DNA of 64,000 nucleotides from Kiritimatiellia bacterium (GTDB lineage: Bacteria; Verrucomicrobiota; Kiritimatiellia; RFP12; UBA1067): positions 1 through 64,000 of the forward strand of contig JAFWKK010000057.1 of NCBI GenBank assembly GCA_017514235.1. Reading direction: 5' to 3'. This document shows, in pieces, positions 1 through 64,000 of the stretch. Position 1 is the stretch's first letter, and every line of letters begins with the position of its first letter. The notes beneath the pieces were generated by a model. The model was not told the origin of the DNA, searched no databases, and saw only the letters and a list, made by a program, of their open reading frames with translations. The position numbers and the translations under genes are program-made.

Positions 1-1
1 C

Positions 2-709
2 ATAAACCGCGGCGACCGCTTCGAGTACCTTGTCTCGATGGAGACGAAGAGCGCGTCCTTCGAGGCGTTCGGGCGGGCCAACTTCAAGGCCGACGACAGC
101 GTAATCGGCATCGACGGCAAGCCGTTCAACCGCCACAGCGCGAAGATGGTGAAGGGCGACATCAACATGTGCCTCATGCACACGGCGATGGGCAAGACGC
201 TCTCGCTCATCCACAACGTATGCACGCCGCGCCCGTACGACCGCGGCAACCTCTACATGGGCACGAAGGGCATCTACCGCAGCTATCCGTCGCTTCTCAT
301 CGCGTGGGAGGAGAAGGAGGGCGACGGCGGAGCGAAGAAGTACTTCGACGAGGCCAAGGCGCAGCGGATCAAGGAAGAGTACCGCCATCCGTTCTGGAAG
401 GCGGCTGGCGAGATCGCGAAGAAGATCGGCGGACACGGCGGCATGGATTTCGTGATGGACCTCCGTTGGGTCTACTGCCTCCAGAACGGGTTGCCGATGG
501 ACACCGACGTGTACGACCTCGCGACGTACTCGTCGATCGTGGAGCTGTCGGAGCGGAGCGTCAACGCGCGCTCCTCGGCGATCGACTTCCCGGACTACAC
601 GCGCGGCGGATGGAAGACGGCGAAGCCGTTCACGGTGGACGAGATGGACATGAACCGTTTCGACTTCTCGCACGGCATTTCCAAGGACAAGGACGCCCAG
701 ACGACCTGA
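2..709 (+). CDS. GH109-like Gfo/Idh/MocA protein, 3' part only
   Basis: The frame is open from the left edge of the window, so the N-terminal NAD-binding half is missing. The visible 235 residues match the C-terminal half of the complete protein at 19202-20617: both share NRGDR, the GGHGGMDF segment, the YCLQNGLP segment, the VYDLA segment and a final (T)RG.WKTAKP. GH109 enzymes are NAD-dependent glycosidases (alpha-N-acetylgalactosaminidase is the founding activity) built on the Gfo/Idh/MocA fold; the GGHGGMDF region is typical of them. An internal ATG at 38 exists, but the protein clearly starts further upstream. It is followed 34 bases later by a GH30 gene on the same strand. The substrate is not readable from the sequence. 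Confidence 0.85.
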   Translation: MNRGDRFEYLVSMETKSASFEAFGRANFKADDSVIGIDGKPFNRHSAKMVKGDINMCLMHTAMGKTLSLIHNVCTPRPYDRGNLYMGTKGIYRSYPSLLIAWEEKEGDGGAKKYFDEAKAQRIKEEYRHPFWKAAGEIAKKIGGHGGMDFVMDLRWVYCLQNGLPMDTDVYDLATYSSIVELSERSVNARSSAIDFPDYTRGGWKTAKPFTVDEMDMNRFDFSHGISKDKDAQTT

Positions 710-743
710 CGTCCTCCATCGCAAGGCGACTGGGTTACCGAAC

Positions 744-2141
744 ATGATCTCGCTTGTGACATTTATGGCGGCGGCGTTCGTCGCGGCAGAAGGAGGAGAT
801 GAGCTGAGGCTCTTCCAGACGACGGCATCAAAGGACTTCCGTGAGATCGCGACCTCCGGTTTCTCGATTCACTCCTATCCGGCAGTGGAGGCGCTGGACG
901 TCGATGCCGCCAGGCCCAAGCACGAGTTCCTTGCGCTTGGCGCATCACTCACCGATGCTTCGGCATGGGTGCTCTCGAAGATGCCGGCCGGGAAACGCGA
1001 CAAGCTGCTTCGAGAACTGTTCACTCCGGAAGGCTGCAATCTAGGGGCTGTTCGCCTGAACATCGGGGCAAGCGACTATTCGACGGGGCTTTACAGCTAC
1101 AATGACACTCCGGGTGACGTGGAGATGAAGAATTTCTCCATCGCCCGCGACGACGAGTTCCTAGTGCCGATGGCAAAGGCCATAAAGGCATTGCGACCTG
1201 ACACGTACGTGTTCGCCTCGCCGTGGAGTCCGCCTGGCTGGATGAAGACCTCGGGGCTTATGATCTCTGGCAACCTTAAGGACGAGTTCATGCCGGCGTT
1301 GGCCAATTACTTCGTCAAGTACGTGCAGAGCTATGCCGAGCGCGGCATATCGATAGACGCCGTCACGCCTCAGAACGAGACGATGTGCGACACCAAGGGG
1401 CAATATCCGTGCTGCACGTATCCGGCTGCACAGGAGGGCGCATTCGTCCGTGACCATCTTGCGCCGGCGTTCCGGAGAGCCGGGCTGGCGACGAAGATAT
1501 GGGTTCATGACCATGACCCCAGCACAAACGGGGCGAAGCGCGTAAACGCGCTGCTTGCCGAGCCTGGCGTCGCCGAGTCTATTGACGGCGTTGCCTGGCA
1601 CTGCTACTGCGCTCCGGAATACTCCACGAACTTGGTTCCTGTCAAGGCTGCATATCCCGACCTGCCGTTCTATCACACCGAGAACGGGCCGCACGTCGTC
1701 GTCGACGAGCGCACGGAATGGTGGTGGGCGGCGAAGGTCTTCGGAATGCTTCAGTGCGGCTGCGGACTTTTCACAAGCTGGAACCTTTGCCTTGACGAGC
1801 TCGGCACGCCGGCGACAGGGGCGCATCTCTGCGGTGGCTTCACGGTCGTGGACTCCGATACGCACGAGGTGTCTTATTCGCAGCAGTACAGGCTCTTCCG
1901 GCACATCGGGCCGTTCGTGAAGCGCGGTGCGCGAATCATGGAGGTGGACGGCTCTCGCGACGGCACGCGGCTGATCCTCTTCAGGAACCCCGACGGAGAG
2001 AACGTGCTTGTGGTTGCCTGCGACGGAACGCTGGTCCGCCGCAAGCAGCGCCGACGTCTTGTCGTCAAGCACAAGGGCCGGTACAAGACGCTGCCGCTGC
2101 CTGGCGGACAGTGGTCGGTTTCCACGCTCGTCTTCAAATGA
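744..2141 (+). CDS. GH30 family glycoside hydrolase, secreted
   Basis: A 465-residue protein with a short hydrophobic N-terminus, probably a signal peptide, and a (beta/alpha)8 catalytic domain followed by a small beta-sandwich. The family signature is clear: TPQNE carries the predicted acid/base Glu212 and HTENG the predicted nucleophile Glu313; SPWSPPGWMK and the late EVSYSQQY region also fit GH30. GH30 members hydrolyse beta-glucosyl, beta-xylosyl or beta-1,6-glucan linkages; the subfamily, and so the substrate, cannot be set by eye. The Shine-Dalgarno sequence before the ATG is weak, so translation may be coupled to the upstream GH109-like gene. It is 19 bases ahead of the IolB-like gene. 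Confidence 0.88.
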   Translation: MISLVTFMAAAFVAAEGGDELRLFQTTASKDFREIATSGFSIHSYPAVEALDVDAARPKHEFLALGASLTDASAWVLSKMPAGKRDKLLRELFTPEGCNLGAVRLNIGASDYSTGLYSYNDTPGDVEMKNFSIARDDEFLVPMAKAIKALRPDTYVFASPWSPPGWMKTSGLMISGNLKDEFMPALANYFVKYVQSYAERGISIDAVTPQNETMCDTKGQYPCCTYPAAQEGAFVRDHLAPAFRRAGLATKIWVHDHDPSTNGAKRVNALLAEPGVAESIDGVAWHCYCAPEYSTNLVPVKAAYPDLPFYHTENGPHVVVDERTEWWWAAKVFGMLQCGCGLFTSWNLCLDELGTPATGAHLCGGFTVVDSDTHEVSYSQQYRLFRHIGPFVKRGARIMEVDGSRDGTRLILFRNPDGENVLVVACDGTLVRRKQRRRLVVKHKGRYKTLPLPGGQWSVSTLVFK

Positions 2142-2160
2142 AAGAAAGGAAAAAGGACAC

Positions 2161-2955
2161 ATGAACCTGAGAATCGCCCTGAACCCGCAACAGGGATACA
2201 ACAAGATATTCGACGTGGGTGAATACGGCATGAAGCTCACTAAGTTCGGGCTTCTTAAGCTCGCGAAGGGCACTGCGTACGAAGGCGACACCGGTGAGAG
2301 CGAAGTGGCGCTCGTGCTCATAGGCGGCAATTTTGCCGCGAAGGGCGACGGGTGGTCGTTCGAGGTGGCCGACGGACGTTCTTCGCCGTTCACCGGCAAG
2401 CCGCACTGCCTCTACCTGCCGCGCCGCACGAAGTACGCTATTACGGCGCTTTCCGATGTGGAGCTCGCATACAACGGCTCGCCTGCCACGAGTGATACGG
2501 CCAAGCCGACGCTCATCAAACCGGAAGATACCAGGCATATCGCGCTTGGCAAGGACAACTGGACGCGCACCAGCGAGATCATTCTCGACGAAAAGTTCGA
2601 TTCGGAGCACTTCTACATCGGCGAGGGAATGATTCCGAGCGGCAACTGGTCAGGCTATCCGAGCCACCGCCATGACGTGAACAATCCGCCTGCCGAGCTG
2701 GACATGGAGGAGACGTACTTCTATCTCTTCGACCCTCCGCAGGGCTTCGGCTTCCAGAGCGTCTACAAGCCGGACGGCTCGCTCAACGAGGCATACCGCG
2801 TTCAGAACTACGACACCGTTGCGATTGCCGAAGGCTATCATCCGCTCGTCGGTGCGCCAGGCTACCAGATGTACTATCTCTGGACGATGGCCGGCTCGCA
2901 GGGCCGCGGCCTCATCTCGTCGATGGACCCCGCCCATGCGTGGGTTAAGAAGTGA
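2161..2955 (+). CDS. iolB: IolB-type 5-deoxy-glucuronate isomerase (cupin)
   Basis: A 264-residue cytoplasmic protein with no signal peptide. It matches the KduI/IolB family: the metal-binding SHRHD motif is followed by a Glu-rich EETYFYLF strand, and the ends of the protein (start QGYNKIFDVGEYG, late YYLWTMAG) fit IolB. IolB converts 5-deoxy-glucuronate to 2-deoxy-5-keto-gluconate in inositol breakdown. No other iol gene is visible here; it sits between secreted GH30 and GH2 genes, so it may act on a uronate-like product of this locus rather than on inositol. The ATG at 2161 is preceded by AAAGGAAAAAGGA at good spacing. The next gene starts 8 bases after its stop. Confidence 0.85.
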   Translation: MNLRIALNPQQGYNKIFDVGEYGMKLTKFGLLKLAKGTAYEGDTGESEVALVLIGGNFAAKGDGWSFEVADGRSSPFTGKPHCLYLPRRTKYAITALSDVELAYNGSPATSDTAKPTLIKPEDTRHIALGKDNWTRTSEIILDEKFDSEHFYIGEGMIPSGNWSGYPSHRHDVNNPPAELDMEETYFYLFDPPQGFGFQSVYKPDGSLNEAYRVQNYDTVAIAEGYHPLVGAPGYQMYYLWTMAGSQGRGLISSMDPAHAWVKK

Positions 2956-2963
2956 TTGGCGGG

Positions 2964-5465
2964 ATGGAAAAGACGATTTGCGCTGGCGTAGCTGCGGCGC
3001 TCGCGATCGCCGCATTCGGGGCGACGGAAAAGGTTGCGCTCAAGGCAGGTTGGCGGTTTGTAAAGGCCGACGATCCCGCTGTCGGGACGAATCTCACGCT
3101 TCAGGCCATGAGCTCCATCCTCGACCGCGCCGACCGCGGCGATGCGTCGGGCGCGCCGACGCTCGACTGGGCGAAGCCGGACTTCGACGATTCGTCCTGG
3201 AAGGAGGTGCGGGTGCCGCACGACTGGGGAGTGGACAGCCCTTTCGACTCCGACAGGCCGTATGGCGATGCGTTCCTCGACGTGACGGGAATAGGCTGGT
3301 ACCGGATTCGCATTGACGTGCCGGCCGAATGGAAGGGGAAGACCGTATACTTCGAGTGCGACGGAGCAATGAGCTATGCGATGGCCTACCTAAACGGTCG
3401 GTTCGCCGGCGGCTGGCCGTACGGCTACACGCGCTGGCGCATTGACATAACGCGACATCTCAATTATGGCGGTGCCAACACGCTCGCCATCCGCTGCCAC
3501 AACATTCCTCATTCGTCGCGCTGGTACACGGGCGGCGGACTGTACCGCGACTGCCGTCTGCTCGTCTGCCCGGAGGACCATGTCGTGCCAGGCTCCGTAT
3601 GCATCACCACGCCGGAGGTCACGGCGAAGCGCGCCCGCGTGCGCGTCAGGTACGAGATGTCAAAGGGTGGCAAGAGGGATTACTCGTTCGAAGTGAAGGA
3701 GCCGCGGCTCTGGGACATCGACGACCCCTATCTTTATTCGGTCGACGTGGAGGGCGACACCTATCGCTATGGCATACGGACGATTGCATTCCATTCCGAC
3801 GAGCGGCGCTTCCAGCTGAACGGGCGCACCGTTCCGCTGAACGGCGTGTCGATGCATCACGACTTCGGCGTCCTCGGCGCTGCGTGGAACCGCGCGGCGC
3901 AGAAGCGCCGGCTTTTGCTTTTCAAGGAGGCCGGGGGGAACGCGATACGCTCGTCCCACAACCCGCCGGACGAAGGGCTGCTGGAGCTCTGCGACGAGCT
4001 CGGGTTGCTCGTGAAGGACGAGGTATTCGACGAATGGCGCAAGATCGGTAGCGCAGGCAAGCGCAAGAACGGCTACACCAACCTGTTTGACACGTGGCAT
4101 GAACGCGACCTGCGCGCGTGGGTGCGTACGGACCGCAATCACCCGTGCGTCATCATGTATTCCCTTGGCAACGAGATATGCGATCTGCAGTCGCAGCCGA
4201 ATGCGGATGGCTCGGGCACACGGATTTCGCGCGAACTTGCGCGGATGGTCGCCGAGGAGGATGCCTCGCGTCCATCCGTAAGCGCCAACAACAATGCGGC
4301 GAACTACACTAATGACTATCCGACCGTGTTGGCGTTGATGGGCTGCAACTATTATCCCTGGCTGTATCCGGCTCTCGCGAAGAAGTACCCTGACGTGCCG
4401 TTCTTCGGTACGGAGACGGTATGCATGAGTTCGACGCGCGGCGAGTATCATTTCCCGGTTGCGCAGACATGGGCCAACAAGGGGGCCTCTCTGCCGGACT
4501 TCTACAACTCGTCCTATTGCTGGGAGGCTGTTGGCTGGACGCGGCTAGATGGCAACTGGGCTTGCGCACCCGATGCGCAGTGGTATTGGATGGACAAGGT
4601 GGGAACGTGCATGGGAGAGTTCATCTGGACGGGCGTGGACTACCTCGGCGGACCGTTCTGGTGCGACGCATGGCGCAAGGCTCCGCGCTTCACCGACCCG
4701 GTCGTTCAGGAGAAGGCTCTTGCCGAGGTGAAGAAGCGCGGCATGACGCGCGCGGCGATTCACACCTGCAACACCGGTTTCCTTGACCAAGCGGGGTTCA
4801 AGAAGGACTCCTTCTGGCTTTATCAGTCGAGGTGGCGGCCAGGATTGCCGATGGCGCACATATTGCCGCATTGGAACTGGAAGGGGCGCGAGGGCGAAGT
4901 TACGCCGGTTTATGTGTTTACGTCCGGCGACGAGGGCGAACTGTTCTTGAACGGACGTTCGCTAGGCCGTCAGCGCAAGCAGCCCGGCGTGTGGGATCGC
5001 GCGTATCGCCTCAGGTGGGATGACGTAAGGTACGAACCTGGCACGCTTGAGGTAGTCGTGTACAAGGACGGCGTGGAGTGGGCTCGCGACACGGTGAAGA
5101 CGGCTGGAGCGCCGGTGCGCCTTGCCTCCGAAACCGAGTTGCCGTCGGTGATTGCCGATGGCGAGGACATCTGCTACGTGAACGTATCCGTGCGCGATGG
5201 GGAGGGCTTGCTGGTCCCGAACGCCAAGGTGCCGGTCAGGTTCGAGATCGAGGGCCCGGGAGTGATTGTCGCCACCGACAACGGCGACGAGACTGACTTT
5301 GACGACTTCCGCAAGCCGGAGCGCAAGACGTTCAACGGCTGGGCGCAGGCGATTGTCCGTGCGATTCCCGGGCGCTCCGGCGACATCACGGTAAGGGCGA
5401 GTTCCGGCGACGGCATTGCGTCGTCTGCCGTGACTGTCAGTTCCGTGCTCCCCGGCGGGAAATGA
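2964..5465 (+). CDS. GH2 beta-galactosidase-like glycoside hydrolase, secreted
   Basis: About 833 residues with a classical signal peptide (MEKTICAGVAAALAIAAFGA). Domain order: GH2 sugar-binding jelly roll (about 60-230), immunoglobulin-like domain, TIM barrel (about 290-600), then C-terminal beta-domains with a DUF4982-like and a bacterial Ig-like segment. SLGNE carries the predicted acid/base Glu404 and FGTET the predicted nucleophile Glu484. The barrel holds the usual MHHDFG and RSSHNPP segments. An upstream GTG at 2952 is possible, but the ATG at 2964 follows GGCGGG and starts a clean signal peptide. It probably removes terminal beta-galactosyl or related residues in the periplasm or outside the cell, alongside GH30 and GH109. 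Confidence 0.9.
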   Translation: MEKTICAGVAAALAIAAFGATEKVALKAGWRFVKADDPAVGTNLTLQAMSSILDRADRGDASGAPTLDWAKPDFDDSSWKEVRVPHDWGVDSPFDSDRPYGDAFLDVTGIGWYRIRIDVPAEWKGKTVYFECDGAMSYAMAYLNGRFAGGWPYGYTRWRIDITRHLNYGGANTLAIRCHNIPHSSRWYTGGGLYRDCRLLVCPEDHVVPGSVCITTPEVTAKRARVRVRYEMSKGGKRDYSFEVKEPRLWDIDDPYLYSVDVEGDTYRYGIRTIAFHSDERRFQLNGRTVPLNGVSMHHDFGVLGAAWNRAAQKRRLLLFKEAGGNAIRSSHNPPDEGLLELCDELGLLVKDEVFDEWRKIGSAGKRKNGYTNLFDTWHERDLRAWVRTDRNHPCVIMYSLGNEICDLQSQPNADGSGTRISRELARMVAEEDASRPSVSANNNAANYTNDYPTVLALMGCNYYPWLYPALAKKYPDVPFFGTETVCMSSTRGEYHFPVAQTWANKGASLPDFYNSSYCWEAVGWTRLDGNWACAPDAQWYWMDKVGTCMGEFIWTGVDYLGGPFWCDAWRKAPRFTDPVVQEKALAEVKKRGMTRAAIHTCNTGFLDQAGFKKDSFWLYQSRWRPGLPMAHILPHWNWKGREGEVTPVYVFTSGDEGELFLNGRSLGRQRKQPGVWDRAYRLRWDDVRYEPGTLEVVVYKDGVEWARDTVKTAGAPVRLASETELPSVIADGEDICYVNVSVRDGEGLLVPNAKVPVRFEIEGPGVIVATDNGDETDFDDFRKPERKTFNGWAQAIVRAIPGRSGDITVRASSGDGIASSAVTVSSVLPGGK

Positions 5466-5575
5466 ACGCCGCGGCCGGCGGCCTGTTGCCGCCCGCTCGT
5501 CCGTTCTGGCAATTTGCATCCAAATCAGGATTTTGGTAAACTACATTTCATAATGCAACCTAATCGGAGGTAACT

Positions 5576-7537
5576 ATGGCAATGTTGGCGACAATGTGGA
5601 AAAGGGCATTTTTTGTTCTCATCGGAATGCTTTTGTCTGGCACTGTTCAGGCTGCGACTTACTATGTGAAGCCCGACGGCGACGACACCAAAGACGGCAA
5701 GTCGTGGGCGAATGCGTTGGCCACGCCCAACAAAGGTTTCGCCAAGATCAACAATGACAAAGGGTCGACGCTTGTTATCAGCAACGGCATATATCGGCTT
5801 ACAGGGGCCATTGGCTGCACGGGTGGTGATAACGAGGCAAACCGTACGGTTGTCAAAAGCTTTTCGGGAAATCCCGACGATGTGATCCTAGATGCGCATG
5901 GGGAGAGCGAATGTTTGCGCTTTGCATCTTACATCACCTTGTCTGGCATCACTGTCTCGAACGGCGTTAATAATGTAGATGGCACCAAATGTCCGGCCGG
6001 TGGCATTCGTTTTGCCAACAATGCGGGGAGTGGCGCTGATTATGAAATCATTGTCACGAATTGTGTTGTCACATGCTGTACGAACGTCTTTCCCGACGGA
6101 ATGCACGGTGCGGCGGTTGATCTCCTCGGCCACAACCTCATGGTCGATTCCGTGGTGCGCAACAACACGTCCATAAATGCCACCGGCGCTGGGGTCATCA
6201 TGGTGAACAGGACATCCGACCTGAAGGGGCCTCCGAAGATGCTGAGATGTCGGATCGAGGGCAATTCCTCTGCGAAGTCGGGCGGCGGCGTGTACGTATC
6301 GGGAAATGTCAATGCCGAATCTGGCAAATCAGCCGGAGGAGCGATTGTCGAGATTGAGGATTGCGAAATCATTGGAAACACTGCCGCCGTTGCAGGTGCG
6401 GGCATATATTGTCCAGGCTATTCCCATCAGCGGATAACAGGTTGCATCATCTCCAACAACACGGCAGGCTCGAACGGCGGCGGTTTGCGGTTTGAGAAGG
6501 GATCGGCTACGTTGGTGAACTGCCTTGTGGCGGACAATGCTGCGGATAATGGTGCAGGTGCCGATATCGTCCCGACTGCGACTTCTCCGGACGCCGCCAT
6601 TGCGACGCTTTATTGCACCGGTACGACGTTCAGGCGGAATGAGGCTGCCCGTGACTGCGGCGGCGCTGTTCGTGTTTACCAGTTTGCTCGGGCGTTTTTC
6701 GATAACTGTCGTTTCGAAGGCAACAAGGTGACGTACAATGGCAGCGGCAACGACTCCGGCGGCGGTGCGGTATGGCTGGCAAATCAAGGAAGCCACGCAA
6801 CGACCCCTTATGGATATTGTTCGGTTTCCAATTGCGTTTTCGGGGGTAATTCGTCGGGCGGACGTGGCGGGGCCTTGGGCGGCACCTGGAACACAAACTT
6901 CTGCGGTGCCGTGGTCAACTGCGTCTTCACAAACAATATGAGTCGCATTCAGGGAGGCGGGCTGTGCATTCGCGAGTCTGCGGCGAACCCGAATCCTGCA
7001 ATCATACGCAATTGCCTCTTTGCATTTAACGAAACGACCGAAACAACAACAACTGTCGATTCCAACGGCGGTGGCGTTCTTCTAGTGACGAGAAGCAATC
7101 TTGTTGTAGAGAACTGCACAATCGTTTCCAACAACATCCGAAACGCCAGCAACAGCAATAAGAGCGGCGGCATACATCATCGCTGGGGCGGAACGCTGAA
7201 GAACTGCATTGTCGCGTTCAACATGGTTCACGGTGGGCAGCCGGAGGATGGTTCATGGGCAGGTCTTGACAGCAGCCATTACCAGAACTGCTGCGGATGG
7301 CCGGCAGTGCCGAAATTTACGGCGGAGGGGTGCATCAATCTCGACCCGTTGTTCACTGATGCGGCGAACGGCGACTTCACGCTTGCCGATGGATCGCCGT
7401 GCCGAGATGCGGGCGCCTATGCCGGCTGGATGGCGACGGCAAGGGATCTTGCAGACAACAGGCGCATCAGGGGCAAGAATGTCGACATCGGATGCTATGA
7501 AGGCCCTGTTGCCGGCCTGATCATGCTGTTCAGGTGA
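5576..7537 (+). CDS. Secreted right-handed beta-helix surface protein with GLIMLFR tail
   Basis: 653 residues. A signal peptide ends near residue 26 (AATYYVKPDG follows), then parallel beta-helix repeats run to about residue 600. They carry many short GG-N and N-C-x-V turns such as GGG(V/L) and NNTAG, as in chlamydial polymorphic membrane protein repeats. A choice-of-anchor-Q-like end (RRIRGKNVDIGCYE) is followed by only a dozen residues, ending in GLIMLFR and stop. In known choice-of-anchor proteins this place holds a sorting signal. GGAGGT precedes the ATG. The helix may bind or cleave a polysaccharide, but no lyase or hydrolase residues were recognised. It is transcribed with the GH2 gene upstream or from its own promoter in the 110-base gap. 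Confidence 0.8.
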   Translation: MAMLATMWKRAFFVLIGMLLSGTVQAATYYVKPDGDDTKDGKSWANALATPNKGFAKINNDKGSTLVISNGIYRLTGAIGCTGGDNEANRTVVKSFSGNPDDVILDAHGESECLRFASYITLSGITVSNGVNNVDGTKCPAGGIRFANNAGSGADYEIIVTNCVVTCCTNVFPDGMHGAAVDLLGHNLMVDSVVRNNTSINATGAGVIMVNRTSDLKGPPKMLRCRIEGNSSAKSGGGVYVSGNVNAESGKSAGGAIVEIEDCEIIGNTAAVAGAGIYCPGYSHQRITGCIISNNTAGSNGGGLRFEKGSATLVNCLVADNAADNGAGADIVPTATSPDAAIATLYCTGTTFRRNEAARDCGGAVRVYQFARAFFDNCRFEGNKVTYNGSGNDSGGGAVWLANQGSHATTPYGYCSVSNCVFGGNSSGGRGGALGGTWNTNFCGAVVNCVFTNNMSRIQGGGLCIRESAANPNPAIIRNCLFAFNETTETTTTVDSNGGGVLLVTRSNLVVENCTIVSNNIRNASNSNKSGGIHHRWGGTLKNCIVAFNMVHGGQPEDGSWAGLDSSHYQNCCGWPAVPKFTAEGCINLDPLFTDAANGDFTLADGSPCRDAGAYAGWMATARDLADNRRIRGKNVDIGCYEGPVAGLIMLFR

Positions 7538-7634
7538 CATGTGACGGAGAATCGGCCGATGAGTGCCCGGTTGTTGCGCCGCACAGTCATTCGCCGCGCA
7601 TGTCGAGAACCTGGGAAAATGAAAAGGAGGTCTC

Positions 7635-8645
7635 ATGAACTTTAGCAGAAGGGGGTTTCTGGGGGCGGCCTTCGCCAGCGCGGCGACCGGGTTCTCGGCT
7701 TGCGTGACCGAGAAGTCCGGCACGGACGGTGTTGGTGCAGGAAAGTCAAGTGGCGCGGTTTCCTTTGACGAAAACTTGAGCATAATATTCTCCGATGCGC
7801 ATGTTTGCGGCGAAGAGGTGCGGGCAGCAAGGTTTACGCCTAAGCGCCTTGCCGCGTTCGTGGACGAGGTGCTGGCGATGCGGCCGTTGCCTAAGCGCGT
7901 CGTCCATCTTGGCGATCTCGCCTATTTGCACGGGCATCCGGCGGACTACGCGGTTTCGAAGCCGATGCTTAAGCGGCTTGAAGACGCTGGAATCGAGCTC
8001 GTCTTCTGCATGGGCAACCACGACAGGCGCAGCGAGTTTGCGAAAGCGTGGCCCGGCCGACTTGAGAAGTCGCCCGTTCCAGGAAAGTACGTGAGCGTGA
8101 CGTCGCTCGGCACTGCAGACCTGGTCATACTTGACGGGCTTCAGGGCACGGACGACCGCCCGCTGACGGACATGGGGCCAGGGAACGGGCTTCTCACGCC
8201 AGACCAGTTCGCATGGTTAAAGGAGGACTTTCCGGAGAGGAAGCGTCCGTTCTTCGTCGCTTCGCACTTTCCCGTTGAAGATTTCAAGACGTCGGACAAG
8301 AAGCACGGGCACCTAGGACGGTGGCTTGTCAAGAACGCGCCGATGTGCGTCGGTTATCTCTACGGGCACATTCACCGCTGGCGGCCGGAGTGGATTCACG
8401 GCGCGTGGAACGCGCGCAAGTCGCTGCGCACGCTTTCCGTGCCGTCGAACGGGCTGTGGGGCGACATCGGCTACGTGAAGATGCGGGCGACTGCTGATCG
8501 TGCGGTATGCAGCCTGGAACTGAAGGACTTTTTCTTCCCGGCGGAGCCGGAGGATCCCAACGACCGTCCAGCGCCGTGGAAGCTGAAGATTGCCGAGACG
8601 CGCGGCGCGACCTGCACGTTCCTCTACGACAGACAGGGGGTGTGA
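7635..8645 (+). CDS. Tat-exported calcineurin-like metallophosphoesterase
   Basis: 336 residues. The N-terminus has a twin-arginine motif (SRRGFLG) and a possible lipobox around SAC at residue 23, so it may be a Tat lipoprotein. The binuclear metal motifs are in order: FSDAH, HLGDLAYLHG, GNHD, ASHFP and GHIH. This is the metallophosphoesterase superfamily, which hydrolyses phosphate mono- or diesters. The start is well supported by AAGGAGG five bases upstream. It forms a tight cluster with the glycerophosphodiesterase (2-base gap) and the FAD oxidoreductase, suggesting joint work on a phosphorylated polymer or lipid head group; this last point is inference. Confidence 0.88.
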   Translation: MNFSRRGFLGAAFASAATGFSACVTEKSGTDGVGAGKSSGAVSFDENLSIIFSDAHVCGEEVRAARFTPKRLAAFVDEVLAMRPLPKRVVHLGDLAYLHGHPADYAVSKPMLKRLEDAGIELVFCMGNHDRRSEFAKAWPGRLEKSPVPGKYVSVTSLGTADLVILDGLQGTDDRPLTDMGPGNGLLTPDQFAWLKEDFPERKRPFFVASHFPVEDFKTSDKKHGHLGRWLVKNAPMCVGYLYGHIHRWRPEWIHGAWNARKSLRTLSVPSNGLWGDIGYVKMRATADRAVCSLELKDFFFPAEPEDPNDRPAPWKLKIAETRGATCTFLYDRQGV

Positions 8646-8647
8646 GC

Positions 8648-9466
8648 ATGAACTTTTTCAAGGGGAGCGTTCTGCTGGGCTTTTGTTTCGTGGCTCTTGC
8701 CGTGCCGGCTGCGTCGCACAGGCTCTCGTTTGCCGATCGGCTTTCCGGCAGGAACGGAAGGCCGTTCCTTATCGCCCATCGCGGATGCCAGTCGCTTGCG
8801 CCAGAGAACACGGTTGCGTCGTTCGCATGCGCCGCGAGGCTCGGGCTGGACGCCATCGAGACCGACGTGCGCCTTACGTCCGACGGTGCGCTCGTCTGCG
8901 TGCACGACGACACGCTGAAGCGCATGTTCGGAACTGACCGCAAGGTGGAGGAGATGCGGCTTGCCGAACTGCGCGAACTCCTGCCGACGAGCGGCAAAGG
9001 CCTAAAGTCGTGGCCTAAGGAGGCGTTGCGCATCCCTACGTTCGCGGAGTACCTTGACGTCTGCGAGCGGTACGACAAGGTGCCGTTCATAGAGACCAAG
9101 GGCGATGTCGCCGTAGTGAAGCCGGTGCTGGACGAAGTGCGGCGGCGCGGCCTTGCGAAGGTCGCCGTTCTGTCGTCCGTTTCGTTCGATCACATACGCG
9201 AGGCGCGTCGGCTCGACAAGGAGATATTCGTTCATCATATCTTCAGCGATCCCGAGCTGCTGGACGAGCTTGCGGCGATGGGGAACGCCGGGTTGTCCTA
9301 CAAATACAAGGACCTGGCGACGGTGCCGGAGGGACTCGTCGGTCGCGTCCACGCAAAGGGCGTGAAGATGTGCCTTCGGGCCGGTGACACGCCGGAGGCG
9401 GTTGCGAAGATGCGTGCGCTCGGGCTTGACTACATTCCGACAAACGTAACGGTTCCGATGGATTGA
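8648..9466 (+). CDS. Secreted glycerophosphodiester phosphodiesterase
   Basis: 272 residues beginning with a signal peptide (up to about residue 22, AVPAAS). The GDPD motifs are clear: AHRG near the start of the mature protein, APENT, the ETDVR pair of metal ligands, VHDDT, and later FIETKGD, SYKYKD and YIPTN. The family cleaves glycerophosphodiesters to glycerol-3-phosphate and an alcohol using a divalent metal. The ATG follows the upstream stop directly, with GGGGGTGTGAG as ribosome site, so it is translationally coupled to the metallophosphoesterase. A broken relative lies at 33497-33963. Confidence 0.9.
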   Translation: MNFFKGSVLLGFCFVALAVPAASHRLSFADRLSGRNGRPFLIAHRGCQSLAPENTVASFACAARLGLDAIETDVRLTSDGALVCVHDDTLKRMFGTDRKVEEMRLAELRELLPTSGKGLKSWPKEALRIPTFAEYLDVCERYDKVPFIETKGDVAVVKPVLDEVRRRGLAKVAVLSSVSFDHIREARRLDKEIFVHHIFSDPELLDELAAMGNAGLSYKYKDLATVPEGLVGRVHAKGVKMCLRAGDTPEAVAKMRALGLDYIPTNVTVPMD

Positions 9467-9480
9467 AAGGACACGGGAAA

Positions 9481-11436
9481 ATGGACTTCAACCGAAGAGG
9501 ATTCCTCAAGGGAGTGTCGCTTGCGGCATTCGCCGGCGCAGCGTCGCCTAAACTGAGGGCGGAGGGCACGACGCTCTTCACGCCAGGCATGGCGAACGGC
9601 CTGCAGAAGCCCGGCAGGCTTCAGGAGGTGTCACACGATGTCGACGTCTGCGTGGTCGGCGGTGGCATCGGAGGGATGCTGACGGCGATTTCCGCCGCCC
9701 GTCGCGGAGCGAAGGTCGCTCTCATGCATGACAGGCCGGTTCTCGGCGGTAACGCGTCGAGCGAGATCCGCATGTGGATCTGCGGCGCGGGGACGCGTGT
9801 GCGCAACCTCCAGGAGACGGGCATAATGGAGGAGATTGCCCTCGACAACATGCACCGCAACCCGTCGCGCAACTGGTCCGTCTGGGACGCGCTTCTCTAC
9901 GAAAAGGTGCGTTTCGAGCCTAACATCGACCTTATGCTCAACTGCGCATGCTGCGAGGCCGAGATGGAAGGCGCGAGGGTCAAGTCAGTGACCGGCTTCC
10001 AGCTCACCACATACCAGCGTCACAAGGTGCGTGCGAAGATATTCGCAGACTGTTCCGGCGATTCCATACTCGCTCCCCTCACGGGCGCGGCGTACCGCGT
10101 CGGGCGAGAGGCGAAGAGCGAGTTCGGCGAGGAGTTCGGCATAGAGAGGGCCGACCGCAAGACGATGGGTTCAAGCCTCCTCATACAGGCGCGCGAAACC
10201 GACCACAAGGTTCAGTTCTCTCCGCCCGAGTGGGCTTACGACTTCCCGGACGACGAGTCCCTCAACCACAAGCCGCACGAATGCCTGCTGAAGCCGCATA
10301 CCAACTTTTACTGGATCGAACTTGGCGGAGAGGCGAACACCATCGCCGACGCGGAAAAGCTGCGCGACGAGCTCCTTAAGATCGCATTCGGCGTGTGGGA
10401 CCACATGAAGAACCACGGCGAGCATGGCGCTGACAATTGGGAGCTGGAGTGGCTCGGCTTCCTGCCTGGCAAGCGCGAGAGCCGCCGCTACGTCGGCGAT
10501 TACACGCTCACGCAGGACGACGTCGAGAACGGCGGCAAGCGGTTCGAGGACACCGTCGCATACGGCGGCTGGCAGATCGACAACCATCTGCCCGGCGGCT
10601 TCTGGCTGAAGTCAAAGGGCGGGGCGCACCTCCAGAAGCGACGGCTGACGGAGCCATACGCAATTCCCTACCGCTGCCTCTACTCGCGCGACGTCGAGAA
10701 CCTGATGTTCGCCGGCCGCAACCTCTCCGCCACGCACACGGCGTTCGCGTCTGCCCGTGTGATGGGCACGATAGGCATAATGGGCCAGGCTGTCGGCACT
10801 GCCGCTGCGCTTGCCGTGGAGAAGGGCGTCATGCCGCGCGGCGTCTACGCCGACAAGTCGCTTCTCAAGGAGCTGCAGAACAGGCTTATGGACGACGACT
10901 GCTTCTTGCCGCATTTCAGGCGCGAGGTGTCGGCGCTTGCGAAGTCCGCCACGCTCACCGCTGACTACGGCGATGCGAGCGACCTCCTGAACGGCATCGA
11001 CAGGCGCATCTGGGGCAAGGACAACGGCTACTTCGGCAAGACGAACCAGGCGGTCGTCTACACGTTCGACAAGCCGACTTTCGTCAGCGGATTCAGGCTT
11101 GTGGTCGACTCCGACCTCGACCGCGAGAACTTCGACGGGCACCCCGACCTCCTGACGATCCCCATGCCGCTTTTCAGGGGGCTCGGCTACGGCAACACTT
11201 CGTTCACGTTCCCGCGCACGGTTCTCAAGCATTTCCGCGTAGACGTGAAGGGGACGGACGGCGGGTGGGCGACAGCCTTCGAGACGAAAGAGAATCATCA
11301 GCGGCTCGTGCGCGGCAAGATCGGACGAGAATGCCTTGCCGTTCGCCTTGTTCCGCTTTCCACGTGGGGAAGCGAGCTCAAGGAGAACACCTACGGCAGC
11401 GCCACTGCGCACATATTTGCGTTCGAGCCGGTTTAG
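9481..11436 (+). CDS. Tat-exported FAD-dependent oxidoreductase
   Basis: 651 residues. The Tat signal is NRRGFLKG followed by AAFAGAASP. The FAD_oxidored-type Rossmann domain starts with DVCVVGGGIGGM and continues through the conserved LGGNASSEIRM segment; a second FAD-contact stretch (FAGRNLSATHTAFASARVMGT) lies near residue 420. The last ~150 residues form a beta-sandwich-like domain. Such proteins are common in PVC and Bacteroidetes polysaccharide loci but their reaction is poorly known. A TTG at 9463 gives a longer frame, but AAGGACA precedes the ATG at 9481 and the Tat motif sits right after it. It converges on the SGNH gene on the other strand. Confidence 0.85.
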   Translation: MDFNRRGFLKGVSLAAFAGAASPKLRAEGTTLFTPGMANGLQKPGRLQEVSHDVDVCVVGGGIGGMLTAISAARRGAKVALMHDRPVLGGNASSEIRMWICGAGTRVRNLQETGIMEEIALDNMHRNPSRNWSVWDALLYEKVRFEPNIDLMLNCACCEAEMEGARVKSVTGFQLTTYQRHKVRAKIFADCSGDSILAPLTGAAYRVGREAKSEFGEEFGIERADRKTMGSSLLIQARETDHKVQFSPPEWAYDFPDDESLNHKPHECLLKPHTNFYWIELGGEANTIADAEKLRDELLKIAFGVWDHMKNHGEHGADNWELEWLGFLPGKRESRRYVGDYTLTQDDVENGGKRFEDTVAYGGWQIDNHLPGGFWLKSKGGAHLQKRRLTEPYAIPYRCLYSRDVENLMFAGRNLSATHTAFASARVMGTIGIMGQAVGTAAALAVEKGVMPRGVYADKSLLKELQNRLMDDDCFLPHFRREVSALAKSATLTADYGDASDLLNGIDRRIWGKDNGYFGKTNQAVVYTFDKPTFVSGFRLVVDSDLDRENFDGHPDLLTIPMPLFRGLGYGNTSFTFPRTVLKHFRVDVKGTDGGWATAFETKENHQRLVRGKIGRECLAVRLVPLSTWGSELKENTYGSATAHIFAFEPV

Positions 11437-11458
11437 CGAACGAACGGCAACGTGCTGT

Positions 11459-14400
11459 TCAGTGGAATAGGAGCTGCATGCCCCTAAGCGCGAGCGATGC
11501 AGTTTCCGATTCGGAGACTGAACCGTCATAGCCGAACGCGAATGCCTTGTACTCGTGCGCTTCGCCGAGATTGACAAGGGTTACCGTCAAGGTGATTGTC
11601 GTTGCATTGGCAATCGGCCGCCCGTCCTCATACCATTGGTAGCGCACTGCCGCAGGAGCGAAGGCCCGAAGCGTGTAGGGCTGTTTGCGCGACACTTGCG
11701 CAGACTGCGGCTGGATTGTGAAAACGGGGCCGTCGGCAGTCGGCTGCGGTGCCTTCTGGCGCACCAACACATAGAGGTCGCTCGTCGTGAAGTTTCCGCC
11801 GTTGCCTGAAAGCGTCCAGTCATCGTCGGTATTGCCGGATTCCTGCACGGAGCGGTTGCCTATCCCGAGCGACGCCGTGCGCGACCCTGTGATGCTGTTC
11901 GATCCAGTGCGGCTTGCGGAAAGCACCACCTGGCTGTTGCGGTAGTTGTGCACCTGAAGGCATCCATAGCCGGGCTTGCCAACCGAAAAATTGTCGCCCC
12001 AGTCGTAATTTGATCCGCTCGCGTTGAGAATGTTCTTGCCGTTGCCCGCCGAATAGTCGTGCCAGCAGAACTCGATGTTGCCGTCCTCGAAGTCGCCGGC
12101 CGTAACGTAAGGGTTGCCGTCCGAACGGTAGGCGCGGACGGACAGGTTCGAGATGTACTGCTGGAATTCGTTGTCGCGCCGTTTGGACGGGATGCCGACT
12201 TTCGCGATGTCGTCCGTAAAGGCGTCCATTGAAGTCCACACCCACTGATCCAGGCCGTTGTTGCTGACAAGATGCAGCAAATACGCCACGCGGTCAAAGT
12301 CCATCTGGACGAAACGGGATTCATCGACATTATAGGGCGCTCCCTGCCAGGAATAGTTGATGCTGCCCTTGATCTTCTGCAGGTTGACGAGCGTGTAGTT
12401 TGCCGCCTCTGGCACTGCTTCGGCAGTCAGGAAGGATGGCAGCGGATTCGCCGCTGGCGTCGTGAACGTCACCGATGCAGTCTTTGCGACACCCGCGTCG
12501 TCGTATGAACAGCGGAGCGTGTAACTCGTGTTCGCCGCGAGCGGCGCTGTCGGCACAATGATCAATTCGCGCGTGTCGAATGGTGACGCCGCGACAGATG
12601 CCACCGTCGCCCCGCCCGCAGTGAACGTCCATGCCGCCTGATCGCGCAGGCTCCCTTGAACGTTATCACGGAACAACGCGCACACCTTCGTTCCATCAAG
12701 GCTTGGTACGGCATGAATGAGCGTCGCCGGCGTATCCTCAAGCGCGATAAACACGTACAGCCGACGGACGGAGTATTCTTTCCCCTTGTACGTCTGCGTC
12801 CAGTCCTTGTTTGAGGCTGTAGAACAGTTGCCGATGCCGATGTCGAGTATATCGCTGTTGGCGCTGCCCGTTTTCTTCATGTTGCCGATGGAGATGAGCG
12901 TTGCCCCAACGTTGTAGTTGTGTATCTGGAAACAGCTGTAGCCGGACGCCGTCTCCGAACTCGGCACGTCGTCGAAGTCGAAATTGCCTGTGCTGGCACC
13001 GATGTTGAGCCCATTGCCTCTGCCATAGTTAGAGAAGAAGAACTCGATATTGCCGTCGGGATACCAGCCACTGCTTACGCCGCTCACGTTGGATTTGACA
13101 TCGAGATTCGTGACAAAACGCTTGATGTTATTGTTTGTGGCGAACGAGTAGTCGGCGAGGTTGTCGGTAAAGCCGTCGAACGCCGTCCAGCACCAGGTCG
13201 TTGTCGGGCTTGCGTTTGTCGTCGTCAGCTCAAGATAATAGCCAACTCGCACAACATGCGCTCCGGCGTATCGGGCGCGGTTGTCGATCGTGTGCGCGGC
13301 GGCGTACTGCGCAGCATTGTGGACGTTGAACGGCGTTGGCACGTCGATCTGGTAGAGGAGCGAGTAGTTCTTCGCCGCCGGCACGTTCGCCGCGATGTGT
13401 GCGGGAACGTCAGACTTCGGCTTGGCAAAGACATGCAGCGCGATGCGCGAATAGGTGCGCGTAGGCGCGTAGGCTTGCGTCCAGTCGGAGTTGATTGTGC
13501 CGCCGGCATTGTCGTTCGCCGGATACTGGGTATTATTGCCTATACCGGCGCAGACGCCGCTCGCATTGTTGCCGTTGAAGTTGTTGAGCGCAAAAATCGT
13601 CTGCTTGTTCGTGACGTTATGCACCTGCATGCAGGCATACCAGCCGCTTGAACCCAAACTGTCGCCCCAGTCGCTGACGCCTGTCGCATACGGAATGTTG
13701 TTGGCGTTCCCGCCGCTGTAGTTATGTGGCCAGAACTCCAGAAAGCCGCCGTCCATTCCTGTGCCGTTCACCACGCCGCCCACGTTGGAATAGACGTCCT
13801 GGTTCGTTACCCATTTCTGTCCAAATCCAAGGCTGTCGTTCACCGGAACGCCGAGCAGCGTCGGGTCGTCCGTCCAGGAATCGAACGACGTCCAGGCGAA
13901 GTTCGTCACGCTGCCGTCTAGCGAGATGGTCTCAAAGTAATAGGCGACACGCTCCACTCCGCCCGCAAAGCCACTTGTCGCGTCCAGATCGTACGGCGCG
14001 CCATTTCGCCAGCTGACAGTCGTCTTCCGCCGATCGATGTCACTCAGCGAGTAGATTGGCAAATAGCCTTCGCGCAGGTTCGCGGGCACGTTCTCGGCGA
14101 CGCCAGACGGGAGCGGGCGATCCAGCTCCATCGTCGCACTCGCCTCCATCGGTGTGGCTGCGGCAGTGTTGGCCTTCACGCCATCGACAGTAATACGGAA
14201 GGATCCCGATGCCACGCCGGTCGCATAGACGCGCACAAGCGAAAAGTCAGAGCCATCACGCTCAATCGAGACGACCGAACCTTCCGACAGCGCGAACGCG
14301 CCGTTCAGGCTGTCCAGCAAAACATCTGTCGAGAACTTCACTTCCAGCATGACTCCGGACACGCCCGATGCGGCAGACACCGAAACGACTTCCGGCGCGG

Positions 14401-16132
14401 CACTTGCCGTCGCCTCTGGCAATACATATACCTGAAGGTGGCGAAGCGAATACTGTCCTGCGTTGTAAGTCTGCGTCCAGTCCCAGCCTGAATTGGTTGG
14501 GTTGAAATGAGGCCCGATGCCCATTTCTCCAGTATCGTTCTTCTGGAATCTGTTGAAGGTGAAGATACAACTGTTTGTGCCTCTTTCCGTGTCGTGAACC
14601 TGCATCGAGCCATAATCGCCGTTCGACGGCGTGTCGTCCATGTCGTAAACGGCCAAAGCGCCTTCGAGACCGCGCTTGACCGTGCCGTTGAAACCCTCAG
14701 GCCAGAATTCGATGTTGCCGACGGCAATCGTCTGGTTCGTGCGGATGTTGGCGACGTTGCTCCACACGCGCAGGTTCGTCACGTCCTTGATGAACTGCCA
14801 GCCTACAGGCACGCCCACGCGTGTCGCGTCGTTCGTGAACGCATCCATCGACACCCACACGTACTGCATCGGCTCGCCCGCTTTCTGCAACTCCATGTAA
14901 TACGCCACGCGGCTGAACGCTCCGACCTTCGCCGCGTCGTCAACGTTGTATCCGACAGGTTGGGCGGCGTAATTGCCTTTGACGGGCATGTCGAGGTCGT
15001 AAATCAGGCGATAGTTGTTGAACTCATCCGCCGGCACGTAGTGCCGCGCGCCCTGTGGGAATACGCCTGCGATGGTCTTGGATGCGGCGGCGTAAAGCGT
15101 CTTGCCGCCCGTTGCGTTGCGGACGCCGCCCTGCTTCGCGGTGATGGTGATCGGTACGTCATGCACCCCCGCCGGGAACGCAAGCGTGGCCGTGCGTTGG
15201 TTGGCAGAGAGCGTGATTGTCGGTGCAACCGCCGTTCCTGCGACCGTCCAGTTCGCCGCGTCGCAGGCCGTTGCCGCCGTCACCTTCTGGTTGAACGTGA
15301 AATCCACTGTGAACGCGCCATCAGCGTCGTTCGCCATCGTTGTCTGCACCACGGCAAGGTCGTTCTCAGTGGCAAAGCTCGTCGGATCGGGAACAATGCT
15401 TGTAACCGCGCTCACCCAGGCGTTCGCCATGTTCGTGTAGCCCACGTCGTTCGGATGCACCGTGTCGGCGATCTGGCCCCAGCTCGTCACGGCACCATGC
15501 ATGTCAAGGAAGAACGCATCCTGTCCCTTCGCCTGCTGTGCGGCGACTATGCCGGGAACGGCGGGGTTGAACACGTTCGTGATGGCGGCGTACTTCCAGT
15601 TGTTCTCCGTGTCGCCAGCCGTGGTATAGCGCCGCATGAGCGTCGTCACCACCACCTTCGCGGAGGGTTGGCATTCGTAGATGCGGTCGAGAAGGCGCAC
15701 GAGACGGTTTGTCGCCTGGCTTCGGAACGCATCTTCGCCGTCGCCCGTGTCGTTCGTACCGAGATGGAGCAGAATCACATGCGGATCGTCGATCTGCGCG
15801 AAGAACCCCTGAATGTGGTCGTAGATTCCGTTTGAGGCGTTCTCCAGCTTCCAGCCGCTGTGGCCTTCGTGATCGCTGTCGGCGAGGAACGGATCTGTCT
15901 TGCCGTAATTGTCCGTCTCGGTGCCCACGTAATCGACATTGTAGCTAAGGTTGGTGAGCGCTACGTAGAGCGGTGCACGGTAGCCGTTGCCGCGCACGGA
16001 CTGCGACCCGTGCGTGATCGAGTCTCCGAGCGGCATGATGCGCAAGACCGGGTTGTCGGCGGATGCGGAACAGGGAATGGCTGCAAGCAGGGCGACCAGC
16101 GCCGAGACAGCGGAACGGGACGGTTTCAACAT
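11459..16132 (-). CDS. Multimodular SGNH esterase with four C-terminal modules and GMQLLFH tail
   Basis: 1557 residues: signal peptide (about 1-25), SGNH hydrolase domain (about 28-250), a beta-rich linker domain (about 255-350), then four diverged copies of a ~200-residue module. Each module repeats the pattern Y(N/D)VD, RVAYY, W.S.D(A/G)FT(D/N), NIEF, G(Y).(M/C)QVHN and DWTQ-Y. An Ig-like domain with YQWYEDG follows, and the chain ends in GMQLLFH and stop. SGNH motifs are GDSITHG with Ser38, HLGTND and DTVHPND. The family removes acetyl or other acyl groups from sugars; modules of this kind accompany sialate O-acetylesterase-like proteins, from memory. It lies 24 bases after its shorter paralogue, with AAGGAG before the ATG. 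The modules may bind carbohydrate; this is inferred. Confidence 0.85.
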   Translation of the reverse strand: MLKPSRSAVSALVALLAAIPCSASADNPVLRIMPLGDSITHGSQSVRGNGYRAPLYVALTNLSYNVDYVGTETDNYGKTDPFLADSDHEGHSGWKLENASNGIYDHIQGFFAQIDDPHVILLHLGTNDTGDGEDAFRSQATNRLVRLLDRIYECQPSAKVVVTTLMRRYTTAGDTENNWKYAAITNVFNPAVPGIVAAQQAKGQDAFFLDMHGAVTSWGQIADTVHPNDVGYTNMANAWVSAVTSIVPDPTSFATENDLAVVQTTMANDADGAFTVDFTFNQKVTAATACDAANWTVAGTAVAPTITLSANQRTATLAFPAGVHDVPITITAKQGGVRNATGGKTLYAAASKTIAGVFPQGARHYVPADEFNNYRLIYDLDMPVKGNYAAQPVGYNVDDAAKVGAFSRVAYYMELQKAGEPMQYVWVSMDAFTNDATRVGVPVGWQFIKDVTNLRVWSNVANIRTNQTIAVGNIEFWPEGFNGTVKRGLEGALAVYDMDDTPSNGDYGSMQVHDTERGTNSCIFTFNRFQKNDTGEMGIGPHFNPTNSGWDWTQTYNAGQYSLRHLQVYVLPEATASAAPEVVSVSAASGVSGVMLEVKFSTDVLLDSLNGAFALSEGSVVSIERDGSDFSLVRVYATGVASGSFRITVDGVKANTAAATPMEASATMELDRPLPSGVAENVPANLREGYLPIYSLSDIDRRKTTVSWRNGAPYDLDATSGFAGGVERVAYYFETISLDGSVTNFAWTSFDSWTDDPTLLGVPVNDSLGFGQKWVTNQDVYSNVGGVVNGTGMDGGFLEFWPHNYSGGNANNIPYATGVSDWGDSLGSSGWYACMQVHNVTNKQTIFALNNFNGNNASGVCAGIGNNTQYPANDNAGGTINSDWTQAYAPTRTYSRIALHVFAKPKSDVPAHIAANVPAAKNYSLLYQIDVPTPFNVHNAAQYAAAHTIDNRARYAGAHVVRVGYYLELTTTNASPTTTWCWTAFDGFTDNLADYSFATNNNIKRFVTNLDVKSNVSGVSSGWYPDGNIEFFFSNYGRGNGLNIGASTGNFDFDDVPSSETASGYSCFQIHNYNVGATLISIGNMKKTGSANSDILDIGIGNCSTASNKDWTQTYKGKEYSVRRLYVFIALEDTPATLIHAVPSLDGTKVCALFRDNVQGSLRDQAAWTFTAGGATVASVAASPFDTRELIIVPTAPLAANTSYTLRCSYDDAGVAKTASVTFTTPAANPLPSFLTAEAVPEAANYTLVNLQKIKGSINYSWQGAPYNVDESRFVQMDFDRVAYLLHLVSNNGLDQWVWTSMDAFTDDIAKVGIPSKRRDNEFQQYISNLSVRAYRSDGNPYVTAGDFEDGNIEFCWHDYSAGNGKNILNASGSNYDWGDNFSVGKPGYGCLQVHNYRNSQVVLSASRTGSNSITGSRTASLGIGNRSVQESGNTDDDWTLSGNGGNFTTSDLYVLVRQKAPQPTADGPVFTIQPQSAQVSRKQPYTLRAFAPAAVRYQWYEDGRPIANATTITLTVTLVNLGEAHEYKAFAFGYDGSVSESETASLALRGMQLLFH

Positions 16133-16156
16133 GGGTTCTCCTTGATTTGCGGTCTC

Positions 16157-17875
16157 TTACGGCAATACGTACACCTGAAGGTGGCGAAGGGAATACTGTG
16201 CCGCGTTGTACGTTTGCGTCCAGTCCCATCCGGAATTGGAAGGGTTGAAGTGCGGTCCAATGCCCATCTCGCTGTTGGCAGTTGAGTTGAACCGGTTGTA
16301 GGAAAAGATGCAGCTGTTAGTCCCTCGCGCCGTATCGTGTACCTGGAAGGAGCCGTAGTTGCCGGATGTCGGCGTGTCGTCGAGGTCATAGACGTTCGTG
16401 GCGCCAGGAAGCCTGCGCTTGGGCTTTCCGCCGAAGCATTGCGGCCAGAACTCGATGTTTCCGACGGCGATCGTCTGGTTCGTGCGGATGTTGGGCACGT
16501 TGCTCCACACGCGCAGGTTCGTCACGTCCTTCTGGAATTTCCAGGCATGCGGCACTCCGATGCGTGTCGCGTCGTTCGTGAAAGCGTCCATCGACACCCA
16601 CACGTACTGCAGCGGCTCGCCAGGCTTCTGCAGCTCCATGTAGTAGGCCACGCGGCTGAACGTCCCGATCCTGGCGGAGTCGTCTACGTTGTAAGGAACT
16701 GGATTTTTCGCGAAGTTGCCGACCTGCGGCACGGCAAGGTCGTAGACGAGACGGTAGCCGTTGAACTCTTTAGCCGGCACATAGCGGAATGCACCTCGAG
16801 GGAACACGCCTGCGACGGTCCTGGACGCAGCGGCGTGGAGAGTCTTGCCGCCCGTCGCGTTGCGGATGCCGCCCTGTTTCGCGGTGACGGTGATCGGCGC
16901 GTCATAAACGCCCGCCGGGAATGCGAGCGTGGCCGTGCGCTGGTTGGCGGAGAGCGTAATCGTCGGCGTGGCCGCCGTTCCCGCGACCGTCCAGTTCGCC
17001 GCGTTGCAGGCCGTTGCCGCCGTCACCTTCTGGTTGAACGTGAAATCCACCGTGAACGCGCCTTTCGCGTCGTTCTCTATTGCCGTCTTCACCACGGCGA
17101 GGTCGTTCTCCGTCGCAAAGTTCGCTGGATCCGGGATGATGTTAGTGATGGCGCTCACCCAGGCGTTCGCCATGTTCGTATAGCCCACGTCGTTCGGATG
17201 CACCGTGTCAGCGAGCTGGTCCCAGCTCGACAAGGCGGCATGCATGTCGAGGAACGTCACGTCCTGGCCCTTTGCGCGCTGTGCGGCGACGATTCCTGGC
17301 ACGGCGGGATTGAACGCGTTCGTGATGGCGGCGTACTTCCAGTTGTTTTCCTTGTTGCCTGATTTCGTATAGCGGCGCATGACCGTCGTCGCCACCACCT
17401 TGGCGGACGGCTGGCATTCGTAGATTCGGTCGAGGAGTCGCACGAGGCGGTTCGTAGCCTGGCTGCGGAACGTCTTTTCCCCGTCGCCAGTGTCGTTCGT
17501 GCCGAGGTGGATCAGGATCACGTGCGGGTCGTCGATTTTCGCGAAGAAGTCGGGAATGAAATTGTAGATTCCTTTGGCGGCGTTCTCGAGCTTCCAGCCG
17601 CTGTGGCCCTCATGGCTGATGTCGGCGAGGAATGGGTCTGTCTTGCCGTAGTTGTTCGTCTGCGTTCCCACGTAGTCCACGTTGTAGCCGAGGTTGGTGA
17701 GCGCAACGTAGAGCGGTGCGCGGTAGCCGTTGCCGCGCACCGAATGCGACCCGTGCGTGATCGAGTCGCCTAGCGGCATGATGCGCAAGACAGGGTTGCC
17801 GGCAGATGCGGAACAGGGGATGACTGCAAGCAGGGCGACCAGCGTCGCGACAGCGGAACGGGATGGTTTCAACAT
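16157..17875 (-). CDS. SGNH esterase, short tandem paralogue
   Basis: 572 residues: signal peptide, SGNH hydrolase domain with GDSITHG, HLGTND and DTVHPND, linker domain and one copy of the ~200-residue module. It is nearly identical through long stretches to the first ~575 residues of the downstream gene, pointing to recent tandem duplication. It stops at LQVYVLP, exactly where the longer copy continues into its second module, and it lacks the seven-residue tail of the long copy. AAGGAG precedes the ATG. The AraC/XylR-like regulator lies just upstream in the same direction. The likely role is deacylation of sugars outside the cytoplasm. Confidence 0.87.
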   Translation of the reverse strand: MLKPSRSAVATLVALLAVIPCSASAGNPVLRIMPLGDSITHGSHSVRGNGYRAPLYVALTNLGYNVDYVGTQTNNYGKTDPFLADISHEGHSGWKLENAAKGIYNFIPDFFAKIDDPHVILIHLGTNDTGDGEKTFRSQATNRLVRLLDRIYECQPSAKVVATTVMRRYTKSGNKENNWKYAAITNAFNPAVPGIVAAQRAKGQDVTFLDMHAALSSWDQLADTVHPNDVGYTNMANAWVSAITNIIPDPANFATENDLAVVKTAIENDAKGAFTVDFTFNQKVTAATACNAANWTVAGTAATPTITLSANQRTATLAFPAGVYDAPITVTAKQGGIRNATGGKTLHAAASRTVAGVFPRGAFRYVPAKEFNGYRLVYDLAVPQVGNFAKNPVPYNVDDSARIGTFSRVAYYMELQKPGEPLQYVWVSMDAFTNDATRIGVPHAWKFQKDVTNLRVWSNVPNIRTNQTIAVGNIEFWPQCFGGKPKRRLPGATNVYDLDDTPTSGNYGSFQVHDTARGTNSCIFSYNRFNSTANSEMGIGPHFNPSNSGWDWTQTYNAAQYSLRHLQVYVLP

Positions 17876-17897
17876 GGCATTCTCCTTGATTTCTGAT

Positions 17898-17903
17898 ATT
17901 ATA
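17898..17903 (-). promoter_or_regulatory. -10 box for the SGNH gene pair
   Basis: TATAAT on the minus strand, 22 bases before the ATG of the short SGNH gene. No convincing -35 hexamer sits 16-18 bases upstream, so an activator such as the adjacent AraC/XylR-like protein may be needed; this is inference. Confidence 0.5.
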
Positions 17904-17944
17904 GCAAAAGTAATGGTGGTGCGGCGGGCGGAGGCGTTTTTTTT

Positions 17945-19075
17945 TCAGAGGCGCTGTTGTTTCCTCCATTCGTGCGGCGAGATGCCGGCGAAACGTCGAA
18001 ACACCTTGCTGAAGTAAGATGCATTGCAGAAACCCGATGCGGCAGCAATCGTTGCAAGCTTGTCGTCGGTTCCGAGCATCAGCCGCTTCGCCTCTTCGAT
18101 GCGTAACCGTGCGATTTCGTCAAGCACCGAGTGCCCGAGCTCCTTTTTGGCCCTGGTGTTCAGCTTTCTCAGCGACATGCCGAGGTCAGTCGCCACTTTA
18201 GCCGGCCCGAAGCGGGCGGAGATGTCTTGCGAAATAAGCGTCGCAGCCATGCGCAAGGTTTCGTCTTCGACGGCCTTGATGTCGGTGGAGCGCCTTGTTA
18301 CGACGCCCTTCGGCATGATGCTGATGACTGTGTTTCGGTCGGCCTGGCCAGCCATCATGCGCTCAAGGAGCTCCACTGCGGTTCGGTATTTGCGTTCGTC
18401 GTCGCGGTCGATCCCGGATATGGGCATTGACTTGCGGCAGTTGTAGACTGGCTGGTCGTTTGCGCTTAGAATGGCGACGTTGTGCGGTATGGCGATTCCG
18501 TTGTCGAGGCAGACGCGGGCGAGAAAGGCGGCGTTGTACGAGTTGTACGCATAGATGGCGAGGGGCTTCGGCGCCGCACGCAGCTTGGCGAGCGTCCAGC
18601 CGACAAGCGCCTTGCGCCCGTGGCGTCCGCCGGACTCTTCGGGCCAGATCCAGCGCATGGGTTCCTCTCCGCGCCACGCGGCGGCAAAGGAGTCGTAACG
18701 CTCGTCATGCTGGCGCGTCCATTCAAAGGCGTAGAACGCCGTGTGGCGGAATCCTCGTTCGGCGAAATGATCGGCGGCAAGGCGTCCGAGCGCATTGTTG
18801 TCGTGGATGACTGCGCCCATGCCCTCGTGTCGCTTTATGCCGATAAGGTCCACTATGGGTATGCGCCTTCTTACGAGTGAATCGAGGAATGAGTTCATCA
18901 CCGGCTCGTCAAGGAGTACTGAAAGAACTCCGTCGCCGCTCCAGTCGAACGGCGGGTTGAACCGTTCCGCGATCTCCACGAGCCAGTTTCTGCGTTCTGC
19001 GCATTCGGTAATGATCGGATAGCAGCTTTCCAGGTACGGACCCGTAAGCACCAGAACGTCGCGAGGCTTCTTCAT
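17945..19075 (-). CDS. AraC-family regulator with LacI-like sensor domain (XylR type)
   Basis: 376 residues. Residues about 1-265 resemble a periplasmic-binding-protein/LacI-like sugar sensor (DNNALGRLAADHFAERGF, AILSANDQPVYN, ISGIDRDDER). Residues about 275-376 are an AraC helix-turn-helix domain ending in SGFCNASYFSKVFRRF and GISPHEWR. E. coli XylR has the same layout, and such proteins activate sugar genes when a sugar binds the N-domain. It is divergent from the GH109-like gene and upstream of the SGNH pair, so both are candidate targets. A good promoter sits almost on top of its ATG. Confidence 0.9.
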   Translation of the reverse strand: MKKPRDVLVLTGPYLESCYPIITECAERRNWLVEIAERFNPPFDWSGDGVLSVLLDEPVMNSFLDSLVRRRIPIVDLIGIKRHEGMGAVIHDNNALGRLAADHFAERGFRHTAFYAFEWTRQHDERYDSFAAAWRGEEPMRWIWPEESGGRHGRKALVGWTLAKLRAAPKPLAIYAYNSYNAAFLARVCLDNGIAIPHNVAILSANDQPVYNCRKSMPISGIDRDDERKYRTAVELLERMMAGQADRNTVISIMPKGVVTRRSTDIKAVEDETLRMAATLISQDISARFGPAKVATDLGMSLRKLNTRAKKELGHSVLDEIARLRIEEAKRLMLGTDDKLATIAAASGFCNASYFSKVFRRFAGISPHEWRKQQRL

Positions 19076-19082
19076 GCGTCAT

Positions 19083-19111
19083 AGTATACCATGTCGGCAT
19101 GATTTTGTCAT
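19083..19111 (-). promoter_or_regulatory. Promoter of the XylR-like regulator
   Basis: Minus strand ATGACA, 17-base spacer, TATACT with an upstream TG (extended -10). The predicted start of transcription falls within one or two bases of the ATG at 19075, so the message would be nearly leaderless. Confidence 0.6.
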
Positions 19112-19136
19112 TATGGAGGCATATAAATAACATCTT

Positions 19137-19166
19137 TTGCCTGGAAAATCATTAGCGCTTTATGCT
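19137..19166 (+). promoter_or_regulatory. Candidate promoter for the GH109-like gene
   Basis: TTGCCT, 18-base spacer, TATGCT, placing the transcript start near 19173, about 29 bases before the ATG. Partial match to consensus only. Confidence 0.4.
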
Positions 19167-19178
19167 ATCATACACTTG

Positions 19179-19214
19179 GAAAATGAGCATACGACCAGAA
19201 AATGAGCATACGAC
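19179..19214 (+). repeat. 17-bp tandem direct repeat across a start codon
   Basis: GAAAATGAGCATACGAC occurs at 19179-19195 and again at 19198-19214, two bases apart (period 19). The second copy contains the ATG of the GH109-like gene. The first copy contains an out-of-frame ATG at 19183 that would give an 11-codon reading frame ending at 19218, inside the gene. A weaker third element, GGAAAATCATTAGCG, begins at 19143. It could be an AraC/XylR-type binding site or a replication-slip duplication of the translation start. Confidence 0.75.
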
Positions 19215-20617
19215 TTGACAGGCGTGAGTTTTTCATGGGCGTGGCGTGTGCGGGCACTGCTGCCGCTGCCGCAACGCATTCCACCATGTCTGGATTCTCC
19301 GTGCCGCCGATGAAGCGGATACGGATCGCGTTCATAGGAATAGGGGACCGTGGCAGCGCCGCCGTGCGGCGGGTGTGCAGGATTCCGGGATGCGAGGTGG
19401 AGGTGCTTTGCGACCTGCGCAAGGAGGCGGTTGACGCGAATCAGGGTTGGCTGAAGAAGAACTGCATCAGCAAGGCTGCGAAGCGTTTCTATTCCGGGTC
19501 GAACGAGTGCTGGAAGGGGGCGTGCGACGATTCAGGCGTAGACCTGGTCTATGTAGCGGTGCCGGCCTACCTCCATGCGCGGATCGAGCTTTATGCGATG
19601 AACGCCGGGAAGCACGTGCTTGTGGAGGTTCCGGCGGCGAACACGATAGACGACTGCTGGAATATCGTAGAGACGAGCGAGCGGACTCGTCGCCATTGCA
19701 TGATGCTGGAAAACTGCTGCTACGGTCAGGACGAGCTGCTTGCATGGAACCTGTGCCATCAGGGCGTCCTGGGCAGCCTTTCCCATGCGGAGGGTGCGTA
19801 CATACACAATTTGACGGAACGCCAGCTTGAAAATTCCTTCCGCAACCGCAACCGTCCGAAGAAGAGCTCCCTGCACGGCAACTCGTACCCGACGCATCCG
19901 CTCGGCCCGATCTGCCTCTATCTTGACGTCAACAGGGGCGACAGGATGGACACCATCGTCTCCGTCTCGTCCGGCAACTTCACATGGAAGGATTACATTG
20001 CGGAGACGTTCGGTCCGAACGACTGGCAGACGAAGATGGAGGTTGACCGCGGCGACATCAACACCTCGATAATCAAGACGGCGCGCGGACGAACGATCAT
20101 GCTGCAGCGGGACTTCACGACGCCACGCCCCTATTCGCGCATCAACCTCGTGCAAGGCTCGCGAGGCTGCTTCTGGGGCTATGGCTGGCCGGCGCGGCTT
20201 GCCGTCGCGAGGAAGCCGGGCGGCGAGATCGGCAAGGAGTGGATGTCGCAGGCGGAGTACGACGAGTACGCCGAGAAGTACAGGCATCCTCTCTGGAAGT
20301 CAGTCGGAGAGATTGCGAAGAAGGTAGGCGGGCACGGCGGCATGGACTTCATAATGGACATTCGCTGGGCGTATTGCCTGCAGAACGGCTTGCCGCTCGA
20401 CATGGACGTATACGACCTCGCCAGCTGGAGTTCTATCGTGGAGTGCTCGCGCAACAGCGACCTCGCGGGCGGCGTACCGGTGGAGTTGCCGGACTTTACC
20501 CGTGGTGCGTGGAAGACGGCCAAGCCGCGCGTAATCGGAAACGTTGATCTTGCCAAGATGGGATTCAATCTTTCCGCGCCGATCAAGAAGAAGGATGACG
20601 CTCAGCTCGACGTATGA
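19202..20617 (+). CDS. Tat-exported GH109-like Gfo/Idh/MocA glycosidase
   Basis: 471 residues. The Tat motif DRREFF at residues 6-11 requires the start at 19202 although no good ribosome site precedes it. A Rossmann NAD-binding motif follows (IAFIGIGDRGSAAV). GH109 signatures are HGNSYPTH, holding the likely catalytic His225 and Tyr229 region, then the GPICLYLDVNRGDR and GGHGGMDF segments. GH109 enzymes use a redox-assisted NAD mechanism to release alpha-N-acetylgalactosamine or other sugars. It is the complete counterpart of the truncated gene at the left edge. Its stop overlaps the start of the following GH2 gene by ATGA, so both are co-translated. Confidence 0.88.
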   Translation: MSIRLDRREFFMGVACAGTAAAAATHSTMSGFSVPPMKRIRIAFIGIGDRGSAAVRRVCRIPGCEVEVLCDLRKEAVDANQGWLKKNCISKAAKRFYSGSNECWKGACDDSGVDLVYVAVPAYLHARIELYAMNAGKHVLVEVPAANTIDDCWNIVETSERTRRHCMMLENCCYGQDELLAWNLCHQGVLGSLSHAEGAYIHNLTERQLENSFRNRNRPKKSSLHGNSYPTHPLGPICLYLDVNRGDRMDTIVSVSSGNFTWKDYIAETFGPNDWQTKMEVDRGDINTSIIKTARGRTIMLQRDFTTPRPYSRINLVQGSRGCFWGYGWPARLAVARKPGGEIGKEWMSQAEYDEYAEKYRHPLWKSVGEIAKKVGGHGGMDFIMDIRWAYCLQNGLPLDMDVYDLASWSSIVECSRNSDLAGGVPVELPDFTRGAWKTAKPRVIGNVDLAKMGFNLSAPIKKKDDAQLDV

Positions 20618-22401
20618 TGTGGATGAAGAAAATGATTGAGACTCATAGAAGGGGCTTTCTCGCTGGAACAATAGTGTTTTATGTGACGGCTTTTGTCGCT
20701 TCGTGTCTGGGGGGCATCTCTTTGGACGGCGCGTGGGACTTTCGTTTTGAAGACGGCAAGTCCATCGCAGAGGCGGCCGATCCTGCGTTTGTTGCGACGG
20801 ACCGCATGTCCGTGCCTGGGTGCTATGACATGATGCCCCAGTGGCTCTGTCGACGGGGCACAGGGCTATATAGGCGGAAATTCATCCTTGAGAAAGCCGT
20901 TTCCAACGCTTGGATAGTGGTGGATGGCATGGGGCTGACCGGACATTTCCGCATTGACGGTAGGGATCTTGGGACTCATCCCTATCCGTATGCAAGGCTT
21001 GAAATCGAAACGGGACCGCTTGCCGTGGGCGAACATACGCTTTTTGCCGCCCTTGACAACCGGTTCGACTGGGAGACGCAGAAGCTGGCGCGTCCGTACT
21101 ATGACTTCTACTGCTTCGGCGGATTCTACCATGGCGTGTCGCTTGTCTTCGACAACCGGAAGCTCCGGGTGCGCACACGTGATATTGCGACAGGCATGGT
21201 GGAGATCGAGACTGTGAATTTCGAAAATCGGGACTTCGATGCGACGCTCGTCTTTGATGGAAAGAACGAAATGAAGGCGACATTCAAAGATGGCAAGGCT
21301 ACGGTCGCCGTGCCGGACTTCAAGCTCTGGTCGCCTGACGCACCCAACCTCCACACCGTTTCGCTCGCCCCATCGCCTTCTCGCCCCCTCGCCCTCTCAA
21401 CGCGTTTTGGCATCCGGACCATTGAGGCTCGGGATCGTCGCCTGTGGCTGAACGGGAAGCCTCTCTACCTGAAGGGAACCAACCGCCACGAGTCGCATCC
21501 GACGTTTGGAGCCGCCACGCCGGAGGCGTTGATGGTGACGGATATCCAGAACCTGAAGTCGCTTGGCGGCAACTTCATCAGAGGGTGCCACTATCAGCAG
21601 TGCCAGAGGTTTCTCGACTATTGTGACGAGATGGGCGTGTTGGTGTGGGAGGAGTCCCTGGGATGGGGCAACGGCAAGAAGGTCTCTTCCGCCGATCGCA
21701 CAGGCGAATTTGCCGATCCTGGATTCGTAGCGGCTCAGATTCATGAGACAAGGGAGATGGTGCGAACGAGTTTCAACCATCCGTCTGTAATCATCTACGG
21801 GTACATGAACGAATTCGCTTCCAACACGGAGATGGGCAAGAAGCTCTCCGACAGGCTTGCCGCGACCATCCGGGCTGAGGATTCTGGCCGCCTTGTGACG
21901 TTTGCCTGCTGTCAGGTGAAGGACGACATAAGCCATGCTTCAACCGACCTTGTGTCCTTCAACATCTATCCTGGCTGGATCGGCTCAGATGCCGGCACTC
22001 CCGACAATCTCCGGAGGCTTGTGCTGGATGGCGTCACGAACACGGTCAACAGGTTCCGGTCGCTCTATCCTGATAAGCCGATTATGGTTTCGGAGATGGG
22101 GACATGTGGCGTATATGGACATCATGATCCGGCGGCGGCGCAGTGGACGGAGGAATTTGAGGCGGAGTACGATGGTACGGTGATCGATGCCGTGTTCGCC
22201 AATCCGGACATCTGCGGTCTTGCGGTCTGGCAGCTGACGGATGCGCGGTCCTTCCATCGTGCCGGAAGCGTGATCAGGCAGAAACCGTTCGCGCAGAATC
22301 TCGCTGGGCTGTACGATGCCTATCGGCGCCCCAAGGCGGCAGTTCAGGCTGTCAAGGCTGGGTTTGCGCGCAGGGCTGCCGGGGAATCGTTTGAAAATTG
22401 A
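20614..22401 (+). CDS. GH2 family glycoside hydrolase, Tat-type signal
   Basis: 595 residues, shorter than typical beta-galactosidases and closer in size to beta-glucuronidase/beta-mannosidase-like GH2 proteins. The N-terminus has THRRGFLAG and a hydrophobic stretch. A jelly-roll domain, an Ig-like domain and a TIM barrel follow. YMNE carries the predicted acid/base Glu400 and VSEMG the predicted nucleophile Glu494; KGTNRHESHP and GGNFIRGCHYQQ mark the barrel entry. It overlaps the GH109-like gene by four bases. The substrate is unclear; a terminal beta-linked sugar is likely. Confidence 0.88.
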   Translation: MMWMKKMIETHRRGFLAGTIVFYVTAFVASCLGGISLDGAWDFRFEDGKSIAEAADPAFVATDRMSVPGCYDMMPQWLCRRGTGLYRRKFILEKAVSNAWIVVDGMGLTGHFRIDGRDLGTHPYPYARLEIETGPLAVGEHTLFAALDNRFDWETQKLARPYYDFYCFGGFYHGVSLVFDNRKLRVRTRDIATGMVEIETVNFENRDFDATLVFDGKNEMKATFKDGKATVAVPDFKLWSPDAPNLHTVSLAPSPSRPLALSTRFGIRTIEARDRRLWLNGKPLYLKGTNRHESHPTFGAATPEALMVTDIQNLKSLGGNFIRGCHYQQCQRFLDYCDEMGVLVWEESLGWGNGKKVSSADRTGEFADPGFVAAQIHETREMVRTSFNHPSVIIYGYMNEFASNTEMGKKLSDRLAATIRAEDSGRLVTFACCQVKDDISHASTDLVSFNIYPGWIGSDAGTPDNLRRLVLDGVTNTVNRFRSLYPDKPIMVSEMGTCGVYGHHDPAAAQWTEEFEAEYDGTVIDAVFANPDICGLAVWQLTDARSFHRAGSVIRQKPFAQNLAGLYDAYRRPKAAVQAVKAGFARRAAGESFEN

Positions 22402-22422
22402 TGGTAAAATGGGGAATTAGAC

Positions 22423-23202
22423 ATGAAACGTGTAGTGTTGGTTGCGTTGGCTGCATGTGCGGTGTGTGCGGAGGGAAAACCTCTATACGTCGGGATCGTC
22501 GACCGCTGCAAGGGCGATGTCGCCGCGGCGGAAAAGACGTTTGTGGATAACGTTATCGAAACTGGCAATGTGCCTTTCGTGATTCCGCGCACGACGGACA
22601 CGAACGCCGTCGATGCGCTTTTGGCACGAGCCGACATCCTGATTTTCCAGGGCAGCGCGTTCTCGTCGGGACGGAAGCCGCCGCAAGGCAAGACGGTTGA
22701 AGACGTCAGGCGGTGGGAGATAGACCGTATCGCATTTGAGAAGCTCGTCATGTCCCGCGCTGCACCGCGCCGTATTCCCGTTGTCGGCATATGCCGAGGC
22801 ATCAACGTAATCAACACGTTCTTTGGCGGTGCCTACACGAACGAGGATTATTCCGTCACGAATCGCGTAATCTGCCACATGCAGAACAAGGTCTCGAAAA
22901 AGCCCGGCTGGCAGCCGCACCATGAAATCACCATCGACCGGAACTCGCGCCTCTATTCGGTGCTTGGGGAGGAGAGGGTTATGGTCAACAGCTTCCACCG
23001 CACCGGACCGGGCGTCGTTGCGCCAGGCTTCCGCGTCGTGGCGCGCGCACCGGACGGCGTGATCGAGGCGATCGAAGGCGATGCCTATCCGGCGTTCGCG
23101 TTCCAATTCCATCCCGAAACCATGGCACGGCACGACAGGCGCTTTCTCAACCTGTTCCGCCACCTGCCGGAGCTGGCGGGCTTGCACTCCAATGCGGAAT
23201 GA
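22423..23202 (+). CDS. Secreted class I glutamine-amidotransferase-like hydrolase (peptidase C26/PuuD type)
   Basis: 259 residues. The class I amidotransferase triad is present: GICRG with Cys124, and QFHPE with His230 and Glu232. The family includes gamma-glutamyl-GABA hydrolase and other gamma-glutamyl peptidases. Unusually, the first 18 residues look like a signal peptide (RVVLVALAACAVCAEG), which would place it outside the cytoplasm, where a gamma-glutamyl hydrolase rather than an ammonia donor makes sense. It follows the GH2 gene after 21 bases and precedes a Tat deacetylase-like gene. Its link to glycan breakdown is unknown. Confidence 0.83.
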   Translation: MKRVVLVALAACAVCAEGKPLYVGIVDRCKGDVAAAEKTFVDNVIETGNVPFVIPRTTDTNAVDALLARADILIFQGSAFSSGRKPPQGKTVEDVRRWEIDRIAFEKLVMSRAAPRRIPVVGICRGINVINTFFGGAYTNEDYSVTNRVICHMQNKVSKKPGWQPHHEITIDRNSRLYSVLGEERVMVNSFHRTGPGVVAPGFRVVARAPDGVIEAIEGDAYPAFAFQFHPETMARHDRRFLNLFRHLPELAGLHSNAE

Positions 23203-23242
23203 CCTGTGGATGCGTTGGATGTTGAGAGTAAGGAGATCCGAA

Positions 23243-24355
23243 ATGGAGCGGCAAGCAATGCATGACCAGATGAACAGACGTGGGTTTCTCAAGGGCGCGG
23301 TATGGACGGGCGCCCTTGCGACCGTAGGCGGCGCTTTTGGCGAGAGCGCCCTGTCTGGCAAGGGTTCGCTGAAGGAACTTGGTCCGGTCGTCACCGACTG
23401 GGAGTTCCGCCGGGCGAAGAATCTTTCGGGCCGGAAGGCGGCGATGTACATTGACGACGTGATATGGGTGTTCCGCGACCTCACGCGGCAGCGGCCCAAG
23501 TCTATGTTCGGCAACCCGTTCCTCGGAGCCCTCAAGGATGCTCACGAGCGGTACGGACTTAAGGTACAGCTCAACTGCTTCTACCGTACGGACATCTTCT
23601 ACGGCATGGACGAGTTCTCTCTCGCGGACATGACCGATGCGTACAAAGGCGAGTGGCAGGCATCCAAGGACTGGCTTAGGCTTGGTTTCCATTCCTATCA
23701 GGAGTTCCCCGACTACCCGTTCATCAACTCCAGCTACAACGATGTCGCTACTGCGTTTGACAGGGTCTTCGGCGAGGTGAAGCGGTTTGCCGGCGAGGGT
23801 GTTTTCACCTGCGCGCTCGTCGGACACTGGCTGCCGTTCAGCAAGGACGGCTGCCGTGCGCTGAAGGATCGCGGAGTGAAGCTTGTCGCCTGCACGGACG
23901 GCACCCGCTACGCATACGCTGGGGATCGCGATTCGCTTCCTTACGGACATGCCTTCCGCGTGGAGAGCAACCGCAAGCCAGAGACGGCGCTCTTTCGTCG
24001 CGAAGCGTATGACGCAGCGCTTTTGTCGTCCGCCTGCGGCTACAACCACCTTTGTCCCGGCCAGGTCGAGGAGACTTGGGGCTCGTTTGCGTATGTTTAC
24101 GACCGCGACGTGGGAATCGGGTTCAAGCGCTTCCGCAGCGGACCGATGCTGAATCTCTGCACGCCGGAGAAAGTGCGCGAGGAGATGGCCGCGTCCGAGC
24201 GTTACGGCCTTCTTGCGTTCGCCGATCACGAACAGTACTTCTACAAGGACTACTACGCCTATCAGCCTGACTACGTGGAGAAGATATTCCTTGCTGCGAA
24301 GATGGCGAATGCTGCCGGGCGGGAATTCGTCTTCATGGAGGACACGGCGGTGTGA
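23243..24355 (+). CDS. Tat-exported protein resembling polysaccharide deacetylases
   Basis: 370 residues. The start at 23243 is set by AAGGAG six bases upstream; the Tat motif NRRGFLKG comes ten residues later. The body suggests a NodB-like (beta/alpha) barrel: an early YIDDV segment (about residues 68-72) could supply the catalytic Asp-Asp pair and GFHSYQE the metal-binding His pair. Overall similarity to classical NodB proteins is low, so this is a fold-level guess. The gene closes the GH109/GH2/amidotransferase operon. Alternative: an uncharacterised glycosidase-like barrel protein. Confidence 0.6.
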   Translation: MERQAMHDQMNRRGFLKGAVWTGALATVGGAFGESALSGKGSLKELGPVVTDWEFRRAKNLSGRKAAMYIDDVIWVFRDLTRQRPKSMFGNPFLGALKDAHERYGLKVQLNCFYRTDIFYGMDEFSLADMTDAYKGEWQASKDWLRLGFHSYQEFPDYPFINSSYNDVATAFDRVFGEVKRFAGEGVFTCALVGHWLPFSKDGCRALKDRGVKLVACTDGTRYAYAGDRDSLPYGHAFRVESNRKPETALFRREAYDAALLSSACGYNHLCPGQVEETWGSFAYVYDRDVGIGFKRFRSGPMLNLCTPEKVREEMAASERYGLLAFADHEQYFYKDYYAYQPDYVEKIFLAAKMANAAGREFVFMEDTAV

Positions 24356-24419
24356 CGCGGCGCAGTCGGCCGTGCCGATGACGCTTCCGATCGTAACGAC
24401 TTGGCGAGGTGCTGCTCGC

Positions 24420-24449
24420 TTGACATTGTTTATACATATTTTATATAAT
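24420..24449 (+). promoter_or_regulatory. Strong sigma-70-like promoter for the GntR/LacI-type gene
   Basis: TTGACA, 18-base spacer, TATAAT, both perfect consensus hexamers. The transcript would start near 24456, about 19 bases before the ATG, leaving room for the GGAG ribosome site. It is the best promoter match in the window. Confidence 0.8.
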
Positions 24450-24474
24450 CAGCGGCGATGGAGATGCCAGGCGA

Positions 24475-25596
24475 ATGAAGAGACTGTTTGAGATAGACAA
24501 GCTGATGGCGAAGTCGCTGACGAAGCAGATCTGTGACGGATACAGGTCTGCCATTGCGGACGGGCGGCTCGCGGGTGGCGAGCGCTTCCCGACGTGCCGC
24601 GAGATATGCGACGAGTTCGGCGTTTCGATGATCGTGTCCGCCGCTGTTGTGAAGCAGCTGGGGCGCGAAGGGCTGATCCGCTCACGTCCGCACTCGGGAA
24701 GCTTCGTTGTGCCGCAGGAATCGACGGCGTGGCGCGACACCGTTCTTTTCGTGAACGCTGGCGGCACGGTCTCGGCATACGCGAGCGTTCTTCTATCGAC
24801 CCTGCGCGAAAAGCTCGTGGAGGCGGGATTCCTGTTCTCGTCCATCGACATGCCGTCGCGCTTCATCGGTCAGGCGGACGCCGCGCGGCTTTCGGCGGCA
24901 CTTGCGTCGCGTCCGAAGCTGGTCATGCTGCTGCATGCGAGGCCGCAGGCGATTGCGGAAATCGCGAAGGCCGGGGTTGACTACGTCGTGCTGAATGGCG
25001 ACGCGAAGATGTCCGGCGGCAAACTGCCCGGCTCGTGCCGGGGCGTGGTCTCCGCGGATTACCGCGCCGCCATGCGGGACTTCGCCGCGCATTGCAGGGC
25101 GGCGGGCGTTCGCACTGCGATTGAGGTCGGTTTTGCGAAGGACGCCGCGTCCGCCGCGCCTGCGCTTCGCCGGGCGGGGGTGGAGGTTTCGGCGCTGAAG
25201 ATTCGCGAGACGCCGGACTTCCGCTTCAGCGGACACGTCCAGCGCGCCGGGCTTGCCGCCGCCGAGAAGCTGCTTGCGGACGGGAAGGGCTCGCTGCCCG
25301 ATCTCATCTACTTCAACGACGACTACCTTGCCGCCGGTGCGCTCATTTCGTTTGCGCGGCACGGCGTGAGGTTTCCGGAGGACGTGCGGTTCGTGTCGTT
25401 GGCGACGAAGGGCTTCGAGCCGGTGTGGTGGCAGGAGCTGACGCGGGTTGAATGGGACTGGTTCGCGCAGGGCGAGGATGTCGCGCGGCGGGCCATCGAG
25501 TTCCTGGAGGCGCGGGCGGAGCGCATCGACGCGAAGATATCGCCGGCGTACATCATCGGCGACACGTTCCCGGCGGCGGAGGATGCGGCGGAGTGA
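24475..25596 (+). CDS. Transcription regulator, GntR helix-turn-helix plus LacI-like sensor
   Basis: 373 residues. The first ~75 residues are a GntR winged helix (RFPTCREICDEFGVS, then GLIRSRPHSGSFV). The remainder is a LacI/periplasmic-binding-like ligand domain with the typical PDLIYFNDDYLAAGALISF segment. This layout is that of AraR-like regulators. It is read in the same direction as the GH109/GH2 operon upstream but has its own strong promoter. The effector sugar and the operator are not evident; no copy of the 16-bp palindrome found in the 35-46 kb region was noticed near it. Confidence 0.87.
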   Translation: MKRLFEIDKLMAKSLTKQICDGYRSAIADGRLAGGERFPTCREICDEFGVSMIVSAAVVKQLGREGLIRSRPHSGSFVVPQESTAWRDTVLFVNAGGTVSAYASVLLSTLREKLVEAGFLFSSIDMPSRFIGQADAARLSAALASRPKLVMLLHARPQAIAEIAKAGVDYVVLNGDAKMSGGKLPGSCRGVVSADYRAAMRDFAAHCRAAGVRTAIEVGFAKDAASAAPALRRAGVEVSALKIRETPDFRFSGHVQRAGLAAAEKLLADGKGSLPDLIYFNDDYLAAGALISFARHGVRFPEDVRFVSLATKGFEPVWWQELTRVEWDWFAQGEDVARRAIEFLEARAERIDAKISPAYIIGDTFPAAEDAAE

Positions 25597-25601
25597 GAGC
25601 G

Positions 25602-25994
25602 CTAAAACAGTTCCTCGGACCAGAGTCGGTCGATGAAATCCCTCCAGGGGAGAATCTCGAAGCCATCGACTTCTCGCGCTCGCGGTTCGTTGGATACGAG
25701 GATGCGGTGCTTGAACGTTCCTTCCTTGGCGATTGCGCGCAGCCCCTTGAGGCCGTCTTTGGTCGCGTTTCGCGTTGTTTTCGTCTCGATGGCGACATCT
25801 CCGTTTACGATGAAATCGATTTCAAGGCCGGTGCGTGTTCGCCAGTAGGCGATTTCGGCCTCCCTGCGGGACGCATCGGCATAAGCCGAAAGTTCGTGTG
25901 CAATCCAGCTCTCAAAGGCGTGTCCGTACTCTGGCGTTCCCATGGAGAGCGACGTTCTGCCTTGAAGTCGGCGCGTCACGCCGGTGTCGAACAT
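25602..25994 (-). pseudogene. C-terminal remnant of a DUF4143 AAA ATPase
   Basis: 130 residues that match only the end of AAA/DUF4143 ATPases: a FDTGV-x-LQGR segment, then YGHAFESWI and the nuclease-like core WRTRTGLEIDFIVNGDVAIETK with its Asp and ExK residues. The ATP-binding domain is absent; the frame can be read a little further upstream, but into low-complexity palindromic sequence without recognisable homology. A better-looking but unproven frame upstream (with AEYGLIHRV) is out of phase, which suggests a frameshift. It ends six bases from the regulator gene on the other strand. Probably non-functional. Confidence 0.7.
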
Positions 25995-26055
25995 GAGGAA
26001 GTCCGTTTTGTCAATGTCAAATCGCCAACACCGTCGGCGATTGCCCTGTTCGGGA

Positions 26056-26088
26056 TTGCACCATTTGGTATTACACCAAAAGGTGCAA
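26056..26088. repeat. Long near-perfect palindrome
   Basis: TTGCACCATTTGGT, a five-base loop ATTAC, then ACCAAAAGGTGCAA: 14-base arms with 13 pairs. No T-run follows on either strand, so it is not an ordinary terminator. It lies between the DUF4143 remnant and the first copy of the 43-bp repeat. It could be a mobile-element end or a binding site. Confidence 0.7.
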
Positions 26089-26120
26089 CGCGGTGTATGA
26101 GACCATATTCCGCAGACAGT

Positions 26121-26163
26121 CGCAAGGGGGTGTTCCGCAAGATTTGGAGGTTGCCGATGCTGC
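26121..26163. repeat. 43-bp direct repeat, copy 1
   Basis: Identical over 43 bases to 26896-26938, in the same orientation. It lies 51 bases from the end of the PIN toxin gene. Sequence beyond the exact match is also related: read on the minus strand, both copies encode a similar peptide around SIGNLQILRNTPLR. Confidence 0.85.
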
Positions 26164-26214
26164 GTAAGGAGATATTACAGGCGATGGCAGTCTGCGCGGC
26201 GGCGGTGAAGGATC

Positions 26215-26574
26215 TTACTGCAATAGCTTGTTCAACTTGCGGTCAAATGACACGACTCTGTCGCCAATGTGCTTGTTGTATGCCGCAAGAAGGCAATCAA
26301 CGAAATCAAGTTTGGTCGCCCCAAATGTTGACAATGCCGTTTCGAGTATTTCTGGATGTTCCGATTGAACTTCGCTTACAAGAAGTTGAAGTCTTGAAGC
26401 AAGTTCCTCTCTTGGCACAGAATAGACGCCCAGAAGGACATAGACGATTTCTGCAAGAACTTCGGGCAGAAGGTATGCTCCATTGCGAATCGTCTGTTCG
26501 GCAACAGGAAACTGTGCCTCATCGTCGTGGAGCATATAGCGCAGCACGACATTTGCATCAACGAGCGTTCGCAT
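26215..26574 (-). CDS. PIN-domain toxin of a type II toxin-antitoxin pair
   Basis: 119 residues when started at MRTLVDANVVLRYML, whose Asp6 is the first PIN acidic residue. An LLPEVLAEIVYVL segment supplies the second acid, and LDFVDCLLAA and VVSFDRKLNKLL complete the PIN fold. PIN toxins are Mg-dependent ribonucleases (VapC group). A longer frame exists upstream, but this start overlaps the antitoxin's end by 17 bases, the usual arrangement. Next to the antitoxin it forms a complete-looking cassette. Confidence 0.87.
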   Translation of the reverse strand: MRTLVDANVVLRYMLHDDEAQFPVAEQTIRNGAYLLPEVLAEIVYVLLGVYSVPREELASRLQLLVSEVQSEHPEILETALSTFGATKLDFVDCLLAAYNKHIGDRVVSFDRKLNKLLQ

Positions 26575-26839
26575 GCTTGGACTCCATCGCGCGGGCGAAA
26601 GCACCAGATTCAAGTCTGCGTTTGTCAGGATCGGCATACTGCGCAAACGCGCCGCTGGCAGTCTCGCTTTGTGGCATTGCAATTGTGATGGGCATCGAAT
26701 GTGTCAAGACGCATTGCTTCGCGAAGATACGTAAAGCCTCCGCAAACGACGTGCCGAGTTCATGGAAAAGCACCTCGGCTTCCCGCTTTAATTCTGTGTC
26801 CATGCGGAACTGCATGACGGTTGATTTGTTGGCAAGCAT
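26558..26839 (-). CDS. RelB/DinJ-like antitoxin
   Basis: 93 residues. The N-terminal QFRMDTELKREAEVLFHELGTSF segment has the ribbon-helix-helix look of RelB/DinJ antitoxins; the C-terminal part would wrap the toxin. The ATG at 26839 follows GGAAGGAA; a TTG two codons earlier is possible. It is the first gene of the pair. RelB-type antitoxins normally pair with RelE/YafQ toxins, but RelB with PIN pairs also occur. It probably represses its own promoter just upstream. Confidence 0.82.
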   Translation of the reverse strand: MLANKSTVMQFRMDTELKREAEVLFHELGTSFAEALRIFAKQCVLTHSMPITIAMPQSETASGAFAQYADPDKRRLESGAFARAMESKHANAR

Positions 26840-26871
26840 TGACAATTCCTTCCTTTGTTTAGATGCCTACA

Positions 26872-26900
26872 ATTATACTACAAATGTCTTACGAACGCAA
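26872..26900 (-). promoter_or_regulatory. Promoter of the toxin-antitoxin pair
   Basis: On the minus strand TTGCGT, a 17-base spacer, TATAAT, about 33 bases before the antitoxin ATG. The -35 hexamer overlaps the first bases of repeat copy 2, so the repeat boundary cuts through the promoter. Confidence 0.65.
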
Positions 26901-26938
26901 GGGGGTGTTCCGCAAGATTTGGAGGTTGCCGATGCTGC
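26896..26938. repeat. 43-bp direct repeat, copy 2
   Basis: Exact copy of 26121-26163. Together the two copies bracket the antitoxin and toxin genes (about 0.8 kb), as would be left by insertion or by duplication of an older gene fragment. Confidence 0.85.
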
Positions 26939-27149
26939 TTAAAGCCATGTTCTTGACGATTGTGGTCTACGAGGCTGCTTTTCGCTCGGTGGAAACGCCC
27001 ATACAAATGCAGGGACGTTTCCACCACGTCGGAACGTCCAAGACGACGTTTTGGGGCTTCCCACCACGTCGGAAGAGCCACACTTTCTGCGATTTAACGC
27101 TAAAAACCACTTGAAAACACCCAATGACATGGATATCAAGAGCGGAGAG
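26939..27149. other. Non-coding stretch with a short direct repeat
   Basis: No gene is supported between repeat copy 2 and the start at 27150. The 14-mer CCACCACGTCGGAA occurs at 27021-27034 and 27061-27074. The first ~50 bases continue the diverged similarity to the flank of repeat copy 1, with an in-frame stop, so this looks like decayed coding sequence. Confidence 0.5.
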
Positions 27150-29186
27150 ATGAAGCGAGCAATATCCTTGAGATTCAGTGCCGTCGCATTGATGGCCGTG
27201 TCATGCGCCGCATTGTGCCAAAGTGCGTATGCTTTGCCGCAGTACGACCCGCATGACCCGATTGACCTCAATTTCGGCGTGTTGGAGGCTTTGGAGAGAG
27301 TCGAACGCGCCTGCATCTGCCACGAGGGCGACGGGGAGACAGACCGCCGCCGGACGTTGCGTCTTCTCAACGACCTCGACTGGCGGAGGGACAGGGCGGG
27401 CAATTACGCAATGCTCGGCGACTGGGCAAAGAAGGGAATCGGCGGCGGGCAGCGCGGGTTACAGTTCGCGTGTGCCAAGCTCTTCCATCTTGCGGGCGTT
27501 CTCTACGGCTATCCCGAATACGTGGCGACGGGACGCAGTATCGAAGCAAGGCTTCTGGCAGAAGGTCCTGAGACGGCGTTTCGCGACGCTGCATCGCTGC
27601 CGCCGCCCGTTCGCCGCTACTATGAGCTTATGGCCGAGAGCCATGAAGACCTGAACAACGAGATACGCCCGGGCGGGCGCGGCGGCAGTCCGTTCTGGAA
27701 CGGGAATGCGCTCGTGTTCATCTATCCTCCGGCGTTCGATTTCAAGCGCGTTGCGGGTGCGGTCCGCTACCGTTTCGACGTCCTCGACGATAGACACGTC
27801 GTGCACAACTTCACGTCCGCCGAGCCGACGGCATCGCTGAAGCCCGTCTGGCAGCGGATACCTGTCGGCTTCACGACGGTCGAATGCACGGCGCTTGCGG
27901 CGGACGGCGGCGAAATCGGCGTGGCGGGGCGGCGCACGTTCTGGCGCAACACTCCGTTCGACCCGGCCCAGTACGCCCCTGCGAAGCGCAGCTACGGCGA
28001 GGCGTGTGCGCTTGCGCTTGACTACCTGTTCCGCTGGCCTGACCTCAAATACCTTGAGGAGCACGGAGAGCCGGACGTGTCGAAGGAGACGAACTTCACA
28101 AGCTATCCGTCGAAGATGCTGTCCGCCGTGATTCATGTGATGCTGCGGGTGGCCGAGTCATTCCCCGACCGCAGGGAACGTGCGCTGCGCATTGCCCGCA
28201 TTGCCGCCGCGTATCTCCTTCGCAACAGGGCACCCGACTCAAGTCCGCTGGCGGGCTTCACCCCGACATATGCGAGCAAGGGACAGCGGGCGGACGACTT
28301 CGGCGGCCAGCACATGCTCATCTATCCGGCGCAAGCCGGAAGCGCGTTCCTTGCGTTGCATGCGGCGACGAAGGACGGCGAACTGCTCGCTGCGGCGCGA
28401 AAAATCGCGCAGACCTACCTGCGGCTTCAGGACAAAGACGGCACATGGTACCTGAAGATGAACGAGAAGGACGGCTCGCCTGTGTCCGGCAACCGCCTCG
28501 TGCCGACAGGCGTCATCGCCTTTCTGGAGGAAATCTACGCCGTTACCGGCGACGCGGAATACCGTGCGGCGGGCGACCGCGCATTTGCGTTCATCGACCG
28601 AGGTCCGCTGGCGGACTGGAACTGGGAGGGGCAGTTCGAGGACATCACACCTTCGTCTAAAAAATACCAGAACCTGACGAAGCACAACGCCTGCGAAACG
28701 GCCATCTACTTGGTGAAGAGATTCCCCGGCGACCGTCGCCGCATAGCCCAGGCGCGTGACATTCTGCGCTACGCCGAAGACCAGTTCGTGATGTGGCGTT
28801 CGCCGTGTCGCAGCGACGGCACGGGTTCGTGGACGCCTGAGTATCCGTTTTGCAGCTGGCGCACACCGGCAGTGGTGGAGCAATACGACTGCTATTCGCC
28901 GATAGACGCGTCCGCCGCCAAACTCATCCGAACCTATCTCGCGCTTTACGCCGCCGAGGGCAAGGCGCTTGACCTTGCGAAAGCGCAAGCACTTGGCGAT
29001 TCCACCGTCAACAATCAGGACGCTTCAGGACGCATCCGTACATACTGGATTCCGGAGGCGGGCGACGACGACCCGCTGGCCGGAGCTATACGACTTCCGT
29101 TTGGCGGCGACTGGTACAACTGCATGGCGGCGGATGCCATTGCTCTTGATCAGTTAAACCATTTGAAGAAAAAAACTAACCTGTAA
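27150..29186 (+). CDS. Secreted protein with probable alpha/alpha-barrel, function unknown
   Basis: About 678 residues. The start at 27150 has GGAG just upstream and gives a clean signal peptide (MKRAISLRFSAVALMAVSCA, mature near ALPQ); an ATG 21 bases earlier is possible. Residues about 60-190 and 280-650 contain repeated Trp- and Ala-rich helices with HMLIYPAQAGSAFLALHAAT and AQTYLRLQDKDGTWYLKM, as in six-hairpin (alpha/alpha)6 glycosidases and lyases. Residues about 170-280 look like a small beta-domain. No catalytic motif was recognised, so the family is unassigned. It leads an apparent operon with a beta-helix protein and a DUF4838 protein. Confidence 0.7.
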   Translation: MKRAISLRFSAVALMAVSCAALCQSAYALPQYDPHDPIDLNFGVLEALERVERACICHEGDGETDRRRTLRLLNDLDWRRDRAGNYAMLGDWAKKGIGGGQRGLQFACAKLFHLAGVLYGYPEYVATGRSIEARLLAEGPETAFRDAASLPPPVRRYYELMAESHEDLNNEIRPGGRGGSPFWNGNALVFIYPPAFDFKRVAGAVRYRFDVLDDRHVVHNFTSAEPTASLKPVWQRIPVGFTTVECTALAADGGEIGVAGRRTFWRNTPFDPAQYAPAKRSYGEACALALDYLFRWPDLKYLEEHGEPDVSKETNFTSYPSKMLSAVIHVMLRVAESFPDRRERALRIARIAAAYLLRNRAPDSSPLAGFTPTYASKGQRADDFGGQHMLIYPAQAGSAFLALHAATKDGELLAAARKIAQTYLRLQDKDGTWYLKMNEKDGSPVSGNRLVPTGVIAFLEEIYAVTGDAEYRAAGDRAFAFIDRGPLADWNWEGQFEDITPSSKKYQNLTKHNACETAIYLVKRFPGDRRRIAQARDILRYAEDQFVMWRSPCRSDGTGSWTPEYPFCSWRTPAVVEQYDCYSPIDASAAKLIRTYLALYAAEGKALDLAKAQALGDSTVNNQDASGRIRTYWIPEAGDDDPLAGAIRLPFGGDWYNCMAADAIALDQLNHLKKKTNL

Positions 29187-29203
29187 AGAAGGAGTCAACG
29201 AAA

Positions 29204-31096
29204 ATGAATAAACTAATGATGATGACATGCGCGGCGGTGTCCGCGCTGAGTGTTTCGGCGGCGGATTGGTACGTCGCCCCTAACGGCACGGGCGGCGGTG
29301 CGTCGCCTTCGGATCGCGGCGACCTCATGGGCGTCCTTTACAATGGCCAGATTGCGAGTGGCGACACAATCCATATCGCTTCTGGAACGTACAACCTCGA
29401 TGTAGGCAAGATTCCGGCGGGTAAGGGCGCCTATCTCCGTGTTCCCGACGGTATCTCCGACCTGACGCTTCTCGGGGAGAGCAGCGATCCTGAGGAGGTG
29501 CGCCTTGTCGGCAATCAGTCCGACGGCAAGAGCATCCTGTATTTCCCCAAAGGCGGAAACGTCCTCAGGAACCTGCTCCTGTCGGGTGGCTACACGGAAT
29601 ATAAGGGGGCGGGCATTGCGATGGATGATGCTTACGTCGGCAATCCAGAGTCCGCGTTCTTCGCCTCCAACTGCGTGGTTGAGAACTGCTCGGCGCGCTA
29701 CATGGGGGCGAACTTCGGCGGATTGTGGCGCGATTGCGTCATACGAAACAACGAGGTGCGAAACAAGACTCCGACTCCCGACCCAAGTGAAAACGCGAAC
29801 TGGCCTAATTTAATCGAAGGGTCGGGCGGCGGCGTTTTCCACGCCACGCTTTATGATTGCGTCATCACCAACAACTATGCGGGATGCTGCGGCGGAGGCA
29901 TTGCCGGAGGAAGGGTTCACGGCATGACATACGGGGCTGTGTGTGAGACCAGGGCCTACAACTGCCTGATTGGCTGGAACCGCTCCACGTATGGCGGAGG
30001 TGCGGGTTCCTCGCCGCCCTACTGTACGCGAGACCTCTGCAAGCTTTTCGACTGCACGCTTGTCGGGAACGCTGCTGCATACGATCCCTACGGCGACGGC
30101 GGCGGTCTTGGCGGCGGCGCCTATCAGTGCGTCGTCTCCAACTGCGTTGTAACGGGGAACTCCGCCACAAGGGATAACGACACCCAGTTTGGAGCCTACG
30201 GACATAATTACAGAAAAGGCAAGGGCGGCGGTGTCATGGACTGCAAGGTTGTGGATTCCACGCTCGTTGAAAACACCTGCACCGGCGGCGGAGCGGGCGC
30301 GTCGAACAGTGATTTGACGCGGTGTGTGCTTCAGGACAACTCCGCAACGGGCGGCTCGCCGTACTACGCCAACTATGGTGGCGGCGCATACGCATGCTCG
30401 TCGTTGGATTGTGTGTTTGTCGGAAACACTGCCGGATACGGCGGCGGCGCGTACGACGGGTATTTGGAGAACTGCGTGATTTCAAACAACCAGTCAACCG
30501 TTTACGACGGCGGTGCGGCGTACAATGCATCAACCCGCAACTGCGTCGTCACGGGGAACATCGCCACCAGATACTTTGCGCTGTGCAAGGGAACGCACTA
30601 CGGCACCCTTGTCTATGGAAATGCAAACGTGGAGCTTGAACCGCCGTCGGCAAGCGGAATCGGTGTGAACGACGGAGAAGAGCTGGCTGTTGCTGTCAAC
30701 TGCACGGTCTGGAACAACGACAGGAGCTCGGCGCAGATTTCCCGCACCTATATGACGAACTGCATCGTGGGAAGCGTCGAATACATCCCCGCCGCGGTCA
30801 ATTCCTTCTGGCGCTACGGGACGGTGAACAACCAGACGGGTTGCATCAGCGGCGAGAATAAGAACCCGAAGTTTACCGGCGTGACACTTGCGGACACGTA
30901 TGCGACGGTTTTGGGTCTCGCTCCGGCGGCCTTTTCAATCAAGGGTTCGTCGCCGTGCTTCGACAGGGGATTGCTGCTTGAAGGGCAGCAAGCCGATACA
31001 GACCTTCTGGGCAATCCACGTGTCAGGTATGATGGGGTGGACATGGGAGCCATAGAATGCTTTTATAGACCCGGCTTTATTTTGTCCATACATTAA
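29204..31096 (+). CDS. Secreted right-handed beta-helix surface protein with GFILSIH tail
   Basis: 630 residues: signal peptide (to about residue 20, VSAADWYVAPNG), then beta-helix coils rich in N-C-V-V and GGG turns (CVVENCSA, CVVTGNSATRDN and GGGAGASNSD are typical). It closes with a choice-of-anchor-Q-like end (GNPRVRYDGVDMGAIE), eight more residues, and GFILSIH followed by stop. The general layout matches the protein at 5576-7537 although the repeats differ. AAGGAG precedes the ATG. It follows the alpha-barrel-like gene by 17 bases. No catalytic residues are visible; adhesion or carbohydrate binding is possible. Confidence 0.82.
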   Translation: MNKLMMMTCAAVSALSVSAADWYVAPNGTGGGASPSDRGDLMGVLYNGQIASGDTIHIASGTYNLDVGKIPAGKGAYLRVPDGISDLTLLGESSDPEEVRLVGNQSDGKSILYFPKGGNVLRNLLLSGGYTEYKGAGIAMDDAYVGNPESAFFASNCVVENCSARYMGANFGGLWRDCVIRNNEVRNKTPTPDPSENANWPNLIEGSGGGVFHATLYDCVITNNYAGCCGGGIAGGRVHGMTYGAVCETRAYNCLIGWNRSTYGGGAGSSPPYCTRDLCKLFDCTLVGNAAAYDPYGDGGGLGGGAYQCVVSNCVVTGNSATRDNDTQFGAYGHNYRKGKGGGVMDCKVVDSTLVENTCTGGGAGASNSDLTRCVLQDNSATGGSPYYANYGGGAYACSSLDCVFVGNTAGYGGGAYDGYLENCVISNNQSTVYDGGAAYNASTRNCVVTGNIATRYFALCKGTHYGTLVYGNANVELEPPSASGIGVNDGEELAVAVNCTVWNNDRSSAQISRTYMTNCIVGSVEYIPAAVNSFWRYGTVNNQTGCISGENKNPKFTGVTLADTYATVLGLAPAAFSIKGSSPCFDRGLLLEGQQADTDLLGNPRVRYDGVDMGAIECFYRPGFILSIH

Positions 31097-31107
31097 GGCT
31101 GTTGATC

Positions 31108-33507
31108 ATGAACAGATACCTTTGTGTGTTGGCGGCGATGCTGTGCGTCGTCGCCGAAGGGCGGACTGTCAAGGTCGAGCCGGGCAAGCGCGACGCGGTG
31201 ATTCTTGTGCCCGCACAGCGGAACCACGGCATCAACTACGCCGCCGAGGAGCTTGCCTACCACTTCGAGAAGCTGACGGGGCGGAAGTTGCGGACGATTG
31301 CGGAGCCTGGAGCCGCGCCGGAAGGGGCGTTCGTCTTCTCTTTAGGCGAGACGGCGTTTGCGAAGAGGCACGGCGTGTCGGGGGCGGGGCTTGGGCACAA
31401 CCGCGCCAACTTCCTCGGCGACGACGACAAGATGATCCTCACGGGCAACGACCGGGGGAACAATCTCGCGGCGCTGCTGGTCGATACGAGCGGTACGCTG
31501 TTCGCGCTCTACGACATTCTTGAGAACGACAACGGCTGCCACTGGCTCTGGCCGGGCGAGCTTGGCGAGTGCATTCCGCGCAGCGGATGCTTCAAGTTCA
31601 AGGCTGGGCGGCGCGAGATGCGCACGAAGCTCAAGTTCTTCTTCTGGCGGCAGTTGTGGAGCCTGAACAAGGAGTGGCCGTCGGAAAAGGCGTTCGCGCA
31701 TTTCATGAATGAGGAGGTCAGGTGGCTTCTGCGCCACCGCAGCAACCGCGACCTTTCCGAGCAGCACTATCCGCATGCGTTCGAGTCCTGGCCCGACAAG
31801 TACCTCAAGACGCATCCAGAGTTCTTTAACCTGCTGCCGGACGGCACGCGGCGTCCGTCGCCGCTGAACTGGGGCGGGCAGGCGAAGCTCATCAGCATGT
31901 GCACGGGCTCGCCCGCGTTCCGCAGGCAGGTGGTGCTGGACTGGCTGGCGAGCTACAACCCGAAGATTCCGCGCATCAACCTGAAGAGCAACGACAGCGA
32001 CCTGCAGTGCGTCTGCGACTACTGCATGGCGGACGACCATTCGCCGGTTCCGACGGAGGTGCGCAGGGCGCGGGCCAAGGCGCGATTCGAGAAGGGGGAT
32101 CCGAAGTGGTACGCCGAGCTTGGGGACGTGAGCAACCGCCAGATCGAGTTCTACAAGGGCGTCATGGCCGAGGTGGACCGCATCGCGCCCGACAAGAAGG
32201 CGAAGTTCTCGGGGCTCATCTACGCGAACTCCGCAACCGCGCCGAAGGACGTCGTCCTCGGTCCGAGGTTCCAGATGTGCTACTGCCCGAACGTGATGTT
32301 CCCGTGGACGGACGAGAAGATCGACTACTACATCAGCAACTGGGACGGGTGGTACAGGACGGGCGTCGATATGGTCATACGCCCGAACTACACGCTTGAC
32401 GGGCACTGCTACCCCATCTCGTACGACCGCGACTTCCACAAGTGCTTCCTCCATGCCGAGCCGCGCGCGCTCACGGGCAGCGACTACGATTCGCTGACGG
32501 GCATGTACGCGGCGCAGGGGCTTACGCTGTACACGGTCGCGCGTCTCCAGAACTCGCGCCCGGGACTGCCGTTCGAGACCATCAAGGAGGAATACTGCTC
32601 GGCGTTCGGGAAGGCGAAGCCGCAGATCGCCCGGTATTTCGACAGGCTCTACGGCATCTCGCACAACTCGAAGCCGACCGCGAAAAGCTCGAACCGTCCC
32701 GAGGGCGGCAACTGGACGCACTACTTCATGGCGGGGCACGACCTGTTCACCAAGGAGCGCTTTGCCGAGCTTGGCGCGATCCTGAAGGAGGCGCAGGGCG
32801 CGGTCGCGGCAGACTCGGTCGAGGCGAAGCGCGTCCGGTTCCTCTGGTTCGGGCTCGAGAACGCCCGCCTGACCGCCGAGACCGCGATCGCCTACGACGG
32901 ACACCGGAAGAGCGGCGACTACTTCGACTTCGCCGAGAAGGTCAAGGCGCTGGACGGCTTCAGGGCGGAAAACGCCATGGCGGGCGCGTTCAACATCGGG
33001 TACTGCTGCTGGCGTGAGAGCGAGAAGTGGCCGCGCGAGATCGCGAAGCAGATGGCGAAGGACACGGTTTCGCTGCCGATCGACTGGGCGTTCAGGACTG
33101 ACCCGGAGAAGAAGGGCGAGGCCGAGGGCTGGGCGGCGGTCGGTTTCGACGAGTCCAAGTGGGAGAAGATCCCGACGGACCGCCCGTGGGACGAAAGCGG
33201 GTACGCCAAGTTCGACGGATACGGCTGGTACCGTCTTCGCGTCAATCTGCCTGCCAAGCTCCCGGGCGAGCCGGTGCTGATGGTCGGGTCGGCGGACGAG
33301 GCGTGCGACGTCTGGATCAACGGCGAAAAAGTGCTGCACAGGCCGTATCCGTTCGAGGGCAACGCCAACTCGTGGAACGAGGCGTTCAACGTACCGTTCG
33401 GCAAGGCCGCCCGCCCGGGCGAGAACGTCATCGCCATCCGCGTGGAGGACAAGAACGGCCAAGGCGGCCTCACCAAGCGCTGCTTCCTGAAGTACGTCAA
33501 GAAGTAA
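31108..33507 (+). CDS. Secreted DUF4838-type glycosidase-like protein with C-terminal jelly roll
   Basis: 799 residues. A signal peptide precedes a GH20-like N-terminal beta/alpha domain (about 20-130: NHGINYAAEELAYHFEKLTG, then FALYDILENDNGCHWLWPGE). A DUF4838 barrel region covers about 190-510, with SLNWGGQ-like, RINLKSNDSD and CVCDYC segments. Residues about 660-799 form a GH2-like jelly roll (GYGWYRLRVNLP, DEACDVWINGE). DUF4838 proteins recur in PVC and Bacteroidetes glycan loci and are thought to be glycosidases of unproven specificity. The ATG at 31108 is preceded by AAGG; a TTG two codons earlier is an alternative. Confidence 0.83.
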   Translation: MNRYLCVLAAMLCVVAEGRTVKVEPGKRDAVILVPAQRNHGINYAAEELAYHFEKLTGRKLRTIAEPGAAPEGAFVFSLGETAFAKRHGVSGAGLGHNRANFLGDDDKMILTGNDRGNNLAALLVDTSGTLFALYDILENDNGCHWLWPGELGECIPRSGCFKFKAGRREMRTKLKFFFWRQLWSLNKEWPSEKAFAHFMNEEVRWLLRHRSNRDLSEQHYPHAFESWPDKYLKTHPEFFNLLPDGTRRPSPLNWGGQAKLISMCTGSPAFRRQVVLDWLASYNPKIPRINLKSNDSDLQCVCDYCMADDHSPVPTEVRRARAKARFEKGDPKWYAELGDVSNRQIEFYKGVMAEVDRIAPDKKAKFSGLIYANSATAPKDVVLGPRFQMCYCPNVMFPWTDEKIDYYISNWDGWYRTGVDMVIRPNYTLDGHCYPISYDRDFHKCFLHAEPRALTGSDYDSLTGMYAAQGLTLYTVARLQNSRPGLPFETIKEEYCSAFGKAKPQIARYFDRLYGISHNSKPTAKSSNRPEGGNWTHYFMAGHDLFTKERFAELGAILKEAQGAVAADSVEAKRVRFLWFGLENARLTAETAIAYDGHRKSGDYFDFAEKVKALDGFRAENAMAGAFNIGYCCWRESEKWPREIAKQMAKDTVSLPIDWAFRTDPEKKGEAEGWAAVGFDESKWEKIPTDRPWDESGYAKFDGYGWYRLRVNLPAKLPGEPVLMVGSADEACDVWINGEKVLHRPYPFEGNANSWNEAFNVPFGKAARPGENVIAIRVEDKNGQGGLTKRCFLKYVKK

Positions 33508-33963
33508 GTATCCCGCCGCCGGCATGGGCGGCGTCGGAGTACTGCCGCGGCCACGGACGCGACAGCTGGAGGTACTGGCATCGGTGCGCAATGGCGTCCG
33601 AGACGAACTTGGCGTTCTCCTGCGGCGTCCAGTCGCGGTTGCGCGGGCCTGGGCGCTCGATGTTGTTCGCCGCAATCCCGGGGACGGCCTCGCGCGCGGT
33701 GTCGATGTCCTTGAGGTAGGAACAGATGAACGCCTGGTGCAATCTGCCGCGCGCCTTGAGATGACGGGCGATGTCGCCAATCGCCTTGCGTCCCGCATAG
33801 CAGTGTACGTTGATCAGTATGCCGCTGTCGGGTATCACGTCCAGCACCTCGTCGAGCGTGGCTATCCGGCAGGGACGGGCTTTGTCCCTCCCGCGCCGTC
33901 ATTAGCCACAAGCACCGCCGCGCACAGCGCAACGGCAACCATCCCAAAGACACTTCGATTCAT
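33497..33963 (-). pseudogene. Broken glycerophosphodiester phosphodiesterase
   Basis: Minus strand. From 33963 a clean signal peptide is read (MNRSVFGMVAVALCAAVLVA) for 33 codons to a TAG. In another frame the sequence continues without a stop as the C-terminal half of a GDPD: TLDEVLDVIPDSG, ILINVHC, GRLHQAFICSYL, NIERPGPRNRDW and CQYLQLSRPWPRQ. The catalytic N-terminal half (HRG, ENT, ExD) is missing. So the gene has an internal deletion plus frame loss. Its 3' end overlaps the tail of the DUF4838 gene on the other strand by 11 bases. Confidence 0.75.
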
Positions 33964-33983
33964 CAAGCGCATGTTACCGGATG

Positions 33984-34313
33984 CTAATCACGACACCACA
34001 CGGCGTCATTTCGACGACCGCCCGCTTCCGAATACTCAAACGAGAATCGAGGAATCTCGTCACCGCCATGACTTATGTAGAATTCAAAACAGCCGGAGGT
34101 CTTGTTGTTGCCGTAGCTACCTAATGGGTAAGTGCAGAACGTAAGCTCCGTCATCTGGAGATCGACTTCGATCTTCGTGTTCGGTCCGGCGCAGTGGCCG
34201 AGGCTTATGAAGGCGTCGCCCTCCGATTCGATGTAGCCGGCTTCCGCAGAAGCGTTGAAGCACGTTCCGCATACGGCAATCGCCGCCACGCCGATTGTCA
34301 GGAGTTTCTTCAT
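33984..34313 (-). CDS. Small secreted protein, probably a LamG-like fragment
   Basis: 109 residues with a strong signal peptide (MKKLLTIGVAAIAVCGTCFN, cleavage near ASA). The mature part, AGYIESEGDAFISLG then KIEVDLQMTELTF, resembles the first strands of a concanavalin/LamG-like domain common in secreted PVC proteins, which usually runs ~170 residues or more. It may therefore be a truncated gene, in keeping with the broken gene beside it. A longer frame upstream is possible, but the signal peptide marks the start. Function unknown. Confidence 0.55.
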   Translation of the reverse strand: MKKLLTIGVAAIAVCGTCFNASAEAGYIESEGDAFISLGHCAGPNTKIEVDLQMTELTFCTYPLGSYGNNKTSGCFEFYISHGGDEIPRFSFEYSEAGGRRNDAVWCRD

Positions 34314-34584
34314 TTTGTTTTTTCCACATCGTTTTAGGACACCGTGCCCTAAGCAATCGTATGTGATAACATAAGGCGCCGCACCAGTCAATTGCGATGC
34401 TTCGCCTATCGGGTGCATCCGCGTAATCCGTTACCGCAAGCCCCGACGGCCCTTTTCCTTGCGCCTCATGCCCCGCCGGAGTCGCGCAAAGGCCCGTTTT
34501 ACAAGGTTTTCACGGGCCCCCCAAAGATCCTCTATTGTGACCTGGCGAGGTGCTCGCCGCCGCAGTGTGCGTCCGCGTCAAAGA
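34314..34584. other. Non-coding stretch between two minus-strand genes
   Basis: No supported gene. It holds GGCCCGT and ACGGGCC arms (about 34490-34525) separated by 14 bases, which could form a stem after the regulator gene, though no T-run follows. Confidence 0.35.
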
Positions 34585-35727
34585 CTACGCGAAAGGCAGA
34601 TAGGAGGTACTCCTTCCCGAAGACTCAAGCTTGGACCGCTTTGCAGAGGTCGTTGATTTGCGTATGACGAGCGGGGCGTCAAGAAGGATCTGGCGCGGTG
34701 GAATAGAGGGAGTGCGGATTCGCTCGATTAGGGCTGTCACTGCGGCGCGGCCTATTTCGCGGCAAGGCTGGCGAATCGTGGTGAGCGGAGGATTGGAAAG
34801 TGCCGCAAGACGCACATCGTCCACTCCGGCGACCAAGCAGTCGCGCGGGACTTTGATCTTCAAGGAAGAGAGACGTTTCAGCAGCGAGATTGCCGTGATG
34901 TCGTTTCCGCAGATGATGGCGTCCGGAGGATTCCGCGAAGCGAACAGACGGCGCAATGTCTTCGTGTCGTCACAATCGGCGATGCACACGTTTGAGGATG
35001 TCCAGGAAAGGCCGGCGTCGAGGGCGGATAGTCTTACGCCCTGCACGCGCATCTTGATTGTCGGAGCCGAGCACGGCAACGCGCAGAAGCAGATACGTCT
35101 TGCGCCCTGTTTGAGCATGTGGCAGGCAAGACGATAGCCTATCTGCACGTTGTCGAGGCCGATTACATCAAATTCGCTTCTATTTGGCGGTTCCACAATG
35201 TCTCTGTCGAGAAGCACGACGGGAATGTGGTTTGCTGAAAGAATCATGATTATTTCCCGTGATACGCTTTCTGGGTCGTTCGTGCGCTCGATCGGCTCCA
35301 GAAAAACGCCAGCTACATGCTGCTCGACGTATTCATGCGCCAGCGCAATTGCGCGGCTTTCCCTGACTTTCGGGTCTGATGATGACGAAGAGCCGAACAG
35401 GAGCGAGTAGCCGTTTTCACGGGCGGCTTCTGAAATCGCCGCGCAGATGGGAGGGGATATCTCGCCGCCTGCGATGCTTGGGATTATCAGCCCGAGTCGT
35501 CCTGTCATGTTTCGCGCCGTTGTGCTGAGGAACGTTCCTTCACCGTTTCGTGTCTCGATGAAACCGCTGTCTTTCAGACGTGAAAGCGCGAGACGCAGGG
35601 TGTTCCGCGAAGTCTTGAAGCGTCGCCTAAGGCTCTCTTCGCTTGGGAACTTCTTTTGTTCTGCGAACTTGCCGTCAAGAATCTCTTGCCGTAGCGTCTC
35701 GAATATCGTCTGTTGCATGCTTTCCAT
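34585..35727 (-). CDS. AraR-like transcription regulator (GntR HTH plus LacI-type sensor)
   Basis: 380 residues. Residues about 5-70 are a GntR winged helix (KKFPSEESLRRRFKTSRNTLR, GFIETRNGEGTFL). From about residue 75 a LacI/GalR-type ligand domain follows (GRLGLIIPSIAGGE, GVFLEPIER, VVLLDRD, DAIICGND, VAGVDDVRLAAL, LTTIRQP). B. subtilis AraR has this design and binds ATTTGTACGTACAAAT-like 16-bp palindromes. A 16-bp palindrome with the same GTAC-rTAC core lies 52-67 bases upstream of this gene and ahead of the GH39-like and GH92 genes, so it is the best candidate for the regulator of that set. The -10 box nearly touches the ATG; an internal ATG three codons in is also possible. Confidence 0.9.
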   Translation of the reverse strand: MESMQQTIFETLRQEILDGKFAEQKKFPSEESLRRRFKTSRNTLRLALSRLKDSGFIETRNGEGTFLSTTARNMTGRLGLIIPSIAGGEISPPICAAISEAARENGYSLLFGSSSSSDPKVRESRAIALAHEYVEQHVAGVFLEPIERTNDPESVSREIIMILSANHIPVVLLDRDIVEPPNRSEFDVIGLDNVQIGYRLACHMLKQGARRICFCALPCSAPTIKMRVQGVRLSALDAGLSWTSSNVCIADCDDTKTLRRLFASRNPPDAIICGNDITAISLLKRLSSLKIKVPRDCLVAGVDDVRLAALSNPPLTTIRQPCREIGRAAVTALIERIRTPSIPPRQILLDAPLVIRKSTTSAKRSKLESSGRSTSYLPFA

Positions 35728-35734
35728 GCCTTTG

Positions 35735-35740
35735 ATTATA
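35735..35740 (-). promoter_or_regulatory. -10 box of the AraR-like regulator
   Basis: TATAAT on the minus strand eight bases before the ATG at 35727, implying a leaderless or almost leaderless message. No good -35. The 16-bp palindrome is centred 46.5 bases upstream. Confidence 0.5.
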
Positions 35741-35778
35741 TCAAATTATGCGGAGGAACACCGTGCGCCCATCGACTA

Positions 35779-35794
35779 AGCGGTACATACGGCT
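35779..35794. promoter_or_regulatory. Candidate AraR-type operator, site 1
   Basis: AGCGGTACATACGGCT, a 16-bp palindrome with one mismatched pair. A 21-base segment around it is identical to site 2 (CTAAGCGGTACATACGGCTTT). It lies between the AraR-like gene and the divergent ATPase gene. Confidence 0.7.
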
Positions 35795-35827
35795 TTCAAG
35801 AAGGTAGCCAGATAAACGGTAGGGTGG

Positions 35828-35856
35828 TTGACTTGATAGCAAAGATTTGAGATAAT
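35828..35856 (+). promoter_or_regulatory. Promoter of the ATPase gene
   Basis: TTGACT, 17-base spacer, GATAAT. The transcript would begin near 35863, exactly at the first of four 15-bp repeats. Confidence 0.65.
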
Positions 35857-35862
35857 ATGCGC

Positions 35863-35922
35863 GTTTTCAAAACCGCTGTTTTCAAAACTGCCGTTTTCAA
35901 AACGGTTGTTTCCAAAAGGAGG
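35863..35922 (+). repeat. Four tandem 15-bp repeats in the leader of the ATPase gene
   Basis: Units begin at 35863, 35878, 35893 and 35908. The first three contain GTTTTCAAAAC, itself a palindrome around a central base, plus a variable CCGCT, TGCC or GGTT part. The fourth is degenerate (GTTTCCAAAAGGAGG) and merges with the ribosome site. It looks like an array of protein-binding sites or a variable repeat. Confidence 0.85.
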
Positions 35923-35924
35923 AG

Positions 35925-37253
35925 ATGATGAAGTTTGTTGGAAGAGAAGAAGAAGTGGAAATGCTTCGCAAGTGGAGGGATGTTTCCGCCGAAGAGGCGC
36001 AGTTTGTCGTCATTACAGGGCGTCGGCGTGTCGGCAAGACGGCGCTTTTACGCAACGCGCTTGACGATGGAGTGATTCCGTATGTTCATCTGCCAATTAC
36101 TCGGCAAAGCGAGAGGATGCTTTGTCGGGAACTTCAGGTGGAAGTGGAGCAGATTCTCAATCTTGGAATTCTCGGCACATGCGAGACATTTTTGGAGTTG
36201 TTTCGAATGATCATGAAGGCGTCGCAGACGAGCCGGTTTACCGTTGTCCTCGACGAGTTTCAGGAGTTTGACAGGATCAACAATGCCGTATTCAGCCAAG
36301 TCGCCGCAGTCTGGGATGAATATCATGTATCATCGAAAATCAACCTTGTGGTGTGTGGAAGCATAAACAGATTGATGAATAAGATATTCTTCAACGACGG
36401 GGAACCGCTGTATGGCCGCAACACGGCGAGTTTTACGCTCAAGCCGTTCAAGGTCTCCCTGCTGAAGCAGATACTGTCCGAGCTGAAGCCCAACTATACG
36501 CCGGAAGACCTGCTTGCCCTTTGGACGGTGACGGGCGGCGTGGCACGTTATGTTAATATGATGACAGGCGCCAAGGCACTTACCAGAAAGCAGATGCTCA
36601 ACGCCATCTTCTCGCCGGGTTCATCGTATCTGCCAGAGGGCCGTGCCATCCTAGCCGAGGAGTTCGGTCCGGACTACGGCATCTACTTCACGATTCTCTC
36701 GGCCATAGCCTCTGGAGCGACGACGACTGCGGAACTGAAGAATCTGACAGGGGTGGACGTCAATGGCTATCTTACCAAGCTTGAAGAGCAGTATCAACTG
36801 GTGTCGAAGAAGCAGCCCGTCTTCGGCAAGCCGACGGGCAAGAACTGCCATTACCAGATCGACGACTGCTTTTTCCGATTCTGGTTCCGCTTTGTGTTCA
36901 AGTACAGGGGCTACATCGAACTTGAGCGGTACGACCAGCTGCGCGAAATTGCACTGCGGGATTTCGATGTGTTCAGCGGCTACGCGCTCGAGCGATACTT
37001 CCACTGGAAGTTCGCCGAAACGACGTCATATGCCAAGATTGGGGCGTGGTGGGATCGCAAGGGCGCCGAGGAGATCGACCTCGTGTGCGAAGACGAGCTT
37101 GGCGGTGAGATCGCGTTCTATGAGGTCAAGCGCGATCCAGAGCGTTTCAGCGACGCGAAGCTACAGGCGAAGATAGAGGCGTTCTTCAGCAAGAATCCCG
37201 AAAAGCGCAGTCTCAGGCACAAGTCCGGCCTGCTCTCGCTCGCAGACATGTAG
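35925..37253 (+). CDS. AAA ATPase with C-terminal nuclease-like domain (ATPase_2/DUF234 type)
   Basis: 442 residues. The Walker A motif GRRRVGKT is at residues 32-39, and the Walker B-like VVLDEFQEF follows near 110. A winged-helix segment (about 245-285) and DUF234-like region come next. The C-terminal part has WDRKGAEEIDLV and FYEVKR, the Asp and ExK of a restriction-endonuclease-like fold. These ATPases are frequent in archaea and anaerobic bacteria; their role is unknown, and defence or mobile-element functions have been suggested. It sits between the AraR-like regulator and its presumed operon with its own promoter and repeat array, so it looks like an inserted cassette. Confidence 0.87.
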   Translation: MMKFVGREEEVEMLRKWRDVSAEEAQFVVITGRRRVGKTALLRNALDDGVIPYVHLPITRQSERMLCRELQVEVEQILNLGILGTCETFLELFRMIMKASQTSRFTVVLDEFQEFDRINNAVFSQVAAVWDEYHVSSKINLVVCGSINRLMNKIFFNDGEPLYGRNTASFTLKPFKVSLLKQILSELKPNYTPEDLLALWTVTGGVARYVNMMTGAKALTRKQMLNAIFSPGSSYLPEGRAILAEEFGPDYGIYFTILSAIASGATTTAELKNLTGVDVNGYLTKLEEQYQLVSKKQPVFGKPTGKNCHYQIDDCFFRFWFRFVFKYRGYIELERYDQLREIALRDFDVFSGYALERYFHWKFAETTSYAKIGAWWDRKGAEEIDLVCEDELGGEIAFYEVKRDPERFSDAKLQAKIEAFFSKNPEKRSLRHKSGLLSLADM

Positions 37254-37274
37254 CGTCCGCGCCACAAACCCCTA

Positions 37275-37290
37275 AGCGGTACATACGGCT
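37275..37290. promoter_or_regulatory. Candidate AraR-type operator, site 2
   Basis: AGCGGTACATACGGCT, identical to site 1, 58 bases before the ATG of the GH39-like gene. Its centre is 47.5 bases from the TATGAT -10 box, the same as at site 3. Confidence 0.75.
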
Positions 37291-37329
37291 TTTTGAGGCC
37301 GATGTGGAAATCATGTCCATGAGATATGG

Positions 37330-37335
37330 TATGAT
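37330..37335 (+). promoter_or_regulatory. -10 box of the GH39-like operon
   Basis: TATGAT with an upstream TGG (extended -10 type). No recognisable -35 hexamer, consistent with dependence on a factor bound upstream. Confidence 0.5.
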
Positions 37336-37347
37336 ATTCACGCCGAA

Positions 37348-38778
37348 ATGAAAGACAAGGTCATGAGGGGTCGTATTTTCAAAGAACGTCGTGTCGCGTT
37401 CGTGGTGTTCGCGTTTGCGTCAATGGCGTCATATGTGGCATGTGCCGCTGAGTTGACTGTTGAATTCGCCGAAGGTATCGGTTCTGTCAAGCCCGTCCAT
37501 TCGGTTGGGCAAGGACCATTGCTGGGCAAGTCGGATTTTTCCATGTTTAGATATCTGAACGAGGCGGGTGTGCCGTATGCGCGGCTGCACGATGTTGGCG
37601 GTGCGTTCGGCGGCAACTTGTTCGTTGACATCCCAAACTTGTTCCGCGACTTTGACGCGGACGAGAATGATCCGGCGAATTACGATTTCGCCTTTACCGA
37701 TCTTTACTTGAAGGCGCTTGTGGACAACGGTGTTGAGCCGTATTTTCGTCTTGGAGTGACGATTGAGGTGTTTGCGCGCACTGTCAAGGCGTATCGTATA
37801 TTTCCGCCGAAGGACTTTGCAAAATGGGCGAGAATCTGCGAGCACGTCATTAGACACTATACAGAGGGTTGGGCTGACGGTTATAGATGGAAGATCGCCT
37901 ATTGGGAAATATGGAACGAGGCAGATGACTTTCCCGACAACCGCAACGCCATGTGGCGCGGCACTTGGCGGCAGTTCTGCGAATTTTACGAGGTTGCGTC
38001 GAAGCATCTCAAGTCCAAGTTCCCCCATCTCAATATTGGCGGCTACGGAAAATGTACTGCGCACAACGTGACGTTCGAGATGAAGGGCGAGAGCGTTCCC
38101 GAGGAGGAGGCGTACAGGCACAGGTGCTTTGTGGAATTCTGCGACTTCATAAAGGAGCGGAGTTGCCCACTTGATTTCTTTTCGTTCCACGGTTATATCA
38201 CGCCGGACCTTGTAAAGCCGCACACGGACTATCATCGGGAACTTCTTCGCAAGGCGGGATATGGAAATGCTGAACTACATCTGAACGAGTGGCTGTGCGG
38301 CGATACAAGCGGAGCGTTCTGGAAACGAGCGTCGCTAGCCTCTGGCATAGCTGCTTTTATAGTTGCTGCGCAAATAACCGATGGGCTTGATATGGCAAAT
38401 ATATACGATGCCAGATGTGATGCGATGAGTCGTTATGCCCCGCTCTTTGACCCGATTGAAAAGAAGCCGGGCAAGGCATTTTACGCATTGAGGTGTTTCA
38501 ACGAGCTCTATCGGCTGGGCACTGCGGTGAAGTGTAACGTCACGGGCGGACAGGGCGTGGACGGCCTGTGGGCCTCGGCGGCGAGAGGTGAGAAGGGTGC
38601 GGCGGTTTTTGTCGTTAACGATTCCCCAAGCGCCCGCAAGGTGACGACCGACTTCGGAGCGAAAAAAGTGTTGGCGTGTCACATCACGGATGCTGAAAGA
38701 ACTGACGTCGAAATCGAAAATCCGCAGGATTGCGTGCCAATGACGCCGCATTCGTTCGCCCTATTGCTTTTTGATTAA
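37348..38778 (+). CDS. GH39-like glycoside hydrolase, secreted
   Basis: 476 residues. An N-terminal signal peptide ends near ACA-AEL (about residue 34). The clan GH-A barrel shows WEIWNEAD with predicted acid/base Glu191 and ELHLNEW with predicted nucleophile Glu314; ARLHDVGG and FSFHGYITPD are also in place. The last ~90 residues are a beta-domain. GH39 includes beta-xylosidase, alpha-L-iduronidase and beta-galactosidase; assignment to GH39 rather than GH51 or another GH-A family is moderately sure. It is the first gene of the operon behind operator site 2, so it is probably controlled by the AraR-like protein. Confidence 0.8.
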   Translation: MKDKVMRGRIFKERRVAFVVFAFASMASYVACAAELTVEFAEGIGSVKPVHSVGQGPLLGKSDFSMFRYLNEAGVPYARLHDVGGAFGGNLFVDIPNLFRDFDADENDPANYDFAFTDLYLKALVDNGVEPYFRLGVTIEVFARTVKAYRIFPPKDFAKWARICEHVIRHYTEGWADGYRWKIAYWEIWNEADDFPDNRNAMWRGTWRQFCEFYEVASKHLKSKFPHLNIGGYGKCTAHNVTFEMKGESVPEEEAYRHRCFVEFCDFIKERSCPLDFFSFHGYITPDLVKPHTDYHRELLRKAGYGNAELHLNEWLCGDTSGAFWKRASLASGIAAFIVAAQITDGLDMANIYDARCDAMSRYAPLFDPIEKKPGKAFYALRCFNELYRLGTAVKCNVTGGQGVDGLWASAARGEKGAAVFVVNDSPSARKVTTDFGAKKVLACHITDAERTDVEIENPQDCVPMTPHSFALLLFD

Positions 38779-38797
38779 CGCAGCAAGGAGATATCAT

Positions 38798-39898
38798 ATG
38801 AAGTTCAAACTTTCCGCTGTTGCACTGTTTTGTGGGATTGTCATGCAAATAGCTTTTATTGCATCGGCTGCTGAGTGTTCTGATCTGTCGGATTTGTCGC
38901 TTTCGGCCTTCATGCGCAAGTCGGGCGAGGCAGATGACGCACCCCGCCTTCAGCGCGCCATAGACTCTGCACCAAACGGCGTCGTCTCCGTTCCGGCCGG
39001 CGTCTACGAGATTGGCACAACGGTGTACATGACGAACAGATGTTCGCTTCTAATGCACAAGAATGCGGTTCTCAAAGCCGTTAAATCAATGGAATATGTA
39101 TTGAACATCGGCTTCGCAAAGAGCTGGGACAACTACGCCAGGCATTTTGACTTTGGTTGTTTTTTCAAGGGTGGACGCGTTGACGGAAATGGACTCGCGA
39201 ACTGCGTCCGCGTGGCTAATTTCTTCCACTACACCATGCGAGACATCCAGTTTCACAATGGTGTGAAGTATGGCCTGTATGTGCGAGGTGGATGCGAACT
39301 CATCGCCGACAACCTATATTTCATCTGCAACAAGCGGGGACTGGCGGGGAACACCGCCCTGTACGTGTGGGGCAGCGACAGCCATTATACCGACATAGTG
39401 ATTGTCGATTGGACGGTTGGCGTGCATGTCCCATACGGAAGCTCCAACCGATTCACCAGATGTCACGTGTGGGGCGGGTGCGTTCCGCCTGCGAAGGATG
39501 GCGAACTGCCGGAGATGTTGAAGGATTCCGTCTGTTTCTGGCTTGGAGAGAAAGGCGCGTCCAACATTCTCAGGGATTGCTATGCCGACACGGGCGTCAC
39601 GGGATACCTTTGCGAAGGTTGGGAACTGCGCCTGTTCAGCTGCTCCTATTTCTGGAATGCAAGAGTGCGCGGAGCGGCTGACGCCGATGCCGTAGCGTTC
39701 AAGATTCCGTCGGGCTCCGCAATAGTGGATGCCGGTCATGTGTGCAAAACCATTTCCGGGCTTAGGATACACGAAGGGAATGGTCGTGTGACATGGAGCA
39801 GGATGATCTATAATGGACCTAAACTTGACGCGGCTCAAGATGATTTGCCTGGAAGGGTTCTGTTTGGAGAAACCCGCAACACAGATCTTGCAAAGTAA
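38798..39898 (+). CDS. Secreted pectate-lyase-superfamily beta-helix protein
   Basis: 366 residues. AAGGAG precedes the ATG at 38798, which opens a signal peptide (FKLSAVALFCGIVMQIAFIASAA). Then comes the pectate_lyase_3-type start: SAFMRKSGEADDAPRLQRAIDSAPNGVVSVPAGVYEIG reduced to its landmarks is DDAPRLQRAID and VPAGVYEIG. The beta-helix follows with YTDIVIVDWTVGVHV and CYADTGVTGY. This fold occurs in polygalacturonases, glucanases and rhamnogalacturonan-degrading enzymes. No confident catalytic acids were identified. It does not carry the seven-residue tail found on the other beta-helix proteins and ends in NTDLAK. Between GH39-like and GH78 genes it suggests a pectin-type substrate. Confidence 0.77.
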   Translation: MKFKLSAVALFCGIVMQIAFIASAAECSDLSDLSLSAFMRKSGEADDAPRLQRAIDSAPNGVVSVPAGVYEIGTTVYMTNRCSLLMHKNAVLKAVKSMEYVLNIGFAKSWDNYARHFDFGCFFKGGRVDGNGLANCVRVANFFHYTMRDIQFHNGVKYGLYVRGGCELIADNLYFICNKRGLAGNTALYVWGSDSHYTDIVIVDWTVGVHVPYGSSNRFTRCHVWGGCVPPAKDGELPEMLKDSVCFWLGEKGASNILRDCYADTGVTGYLCEGWELRLFSCSYFWNARVRGAADADAVAFKIPSGSAIVDAGHVCKTISGLRIHEGNGRVTWSRMIYNGPKLDAAQDDLPGRVLFGETRNTDLAK

Positions 39899-39926
39899 AA
39901 TCAAAATCAACAAAAGGAGAGACAGT

Positions 39927-42900
39927 ATGCAATACGAACACAGAAGTGCAAAGATGTGCATCATGGTGTTTGCGATGTGCGTAGCAATTTCCGTCAGCGC
40001 GGCGAACGTGGCGACCTGCACATGGTCTGGCCCTGCATCGGGCGGAAACTGGATGAATGCCGCGAACTGGACGATTGTGCGCGCGTCAGGAAGCGAATCC
40101 CTGACAGACGAGCAGGTCCTTGATTCGTTCTGCTCGTGGAACTTGAACGCTCTCTCGGACGGAGCGGTGGTGACGAACACGTCGTCCTCGCTAAAGATCG
40201 GCGGCATCACTTTCAACACCGCGAACCGCGGGAGGATAACGCTGGACGACACGGATGGTGCGTCTTTCAAGTTCGGCCCGGACACATGGATTTCAGTTGC
40301 CGCAGGGAATACAATAGTATGCCGCCTGCGTCAACCAGACAATACGGAGGAATATTCTGGAAACGACCGAAGGGTTGCCACTTCCGGCGATGGAACCTTT
40401 GAGTTTCGCCCCAATGGAGCGTATGCCACGCGCGCGCGCGACTACCAGCCGTGCGGCGGTACGACCATGCGGCTTTGTTCAAACATGAACCTACAGACTT
40501 CATGGTTTACGCCATGGAACACTTCTGTCGTCGCTGTCGAAGGTGATGTCAAGGTAGGACGTCTCAACGGCGGCGACACTGGTACAACCCTTCGCCTTGA
40601 TGGTGGATTGCTGCGGTTGACGAGCGCCGATCAAGTTGCATCCCAAGCCGCTGTGAACATGAAGATGCCCACGCGTGGAACAGGCTCGATAATTATGTCC
40701 GGCGGGCAAGACTACAACTGGACGGGCGCACTTGACTATACCGGCCTTTTTTCTGTCCTGAACGGTCGTGCGTCGTTCGGCGCTGGGGTGAGCGCGCCAA
40801 CAAGCGTTGAGATGCGCGTGGATGGTGGCGGCGAGATTGCGTTCGCCGCTCCGCAGACGCTGGGCATAGTGTCCGGCGACAGCCCAGCCGGGCGCATCAG
40901 CGTTGTGTCCGGCGGAACGTTGACCGTCGCTGGAACTAACTCTGCCGCTTTCTCGCGCTTTGAGGGTGCAGTTTCCGGAGTGGGTGACTTTGTGAAATCC
41001 GGCTCCAACTACGATTTGACGCTTGCCGGAGCGAATGCGTGGACAGGTGATACGATGGTAAATGCTGGAACGCTCTGCATAAGACGTCCGGAGACGCGTC
41101 CCGGACTTGTTGCGCAATGGACGTTTGACGATTCTGCGAGCCTTGGTGCAGACAGCGGTCCAACTGGCATTGCGCTTGAATTTCCGAGCGGTACTGGTGG
41201 ACAGGTTTCGGATGGCGTTGGCGGACGTCCAGGTTTGAGGCTATGGTCGCAACAGTATTTTAGCGTTCCGACATCTGCGCTCACTGCCGACAATGGATTC
41301 TGGAAATACAATTCTGCCGGGTCGATAAGTTTCTGGATTAAGCCAAATCTTTCGGACTGCACCACTACCACTTACATCTTCAGGCGCGGAAACTGGTCGG
41401 CTCGCAGCATGTTCATGTTGTGGCTCAATGCAAGCACAAGGCAGTTCAGGCTGTCTGTCGATGAATTCAACAAGACCTCTGACGCATTAAACGTCTATGC
41501 TACGGCAGACACAATTAGTGATGGCAAGTGGCATCATGTCGTGTGTTCCTATGGGGATGGCAAAATCCAGCTGTGGTACGATGGTGCCCTCCTTGGCGAA
41601 TCTCAATGCGGAATTGTTACAATGGAGAAAGCCAATGCTGCCACTCCATTAAGTGCGCTTACGTTCGGGACTAGTGAATATGGACATCGACTCGCCGCCA
41701 ACATGGACGATGTCTGTGTATGGAACCATGCTCTTTCGGAATCTGAGGTGTTGCGCGAATATTCGCTGCTTGGCGAGGCGACCTTCCAGCGGGAGACGCT
41801 GCCCGCCCCTGTCGCGCACTGGAAATTTGACGACGACGCTAACCCTGGCAAGAACGAAATGGGAAGTGGCGATCTTGTCGCCAACTCGCCGGCATCCTCG
41901 ACAGCGACCTTGTCATCTTCCTATTCGCCGTTCGGCAAGATGCTCCTTGGCTCGGCGATGCGGATGGCAGACAATTCTCTCCCGCAGGGGACGCCTATTG
42001 GCACGAGTCCGTTTTCTTTGTCTGTGCGTGCGATGCCTGTTCGGTCGGATAGTGGTTTGCCTATCGTTTACTTGGGTACGGACAACTGGGCCCAGAGGTT
42101 CTACATAAGCTATGGCGGCACTCCGCGAACGCTTAATGCGCAAGTGCACAACGGCGCAAACGAGTACAACCTCAAGGCGGATATATCTGACTGTAATCGC
42201 ACGGTGGACTGCAATTGGATCAACTGGACCGTGACCTACAATCCAAAGTCACATGTCATGCGTCTTTATCGTGATGGAATTCTTGTGAAGAAGAACAACG
42301 ACGTCTGGTGCGACCTGCCGTCATCTGGAAATGTATATGTAAACTGGCAACCTGGTCTGGGAGGGCAAAAGGCAAACAACTGCATAGACGACTTGCGGAT
42401 ATATAACTGTGAGCTGACCCCGTATGAGGTGAAGGCGCTCGTCAGGTCGTTCGAGACGGGCGGACAGAAGCAAGTCCTTCCGGCCGGTTCCACGGTTGCA
42501 GTCGCTAGCGGTGCCGCGTTTGCCGTAGAGGGCTCGCATATCACAACAAATGCAATGTCGGGAGCGGGCGATGTTGTGCTAAGGAACGGCGCACGTTTCT
42601 GTGCCACGGACTGGAGCGGATTCACGGGAAGCGTCACGGGCTGTGGCGAGCTGGTTGTCGCACGTGGTTGCCAAGGTCCGATCTCCGCCCAAGTGTCTGT
42701 TCCTGTTTCGTTCCAGGATGGAGTCATATCCGTCTCGGCCGAGAACCTGACACAGCCGATGGTCAGGACCTCGGGCAAGGTGTATCTGCGCGACGCCATG
42801 CGCGCCGAACTCGCCCCCGGCTCCAGACTCGATGACGTGTCCGGCCACACGTACAAGCTGGCTGAATGCTCGGGTGTCATCGGTGCGCCCGATTCGTCCG

Positions 42901-43022
42901 GTTGGACCATCGATTCAAGGTGCTCCGCCGGGGACCCGGCGCCGAAGGCGACGCTCAAGTTCAACAACGGGCTGCTGACGCTCCGCGTGTCGAGCGTCGG
43001 AACGGTCATAAGGTTCAGGTGA
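39927..43022 (+). CDS. Giant secreted LamG/strand-repeat protein with GTVIRFR tail
   Basis: 1031 residues starting at MQYEHRSAK after GGAGAGAC; signal peptide to about residue 26. Residues about 27-390 are autotransporter-type beta-strand repeats (SGPASGGNWMNAANW and NAWTGDTMVNAGTLCI are typical). Two LamG-like concanavalin domains follow, each opening with VAQWTFDD or VAHWKFDD and closing with DDVCVWNHALSESEV or DDLRIYNCELTPYEV. More strand repeats follow, and the protein ends in GTVIRFR and stop without any beta-barrel translocator. LamG domains bind carbohydrates. It likely sits on the cell surface, holding pectic substrate for the GH39-like and GH78 enzymes on either side. Confidence 0.82.
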   Translation: MQYEHRSAKMCIMVFAMCVAISVSAANVATCTWSGPASGGNWMNAANWTIVRASGSESLTDEQVLDSFCSWNLNALSDGAVVTNTSSSLKIGGITFNTANRGRITLDDTDGASFKFGPDTWISVAAGNTIVCRLRQPDNTEEYSGNDRRVATSGDGTFEFRPNGAYATRARDYQPCGGTTMRLCSNMNLQTSWFTPWNTSVVAVEGDVKVGRLNGGDTGTTLRLDGGLLRLTSADQVASQAAVNMKMPTRGTGSIIMSGGQDYNWTGALDYTGLFSVLNGRASFGAGVSAPTSVEMRVDGGGEIAFAAPQTLGIVSGDSPAGRISVVSGGTLTVAGTNSAAFSRFEGAVSGVGDFVKSGSNYDLTLAGANAWTGDTMVNAGTLCIRRPETRPGLVAQWTFDDSASLGADSGPTGIALEFPSGTGGQVSDGVGGRPGLRLWSQQYFSVPTSALTADNGFWKYNSAGSISFWIKPNLSDCTTTTYIFRRGNWSARSMFMLWLNASTRQFRLSVDEFNKTSDALNVYATADTISDGKWHHVVCSYGDGKIQLWYDGALLGESQCGIVTMEKANAATPLSALTFGTSEYGHRLAANMDDVCVWNHALSESEVLREYSLLGEATFQRETLPAPVAHWKFDDDANPGKNEMGSGDLVANSPASSTATLSSSYSPFGKMLLGSAMRMADNSLPQGTPIGTSPFSLSVRAMPVRSDSGLPIVYLGTDNWAQRFYISYGGTPRTLNAQVHNGANEYNLKADISDCNRTVDCNWINWTVTYNPKSHVMRLYRDGILVKKNNDVWCDLPSSGNVYVNWQPGLGGQKANNCIDDLRIYNCELTPYEVKALVRSFETGGQKQVLPAGSTVAVASGAAFAVEGSHITTNAMSGAGDVVLRNGARFCATDWSGFTGSVTGCGELVVARGCQGPISAQVSVPVSFQDGVISVSAENLTQPMVRTSGKVYLRDAMRAELAPGSRLDDVSGHTYKLAECSGVIGAPDSSGWTIDSRCSAGDPAPKATLKFNNGLLTLRVSSVGTVIRFR

Positions 43023-43035
43023 CGACAGGCCCGGC

Positions 43036-45327
43036 ATGAGTCCTTCCACATGCATCGCCGCCGCAATGATCGTGGCGTCGGCGTCCGGTGGATTTTCGCC
43101 GGACGCTCGTTGGATAGGATTTCCAGACTCCGAGGCACCGGCATTTGCCAAATCCTTTGTCGCAAATAGCGTCACTTCCGCTGTGCTGACAGTGACCGGC
43201 ATAGGGTACTACGAGGCGCGGATTAACGGTCGCAAGGTTGGACGCAAGGTGCTTGATCCTACTCCTACCGATTACGGGAAGCGTGTGTATTACTCCGTGT
43301 ATGACGTGACAGATTTTGTCGTGGGCGGGACAAATGAGCTGAGCATCATCCTAGGCAACGGGCTTTACAATGTGCGTTCCTGCGATGCATGGGGTTTCGA
43401 GAAGGCTCCGTGGCGCGACTTCCCGCGCGGCATGGCCACGCTGGATCTGTTCGGCAAGAATGGCGTGCGGCGGGTCTTGACAGATGCCACATGGCGTCTG
43501 GTCGCATCCCCGGTCGCGTTCAACGACTTCCGCGAGGGGGAGGTCATCATTTCCAGGCCGTCGAATCCGCCTTCGGAACGCTTTGCGCGTGAAGTGCCAC
43601 CGCCGGTCGGCGTGCTGACCGAGTCGACTCATCCCGGTGCGGAAGTGATGCGGGAAGTTTGCGTGAAGAAAGTCGAGCCTCTCGCGGACGGCTCCATGCT
43701 GTATGACTTCGGCGAGAACATGGCGGGCTGGGCGCGGATAAGATTCTCCGGCTTGAGCGATGGCGATGTGGTGTCGATACGATATGACGAGCGCCATCCT
43801 TCCGAAGGCAAAAGGCATATCGATCAACATACTCGAGAATTGGCTTCTCCGAAATTATGCCGGATTGTCGATCCCGCTACGGCCGGCTTTCAGACGGATC
43901 GCTTCGTGTCCGCCGGAGTGGACGGAGAGATCTACGAGCCCCGTTTTACCTACAACGGATTTCGGTTTGTCACGCTGCGGGGATGTCGGAGGTTCCCGAC
44001 TGCTGGCGACGTCGTGGGGCGCTTTGTCCGAACAGCGTTCCCGAAGACCGGGACATTCAAGTGCTCGGACGCGACATTCAACAGGCTGGTGGCGGCTGCC
44101 GAGCTTGCGTATGAATGCAATTTCACGGATGGTGTCCCGACGGATTGTCCGCATCGGGAGAAGAATGGTTGGCTTGGTGACGCCGCGCTTGTGGTCGAGT
44201 TTTCACAGTACGCATACGGCGGTGGCGGAAACGCCGCCGCGTATAGGTGCTGGGTGCGGAGCATAATGGATCAGCAAAGTCCGTCTGGCGCGATCCCGGC
44301 GATAGTCCCAGATTCTGGCTGGGGGATTGATTCGTACTCTTGTTCACGCGGACCGGCATGGGGCGTGGCACTTACGACGATTCCGTGGACTGTTTACCGG
44401 TTTCGCTCGGACGGGGATTTCCTGTCGGAAGCGTATCCGGGAATGCGGAAATATGTTCGCAAACTCATCTCCGAATTGCCGGATGTCTTGTCGAAAGGCT
44501 CGCGAGACTGGCTTGGCGACTGGTGCGCGGCCAAAATCGACGATCCGGAAAAATGGTGGATTCCGCGAGTGCCGTCTTCCCTTACTTCTTTCGCGTTTGC
44601 ATACGCATCGGTGTGCGAAACTGCCGCTGCAGCCGAGATTCTCGGGTTCGGAGAAGACGCAGCTTTTTTTAGACACGAGGCGGAGAAGATCAAGGCGTCC
44701 TTTAACCGGGACTTCGGACATGGCGATGGCAGATATGGTCCAGGCCTTCCGTGTGCGCAGGCTGTGGCCTTGGAGTTTGGACTTGTGCCGGATGCGCTTG
44801 TAGGAGAGGCAAGGAAGAAACTTGTAGAGGCCGTTCACGCGGAGGGGGATACGATTGATTTTGGAATACTCGGATCGCGTACCGTGTTTCGTGCGTTGTC
44901 TGATGCGGGGGAGACCGATTTGGCTTGGAAGCTTATAATGCGCAAGGATGAGCCAGGTTTCGCAAACTGGTTGGAGCGTGGCGCGACGACGTTGTGGGAG
45001 AGTTTCGGCGGACGGGCATCGCGTAACCATGTGATGTTTGGCGATTTTGTCGCATGGGCCTATGCATACATTATCGGCGTGCGTCCCAAGGCACCGGGCT
45101 TCAGGAAATTCACGGTCAATCCGCATCCGCCGTCCGCATTGGACTGGGCGAAGGCAACGGTTCCCACGCCACATGGCGAAATCACCGCCGAATGGACGCG
45201 ATGTGGCAGCGGCAGGGACATTTTGTTGCGTCTGGTAGTGCCTCGAGGAACTCTTGCAGAGGTAGTCATGTTCGATGGATCGACGAGGGAAGTTGGTGTA
45301 GGTGAACACAGGATCAATTTGCCGTAA
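43036..45327 (+). CDS. GH78 alpha-L-rhamnosidase
   Basis: 763 residues. The family signature DCPHREKNGWLGDA (from Asp370) lies at the start of the (alpha/alpha)6 barrel; upstream are the GH78 N-terminal beta-domains with GYYEARINGRKVG, LDPTPTDYGKRV and YDFGENMAGWARI. The barrel end has TLWESFGG and NHVMFGDFVAWAYAYIIG, and a C-terminal beta-sandwich follows. GH78 enzymes release alpha-L-rhamnose by inversion, from rhamnogalacturonan or flavonoid glycosides. A short N-terminal hydrophobic stretch suggests export. It starts 13 bases after the LamG protein and is the last gene of the operon, with a hairpin right behind it. Confidence 0.92.
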   Translation: MSPSTCIAAAMIVASASGGFSPDARWIGFPDSEAPAFAKSFVANSVTSAVLTVTGIGYYEARINGRKVGRKVLDPTPTDYGKRVYYSVYDVTDFVVGGTNELSIILGNGLYNVRSCDAWGFEKAPWRDFPRGMATLDLFGKNGVRRVLTDATWRLVASPVAFNDFREGEVIISRPSNPPSERFAREVPPPVGVLTESTHPGAEVMREVCVKKVEPLADGSMLYDFGENMAGWARIRFSGLSDGDVVSIRYDERHPSEGKRHIDQHTRELASPKLCRIVDPATAGFQTDRFVSAGVDGEIYEPRFTYNGFRFVTLRGCRRFPTAGDVVGRFVRTAFPKTGTFKCSDATFNRLVAAAELAYECNFTDGVPTDCPHREKNGWLGDAALVVEFSQYAYGGGGNAAAYRCWVRSIMDQQSPSGAIPAIVPDSGWGIDSYSCSRGPAWGVALTTIPWTVYRFRSDGDFLSEAYPGMRKYVRKLISELPDVLSKGSRDWLGDWCAAKIDDPEKWWIPRVPSSLTSFAFAYASVCETAAAAEILGFGEDAAFFRHEAEKIKASFNRDFGHGDGRYGPGLPCAQAVALEFGLVPDALVGEARKKLVEAVHAEGDTIDFGILGSRTVFRALSDAGETDLAWKLIMRKDEPGFANWLERGATTLWESFGGRASRNHVMFGDFVAWAYAYIIGVRPKAPGFRKFTVNPHPPSALDWAKATVPTPHGEITAEWTRCGSGRDILLRLVVPRGTLAEVVMFDGSTREVGVGEHRINLP

Positions 45328-45344
45328 AATGGCTTGCGCCATTT
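45327..45344 (+). terminator. Candidate terminator after GH78
   Basis: AAATGGC, loop TTGC, GCCATTT, followed by CTTGT. A seven-pair perfect stem starting at the stop codon; the U-run is short. Confidence 0.5.
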
Positions 45345-45441
45345 CTTGTGCAGAAAGTGGCATGAGAACGGTGTCACGGCGTGGTAGTTGCAGTCGTCTG
45401 CTCCTGACCTTGGAGCCGTCTGCCCTGGCAGATCGGCAATG

Positions 45442-45457
45442 AGCCGTACATACGGCT
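45442..45457. promoter_or_regulatory. Candidate AraR-type operator, site 3
   Basis: AGCCGTACATACGGCT, with perfect seven-base arms around a CA centre, 72 bases before the GH92 start. Another palindrome, TCTGCCCTGGCAGA, lies just upstream at 45419-45432. Confidence 0.75.
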
Positions 45458-45496
45458 TTTGATAGCTGAAAGACGGCGGGAGAATGGGTGCTATGC

Positions 45497-45502
45497 TATA
45501 AT
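45497..45502 (+). promoter_or_regulatory. -10 box of the GH92 gene
   Basis: Perfect TATAAT with no -35, centred as at the other two operator sites. It is overlapped by an interrupted inverted repeat: GCTAT at 45495-45499 with ATAGC at 45521-45525, and TCAGT/ACTGA at 45506-45521. Confidence 0.6.
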
Positions 45503-45528
45503 TTGTCAGTTATTTGACTGATAGCAGC

Positions 45529-47430
45529 ATGAGACAAAGAGCAATCACGTTTGGCCGGGCAATCCTCGTCTCGGCGATGTTGGCATCGGCTCTCGCCGAT
45601 TCCATGAAATATGTCGATCCTCTGATTGGCACGGGGGGATTGGGTTCGGAATACGGCGGGATGATGCCTTATACGGGCGTTCCGTTCGGGTCGTTCCAGA
45701 TGGTTCCTATGACGCGCCTCAATCGTGTCGGACAATTGAGCTTCAACTCGGCCGACGACACTCTTATAGGTTTCATCCTCACTCGCCAGCCAGCTATCTG
45801 GATGGGTGACTGGGGCGAGGTGCGCATACCGATTGAGCCGGCAAAGATTGAGGATGCAGAATACACGCCGTATCTCGGCTGCGTAAAGGCGGGTGGGCGT
45901 ATGTTCGAGTACACGGCGACCGCTCATGCCGTCTGGTTGCGCGGCGACCTGTGGGATGTGCGGCTATTGGACGGCTATAACTCCAATCGCGACGACGGGA
46001 ACCTTGGCCGTCGGCTTCCGAATTTCAAGGGATGGCGGTGCGTGAAGCATGTCAAGGACGGAATGCAGATTGGGGTCTCTCTCATTTCACTTGAACAGGC
46101 GCGAAGGAATCTTGAGGCCGAGATTGGCGGCAAATCGTTTGAGACGGTGGTTGCCAGAACGAAGGCCGAATGGGAGAAGTATTTCTGCCGCATCGAGATC
46201 GACGCGCCGGAGGACGTGAAGACGATTTTCTATACTGGCCTTTACCATACGTTGCTTTATCCGCGCCAGATCGATGAGCAGGGACGGTATTATTCCGCGT
46301 TTGACGACGGGGTCCATGACGGGACGATGTACAGCTGCTATTCGCTGTGGGACACCTACCGCGCCGAACATCCGTGGCTGACGCTGATTGCGCCGGAACG
46401 GGTGGATGGCATGATGCAGTCGCTTCTTGAAATGTACCGCGAGGGCGGATGGCTTCCGAAGTGGCCGAATCCCGGCTATACGGGCATCATGTCCGGTGCA
46501 CCAGCCGAAATCGTTCTTGGAGAGGCGATGGCGAAAGGCTTCACGGGTTTTGATCATAGCCTTGCACGAGAAGCCATATACAAGAACCGCACGGTTCCCC
46601 AGAGGTTCGATGCGACGCGGCGTTGGCGAGACCGCGAGGAGTACGGCGAATATCCCGAAACGCGGGCAGGGCTGACGAGCTATATGAAGCGCGGCTATGT
46701 CGCATGCGACGAGACGGACGAATCTGTGTCGCGGACTCTGGATTTCGCGTTTGCCGACAGAAACAAGGCATACACCAACCTCTGGTGCGCGTCGTCTGGA
46801 TTGTTTCTTCCAAAACGGGCGGACGGGACGTTTGACGCGAATGCAAAGCGAGCCTACACTGAGTGCCGTCCGGAGGCGGCGGTCTGGTGCGTGCCGCACG
46901 ACCCGGATGGGCTTGCCGTGCTGATGGGCGGCAAGGAGGTTGCCGTTAGGCGCCTGGATGAGTTCTTTGACAAGCTCTTTTGGCAGCTGGAGCGTGGCAA
47001 TCTGTCAATTCACGGTAACGAGCCGTCGCACCACGTCGCCTATCTCTACAACCGATTTGGTGCGCCAGAGAAGACCCAGCGGAGAGTCCGCGAGATCCTG
47101 ACGCGGGCGTACTCCGCCAATCGCAAGGGGTTCGACGGCAATGAGGACTGCGGACAGATGAGCGCGTGGTACATCCTCTCTGCGCTTGGTTTTTATCCGC
47201 TTGACCCTGTGAGCGGTTATTACGAAATCGGTTCGCCCATAGTACGTGGCGCAAAGCTGCGTCTTGGCGCGCCATATGCTCCGGCGACGCTTGATATCCG
47301 CGTGAAGAACTACGCTCCTAACCGTTGGCGAGTGAAGCGTGTCATGTTGAATGGTGTTGAGCTGAAGGATTGGCGCATCTCGCATTTAAGCCTTGTCAGA
47401 GGTGGAGTGCTGGAATTCGAGATGAGTTAA
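45529..47430 (+). CDS. GH92 alpha-mannosidase-type glycoside hydrolase, secreted
   Basis: 633 residues from the ATG at 45529, opening a signal peptide (AILVSAMLASALADS). GH92 hallmarks: YVDPLIGTGG near the start, YTGLYHTLLYPRQ, SLWDTYRAEHPWLTLI, GNEPSHHVAYLYN and the GNEDCGQMSAWYILSALGFYPL segment with the catalytic base region. GH92 are Ca-dependent inverting exo-alpha-mannosidases. It is somewhat short for the family, and the N-terminal beta-domain looks reduced. It has its own promoter behind operator site 3, so mannosidase may be co-controlled with the rhamnosidase operon. Ribosome-site match is weak. Confidence 0.88.
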   Translation: MRQRAITFGRAILVSAMLASALADSMKYVDPLIGTGGLGSEYGGMMPYTGVPFGSFQMVPMTRLNRVGQLSFNSADDTLIGFILTRQPAIWMGDWGEVRIPIEPAKIEDAEYTPYLGCVKAGGRMFEYTATAHAVWLRGDLWDVRLLDGYNSNRDDGNLGRRLPNFKGWRCVKHVKDGMQIGVSLISLEQARRNLEAEIGGKSFETVVARTKAEWEKYFCRIEIDAPEDVKTIFYTGLYHTLLYPRQIDEQGRYYSAFDDGVHDGTMYSCYSLWDTYRAEHPWLTLIAPERVDGMMQSLLEMYREGGWLPKWPNPGYTGIMSGAPAEIVLGEAMAKGFTGFDHSLAREAIYKNRTVPQRFDATRRWRDREEYGEYPETRAGLTSYMKRGYVACDETDESVSRTLDFAFADRNKAYTNLWCASSGLFLPKRADGTFDANAKRAYTECRPEAAVWCVPHDPDGLAVLMGGKEVAVRRLDEFFDKLFWQLERGNLSIHGNEPSHHVAYLYNRFGAPEKTQRRVREILTRAYSANRKGFDGNEDCGQMSAWYILSALGFYPLDPVSGYYEIGSPIVRGAKLRLGAPYAPATLDIRVKNYAPNRWRVKRVMLNGVELKDWRISHLSLVRGGVLEFEMS

Positions 47431-47453
47431 TGGTTGGGTCATGCGGTTGCTTT

Positions 47454-47515
47454 TGTCCCAAAATGTAAGGCGAAAACCTGAGGGGACAGGCCCCACATGT
47501 TCCTTTGGCGGAACA
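47454..47515. repeat. Cluster of short hairpins (REP-like) after GH92
   Basis: TGTCCC at 47454-47459 pairs with GGGACA at 47483-47488; GGGGACAGGCCCC at 47482-47494 and TGTTCC-TTTGGC-GGAACA at 47498-47515 form further stems. It resembles dispersed extragenic palindromes or compound terminators; no transposase gene is near. Confidence 0.5.
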
Positions 47516-47565
47516 GCTATGACGGCGTCAACAACGAGTCGCACTGACGCGCCGGGCGCCCTGTC

Positions 47566-47595
47566 TTGCAAATCTTCATCGCAATCTGATATACT
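47566..47595 (+). promoter_or_regulatory. Promoter of the AraC-type regulator
   Basis: TTGCAA, 18-base spacer, TATACT, about 50 bases before the ATG. Confidence 0.6.
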
Positions 47596-47651
47596 ACCCG
47601 TCGTCGGCAGTTGGATGGCGGTGTGAGAATCGAGCGTAATATCGACGTGCC

Positions 47652-48563
47652 ATGAGAACTGATGAACCAAAACGGCAGCCTCTGAAGTTACCCTTCAAAT
47701 ACGAGACTACGAAAGACTTCAGGATTGTCAATCTGGAGTCGGACGGTGTGCTTTGCATCCCTGTGTTTGGACTGAGCGACTATCACGGTCCGCGCGAGCG
47801 TGTCTCCGAACACACCCATCCCGAATGCATGGAGATTTCCTATTGCATGAGGGGTGAACTGACGTTTGTCTGCAACGGCGAGGAGTTTCCGTTCCGTGCG
47901 GGTTCGGTGTTTGTCGCAAAGCCCCAAGATCGGCATCGTCTGATGACGCCGGACAAGGGATTGCGGATGTACTGGATGTTCTTCCGCATTCCGAAGAAAG
48001 GATTCCCGTTCCTCAAGTTGCCGCCCTCGGAAGCGGATTGGCTGAAAGGACGGCTGCTGAACCTCCCGAACCGGGTGTTTCCCGCAACGAAGCGTCTGCA
48101 TGCATCCTTCCAGCGCATATTGCAGCTGTACGATACCTTGCCAAGCCGTACGCCGGAGCGAAGGTTGCAGATGCGGGTCGCTGCAACGGAATTGCTCCTC
48201 TCGATTGTCGAGGCTTCCTCCAACGCGGTCAACACGCCCGACTACGGGCGAGTGGAGGCGTTGATACGCGAGATGCGGGATGATCCGGGCAAGGACTACC
48301 CGATCGACGCGCTGTCCGAGAAAGCGGCGATTTCGCCGTCGAACCTCGCGCTTCGGTTCAAGGCGCTTGTAGGAATGCCTCCGCATTCGTTCCTGATGCG
48401 GTGCCGCATAGACAAGGCGAAGCAGAGGCTGGCGGAATCGGATGCGAAGGTTTCGGACATAGCCGTAAAACTGGGTTATCCGTCTGCGCAGCATTTCGCG
48501 ACGCAGTTCAAGAACTCGACCGGCAAGACGCCGCGGGAATGGAAATATATGAAATCTGATTAA
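47652..48563 (+). CDS. AraC-family regulator with cupin sensor
   Basis: 303 residues. An AraC-type cupin domain (HTHPECMEISYCMRGELTF, then FRAGSVFVAKPQDRHRL) occupies about residues 50-110. The C-terminal ~100 residues form the paired helix-turn-helix region with IDALSEKAAISPSNLALRFK and DIAVKLGYPSAQHFATQFK, ending TGKTPREW. It lies 71 bases before the sialic-acid-type operon in the same direction and is its likely local regulator, with a sugar effector bound in the cupin; both are inferences. Confidence 0.9.
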   Translation: MRTDEPKRQPLKLPFKYETTKDFRIVNLESDGVLCIPVFGLSDYHGPRERVSEHTHPECMEISYCMRGELTFVCNGEEFPFRAGSVFVAKPQDRHRLMTPDKGLRMYWMFFRIPKKGFPFLKLPPSEADWLKGRLLNLPNRVFPATKRLHASFQRILQLYDTLPSRTPERRLQMRVAATELLLSIVEASSNAVNTPDYGRVEALIREMRDDPGKDYPIDALSEKAAISPSNLALRFKALVGMPPHSFLMRCRIDKAKQRLAESDAKVSDIAVKLGYPSAQHFATQFKNSTGKTPREWKYMKSD

Positions 48564-48600
48564 AATTGTTTTGCGAACCTTTCGCCGTCATGGTTTTTGG

Positions 48601-48606
48601 TATAAT
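48601..48606 (+). promoter_or_regulatory. Extended -10 promoter of the lyase/epimerase/symporter operon
   Basis: TTTTTGGTATAAT: an extended -10 (TGG-TATAAT) 29 bases before the lyase ATG. No -35 at normal spacing, as expected for an activator-dependent promoter. Confidence 0.55.
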
Positions 48607-48634
48607 ACCTTGCGATGAAGAGGAGTCATTTAAA

Positions 48635-49525
48635 ATGAGAAAACTTGAGGGTCTCATTGCGGCTGTACACACGCCGTTCTGCAATGACGGTTCCGTCAAT
48701 TATGCGCTTGTGGAGAAGCAGGCTGCGATTTTGCTGAAGCAGAAAGTGACCGGAGCTTATGTGTCCGGCACGACGGGCGAGGGAATTTCCTGCTCGGTCG
48801 CCGAGCGCAAGGCCCTGTTCGACGCCTGGGCCAGGGCGGCGAAAGGGAGGCTTGTCCTCATCGCGCACATCGGAGCGCTTGCGCTTCCCGACGCACAGGA
48901 ACTTGGCGCCCATGCGCAGTCGGTCGGCTTTGACGCCGTTTCGGTCGTCCCCGCCAACTATTTCAAGCCGGGGTCGATCGGCAGCCTGATAGACTATCTG
49001 AACGCCGCGCTTGAAGGATGCCGCAAGCTGCCGTTCTACTATTACCATACGGGCATGAGCGGGATAAACTTCGACATGGAGGCGTTCCTCAAGGCTGCGG
49101 ACGGCAAGATCGGGAATCTTGCCGGAATCAAGTTCAACTACCCCGACCTTTACATGTATGCGCGTTGTCTCAAGGCCTGCGGCGGCAGATACGACATCTC
49201 CTGGGGCATCGACGAATGGTTCGCGGGGGCGGTGGCCATGGGCGCGAAGAGCGCCGTGGGATCGACCTACAACTATGCCGCGCCGCTCTATTACAAGATT
49301 GCCGAAGCGGTCGGGAACGGCAGCATCCAAAAGGCGATGGCTGGCATGAAGAAGGTCTGCGACATCGTTGACATCCTCGTGCAGTACGGCGGTGTCGCCG
49401 GCGGCAAGGCGATGATGGCCGTCCACGGTCTTGACATGGGCGATGTGCGTCTTCCGAACAGGCCTTTGACGGCGGCCGAGAAGGCCGACTGCGTGAAACG
49501 CCTCAAGAAGATTGGCTATAGGTGA
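48635..49525 (+). CDS. N-acetylneuraminate lyase-type aldolase (DapA superfamily)
   Basis: 296 residues. AGAGGAG precedes the ATG at 48635. Schiff-base Lys166 lies in GIKFNYPDLYM and the catalytic Tyr137 in the FYYYHTG motif; GTTGEG is at about residues 46-51. YYYHTG and the spacing from Tyr to Lys match sialic acid lyases, which split N-acetylneuraminate into pyruvate and N-acetylmannosamine. The next genes, an AGE-type epimerase and a sodium symporter, complete a Bacteroides-like lyase-epimerase-transporter route. Other 2-keto acid aldolases of the family are possible. Confidence 0.83.
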   Translation: MRKLEGLIAAVHTPFCNDGSVNYALVEKQAAILLKQKVTGAYVSGTTGEGISCSVAERKALFDAWARAAKGRLVLIAHIGALALPDAQELGAHAQSVGFDAVSVVPANYFKPGSIGSLIDYLNAALEGCRKLPFYYYHTGMSGINFDMEAFLKAADGKIGNLAGIKFNYPDLYMYARCLKACGGRYDISWGIDEWFAGAVAMGAKSAVGSTYNYAAPLYYKIAEAVGNGSIQKAMAGMKKVCDIVDILVQYGGVAGGKAMMAVHGLDMGDVRLPNRPLTAAEKADCVKRLKKIGYR

Positions 49526-49544
49526 TTGTGGGGACATGAAGTAA

Positions 49545-50735
49545 ATGGACGCGAAGTCATATTGGAAAGAATGGTCCGACCGGTGCCGCAGGGACTTGAC
49601 GGCGGACATCATGCCGTTCTGGATGAAGCACGGCTGGGATCGCAAGAACGGCGGCGTGTACACCTGTGTTGACAGGGACGGCACGCTGATGGACACGACC
49701 AAGAGCGGCTGGTTTCAGGGGCGCTTCGCCTTTACGTGCGCCTACGCCTACAATGTCGTGGAAAGAAACAGGACATGGCTCAAGGCCGCCAAATCGACGC
49801 TTGACTTCATCGACGCGCACCTTTTCGACAGCCGGGGCCGTGCCTACTTCTCGCTCAAGGCCGACGGCACTCCTCTTCGGATGCGCCGCTACGTGTTCAG
49901 CGAATGTTTCGCCGCGATCGCGATGAGCGAATACGCAAAGGCAACGGCGAAATCCAATCCTCAGATTTCCTGCGCGTATGCCGAAAAGGCGCTGGAACTG
50001 TTCAGGCGCATCAAGTCGTTTATGGCTGATCCGGCGATGATGCCGCCAAAGTTCGAGCCGACTTTTGAGGCGCAGGGCCATTCGCTTACGATGATTCTCA
50101 TCAACGTCGCATTGCGGCTGAAGGACGTCTGCGACGATCCCGTCCTGGACGAACAGATCGCTGAGTCGGTCAGGCTCTTGCGCGAGAACTTCGTGCATCC
50201 CGAATTCAAGGCACTTCTTGAGACAGTCGGACCGCACGGCGAGTTCATCGATACGATGATCGGGCGGACGATCAACCCCGGCCATGCCATAGAGACAAGC
50301 TGGTTCCTGATGGAGGTGGCGGAGAAGACCGGAGACGGCGGACTCCTGAAGCTGGCGCTCACGATTCTCGAATGGTCGCTTGCATGGGGGTGGGACAGGA
50401 AGTACGGCGGCATAATCTCCTTCCGCGACTGCCGCAACTTCCCCTCCCAGTGCTACGAACAGGACATGAAGTTCTGGTGGCCGCAGTGCGAGACGCTGAT
50501 CGCTACGCAGTATGCGTGGAATCTGACGAAAAAGTCCAAGTGGCTCAAGTGGCATCAGAAAGTCCGCGAATGGACGTACGCGCGCATGCCGGATCGCAAG
50601 TACGGCGAGTGGTACGGGTATCTGCATCGCGATGGAACGGTGGCCCAGCCGGCGAAAGGAAATCTTTTCAAGGGCCCGTTCCACATCCCGCGAATGATGA
50701 CAAAGTCCATTGAACTCGCAGAGAATGTCGAATGA
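49545..50735 (+). CDS. N-acylglucosamine 2-epimerase family protein
   Basis: 396 residues forming an (alpha/alpha)6 barrel. Family features: HGWDRKNGGVYTCVDRDG near the start, RRYVFSECFAAIAMSEYA, NPGHAIETSWFLMEVA with its catalytic His, and WWPQCETLIA with EWYGYLHRDG near the end. In sialic acid breakdown this enzyme converts N-acetylmannosamine to N-acetylglucosamine; other members act on cellobiose or mannose. It is cytoplasmic. It lies 19 bases after the lyase and overlaps the symporter by ATGA, so the three are one unit. Confidence 0.88.
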   Translation: MDAKSYWKEWSDRCRRDLTADIMPFWMKHGWDRKNGGVYTCVDRDGTLMDTTKSGWFQGRFAFTCAYAYNVVERNRTWLKAAKSTLDFIDAHLFDSRGRAYFSLKADGTPLRMRRYVFSECFAAIAMSEYAKATAKSNPQISCAYAEKALELFRRIKSFMADPAMMPPKFEPTFEAQGHSLTMILINVALRLKDVCDDPVLDEQIAESVRLLRENFVHPEFKALLETVGPHGEFIDTMIGRTINPGHAIETSWFLMEVAEKTGDGGLLKLALTILEWSLAWGWDRKYGGIISFRDCRNFPSQCYEQDMKFWWPQCETLIATQYAWNLTKKSKWLKWHQKVREWTYARMPDRKYGEWYGYLHRDGTVAQPAKGNLFKGPFHIPRMMTKSIELAENVE

Positions 50736-52195
50736 GCGGAATTGACGCCACGATCATCGTCGCCTATCTCCTTGCCATGGTCGGCGTGGGGGTTTGGTTC
50801 ATGCGCCGCAACAAGTCGGCGGACGACTACTTTCGCGGCGGCGGACGTTTGCCGTGGTGGGTAGTGTCGCTCTCGATATATGCGACCCTGTTCTCGTCCA
50901 TAACGTTCCTGTCGATTCCGGCGCTCACCTATCATACGGACTGCCGGTACTTTTTCAAGACCTTCGGCATTCTCATCCTCGTGCCGATTGTCGTGAAGTT
51001 CTATCTGCCGTTCTTCCGCAAGTTGAACCTGACAAGCGCTTACGAGTATTTGGAGGTCAGGTTCAATCTCGGGTGCCGGCTCTTCGCGTCCGCGGCGTTC
51101 ATCCTCTTCATGATCGCGCGAACTGGCGTGGTGGCGTATTTGCCCGCGGTCGCAATTTCTGCCGTGACGGGAATCGACGTCAACATGGCGATCGTGATCG
51201 TGACGCTCATCACAATCGTCTACTGCACGATCGGCGGGGTAGAGGCTGTCGTGTGGAGCGACTTCGTGCAGAGCGTGATCCTGATTGGCTCGACGGTCGC
51301 CATCTATGCCTATCTCGTCTGCGGAACGGACGGCGGGCTTTCTGGCTTTCTTGCGAAGGGCATCGAGGCGGGCAAGTTCAGGATGATGGACTTCGGCTGG
51401 GACTGGGCGCAACCGGTCCTCTGGGTCACCGTCGTCGGCGGCATAGTCGAGAACCTCGCGTCCTACACTTCTGATCAGAGCGTAGTACAGCGGTACATGA
51501 CGTGCAAGGACGAGGTAGGCGCGGCGAAATCCATCAAGTTGAACGGAGTCCTCTCGTTCGTCAACTGCTTTGTCTTCTTCACTCTCGGAGTTGCGCTCTG
51601 GACGTTCTACCAGTCGCATGCGGACAAGATCCCGACATTGGCCAAGCAGGATCAGATATTCCCGTGGTTCATCGCCCACGAGCTCCCCGTCGGATTCTCA
51701 GGACTCGTCCTTGCGGCGGTCGCCGCGGCGACGATGAGCACGCTTTCGGCGAACCTCAATTCCGCCGCCAGCGCCGTCACGACGGACTTCTACCAGAGAT
51801 TGAAGGGCGGAGGCGCAGGCGAACGGCGGAATCTTCTTCGTTGCGGGAAAATCGTCACGATGGCTGTCGGGCTTCTCGGCGGGGCGCTTGCGCTTGTTCT
51901 CGCAAACATGGGCATCGGCTCCGTCTACGATCAGTTCCTCAAGTTCCTCGGAGTCCTCACGGGCGGGCTTGCGTGTCTCTTCTTGATGGGGCGGTTCATG
52001 CCGTTCGTGAACGGCCGCGGCGCCTTTGTCGGCCTTGTCGCCAACTACGTCGTTTGCTTCTCGCTCGATCTCGTCCCGTTCGCCCACAAGCCGCATATAC
52101 TGCTCTACGGCTTCTTCGGAATCGTGGCATGCCTGATTGTCGCGCCGATCGCATCTCTCGGCTGTCGCGAAAAGGGAGCTCCCAAATGTTGTTAG
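50732..52195 (+). CDS. Sodium:solute symporter (SSS family), probable sialic acid or sugar importer
   Basis: 487 residues with about 13 predicted hydrophobic segments. SSS family landmarks: DDYFRGGGRLPWWVVSLSIYATLFSSITFLSIP (start of the LeuT-like core), TIGGVEAVVWSDFVQ, and later AVAAATMSTLSANLNSAASAVTTDFYQ holding the Na-site Ser/Thr residues. SSS members import sialic acid, glucose or galactose with sodium. The position behind the lyase and epimerase makes N-acetylneuraminate the leading substrate. It is the only clear sugar transporter in the window. It overlaps the next gene by 10 bases. Confidence 0.9.
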   Translation: MSGIDATIIVAYLLAMVGVGVWFMRRNKSADDYFRGGGRLPWWVVSLSIYATLFSSITFLSIPALTYHTDCRYFFKTFGILILVPIVVKFYLPFFRKLNLTSAYEYLEVRFNLGCRLFASAAFILFMIARTGVVAYLPAVAISAVTGIDVNMAIVIVTLITIVYCTIGGVEAVVWSDFVQSVILIGSTVAIYAYLVCGTDGGLSGFLAKGIEAGKFRMMDFGWDWAQPVLWVTVVGGIVENLASYTSDQSVVQRYMTCKDEVGAAKSIKLNGVLSFVNCFVFFTLGVALWTFYQSHADKIPTLAKQDQIFPWFIAHELPVGFSGLVLAAVAAATMSTLSANLNSAASAVTTDFYQRLKGGGAGERRNLLRCGKIVTMAVGLLGGALALVLANMGIGSVYDQFLKFLGVLTGGLACLFLMGRFMPFVNGRGAFVGLVANYVVCFSLDLVPFAHKPHILLYGFFGIVACLIVAPIASLGCREKGAPKCC

Positions 52196-53049
52196 CCGGA
52201 ATTTCGCTGCTTGCCGCCGGGCTTGCCGAAGCGACACCGCTTTGGACGGATGGGGCCATGCCCGATTTCCAGCCGCATCAAACCTCCAAGTCGTATTTGC
52301 AGTGGCATGAGACGCCGACGCGCAACCGCACGGGACAGTGCGTGATTCTTATTTCGGGCGGCGGCTACACGGAGCTTTGCGACGGCATATGGGTCGGACG
52401 TTTTGCGGACTACCTGACGGCGCGAGGCGTTCAGTGCGTTTCGCTGACATATCGCACTCCCCGTCCAAGGGAACTGCCCATCTACCAGACGGCGTGGGAG
52501 GACGGGCAGCGGGCCGTGCGGATAGTCCGCCGAGAGGCGAGAAAACGCGGCTACGAGCCGGAGATGATAGGCGCTCTCGGGTTTTCTGCTGGCGCGCATC
52601 TAACCCTCCTTCTTGCGACGTCGTCTGAAACGCCCGCCTATCCTCGTGTCGATGAGACGGATGACATTCCGTGCCATGTGAACTTTGCCGTCCCGATCTT
52701 TCCCGCATACGTTCTCTCTGATGGGTTGGAAGGGCCAAACCGAACGAAAGGCGATGCCCCGGACGTGACATTGAATCCCTGCTTCAAGTTCGATTCCAGG
52801 ACATGCCCGATGTGCCTCATACATGGAAGCGACGACATCTATTCCTCGCTCGGTTCCGTGCTGATCTACAAACGGCTCCATGCAATGGGCGTGTCGTCGG
52901 ATTTGCACATCTATGCCGACCGTGGGCATGGCTTCATGAGCGACAATGCGCTTCTCAGGGTCTTGGACGCCTGGATAGATCGCGTTGGCGACTTTCTGAA
53001 GAACAGGGAAGTTTCCGCCAAGGCGGGAAAGACAAGGAGGACAAAATGA
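52186..53049 (+). CDS. Secreted alpha/beta-hydrolase esterase
   Basis: 287 residues. The ATG lies inside the end of the symporter gene after AAAGGGAG; a signal peptide (LLAGISLLAAGLAEA) follows. Alpha/beta-hydrolase features: oxyanion GGGYTE, nucleophile Ser in GFSAGAHL, acid in HGSDD, and His in DRGHGF. It resembles BD-FAE/acetyl-xylan-esterase-like hydrolases that deacetylate xylan or sialic acid. Overlaps on both sides (10 bases with the symporter, 4 with GH10) link it to uptake and xylan cleavage. Confidence 0.85.
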   Translation: MLLAGISLLAAGLAEATPLWTDGAMPDFQPHQTSKSYLQWHETPTRNRTGQCVILISGGGYTELCDGIWVGRFADYLTARGVQCVSLTYRTPRPRELPIYQTAWEDGQRAVRIVRREARKRGYEPEMIGALGFSAGAHLTLLLATSSETPAYPRVDETDDIPCHVNFAVPIFPAYVLSDGLEGPNRTKGDAPDVTLNPCFKFDSRTCPMCLIHGSDDIYSSLGSVLIYKRLHAMGVSSDLHIYADRGHGFMSDNALLRVLDAWIDRVGDFLKNREVSAKAGKTRRTK

Positions 53050-54635
53050 AATTTTGCTCATTGCATTTTACTGTCGTCTGCGCGCTCTTGACGCCTTGCG
53101 CGCCTGCGGCGTTCAAGATGGATCGCTCTGCGATGAGCGACGCCTACTGGAAGATATGGAACGACGACGTACAGTCGAAGATCGACGCCGACATCGAGAA
53201 GTACCGCAAGGCGGACGCGTCCGTCGAGGTCGCCGCGCCGGACGGCGCGGAGGTGAGGGTGGAGCAGGAGAGCCATGCGTTCTTCTTCGGCGCACACATC
53301 TTCAACTTCAACCAGCTCGGCAAGACCGAATGGAACAACCGCTACAAGGAGCTGTACGGCACGCTCTTCAATTCCGCGACCGTCGCGTTCTACTGGAGGA
53401 CGCTGGAGCGGTATCCCTATGCGCCGCGCTTTGAGGAACGCTACGAGGACACCGAGAACTTCTGGAACAGCTGCCCCCATCCGAAGGAGCAGCCGCATTG
53501 GCGGCGTCCCGCGCCTGATCCGGTGGTTGCGTATCTCAAGGCGCGCGGTGTGCGGATCCACGGCCATCCGCTCGTGTGGGGCAGCACCCACTGGATGACG
53601 CCGATGTGGCTCTGGGACGGATTCTGCCCCGATGCCGAGAAACGCGCGCTGGAGCAGGCGAGCGGCGTCGAGATTCCGCGTGCGGATCCGCTGAACGAAA
53701 TCAGCGCGTGCGACCGAGACTGGAGCCGTGCGTGGTGGACGGCCTGGAAGAATGTGTACGAGCGGCTTTCCGATGACGAGATCGCAAAGCTCATACCGAC
53801 GTTTCTCAAGGCGCAGGAGGAGTTCTACGAGAAGCGCATCCGCGATATCGCCGCCCGCTACGGAAGCCGCGTAGATTCGTGGGATGTCGTCAACGAAAGC
53901 GCAACGGATTTCGACAAGTTCGGGCGCAAGGCGGTGCGCGGAAAGCCGTTCGACCGCAGCTGGTACGGTCCGATGCCGGCGGACTATGCGTACAAGGCGT
54001 TCGTCTGGGCGCAGAAATATCTGCCGCAGACGGCCTGGCTGAACATCAACGAGTACAACATGACGCCGTTCTTCGATCAGGTTAAAGACCTTCTCGCGAA
54101 CGGAGTGCGCATTGACGTGGTCGGCTCGCAGATGCATCTTTTCAATCCGGCAGAGAGCGTGAAGATCGCGCGCGGCGAGTTCACGAAGGAGGTCTATGCG
54201 AAGACACATCCCGCCGCCGTGGCCGAGCGCTTCAGCGTTCTGTCGCAGGCCGGACGGCCCGTTCACCTCTCCGAAATCACAATCACCGCGCCCGACATGT
54301 CTCCGCGCGGGCAGATGGTGCAGGCGATAATCATGCGCAACCTCTATCGCGCATGGTTCTCGGTCGAGAAGATGAACGGCATCACGTGGTGGAACGTGGT
54401 GGACGACTGCGGCGCTCCGGGCGAGCCTTCCATCAGCGGGCTCTTCACGCGCGACATGCGCCCGAAGACGGCGTACTTCGCCATGGACGATCTCGTGAAC
54501 CGCGAATGGAAGACGCGCCTGAACGTGAAGGCTTCCGGCGGAAAGGTGGCGTTTCGCGGCTTCAAGGGCCGCTACCGCCTAACGTGGAATGGCGTGGACG
54601 GCAAGGAACATTCGAAGCTCGTCAATGTAAACTAA
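53046..54635 (+). CDS. GH10 endo-beta-1,4-xylanase-like enzyme, secreted
   Basis: 529 residues. AAGGAGG precedes the ATG; signal peptide to about residue 19. A preceding beta-domain-like segment (SDAYWKIWNDDVQSKIDADI onward) leads into a GH10 barrel with FFFGAHIFNFNQ, HGHPLVWG, WDVVNES holding acid/base Glu284 and VHLSEITI holding nucleophile Glu410. The variant FNFNQ in place of the classical DEMK/NxMKW indicates a divergent GH10 subgroup, so the substrate may not be plain xylan. It overlaps the esterase by ATGA. A close relative starts at 63400. Confidence 0.88.
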   Translation: MKFCSLHFTVVCALLTPCAPAAFKMDRSAMSDAYWKIWNDDVQSKIDADIEKYRKADASVEVAAPDGAEVRVEQESHAFFFGAHIFNFNQLGKTEWNNRYKELYGTLFNSATVAFYWRTLERYPYAPRFEERYEDTENFWNSCPHPKEQPHWRRPAPDPVVAYLKARGVRIHGHPLVWGSTHWMTPMWLWDGFCPDAEKRALEQASGVEIPRADPLNEISACDRDWSRAWWTAWKNVYERLSDDEIAKLIPTFLKAQEEFYEKRIRDIAARYGSRVDSWDVVNESATDFDKFGRKAVRGKPFDRSWYGPMPADYAYKAFVWAQKYLPQTAWLNINEYNMTPFFDQVKDLLANGVRIDVVGSQMHLFNPAESVKIARGEFTKEVYAKTHPAAVAERFSVLSQAGRPVHLSEITITAPDMSPRGQMVQAIIMRNLYRAWFSVEKMNGITWWNVVDDCGAPGEPSISGLFTRDMRPKTAYFAMDDLVNREWKTRLNVKASGGKVAFRGFKGRYRLTWNGVDGKEHSKLVNVN

Positions 54636-54658
54636 CGACTAAAAAGGAGACATCCGCA

Positions 54659-57600
54659 ATGAAAGTTGCTAAGGGTAGGAAAACAGTGGCGAAAGGCGTT
54701 TTCGCCGCACTGTACGTATTCATGGCATCGCTTTCTGTGATAGCAGCAGACTACACATGGAAGGGCGGTACGGGCAACTGGACTGACGCCTCCAAGTGGG
54801 AAACGACGGCATCCGGCTATCCGAGTTCCTCCGATGCGGAGGTGAAGTTCAGCGCGGATGCAAACGTCACGCTTGACACGGGTGCGCAGACCGACGTCGC
54901 CTACATCAATGTGACGGCGGGCAACGTCGTCCTCACGGCGACGGAAGGCTCGTCAATCAAGATCAACTGGCTGGGCTACAACAACCCAAGTGGCAAGACT
55001 GGTAATCGCGGTATCATGGTTTCCGAAGGCGCCACGCTTGACCTTGCCGCTCCGTTGGCACAATTCTCAGGTCGTGTTGATAGGCAGGGAACCGGCAGAT
55101 TGATCGTCCGCAACATCACCGTGTCCAAGCAGGATGCCGCAAGTTGGTACGTATTCAACGGTACGAACGAGTTTGTGGGCACGGCTTTCGTGAACCAGCC
55201 CAACGCCGACTTCACGGTCGGACTGGGAACGCCGCATGACAAGTCGTTTGTCTTCATCAAGGACAGCGCGCGGATCACTTCTCGGTTGTTCTCCACATCG
55301 GCTGGCGGCAATCCAGTGCCGAACACAAAGATTGTACAGGACGGCGCAGAAACCGTGGTTTCGGTGTCGGGAAATCTTGACCTCAGGAACAATTCCGGCA
55401 ACGACGGCCACTGCTACACGCTGAGGAGCGGAACATTGTCAGCCAGCGAACTTAAGATCTCGCCCAATAACAACGCAGCCGCCAATTATGCGCCAGAGCA
55501 CTTCCACTATATCCAGGAGGGCGGCACTTCGACGTTTACCAAGGTCACGCTCACCAAAGGCTCCGCGGCTTTGCGCGGCGGCGTAATGAACATCCCCACT
55601 CTCAGTGCCATCACCACTGACGGAGGTTGTGCGTTGAATCTCGAAGGCGGCACTCTCGCGCTCTCCGCAGAGACGCTTTCGACCTGGGACTGGTCGGAGC
55701 CAAAGTTCGATTATGCGCCCGGAGCATCGGTTGCGATCGTCGGCAGCTCGTCTCTTTCCATTTCGAGAAGCTGCTCCACCTATGGCCTTGGTCTTGAAAT
55801 CGGTGAGGGCAAGACTGTGCAGGTTGCTTCCGGTGCGACCGTTACCGCACCGCGCAATTCTACCAACGTCTGGAAGGTGACGATCAACAATGGTTCTGTT
55901 TTGAGGTTGGCCAGTGCGACGGCGCGTATCTTCGTTCCGCTTGATTTGTCTGTGAACGGGACCGGCAAGGTCAATATGTATTCTTCTTCCGGCGGATATG
56001 GCGGTGGATCGCGCAGCACGGTGGTTGCGCATCGTCTCGTCGTGGATGGCATTGAGAAGGCGAAAGGGCGGCATACGGCGACGTCAAGCGACTTCCTTGA
56101 TGCCGGCACGGTGGGATCCGTCAAAAACGCTGCGTCCATCCTCGTTCCGACGGTTTGGACCGGTGCGGGTGGAGATAGCCTCTGGAGCAATCCCGCGAAC
56201 TGGGACAACAACACGGTTCCGAACGGTACTGCCGCGATAGCGGATGTGTCTCGCGCCGAGTCCGTCACGCTTGATCAGGATGTCACGCTCAATGCGCTTG
56301 TCGCGATTCCCAACGGAATCGAACGCAGGGTGACGATTACGGGTTCCGGCACAATCACGTTGCATTCATCGGCCAGCTACCAGTGCAATATATTCTTGCC
56401 AGAAGGTTGTGAGCTTGTCTTGGATGCCAATCTGACGCGAGATACTTCAAACATACATGGCGTATTCGGCGGTGGTCGGCTCACGGTTAAGAAAGTGTTT
56501 CCGGGTTGCACAAGTGCATTGGTTCCTTATATGGCCATTGATGGTACCTTGGCTTTTGCTGGTTCTACGGCGAGCGTTGCGAACATACCCACCAGCAACT
56601 ATGCTTTTCTATCCCTGTGGACATACGAATCTGGTGTGGGCCGTGTGCTGTTCGAGAACGGTACGACATTCACGGCGTCGCGTTTGTGGAACGGAGAGAA
56701 TAGCTATGTGCCGCCGTATGAATTTAGGCAAACTGGCGGCACGATAACGCTTAGCACATTTTACCTTAATAACGGCAACAATGTTGGCAATCAAACAGCT
56801 GGGGCTCCGTTCTATTACCTTGAGGGAGGTGCGTTGACAGTTCCCGCCGTTCTCAACCTTGGTCGTAGCCTTGGCCCTTCGGACAGCAGGAAACGCTTTC
56901 CGGGCGGTAGCTTTGAAATGTCCGGCGGCAGCTTCAGCTGCAATGGCTTCAATGGCGGCTGCAATCAGAACTACGTGAATCTTTACGGTGGCGATTTGTA
57001 CCTTAGTGGAAATCTTGCGGCGTCATTCAATCCAGTAGTGGTCGGCGGGAAAGAAACCGTTGTCCAGACGAACAAGAACGACTACACCTATTATTTTGGC
57101 GGCGTGACGATACGTCCGACGGGCGCTCAACGCAACCTTGACTCCGGCAATGCCTATCTGACGGGGAAGAACGGTGATGTGAAGTTCGACCTGTCCGAAC
57201 GGGATTTCGGGTTTTCTCCTGGCAATACGGTTTCGGGGCCTGGCGGAATCGTCGTGAGCGGTGGAAGCGGGCGCAAGCTCTATTCGGCAGCTGACTTCAC
57301 TTTCACAGGGGCGATCACCGTCAAGAGCGGCGGAATCTACTTCTACGAGGCATCGACCGTCAACGGACCGAGTGCGCTCATTGTCGAGAACGCGGATTCT
57401 TCTGCCTATTTTGGAAACGGCGCCGCGAAAGCGTTCGACCGGATAGTGCTTGCCCAGGCGTCGAACCTCTCCGTCGGCCAGAACAAGACGGTTACGACGA
57501 AGCGGCTGGTTGTTGGCGGAGCGGATGTTGCGGCGGGTACCTACACTGGCGTATATGGTTCGGGCACGGTGGTCGTGACTGGTTCCGCTCCCGCTTCGTG

Positions 57601-58924
57601 GGTTGAGGATGGAGCGGGCGACCTTTCATGGTTCGCCGACGGCACGACGACGACGGTCGATGCGGCGATAACGCTTTTTTCGCTCACCTATGTTCCTGCC
57701 ACGGCGGGCGAGACGAATGCGATTGCGGGCGCGGCGCTGACGTTCGCTGACGGTGCGAACATTCATGTCGAGAGGGGCGATACGCTTGTCATCAACAACG
57801 ATGTCGTGTTCGCTGGCAAGGTGACGAAGACGGGCTGGGGCGAGGTCGTGTTCAACGGCGCAGTGACGAGTGCGGTCACGTCAGCGGCGGACACGGACAA
57901 CTACTGGCTTACCGTCACCGAGGGCGGCGCGACGTTCGACGGTGCGGTTACGGGCGTACGGCTCGTTACGTGCGGCGCGATTGATGGGCAAGGCGTTCCG
58001 GTCATCACGCTCAAAGAGAACTGCACGGTCAGCAACTACGGAATCGTCCTCACGGCGTGGAACGAGGGAAGTACCGCCTGTTGTGGCGAGACGCACCAGC
58101 AGGGCGCGACGGTGGATTACTCCACCACAATTTTTGACGACCTTATCTCCAACAAAAGCAATTGGGCGCTGACGCAGCCGCGCAGCGGCGGTTATGGTCG
58201 GTATGTGCTTGATTCGGGCGAGTTTCGCGGGCACAACAGCTTCCATATGTCGTTCGTATTTGCTTCTAGTGTCAACCATCTTGGTTCGTTCGAGTTTGTC
58301 CAGAACGGCGGAACCTTCATAGAGCCGAAGAACATCATGTTCTCACGTGTGACAAGCGGCGTCAAGTTCACCTACACGCTTAACGGCGGCAGGTTTGAGT
58401 TCGGTGGATATCTCGCAGCCTTCGCCGATCCTACTCTCAACATCTTGAAACTGAATGGCGGAACGTACGTTGCCAACGCTTCGGATGCCATAAAACGCGA
58501 ATCCTTCACGTTGAATACGAGCGGCACGGTTACGTTCGAAGTCGCCGCCGGCAAGACGTTGACCATTGCGGACGATGGTACGGATGCGGTGTCGTTCGCC
58601 AAGACGGGCGATGGTTCGCTTTCGTTTGATGGCGTGTTAGATATTGCCGGCCTTGACGTGCAGGGTGGTACGGTCACGCTGACGGACAAGGTTCTGCAAA
58701 TGTTGGATGGCACGGCTGGCCTGTCGATAGCGAGGGGCGCGACGCTCAATCTCGACTATGACGGCGAGGCGACGTTCAGGACGTTGACAGTCGGCCGTTC
58801 CCGTGCTTCCGGTGTCTATTCGGCGACGCGAGGTTCCTCTGCCGTGAAGAGGGTTCTGGGCGGTGACGGTGAGTTGAAGATTCTTGAGGGTAGCGACCCT
58901 GGCGTGTTTATCATGATTCGCTGA
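54659..58924 (+). CDS. Giant autotransporter-like strand-repeat protein with GVFIMIR tail
   Basis: 1421 residues from the ATG after AAAAAGGAG; signal peptide to about residue 30 (ASLSVIAADYTW). The rest is built of autotransporter-associated beta-strand repeats: YTWKGGTGNWTDASKW and a second VWTGAGGDSLWSNPANWDN unit near residue 500, then many GG-rich coils such as FEMSGGSFSCNG and TLNGGRFEFGG. There is no C-terminal beta-barrel; the chain ends EGSDP then GVFIMIR and stop. It is the largest reading frame but one in the window. Likely a surface fibre or carbohydrate-binding scaffold following the GH10 enzyme. It could be transcribed from the sialic/xylan operon. Confidence 0.8.
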   Translation: MKVAKGRKTVAKGVFAALYVFMASLSVIAADYTWKGGTGNWTDASKWETTASGYPSSSDAEVKFSADANVTLDTGAQTDVAYINVTAGNVVLTATEGSSIKINWLGYNNPSGKTGNRGIMVSEGATLDLAAPLAQFSGRVDRQGTGRLIVRNITVSKQDAASWYVFNGTNEFVGTAFVNQPNADFTVGLGTPHDKSFVFIKDSARITSRLFSTSAGGNPVPNTKIVQDGAETVVSVSGNLDLRNNSGNDGHCYTLRSGTLSASELKISPNNNAAANYAPEHFHYIQEGGTSTFTKVTLTKGSAALRGGVMNIPTLSAITTDGGCALNLEGGTLALSAETLSTWDWSEPKFDYAPGASVAIVGSSSLSISRSCSTYGLGLEIGEGKTVQVASGATVTAPRNSTNVWKVTINNGSVLRLASATARIFVPLDLSVNGTGKVNMYSSSGGYGGGSRSTVVAHRLVVDGIEKAKGRHTATSSDFLDAGTVGSVKNAASILVPTVWTGAGGDSLWSNPANWDNNTVPNGTAAIADVSRAESVTLDQDVTLNALVAIPNGIERRVTITGSGTITLHSSASYQCNIFLPEGCELVLDANLTRDTSNIHGVFGGGRLTVKKVFPGCTSALVPYMAIDGTLAFAGSTASVANIPTSNYAFLSLWTYESGVGRVLFENGTTFTASRLWNGENSYVPPYEFRQTGGTITLSTFYLNNGNNVGNQTAGAPFYYLEGGALTVPAVLNLGRSLGPSDSRKRFPGGSFEMSGGSFSCNGFNGGCNQNYVNLYGGDLYLSGNLAASFNPVVVGGKETVVQTNKNDYTYYFGGVTIRPTGAQRNLDSGNAYLTGKNGDVKFDLSERDFGFSPGNTVSGPGGIVVSGGSGRKLYSAADFTFTGAITVKSGGIYFYEASTVNGPSALIVENADSSAYFGNGAAKAFDRIVLAQASNLSVGQNKTVTTKRLVVGGADVAAGTYTGVYGSGTVVVTGSAPASWVEDGAGDLSWFADGTTTTVDAAITLFSLTYVPATAGETNAIAGAALTFADGANIHVERGDTLVINNDVVFAGKVTKTGWGEVVFNGAVTSAVTSAADTDNYWLTVTEGGATFDGAVTGVRLVTCGAIDGQGVPVITLKENCTVSNYGIVLTAWNEGSTACCGETHQQGATVDYSTTIFDDLISNKSNWALTQPRSGGYGRYVLDSGEFRGHNSFHMSFVFASSVNHLGSFEFVQNGGTFIEPKNIMFSRVTSGVKFTYTLNGGRFEFGGYLAAFADPTLNILKLNGGTYVANASDAIKRESFTLNTSGTVTFEVAAGKTLTIADDGTDAVSFAKTGDGSLSFDGVLDIAGLDVQGGTVTLTDKVLQMLDGTAGLSIARGATLNLDYDGEATFRTLTVGRSRASGVYSATRGSSAVKRVLGGDGELKILEGSDPGVFIMIR

Positions 58925-58943
58925 TTATTGAAAGGCTGGGACA

Positions 58944-60230
58944 ATGAACATGAGAATGAACAGAAGGGAATTCATGATGGCTGCCGCTGCGACGGCGACG
59001 GTTGCGGGAGCAACGCCCGGGAACGGGAAGGACACGGCACCGGTCATCGCGCATGACGCCCCGCCCCGCAACAGGAATCCGTACAAGAATGTGGACTGGG
59101 CTGCGGCGCATCAGATCAAGGGCACCACACACGTACACTGCAAGACCCAGGAGGATCTTGATGCCATCCTCGCGCGAGGGATCGAGTTCCTCACGCTGTC
59201 GAACTACTATCCGAGCGCACCATGGTGGCCGCTCTCAAAGATGACGGAGAACTACTACCGTCTGCATCATGACTTTCCGGTAATGGTGAACGGGAAGCGT
59301 GTGGACGGGCCGTTCGACTGGAACAAGATCGTCGGCCAGTGGATAAATGAGCTGCCGCCGGAACTACAGAAGGAATATCCGTTCAAGGAGGGCGCGCCGA
59401 TCTTCAAGCCGTTGCCGGAAGGCATCCTTGAGGCGCCGAACGCCGAACACCACGCCTTCCGCCACTCGGATGGCCGTTCCACCGGCCCTCTGCACATGAA
59501 TTCGCCGGGTTCGCTTTTCGCCTCGGGCACGTTTGACCAGTGGCAGAAGCGCCGGTTCCAGACTGGCGAGCGCGGTGGCTACAACTTCGGCTCTGGCGAA
59601 TATTGGGGAACGGCCATCGACCGCATGATCGCCGGGCTGATCTACCCTGACGGCGGCGGCGTCACGATCAACCATCCAGTGTGGTCGGCCTACGACCGGA
59701 ACTTCCTGCTGAAGATACTCGACCACGATCCGCGTGTGCTTGGCTTGGAGGTGGTCGAAGGAGGAAGAAACTGTGGTGGGGAAGGCTACTGGGACTGGGT
59801 TCTGGCAACAGGGCGGCAGTGCTTCGGTTTCTTTGTGCCCGATCATTCAATTCGCCGTCCGGACAAGAACTTTGGCGTGAACGTGCTCGTCACGCCGGAG
59901 CGGAGCGTCCACGCCTGCTTGAAGGCGTACCGGGAAGGATGCTTCTATGGAGCGAAGCGAGGTCTGGGAGAACTGAAGTTCACGCGCATTGCGTTCAGCG
60001 GAACGACCGTAGAGGCGGAGACCGATCGCCCTGCGCGCCTCGTGGCGATTACCGCGCTCGGCGTCGTCAAAGAGGTCTCGAATGGCACATCGCTCAAATG
60101 GACGATGAACCCCGAGACGCGGCACGGTTGCGGCCTCCCCGCGTGCGCCAACGTGTTCATCCGTGTTAAAGCCTATGCGTTGGACGGCAGTGGCGAGGAG
60201 CTTTTCTCGCAGCCGTACATGCTGGTGTGA
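58944..60230 (+). CDS. Tat-exported PHP-like metal-dependent protein
   Basis: 428 residues with a Tat signal (NRREFMMAAAATATVAG). The first body segment has GTTHVHC and FLTLSNYYP, like the first metal motif of PHP-domain phosphoesterases, and later NHPVWSA and VPDHS provide further candidate metal ligands. The C-terminal ~90 residues resemble the beta-domain often found in PHP proteins (TDRPARLVAITALG). Substrate unknown; in glycan loci such proteins may act on phosphate or sulphate esters. Alternative: an unrelated metal hydrolase. Confidence 0.68.
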   Translation: MNMRMNRREFMMAAAATATVAGATPGNGKDTAPVIAHDAPPRNRNPYKNVDWAAAHQIKGTTHVHCKTQEDLDAILARGIEFLTLSNYYPSAPWWPLSKMTENYYRLHHDFPVMVNGKRVDGPFDWNKIVGQWINELPPELQKEYPFKEGAPIFKPLPEGILEAPNAEHHAFRHSDGRSTGPLHMNSPGSLFASGTFDQWQKRRFQTGERGGYNFGSGEYWGTAIDRMIAGLIYPDGGGVTINHPVWSAYDRNFLLKILDHDPRVLGLEVVEGGRNCGGEGYWDWVLATGRQCFGFFVPDHSIRRPDKNFGVNVLVTPERSVHACLKAYREGCFYGAKRGLGELKFTRIAFSGTTVEAETDRPARLVAITALGVVKEVSNGTSLKWTMNPETRHGCGLPACANVFIRVKAYALDGSGEELFSQPYMLV

Positions 60231-60258
60231 ACCGTGCCATGAAAAGGAATCATCGGAC

Positions 60259-61314
60259 ATGAGAGTAAAAAGAAGAGAGTTCATAGGAATGTCGGCTGCG
60301 GCTGCGGCGATGCCGATGCTGGGAGCAAAGGCGGAAACCGCTAAAGGGCCGATATGGGCGAACCTTGTCCACCTCGGACACAACATGTGGGTTGCAAACC
60401 GTCCATACGACACCAAGCTCAGGTGCGAGGATGCCGAATGGCGGGCGATAACCGACCGCATGGCAGCCGTCGGCATGAACATGATAGTCATCGACCTTGC
60501 CGAGGGCATCGTGTATCCGAGCCACCCGGAGATGGCGATCGAGGGCAGCTGGAGCGTCGAGAAGATCCGCGCGGAGATCGCGCGGCTCAAGGCGCTCGGC
60601 ATAGAGGCGATTCCGAAGGTCAACTTCTCGGCGTGTCACGATGGATGGATGGGCGAGATCGAACGCATGATTTCCACGAGGAAGTATTACGACTTCTGTG
60701 CTGACATCATACGCGACGTCGCCGAGATATTCGACCATCCGCGCTTTTTCCACATCGGAATGGACGAAGAGGAACCGATCTGCCAGAAGAAGGCCGACAT
60801 CGTAATATCCCGCCAGGGCGATCTGTGGTGGCACGACCTCAACTTCTTCGCCAAGGAGGTGGAGAAGCATGGAATGCGACCGTGGATGTGGAGCGACCAC
60901 GCCTGGAACGCTGGCGACGAGTTCTACAGACGCTGTCCGAAAAGCATCGTGCAGTCCAACTGGTACTACAGCGCGTCGTTCGACATGGCCAAGCTTGCCA
61001 AGGACAAGGCGGATGAGATTGCCGCCAAGAAGGTTCTCCAGATGCATGAACTAGACCAGGTGGAGTGCTACCTCAAGCTGGACAAGGCTGGCTTCGATCA
61101 GATTCCTTGCGGCGGCAACTGGCGAGAGAACGTGAACTTCGGCGAGACGGTGAAGTTCTGCCGCGCCAATCTGTCGTCTGAGCGGCTTCTTGGATTTCTC
61201 GTTGCGCCGTGGCGTTCGACTACGGTCAATTTCCGCGACAAGAACCTGAAGGCCGTTGATCTCGTCGGCGAAGAGATCAGGAAATGGCGCAACGGTGCAA
61301 AGCTTCAGTGGTGA
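60259..61314 (+). CDS. Tat-exported GH20-like glycoside hydrolase
   Basis: 351 residues. Tat motif KRREFIGM, then a TIM barrel. FHIGMDEEEP carries the Asp169-Glu170 pair that in GH20 serves as stabilising and acid residues in substrate-assisted hydrolysis; MNMIVIDLAEGI, GIEAIPKVNFSACH and WMWSDHAWN fit barrel strands. It is shorter than classical hexosaminidases and lacks their N-terminal domain, so assignment is to the GH20-like group only. If active it may release N-acetylhexosamine, in keeping with the sialic/hexosamine genes nearby. It follows the PHP-like gene by 28 bases. Confidence 0.75.
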   Translation: MRVKRREFIGMSAAAAAMPMLGAKAETAKGPIWANLVHLGHNMWVANRPYDTKLRCEDAEWRAITDRMAAVGMNMIVIDLAEGIVYPSHPEMAIEGSWSVEKIRAEIARLKALGIEAIPKVNFSACHDGWMGEIERMISTRKYYDFCADIIRDVAEIFDHPRFFHIGMDEEEPICQKKADIVISRQGDLWWHDLNFFAKEVEKHGMRPWMWSDHAWNAGDEFYRRCPKSIVQSNWYYSASFDMAKLAKDKADEIAAKKVLQMHELDQVECYLKLDKAGFDQIPCGGNWRENVNFGETVKFCRANLSSERLLGFLVAPWRSTTVNFRDKNLKAVDLVGEEIRKWRNGAKLQW

Positions 61315-61584
61315 GGCTGAACATGATGCGCCACAAATTGCGGCTCTTGCCAATTAAGCAGGGAAAGAACTTGCGCTGCCCGGCTGGCTCCGCGAGAATC
61401 GAAGCGACGACGACGCTTGGTATGTGTGATTTCACGTTTCATATTATACAACATGCATGCTCCTGCGCACAATCGGTTGTTTGTAAAATGAGGAATGTCT
61501 TATTGGGAATGTGAGGTTTAGCGAGTTCTTTATGATACAATGTCCATTGTAATGGATAATTTGGAGTGTCAAAGACTGGGAGCG

Positions 61585-62649
61585 ATGAAGTTGAGAGCTG
61601 AGAGTTTTAAGTTGAGAGTTGTTGCATTGGGAGTTAGTATCCTGATATCGGCGACGCTTTTGCTTAATGGCGCGGAAGCCTCGCCTTGTAGCATTCGCGG
61701 CGCGTACCCGATTCTCACCACGCCCTACCTTGCAGATGGCGCTGTGGACTACGCTTCGCTCGTCAGGGAGGCGGAGTGGACGGACGCTGCCGGCGTCGAC
61801 GGCATCATCTGGCCGCAGTCCGACGATTCCATCGACCTCCTGACGACGAACGAGAAGAAGCGGGGGATGTCCGCACTTGCCGAGAGGGCGAGGGATTTCA
61901 GGGCGCGGCTGTGTCTCGGCGTGCAGGGGCGCGGCACGGACGAGATGCTGGAGCTTGCGCGGCACGGCGAGGAGCTTGCGGCGCGGCACGACCCGCGCAT
62001 CGTCTTCATCTCGCGTCCGGGCGACGATTGCCGGACGCAGGTGGACCTCGAGCGCTACTACGACGCGCTCGCCGAAGTCGCGAAGCGCCCCGTCATAATC
62101 CAGACATACAACGGCGACAAGTGTCCCGCGCCGACGGTCGAGCTGCTCGTTAGGCTGGCGACGCGGCACCCGGCAATCTACGGTTGGATCAAAGAGGAGG
62201 TGCGCGACGGATTTGAGGCGAACCGTCGCATGAAGGCGGAGCTTGCCGCGAAGCCTCCGCTCAAGACGGTGTTCAGCGCGTGGGGCGGATGGCAGTGGCT
62301 CTACCAGGCGCGGCGCCTCGGCTCGGAGGGCGTCATCTCCGAACGCGCCGCGCTCGCACCGATGCTCGCGGAGATATGGCGGCTTGTGGAAGCGAAGGAT
62401 GCGTCTGCCGCGCTCGATGCGGCGTATGCTCGGTATCTGCTGGCCATCAACCTGATGCAGACGGTGCCGGGAGAACTGCGCGGCTACCAGCTCGTGTTCT
62501 TCAGGGAAAAGGGGATTTTCAAGACGACGGTCTCGCGTGTCTGCGTCGACAAGGCGAAAGATCCGTACGAATGGAAGCTTGATGTTCTTGAAGTCGATGA
62601 AGGCGTAAAGGCGGAGATCATGAGGAGGTGCAGCGTTGAAGGAAATTGA
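61585..62649 (+). CDS. DapA-superfamily aldolase with a signal-peptide-like N-terminus
   Basis: 354 residues. From about residue 35 a DapA/NAL barrel is seen: AYPILTTPYLADGAVDY, VDGIIWPQSDD, Tyr in IIQTYNGD, and the Schiff-base Lys in YGWIKEEV. Ahead of it lies a positively charged then hydrophobic stretch (LRVVALGVSILISATLLLNG, AEAS), a signal peptide or anchor, which is odd for a normally cytoplasmic aldolase. The n-region is written by an in-frame 21-bp repeat (AAGTTGAGAG at 61588 and 61609). If the start were within the barrel the enzyme would be cytoplasmic, but no such start with a ribosome site was noticed. The 270 bases upstream hold no gene. Confidence 0.78.
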   Translation: MKLRAESFKLRVVALGVSILISATLLLNGAEASPCSIRGAYPILTTPYLADGAVDYASLVREAEWTDAAGVDGIIWPQSDDSIDLLTTNEKKRGMSALAERARDFRARLCLGVQGRGTDEMLELARHGEELAARHDPRIVFISRPGDDCRTQVDLERYYDALAEVAKRPVIIQTYNGDKCPAPTVELLVRLATRHPAIYGWIKEEVRDGFEANRRMKAELAAKPPLKTVFSAWGGWQWLYQARRLGSEGVISERAALAPMLAEIWRLVEAKDASAALDAAYARYLLAINLMQTVPGELRGYQLVFFREKGIFKTTVSRVCVDKAKDPYEWKLDVLEVDEGVKAEIMRRCSVEGN

Positions 62650-63403
62650 TTTCACGGGCAAGGTGGCGGTCGTCACTGGCGCGGCGAGCGGAATGGGGCT
62701 GATGGCATCGCAGGAGTTCGCTCGTCTCGGCGCTAAAGTGATCATGTGCGACGTCAACGCGGACGCGCTCGACGAAGCGGCGAATGCGATTGGCGCGGCG
62801 GCGGTTCCGTGCGCGGGCGACGTCAGAAAGTTCGCGTATGCCGAAGAGGCGGCGAAGGTCGCCGCGTCGCTCGGCGGGTGCGACATTCTCGTGACGTGCG
62901 CTGGCGGCAACGAGGCGCGTTGCTGCAAGTCGAACGTGCCGTTCTACGAGCAGCCGGTGGAGGTCATCGACTGGGGTCTTGACGTGAACCTGAAGGGCGC
63001 GGTGTACTTCGCGCGCGCCATGATGCCGCAGATGGTGGCGAAGAAGGGCGGCGTTATCTGCTGCCTCGGGTCGGTGACGGGCTTCGAGGGAGACGGCATA
63101 GGGACGATGTACGGCACGGCGAAGTCGGGTCTCTTCAATTTCGTGAAGGGGCTGGCGCTTGCCGGGGGGCCGCACAACGTCCGCGCCCTCTGCGTGACGC
63201 CCGGCCCCGTCCTCACGCGCGCCGCGATGAGCGGGATGCCCACGGCGCTCGGCCGCGCCGCCGAGACGCACGAGCTTGTGGACGTGATCCTCTTCATGTG
63301 CAGCGAGAACGCCTCGTTCGTAACCGGCTCGAATCACGTTGTTGATGGCGGCCGCCTCTGCATGTACCAGCCTTATGTTGCCCCAAAGGAGACAGCGAAA
63401 TGA
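62636..63403 (+). CDS. Short-chain dehydrogenase/reductase
   Basis: 255 residues from a TTG start that lies inside the end of the aldolase gene and follows AGGAGG at seven bases, so TTG is well supported. Classical SDR motifs: VTGAASGMG nucleotide loop, CAGG, NLKG, catalytic YGTAKSG with Tyr159 and Lys163, and PGPVLT. The conserved Ser lies near GSVTG. It probably oxidises or reduces a sugar or sugar acid with NAD(P). It overlaps both neighbours (14 bases before, 4 after), so aldolase, SDR and GH10 are one operon. Confidence 0.9.
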   Translation: MKEIDFTGKVAVVTGAASGMGLMASQEFARLGAKVIMCDVNADALDEAANAIGAAAVPCAGDVRKFAYAEEAAKVAASLGGCDILVTCAGGNEARCCKSNVPFYEQPVEVIDWGLDVNLKGAVYFARAMMPQMVAKKGGVICCLGSVTGFEGDGIGTMYGTAKSGLFNFVKGLALAGGPHNVRALCVTPGPVLTRAAMSGMPTALGRAAETHELVDVILFMCSENASFVTGSNHVVDGGRLCMYQPYVAPKETAK

Positions 63404-64000
63404 AAAAAACTATTGCCTTTGTTGCGATTGTACTGTGCTTCGGACTGACGTCCGAGGCCGCCGATATAGACCGCTCGCTCATGAGCGACGCCTACTGGGC
63501 GATCTGGAACGATGCGGAGCAAGCGCGCATCGACGCCGACATCGAGAGGAACCGAAAGGCCGACGGCGTGTTTGAGGTCGATGCGCCAGACGGTGAGGCG
63601 GTGCGCGTTGAGCAGCTGACGCACGATTTCCGTTTCGGTGCGCACATCTTCAACTTCAACCAGCTCGGCTCGAAGAAGTGCAACTACGCGTACAAGGCGA
63701 GCTACGGCGCGGGCGGGCTCTTCAACCAGGCGACGGTGTCGTTCTACTGGATCGACCACGAGCCTACGCCGGGCGCGTTCAGGTTCGGCGGCGACTATTC
63801 CGACACCGAGCGTTACTGGAACTCGCTCTCGCGCGAAGAGGCCATGCGCGAACGCTACTGGCGGCGTCCCGCGCCAGGGCCCGTGATCGACTTCCTCAAG
63901 GCGAAGGACGTCGCCATCCACGGCCACATCCTCATCTGGGGCAACGCCAAGCCGTACTGGATCTACGACTGGTACTGCCCCGAAAGCGAGAAGCGCGTCA
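63400..64000 (+). CDS. GH10 xylanase-like enzyme, 5' part only
   Basis: The frame runs off the right edge after 200 residues. A signal peptide (KKTIAFVAIVLCFGLTSEA) precedes the same N-terminal segment as the GH10 at 53046: DRSLMSDAYWAIWND, then RFGAHIFNFNQLG and WRRPAPGPVIDFLKAKDVAIHGHILIWG. The catalytic glutamates lie beyond the window. It starts with an ATGA overlap on the SDR gene. As a second copy of the divergent GH10 type it may handle a related xylan-like substrate. Confidence 0.87.
   Translation, partial: MKKTIAFVAIVLCFGLTSEAADIDRSLMSDAYWAIWNDAEQARIDADIERNRKADGVFEVDAPDGEAVRVEQLTHDFRFGAHIFNFNQLGSKKCNYAYKASYGAGGLFNQATVSFYWIDHEPTPGAFRFGGDYSDTERYWNSLSREEAMRERYWRRPAPGPVIDFLKAKDVAIHGHILIWGNAKPYWIYDWYCPESEKRV

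What the first reader, a model, noticed from the sequence alone, without database searches (positions are those of the whole stretch)
58901..58924. A shared seven-residue C-terminal tag on five unrelated surface proteins
Five large secreted proteins end exactly with G-x-x-[ILM]-x-[FI]-[RH]-stop: GLIMLFR (7514-7537), GMQLLFH (11459-11482, minus), GFILSIH (31073-31096), GTVIRFR (42999-43022) and GVFIMIR (58901-58924). Their bodies differ (two beta-helix, one LamG, one strand-repeat, one SGNH modular). None of the glycosidases, esterases or Tat proteins carries it, nor does the short SGNH paralogue. Two of the five end in a choice-of-anchor-Q-like domain, a place where known sorting signals sit. 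The pattern fits the core of the outer-membrane beta-signal (polar-x-G-x-x-Hy-x-Hy) recognised by BAM/SAM machines, and loosely the last residues of T9SS tails, but no barrel and no ~70-residue T9SS domain is present. Inference: a minimal, undescribed surface-sorting tag of this lineage.
Basis: partly seen in the sequence, partly recalled or inferred. Interest (0 to 1): 0.88.

Follow-up and report, generated by a model that had tools for sequence, protein, structure and literature searches.

The report
Seven-residue C-terminal tag on surface proteins
In a group of little-known bacteria related to herbivore-gut Kiritimatiellae, many unrelated exported proteins end in nearly the same seven amino acids, which looks like an undescribed address label that may have taken over from the usual surface-sorting tail.

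Summary
In the window 5 of 44 ORFs end in G-x-x-[ILVMF]-x-[FILVYM]-[RHKQ]; 2000 tail shuffles gave at most 2. In the window plus hit-chosen stretches of its genome and four relatives, 38 of 612 ORFs end in the stricter form, 0-1 ORF has it at each of offsets 1-30, and shuffles average 0.135. Carriers are large, mostly with signal peptides (39 of 49 against 172 of 511), and form 38 C-terminal similarity clusters. Consensus: P-x-G-x-x-I-x-I-R, flush with the stop. It is widespread in the window's family (858 hits against 131 reversed-pattern controls, 115 genomes), recurs in two more families, with variants in two others. Tagged families that were tested have few PEP-CTERM proteins although exosortase is present; six other families have more. 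It is not a T9SS domain, PEP-CTERM, or the C-terminus of this lineage's BamA. Best reading: a new minimal C-terminal sorting/anchoring signal that replaced PEP-CTERM on big surface proteins, probably read as a beta strand by an outer-membrane factor. The machine was not found, and no localisation is shown.

The parts
5576..7537 (+). Beta-helix surface protein, 653 aa, signal peptide, choice-of-anchor Q domain ending at residue 642, then tag
7514..7537 (+). C-terminal tag GLIMLFR + stop
11459..16132 (-). GDSL/SGNH esterase with long modular tail and weak Ig-like matches near the end, 1557 aa, signal peptide, tag
11459..11482 (-). C-terminal tag GMQLLFH + stop
16157..17875 (-). Short GDSL paralogue of the former, untagged (ends LRHLQVYVLP); internal negative control
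29204..31096 (+). Secreted repeat protein, 630 aa, choice-of-anchor Q-like end (18.9 bits, below cut-off), tag
31073..31096 (+). C-terminal tag GFILSIH + stop
39813..43022 (+). PATR/LamG surface protein; signal-peptide-like start at residue 39 of the ORF; tag
42999..43022 (+). C-terminal tag GTVIRFR + stop
54353..58924 (+). Large secreted protein without a family match over cut-off; signal-peptide-like start at residue 103 of the ORF; tag
58901..58924 (+). C-terminal tag GVFIMIR + stop (the finding)

Best explanation
The seven-residue tail (consensus P-x-G-[TMALF]-h-[IL]-h-[IVF]-[RH]-COOH, h = mostly hydrophobic) is a portable C-terminal sorting or anchoring signal. Proteins leave the cytoplasm by a Sec signal peptide (inferred from sequence). 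A Pro-rich linker holds the tail clear of the last folded domain, and the short hydrophobic, strand-like tail is then captured, probably by strand addition, by an outer-membrane factor that translocates or tethers the protein at the surface. In this lineage it has taken the place of PEP-CTERM on large surface proteins, while the exosortase keeps a few mostly small classic PEP-CTERM clients. Shown: the tag, its exact C-terminal position, its presence on unrelated bodies, its link with signal peptides, its family distribution, and a family-level contrast with PEP-CTERM counts. Inferred: replacement, sorting function, surface location, strand capture, a dedicated receptor.
For: Strict C-terminal position: 38 of 612 ORFs at offset 0, 5 in all over offsets 1-30, shuffled mean 0.135, maximum 1 in 200. 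Signal peptides by a home-made rule: 39 of 49 tagged against 172 of 511 untagged complete ORFs, Fisher P 5e-10; only 2 of 49 flagged for a lipobox, and both read as AxA-type signal peptides by eye. 57 tagged proteins form 38 clusters by similarity reaching the C-terminus, 23 by any body similarity; an alignment of 44 leaves only M1 and the tag Gly invariant and ends PxGxxIxIR. Positions -6, -5, -3, not fixed by the pattern, are hydrophobic in 36, 47 and 37 of 57 (background 36%); D/E in 1 of 57; P in -11..-8 in 38 of 57. Lineage: 858 against 131 control hits in 115 genomes, more than control in 93, fewer in 14; 15 of 30 inspected family loci end an ORF of 90 aa or more, against 1 of 30 in family f34 and 2 of 30 in six other genomes. 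Sample not chosen for hits: 3 of 97 ORFs at contig starts of four family genomes, all three with signal peptide. PEP-CTERM hits are 1-10 per genome in f1 (20 genomes), 1-2 in f4 (3), 1 in f15 (1), 2 in f24 (1), against 7-116 in 11 genomes of f2, f5, f6, f8, f9, f13; family means do not overlap, exact P 0.0095, 4 against 6 families. One f6 protein with PEP-CTERM (L227) is similar in its PATR-type body to 8 tagged proteins of f1 and f15 (best E 6e-12). In 8 proteins the choice-of-anchor Q motif is followed only by a 4-5-residue spacer and the tag.
Against: No receptor, translocon or processing enzyme was found, and no localisation data exist. Across the 36 genomes raw tag-pattern excess and PEP-CTERM counts do not correlate (rho -0.06, P 0.72); the contrast appears only after setting aside raw hits in PEP-rich families (0 of 15 inspected loci in f8 and f5 end an ORF of 90 aa or more) and after counting variant tags in f4 and f24. 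It rests on 4 against 6 related families; single genomes overlap (f13 7; f1 up to 10). That f2, f6, f9 and f13 lack the tag rests on pattern counts and samples of 5-19 ORFs each; some f9 genomes exceed their control (15 against 6, 15 against 5) and were not inspected. The L227 similarities stop about 100 residues short of its C-terminus, so an actual swap of tails on one protein is not shown. 10 of 49 tagged ORFs had no signal peptide by my rule. Both structure models failed (mean pLDDT 37 and 32), so a free tail is not shown.
Confidence: 0.64

Rival explanations
1. The tag is a degenerate, miniature PEP-CTERM processed by the exosortase-EpsI of these genomes.
For: Exosortase (PF09721) is in 37 of 38 genomes searched (f24 and f3 were not among them). 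In the 10 tag-rich genomes whose exosortase I read (G000, G203, G302, G304, G312, G316, G318, G336, G344, G110) it runs on into an EpsI-like part (confirmed by Pfam DUF3485 in G000 and G110). Tagged families have few PEP-CTERM proteins. Both signals put P near the start, then hydrophobic residues, then a basic end.
Against: A five-residue hydrophobic run cannot span a membrane, whereas PEP-CTERM has a predicted transmembrane helix (PMC1569441, passages). Family genomes keep classic VPEP-TM-RRR proteins, so exosortase has its own clients. Fusion does not track the tag: G253 and G370 have an unfused 286-aa exosortase and still carry GFFIRLR, while few-tag G341, G239 and G327 have long, EpsI-bearing ones. 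Genomes with few or no tag hits (G171, G239, G327, G341) keep exosortase and 3-6 PEP-CTERM hits.
Confidence: 0.12
2. It is a stand-alone beta-signal read by BAM/Omp85: the tail docks at the BamA seam like the last strand of a barrel.
For: G-x-x-Hy-x-Hy alternation as in the recalled SAM beta-signal; autotransporter-type repeats in 7 of 44 tagged proteins by Pfam PATR and 11 of 44 by NCBIfam TIGR02601 without a clear barrel domain; Omp85 in 24 of 25 family genomes.
Against: The 20 readable BamA and 2 other Omp85 C-termini in the family end in F, E or Y with aromatic residues, not in R/H. Only Omp85 barrels were checked, not porins. Omp85 is also found in genomes with few tags (G171, G384), so its presence does not discriminate.
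Confidence: 0.2
3. The tail is a donor strand for assembly of surface fibres or for binding a surface partner, not a transport signal.
For: Strand-like hydrophobic alternation, Pro-rich linker, large adhesin-like bodies; small tagged proteins encoded beside FGE-domain proteins could be adaptors.
Against: One near-identical tail on dozens of unrelated bodies suits one shared receptor better than many partners; no fibre subunit was identified (none was searched for).
Confidence: 0.22
4. Chance, or an ordinary structural strand of shared terminal domains.
For: Some carriers share terminal domains (clusters of 9, 5, 5, 3 and 2).
Against: 38 of 612 against 0.135 expected; 38 clusters at the C-terminus. 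Alignments of the window's choice-of-anchor Q protein to several homologues without the G-tag stop at residue 642 (in some the domain is internal, one, L252, has the f4 variant tag), while those to tagged ones run to residue 651-653.
Confidence: 0.04

Closest known systems
PEP-CTERM / exosortase (TIGR02595, PF09721)
   Same: C-terminal, portable, many per genome, signal-peptide proteins, hydrophobic then basic end
   Different: no PEP motif, no transmembrane helix, 7 residues instead of about 25; co-exists with real PEP-CTERM proteins in the same genomes
Type IX secretion CTD (motifs PxGxYVV and KxxxK in the last 22 residues; PMC5445135, passages)
   Same: P-x-G-x-x-hydrophobic strand near the C-terminus; Sec signal peptide first; large surface proteins
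   Different: no T9SS CTD model in the hit lists seen, no KxxxK strand after it, no SprA hit in 15 genomes (no positive control rang)
Outer-membrane beta-signal (BAM/SAM)
   Same: G-x-x-Hy-x-Hy spacing near the C-terminus (consensus recalled)
   Different: no clear barrel domain; terminal R/H; this family's BamA ends differently
MYXO-CTERM and GlyGly-CTERM
   Same: many unrelated surface proteins, one tag
   Different: MYXO-CTERM is tripartite with an invariant Cys (start of abstract of PMC11980579 in a listing); that both have a transmembrane helix and basic cluster is recalled

Membership tests
PEP-CTERM / exosortase substrate | Pro-Glu-Pro motif, transmembrane helix, basic cluster | tested here: not met
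   tails lack PEP and any run long enough to span a membrane; TIGR02595 not among the NCBIfam hits of the five nor in the 25 of 27 families listed for 44 carriers
PEP-CTERM / exosortase substrate | Exosortase in the same genome | tested here: met
   PF09721 in 37 of 38 genomes, including f1, f4 and f15, but also in families without the tag; f24 and f3 not tested
T9SS cargo | Conserved Ig-like CTD | tested here: not met
   no T9SS model among hits at E up to 1 for the five, nor in the 25 of 27 families listed for 44
T9SS cargo | T9SS core genes (SprA) | tested here: inconclusive
   0 of 15 genomes, but no control genome rang either; other T9SS genes not searched
BAM beta-signal | Final strand of an outer-membrane barrel | tested here: not met
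   23 Pfam families in 44 carriers include no autotransporter barrel; weak single-member matches only: OpcA E 0.0019, OmpL47-type barrel E 0.047
BAM beta-signal | Same C-terminal sequence as true barrels of the lineage | tested here: not met
   20 BamA C-termini end FSFxIGFE or FSFx[IV]G[YF]DF; two other Omp85 proteins end SVQFQY, SAQLQF; 5 of 27 loci could not be read cleanly; porins not examined
Lipoprotein | Lipobox cysteine | tested here: not met
   2 of 49 tagged ORFs flagged by a crude rule, both reading as AxA-type signal peptides by eye
C-terminal sorting signal (functional class) | Tail needed for surface location | not testable with these tools
   needs tail deletion and localisation

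The most novel reading that the evidence does not exclude
A barrel-less route across the outer membrane: a seven-residue stand-alone strand, without transmembrane helix or carrier domain, is enough to have large beta-helical and LamG proteins displayed, through a dedicated receptor not related to exosortase, T9SS or known autotransporters; it displaced PEP-CTERM in several Kiritimatiellae-related families.
Probability: 0.25. Interest if true: 0.9.

Novelty: new variant of a known kind. Interest (0 to 1): 0.72.

Why it matters
C-terminal sorting tags have repeatedly led to new enzymes and secretion systems (exosortase, rhombosortase, myxosortase, T9SS). This one would be among the shortest, has no membrane helix, and marks adhesin-like and carbohydrate-binding-like proteins of a group known here only from metagenome-assembled genomes, many from herbivore guts. 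It gives a simple search handle: genomes with and without it, and the PEP-CTERM contrast, could make the sorting gene findable by phylogenetic profiling. It would also let annotators recognise likely surface proteins in these genomes.

Tried and rejected
Loose DNA pattern (159 hits against 129 control): too noisy, replaced by stricter ones. Idea that the exosortase-EpsI fusion marks tag use: dropped when unfused G253 and G370 proved to carry tags, and because few-tag G341, G239 and G327 have long EpsI-bearing exosortases. Apparent tags in f34 (14 against 2 and 14 against 1): 30 loci from five f34 genomes read, only 1 ends an ORF of 90 aa or more (98 aa); treated as noise. Apparent excess in f8, f5, f21, f43: 0 of 25 loci end such an ORF, while f3 (G201) has 2 true ones of 5. 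Raw correlation of tag and PEP-CTERM counts over 36 genomes is nil. SprA search inconclusive. AlphaFold of two window proteins, single sequence, gave no usable model. Tags are rare beside exosortase: 6 loose matches in 936 ORFs of 80 named loci, shuffled mean 0.885 and maximum 6, so no neighbourhood clue there. Contig-start sample in f3 (22 ORFs) had no tag. Literature: searches; the rows listed describe nothing like this tag by title and abstract start; 'Kiritimatiell' with 'PEP-CTERM' gave 0 papers. Read: passages of PMC1569441 and PMC5445135; the rest only as listings. The SAM beta-signal consensus and GlyGly-CTERM anatomy are recalled.

Limits of counting: ORFs were called greedily by length, signal peptides by a home-made rule; all 20 stretches of the window's genome and all 20 of the first relatives were picked because they held pattern hits, so their frequencies, and the Fisher table drawn from them, are biased samples; sample not chosen for hits: 3 of 97. 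The f4 and f24 stretches were picked for choice-of-anchor Q hits. Of the 5 f4 variant tags two are the same protein in two genomes and one (ending NATILLKAK) is doubtful; one of the 10 of f24 (288 aa) looks like a membrane protein. Tagged ORFs open at the 5' side were left out of signal-peptide counts (3 of 37, 3 of 18). The 44-protein set is 44 of the 48 tagged ORFs of G000 and G110, the four that run off a stretch left out. On re-checking I weakened the tail-swap argument and the exosortase statement and lowered the main confidence from 0.66 to 0.64.

Full report
Observation. The five tails are exactly where the finding puts them, in frame and flush with the stop codon. They are 5 of 44 greedily chosen window ORFs of 60 aa or more; shuffling the last 30 residues of each ORF 2000 times gave at most 2. 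The bodies differ: beta-helix with choice-of-anchor Q, GDSL esterase with weak Ig-like matches near its end, a repeat protein with a choice-of-anchor Q-like end, PATR plus LamG, and a protein without a match over cut-off. The short GDSL paralogue next door and the glycosidases scanned (GH30, two GH2, GH39, alpha-L-rhamnosidase, GH92, GH10) are untagged.

Scale in the genome. The window lies in a 3.96 Mb, 82-contig genome. A DNA pattern for G-M-x-h-x-h-[RH]-stop hits 15 times against 0 for the same pattern reversed; one is a TGG false stop, and all 14 others end ORFs of 92 aa or more. I took 20 stretches that hold pattern hits: with the window they give 324 ORFs, 37 ending in the loose tag; 29 of 34 complete tagged ORFs have a signal-peptide-like start against 91 of 261 untagged. 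Adding 20 hit-chosen stretches of four relatives (18 tagged of 288 ORFs, signal peptide in 10 of 15 complete against 75 of 250), 38 of 612 ORFs end in the strict form G..[IL].[IVF][RH]. Over offsets 1 to 30 from the stop there are 5 in all; tail shuffles give 0.135 on average and never more than 1 in 200. This is a C-terminal signal, not a composition effect.

Anatomy. Gly at -7; T, M, A, L at -6; I or L at -4; I, V or F at -2; R (41 of 55) or H, Q, K at the end. Positions -6, -5 and -3, which my pattern leaves free, are hydrophobic in 36, 47 and 37 of 57 tagged proteins against 36% upstream; acidic residues occur in 1 of 57; Pro lies in -11..-8 in 38 of 57, most often at -9 (19 of 57). MAFFT of 44 tagged proteins leaves only the first Met and the tag Gly invariant and ends PxGxxIxIR. 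By similarity that reaches the C-terminus the 57 fall into 38 clusters, by any body similarity into 23. Pfam finds 23 families among the 44, led by LamG (8) and PATR (7); NCBIfam lists 25 of 27 families, none of them a curated C-terminal sorting signal. In 8 proteins the choice-of-anchor Q motif is followed only by a 4-5-residue spacer and the tag. Tagged signal-peptide proteins are long (median 846 aa, n 39, against 506, n 172).

Distribution. In the window's family (115 genomes) the I/R form has 858 hits against 131 for the reversed control, more than control in 93 genomes and fewer in 14. Of 30 loci read there, 15 end an ORF of 90 aa or more; of 30 loci in five f34 genomes, 1; of 30 in six other genomes, 2, both from f3 in the same order and both behind choice-of-anchor Q. 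Family f15 (G110) has 22 against 0 and real tagged proteins. Family f24 (G177) uses a variant with less Gly (PSGLFIIVK, EATILIVR, VALMLIVR) and f4 (G195, G136) another (HPTVMVFR, ATVFIMR, NPFVLMVR); a broad test counts 10 of 61 and 5 of 56 ORFs there against 0.27 and 0.20 expected from internal windows, and 0 in small samples of f2, f6, f8, f9, f13 (5 to 27 ORFs each) and of f3 (18). A sample at contig starts of four family genomes, not chosen for hits, gives 3 tagged of 97 ORFs. Named contigs carrying this exosortase type are titled Kiritimatiellae, Verrucomicrobia, Lentisphaerae or uncultured bacterium, many from goat, sheep, yak, deer, cattle or horse gut.

Relation to PEP-CTERM. Exosortase is in 37 of 38 genomes tested, with 1-6 hits each (1 in the window's genome), in f1, f4, f15 as well as f2, f6, f13; f24 and f3 were not tested. 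PEP-CTERM counts are 1-10 in 20 f1 genomes, 1-2 in f4, 1 in f15, 2 in f24, and 7-116 in 11 genomes of f2, f5, f6, f8, f9, f13 (for the three f8 genomes only 150 candidates were scored). At family level the two groups do not overlap (exact P 0.0095), but they are few and related, single genomes overlap, and the raw counts over 36 genomes show no correlation, I think because the DNA pattern picks up noise in some families and misses the variants. In f1 the PEP-CTERM proteins read are mostly small (161-230 aa in 16 of 17) and classic (VPEPTSGLLMLLGLAGLALRRRRA). One f6 protein with PEP-CTERM (L227) is similar in its PATR-type body to 8 tagged proteins of f1 and f15, but the alignments stop about 100 residues before its C-terminus. 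So the tag co-exists with exosortase and its clients rather than obviously depending on them, and replacement of PEP-CTERM is an inference from the family contrast.

What it is not. BamA of this family ends FSFxIGFE or FSFx[IV]G[YF]DF (20 readable C-termini), so the tag is not the C-terminus of the lineage's own Omp85 barrels. T9SS: the PxGxYVV motif in the last 22 residues of CTDs (PMC5445135, passages) is a striking likeness to P-x-G-x-x-I-x-I-R, yet there is no CTD hit and no SprA (without a ringing control). Exosortase substrate: no membrane helix.

Mechanism. I think a strand-like free tail on a Pro-rich linker is captured by an outer-membrane factor for transport or tethering. Position, presence on unrelated bodies and the link with signal peptides are shown by sequence; function, receptor and strand capture are inference.

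Noticed in passing
L031:11595-11933 (-) beside L031:10300-11574 and 7675-8976; 92-aa protein at G000:C30:63749 (L008) beside L032:7291-8700: Two very small tagged proteins (112 and 92 aa) lie directly upstream of untagged signal-peptide proteins; the two such proteins scanned (L031:7675-8976, L032:7291-8700) have FGE-sulfatase domains. Both, and the L015 tail, share E[AS]R[YF]xT ahead of the tag; they could be adaptors that lend the tag to their neighbours.
   Followed up: partly
L015 (G000:C69): One ORF reads a zinc-finger anti-sigma-like N-terminus (by eye) in frame with an internal signal-peptide-like start, a LamG-like part and the tag; two genes in one frame or a real fusion.
   Followed up: no
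L203:10064-13473, L205:9210-13406: Exosortase fused to EpsI/DUF3485, followed directly by a GT4 (WecA-like) sugar-phosphate transferase with a CoA_binding_3 domain, in the window's genome and in G110. In G253 exosortase and the DUF3485 protein are separate neighbouring genes; G370 looks the same by motif.
   Followed up: partly
window 744-63403: The window is a polysaccharide-degradation island (GH30, GH2, GH39, rhamnosidase, GH92, GH10, DUF4838) with the five tagged proteins spread through it.
   Followed up: partly
L243-L249 (G177), L251-L255 (G195, G136): Lineage-specific variants of the tag with little or no Gly, several of them after choice-of-anchor Q.
   Followed up: partly
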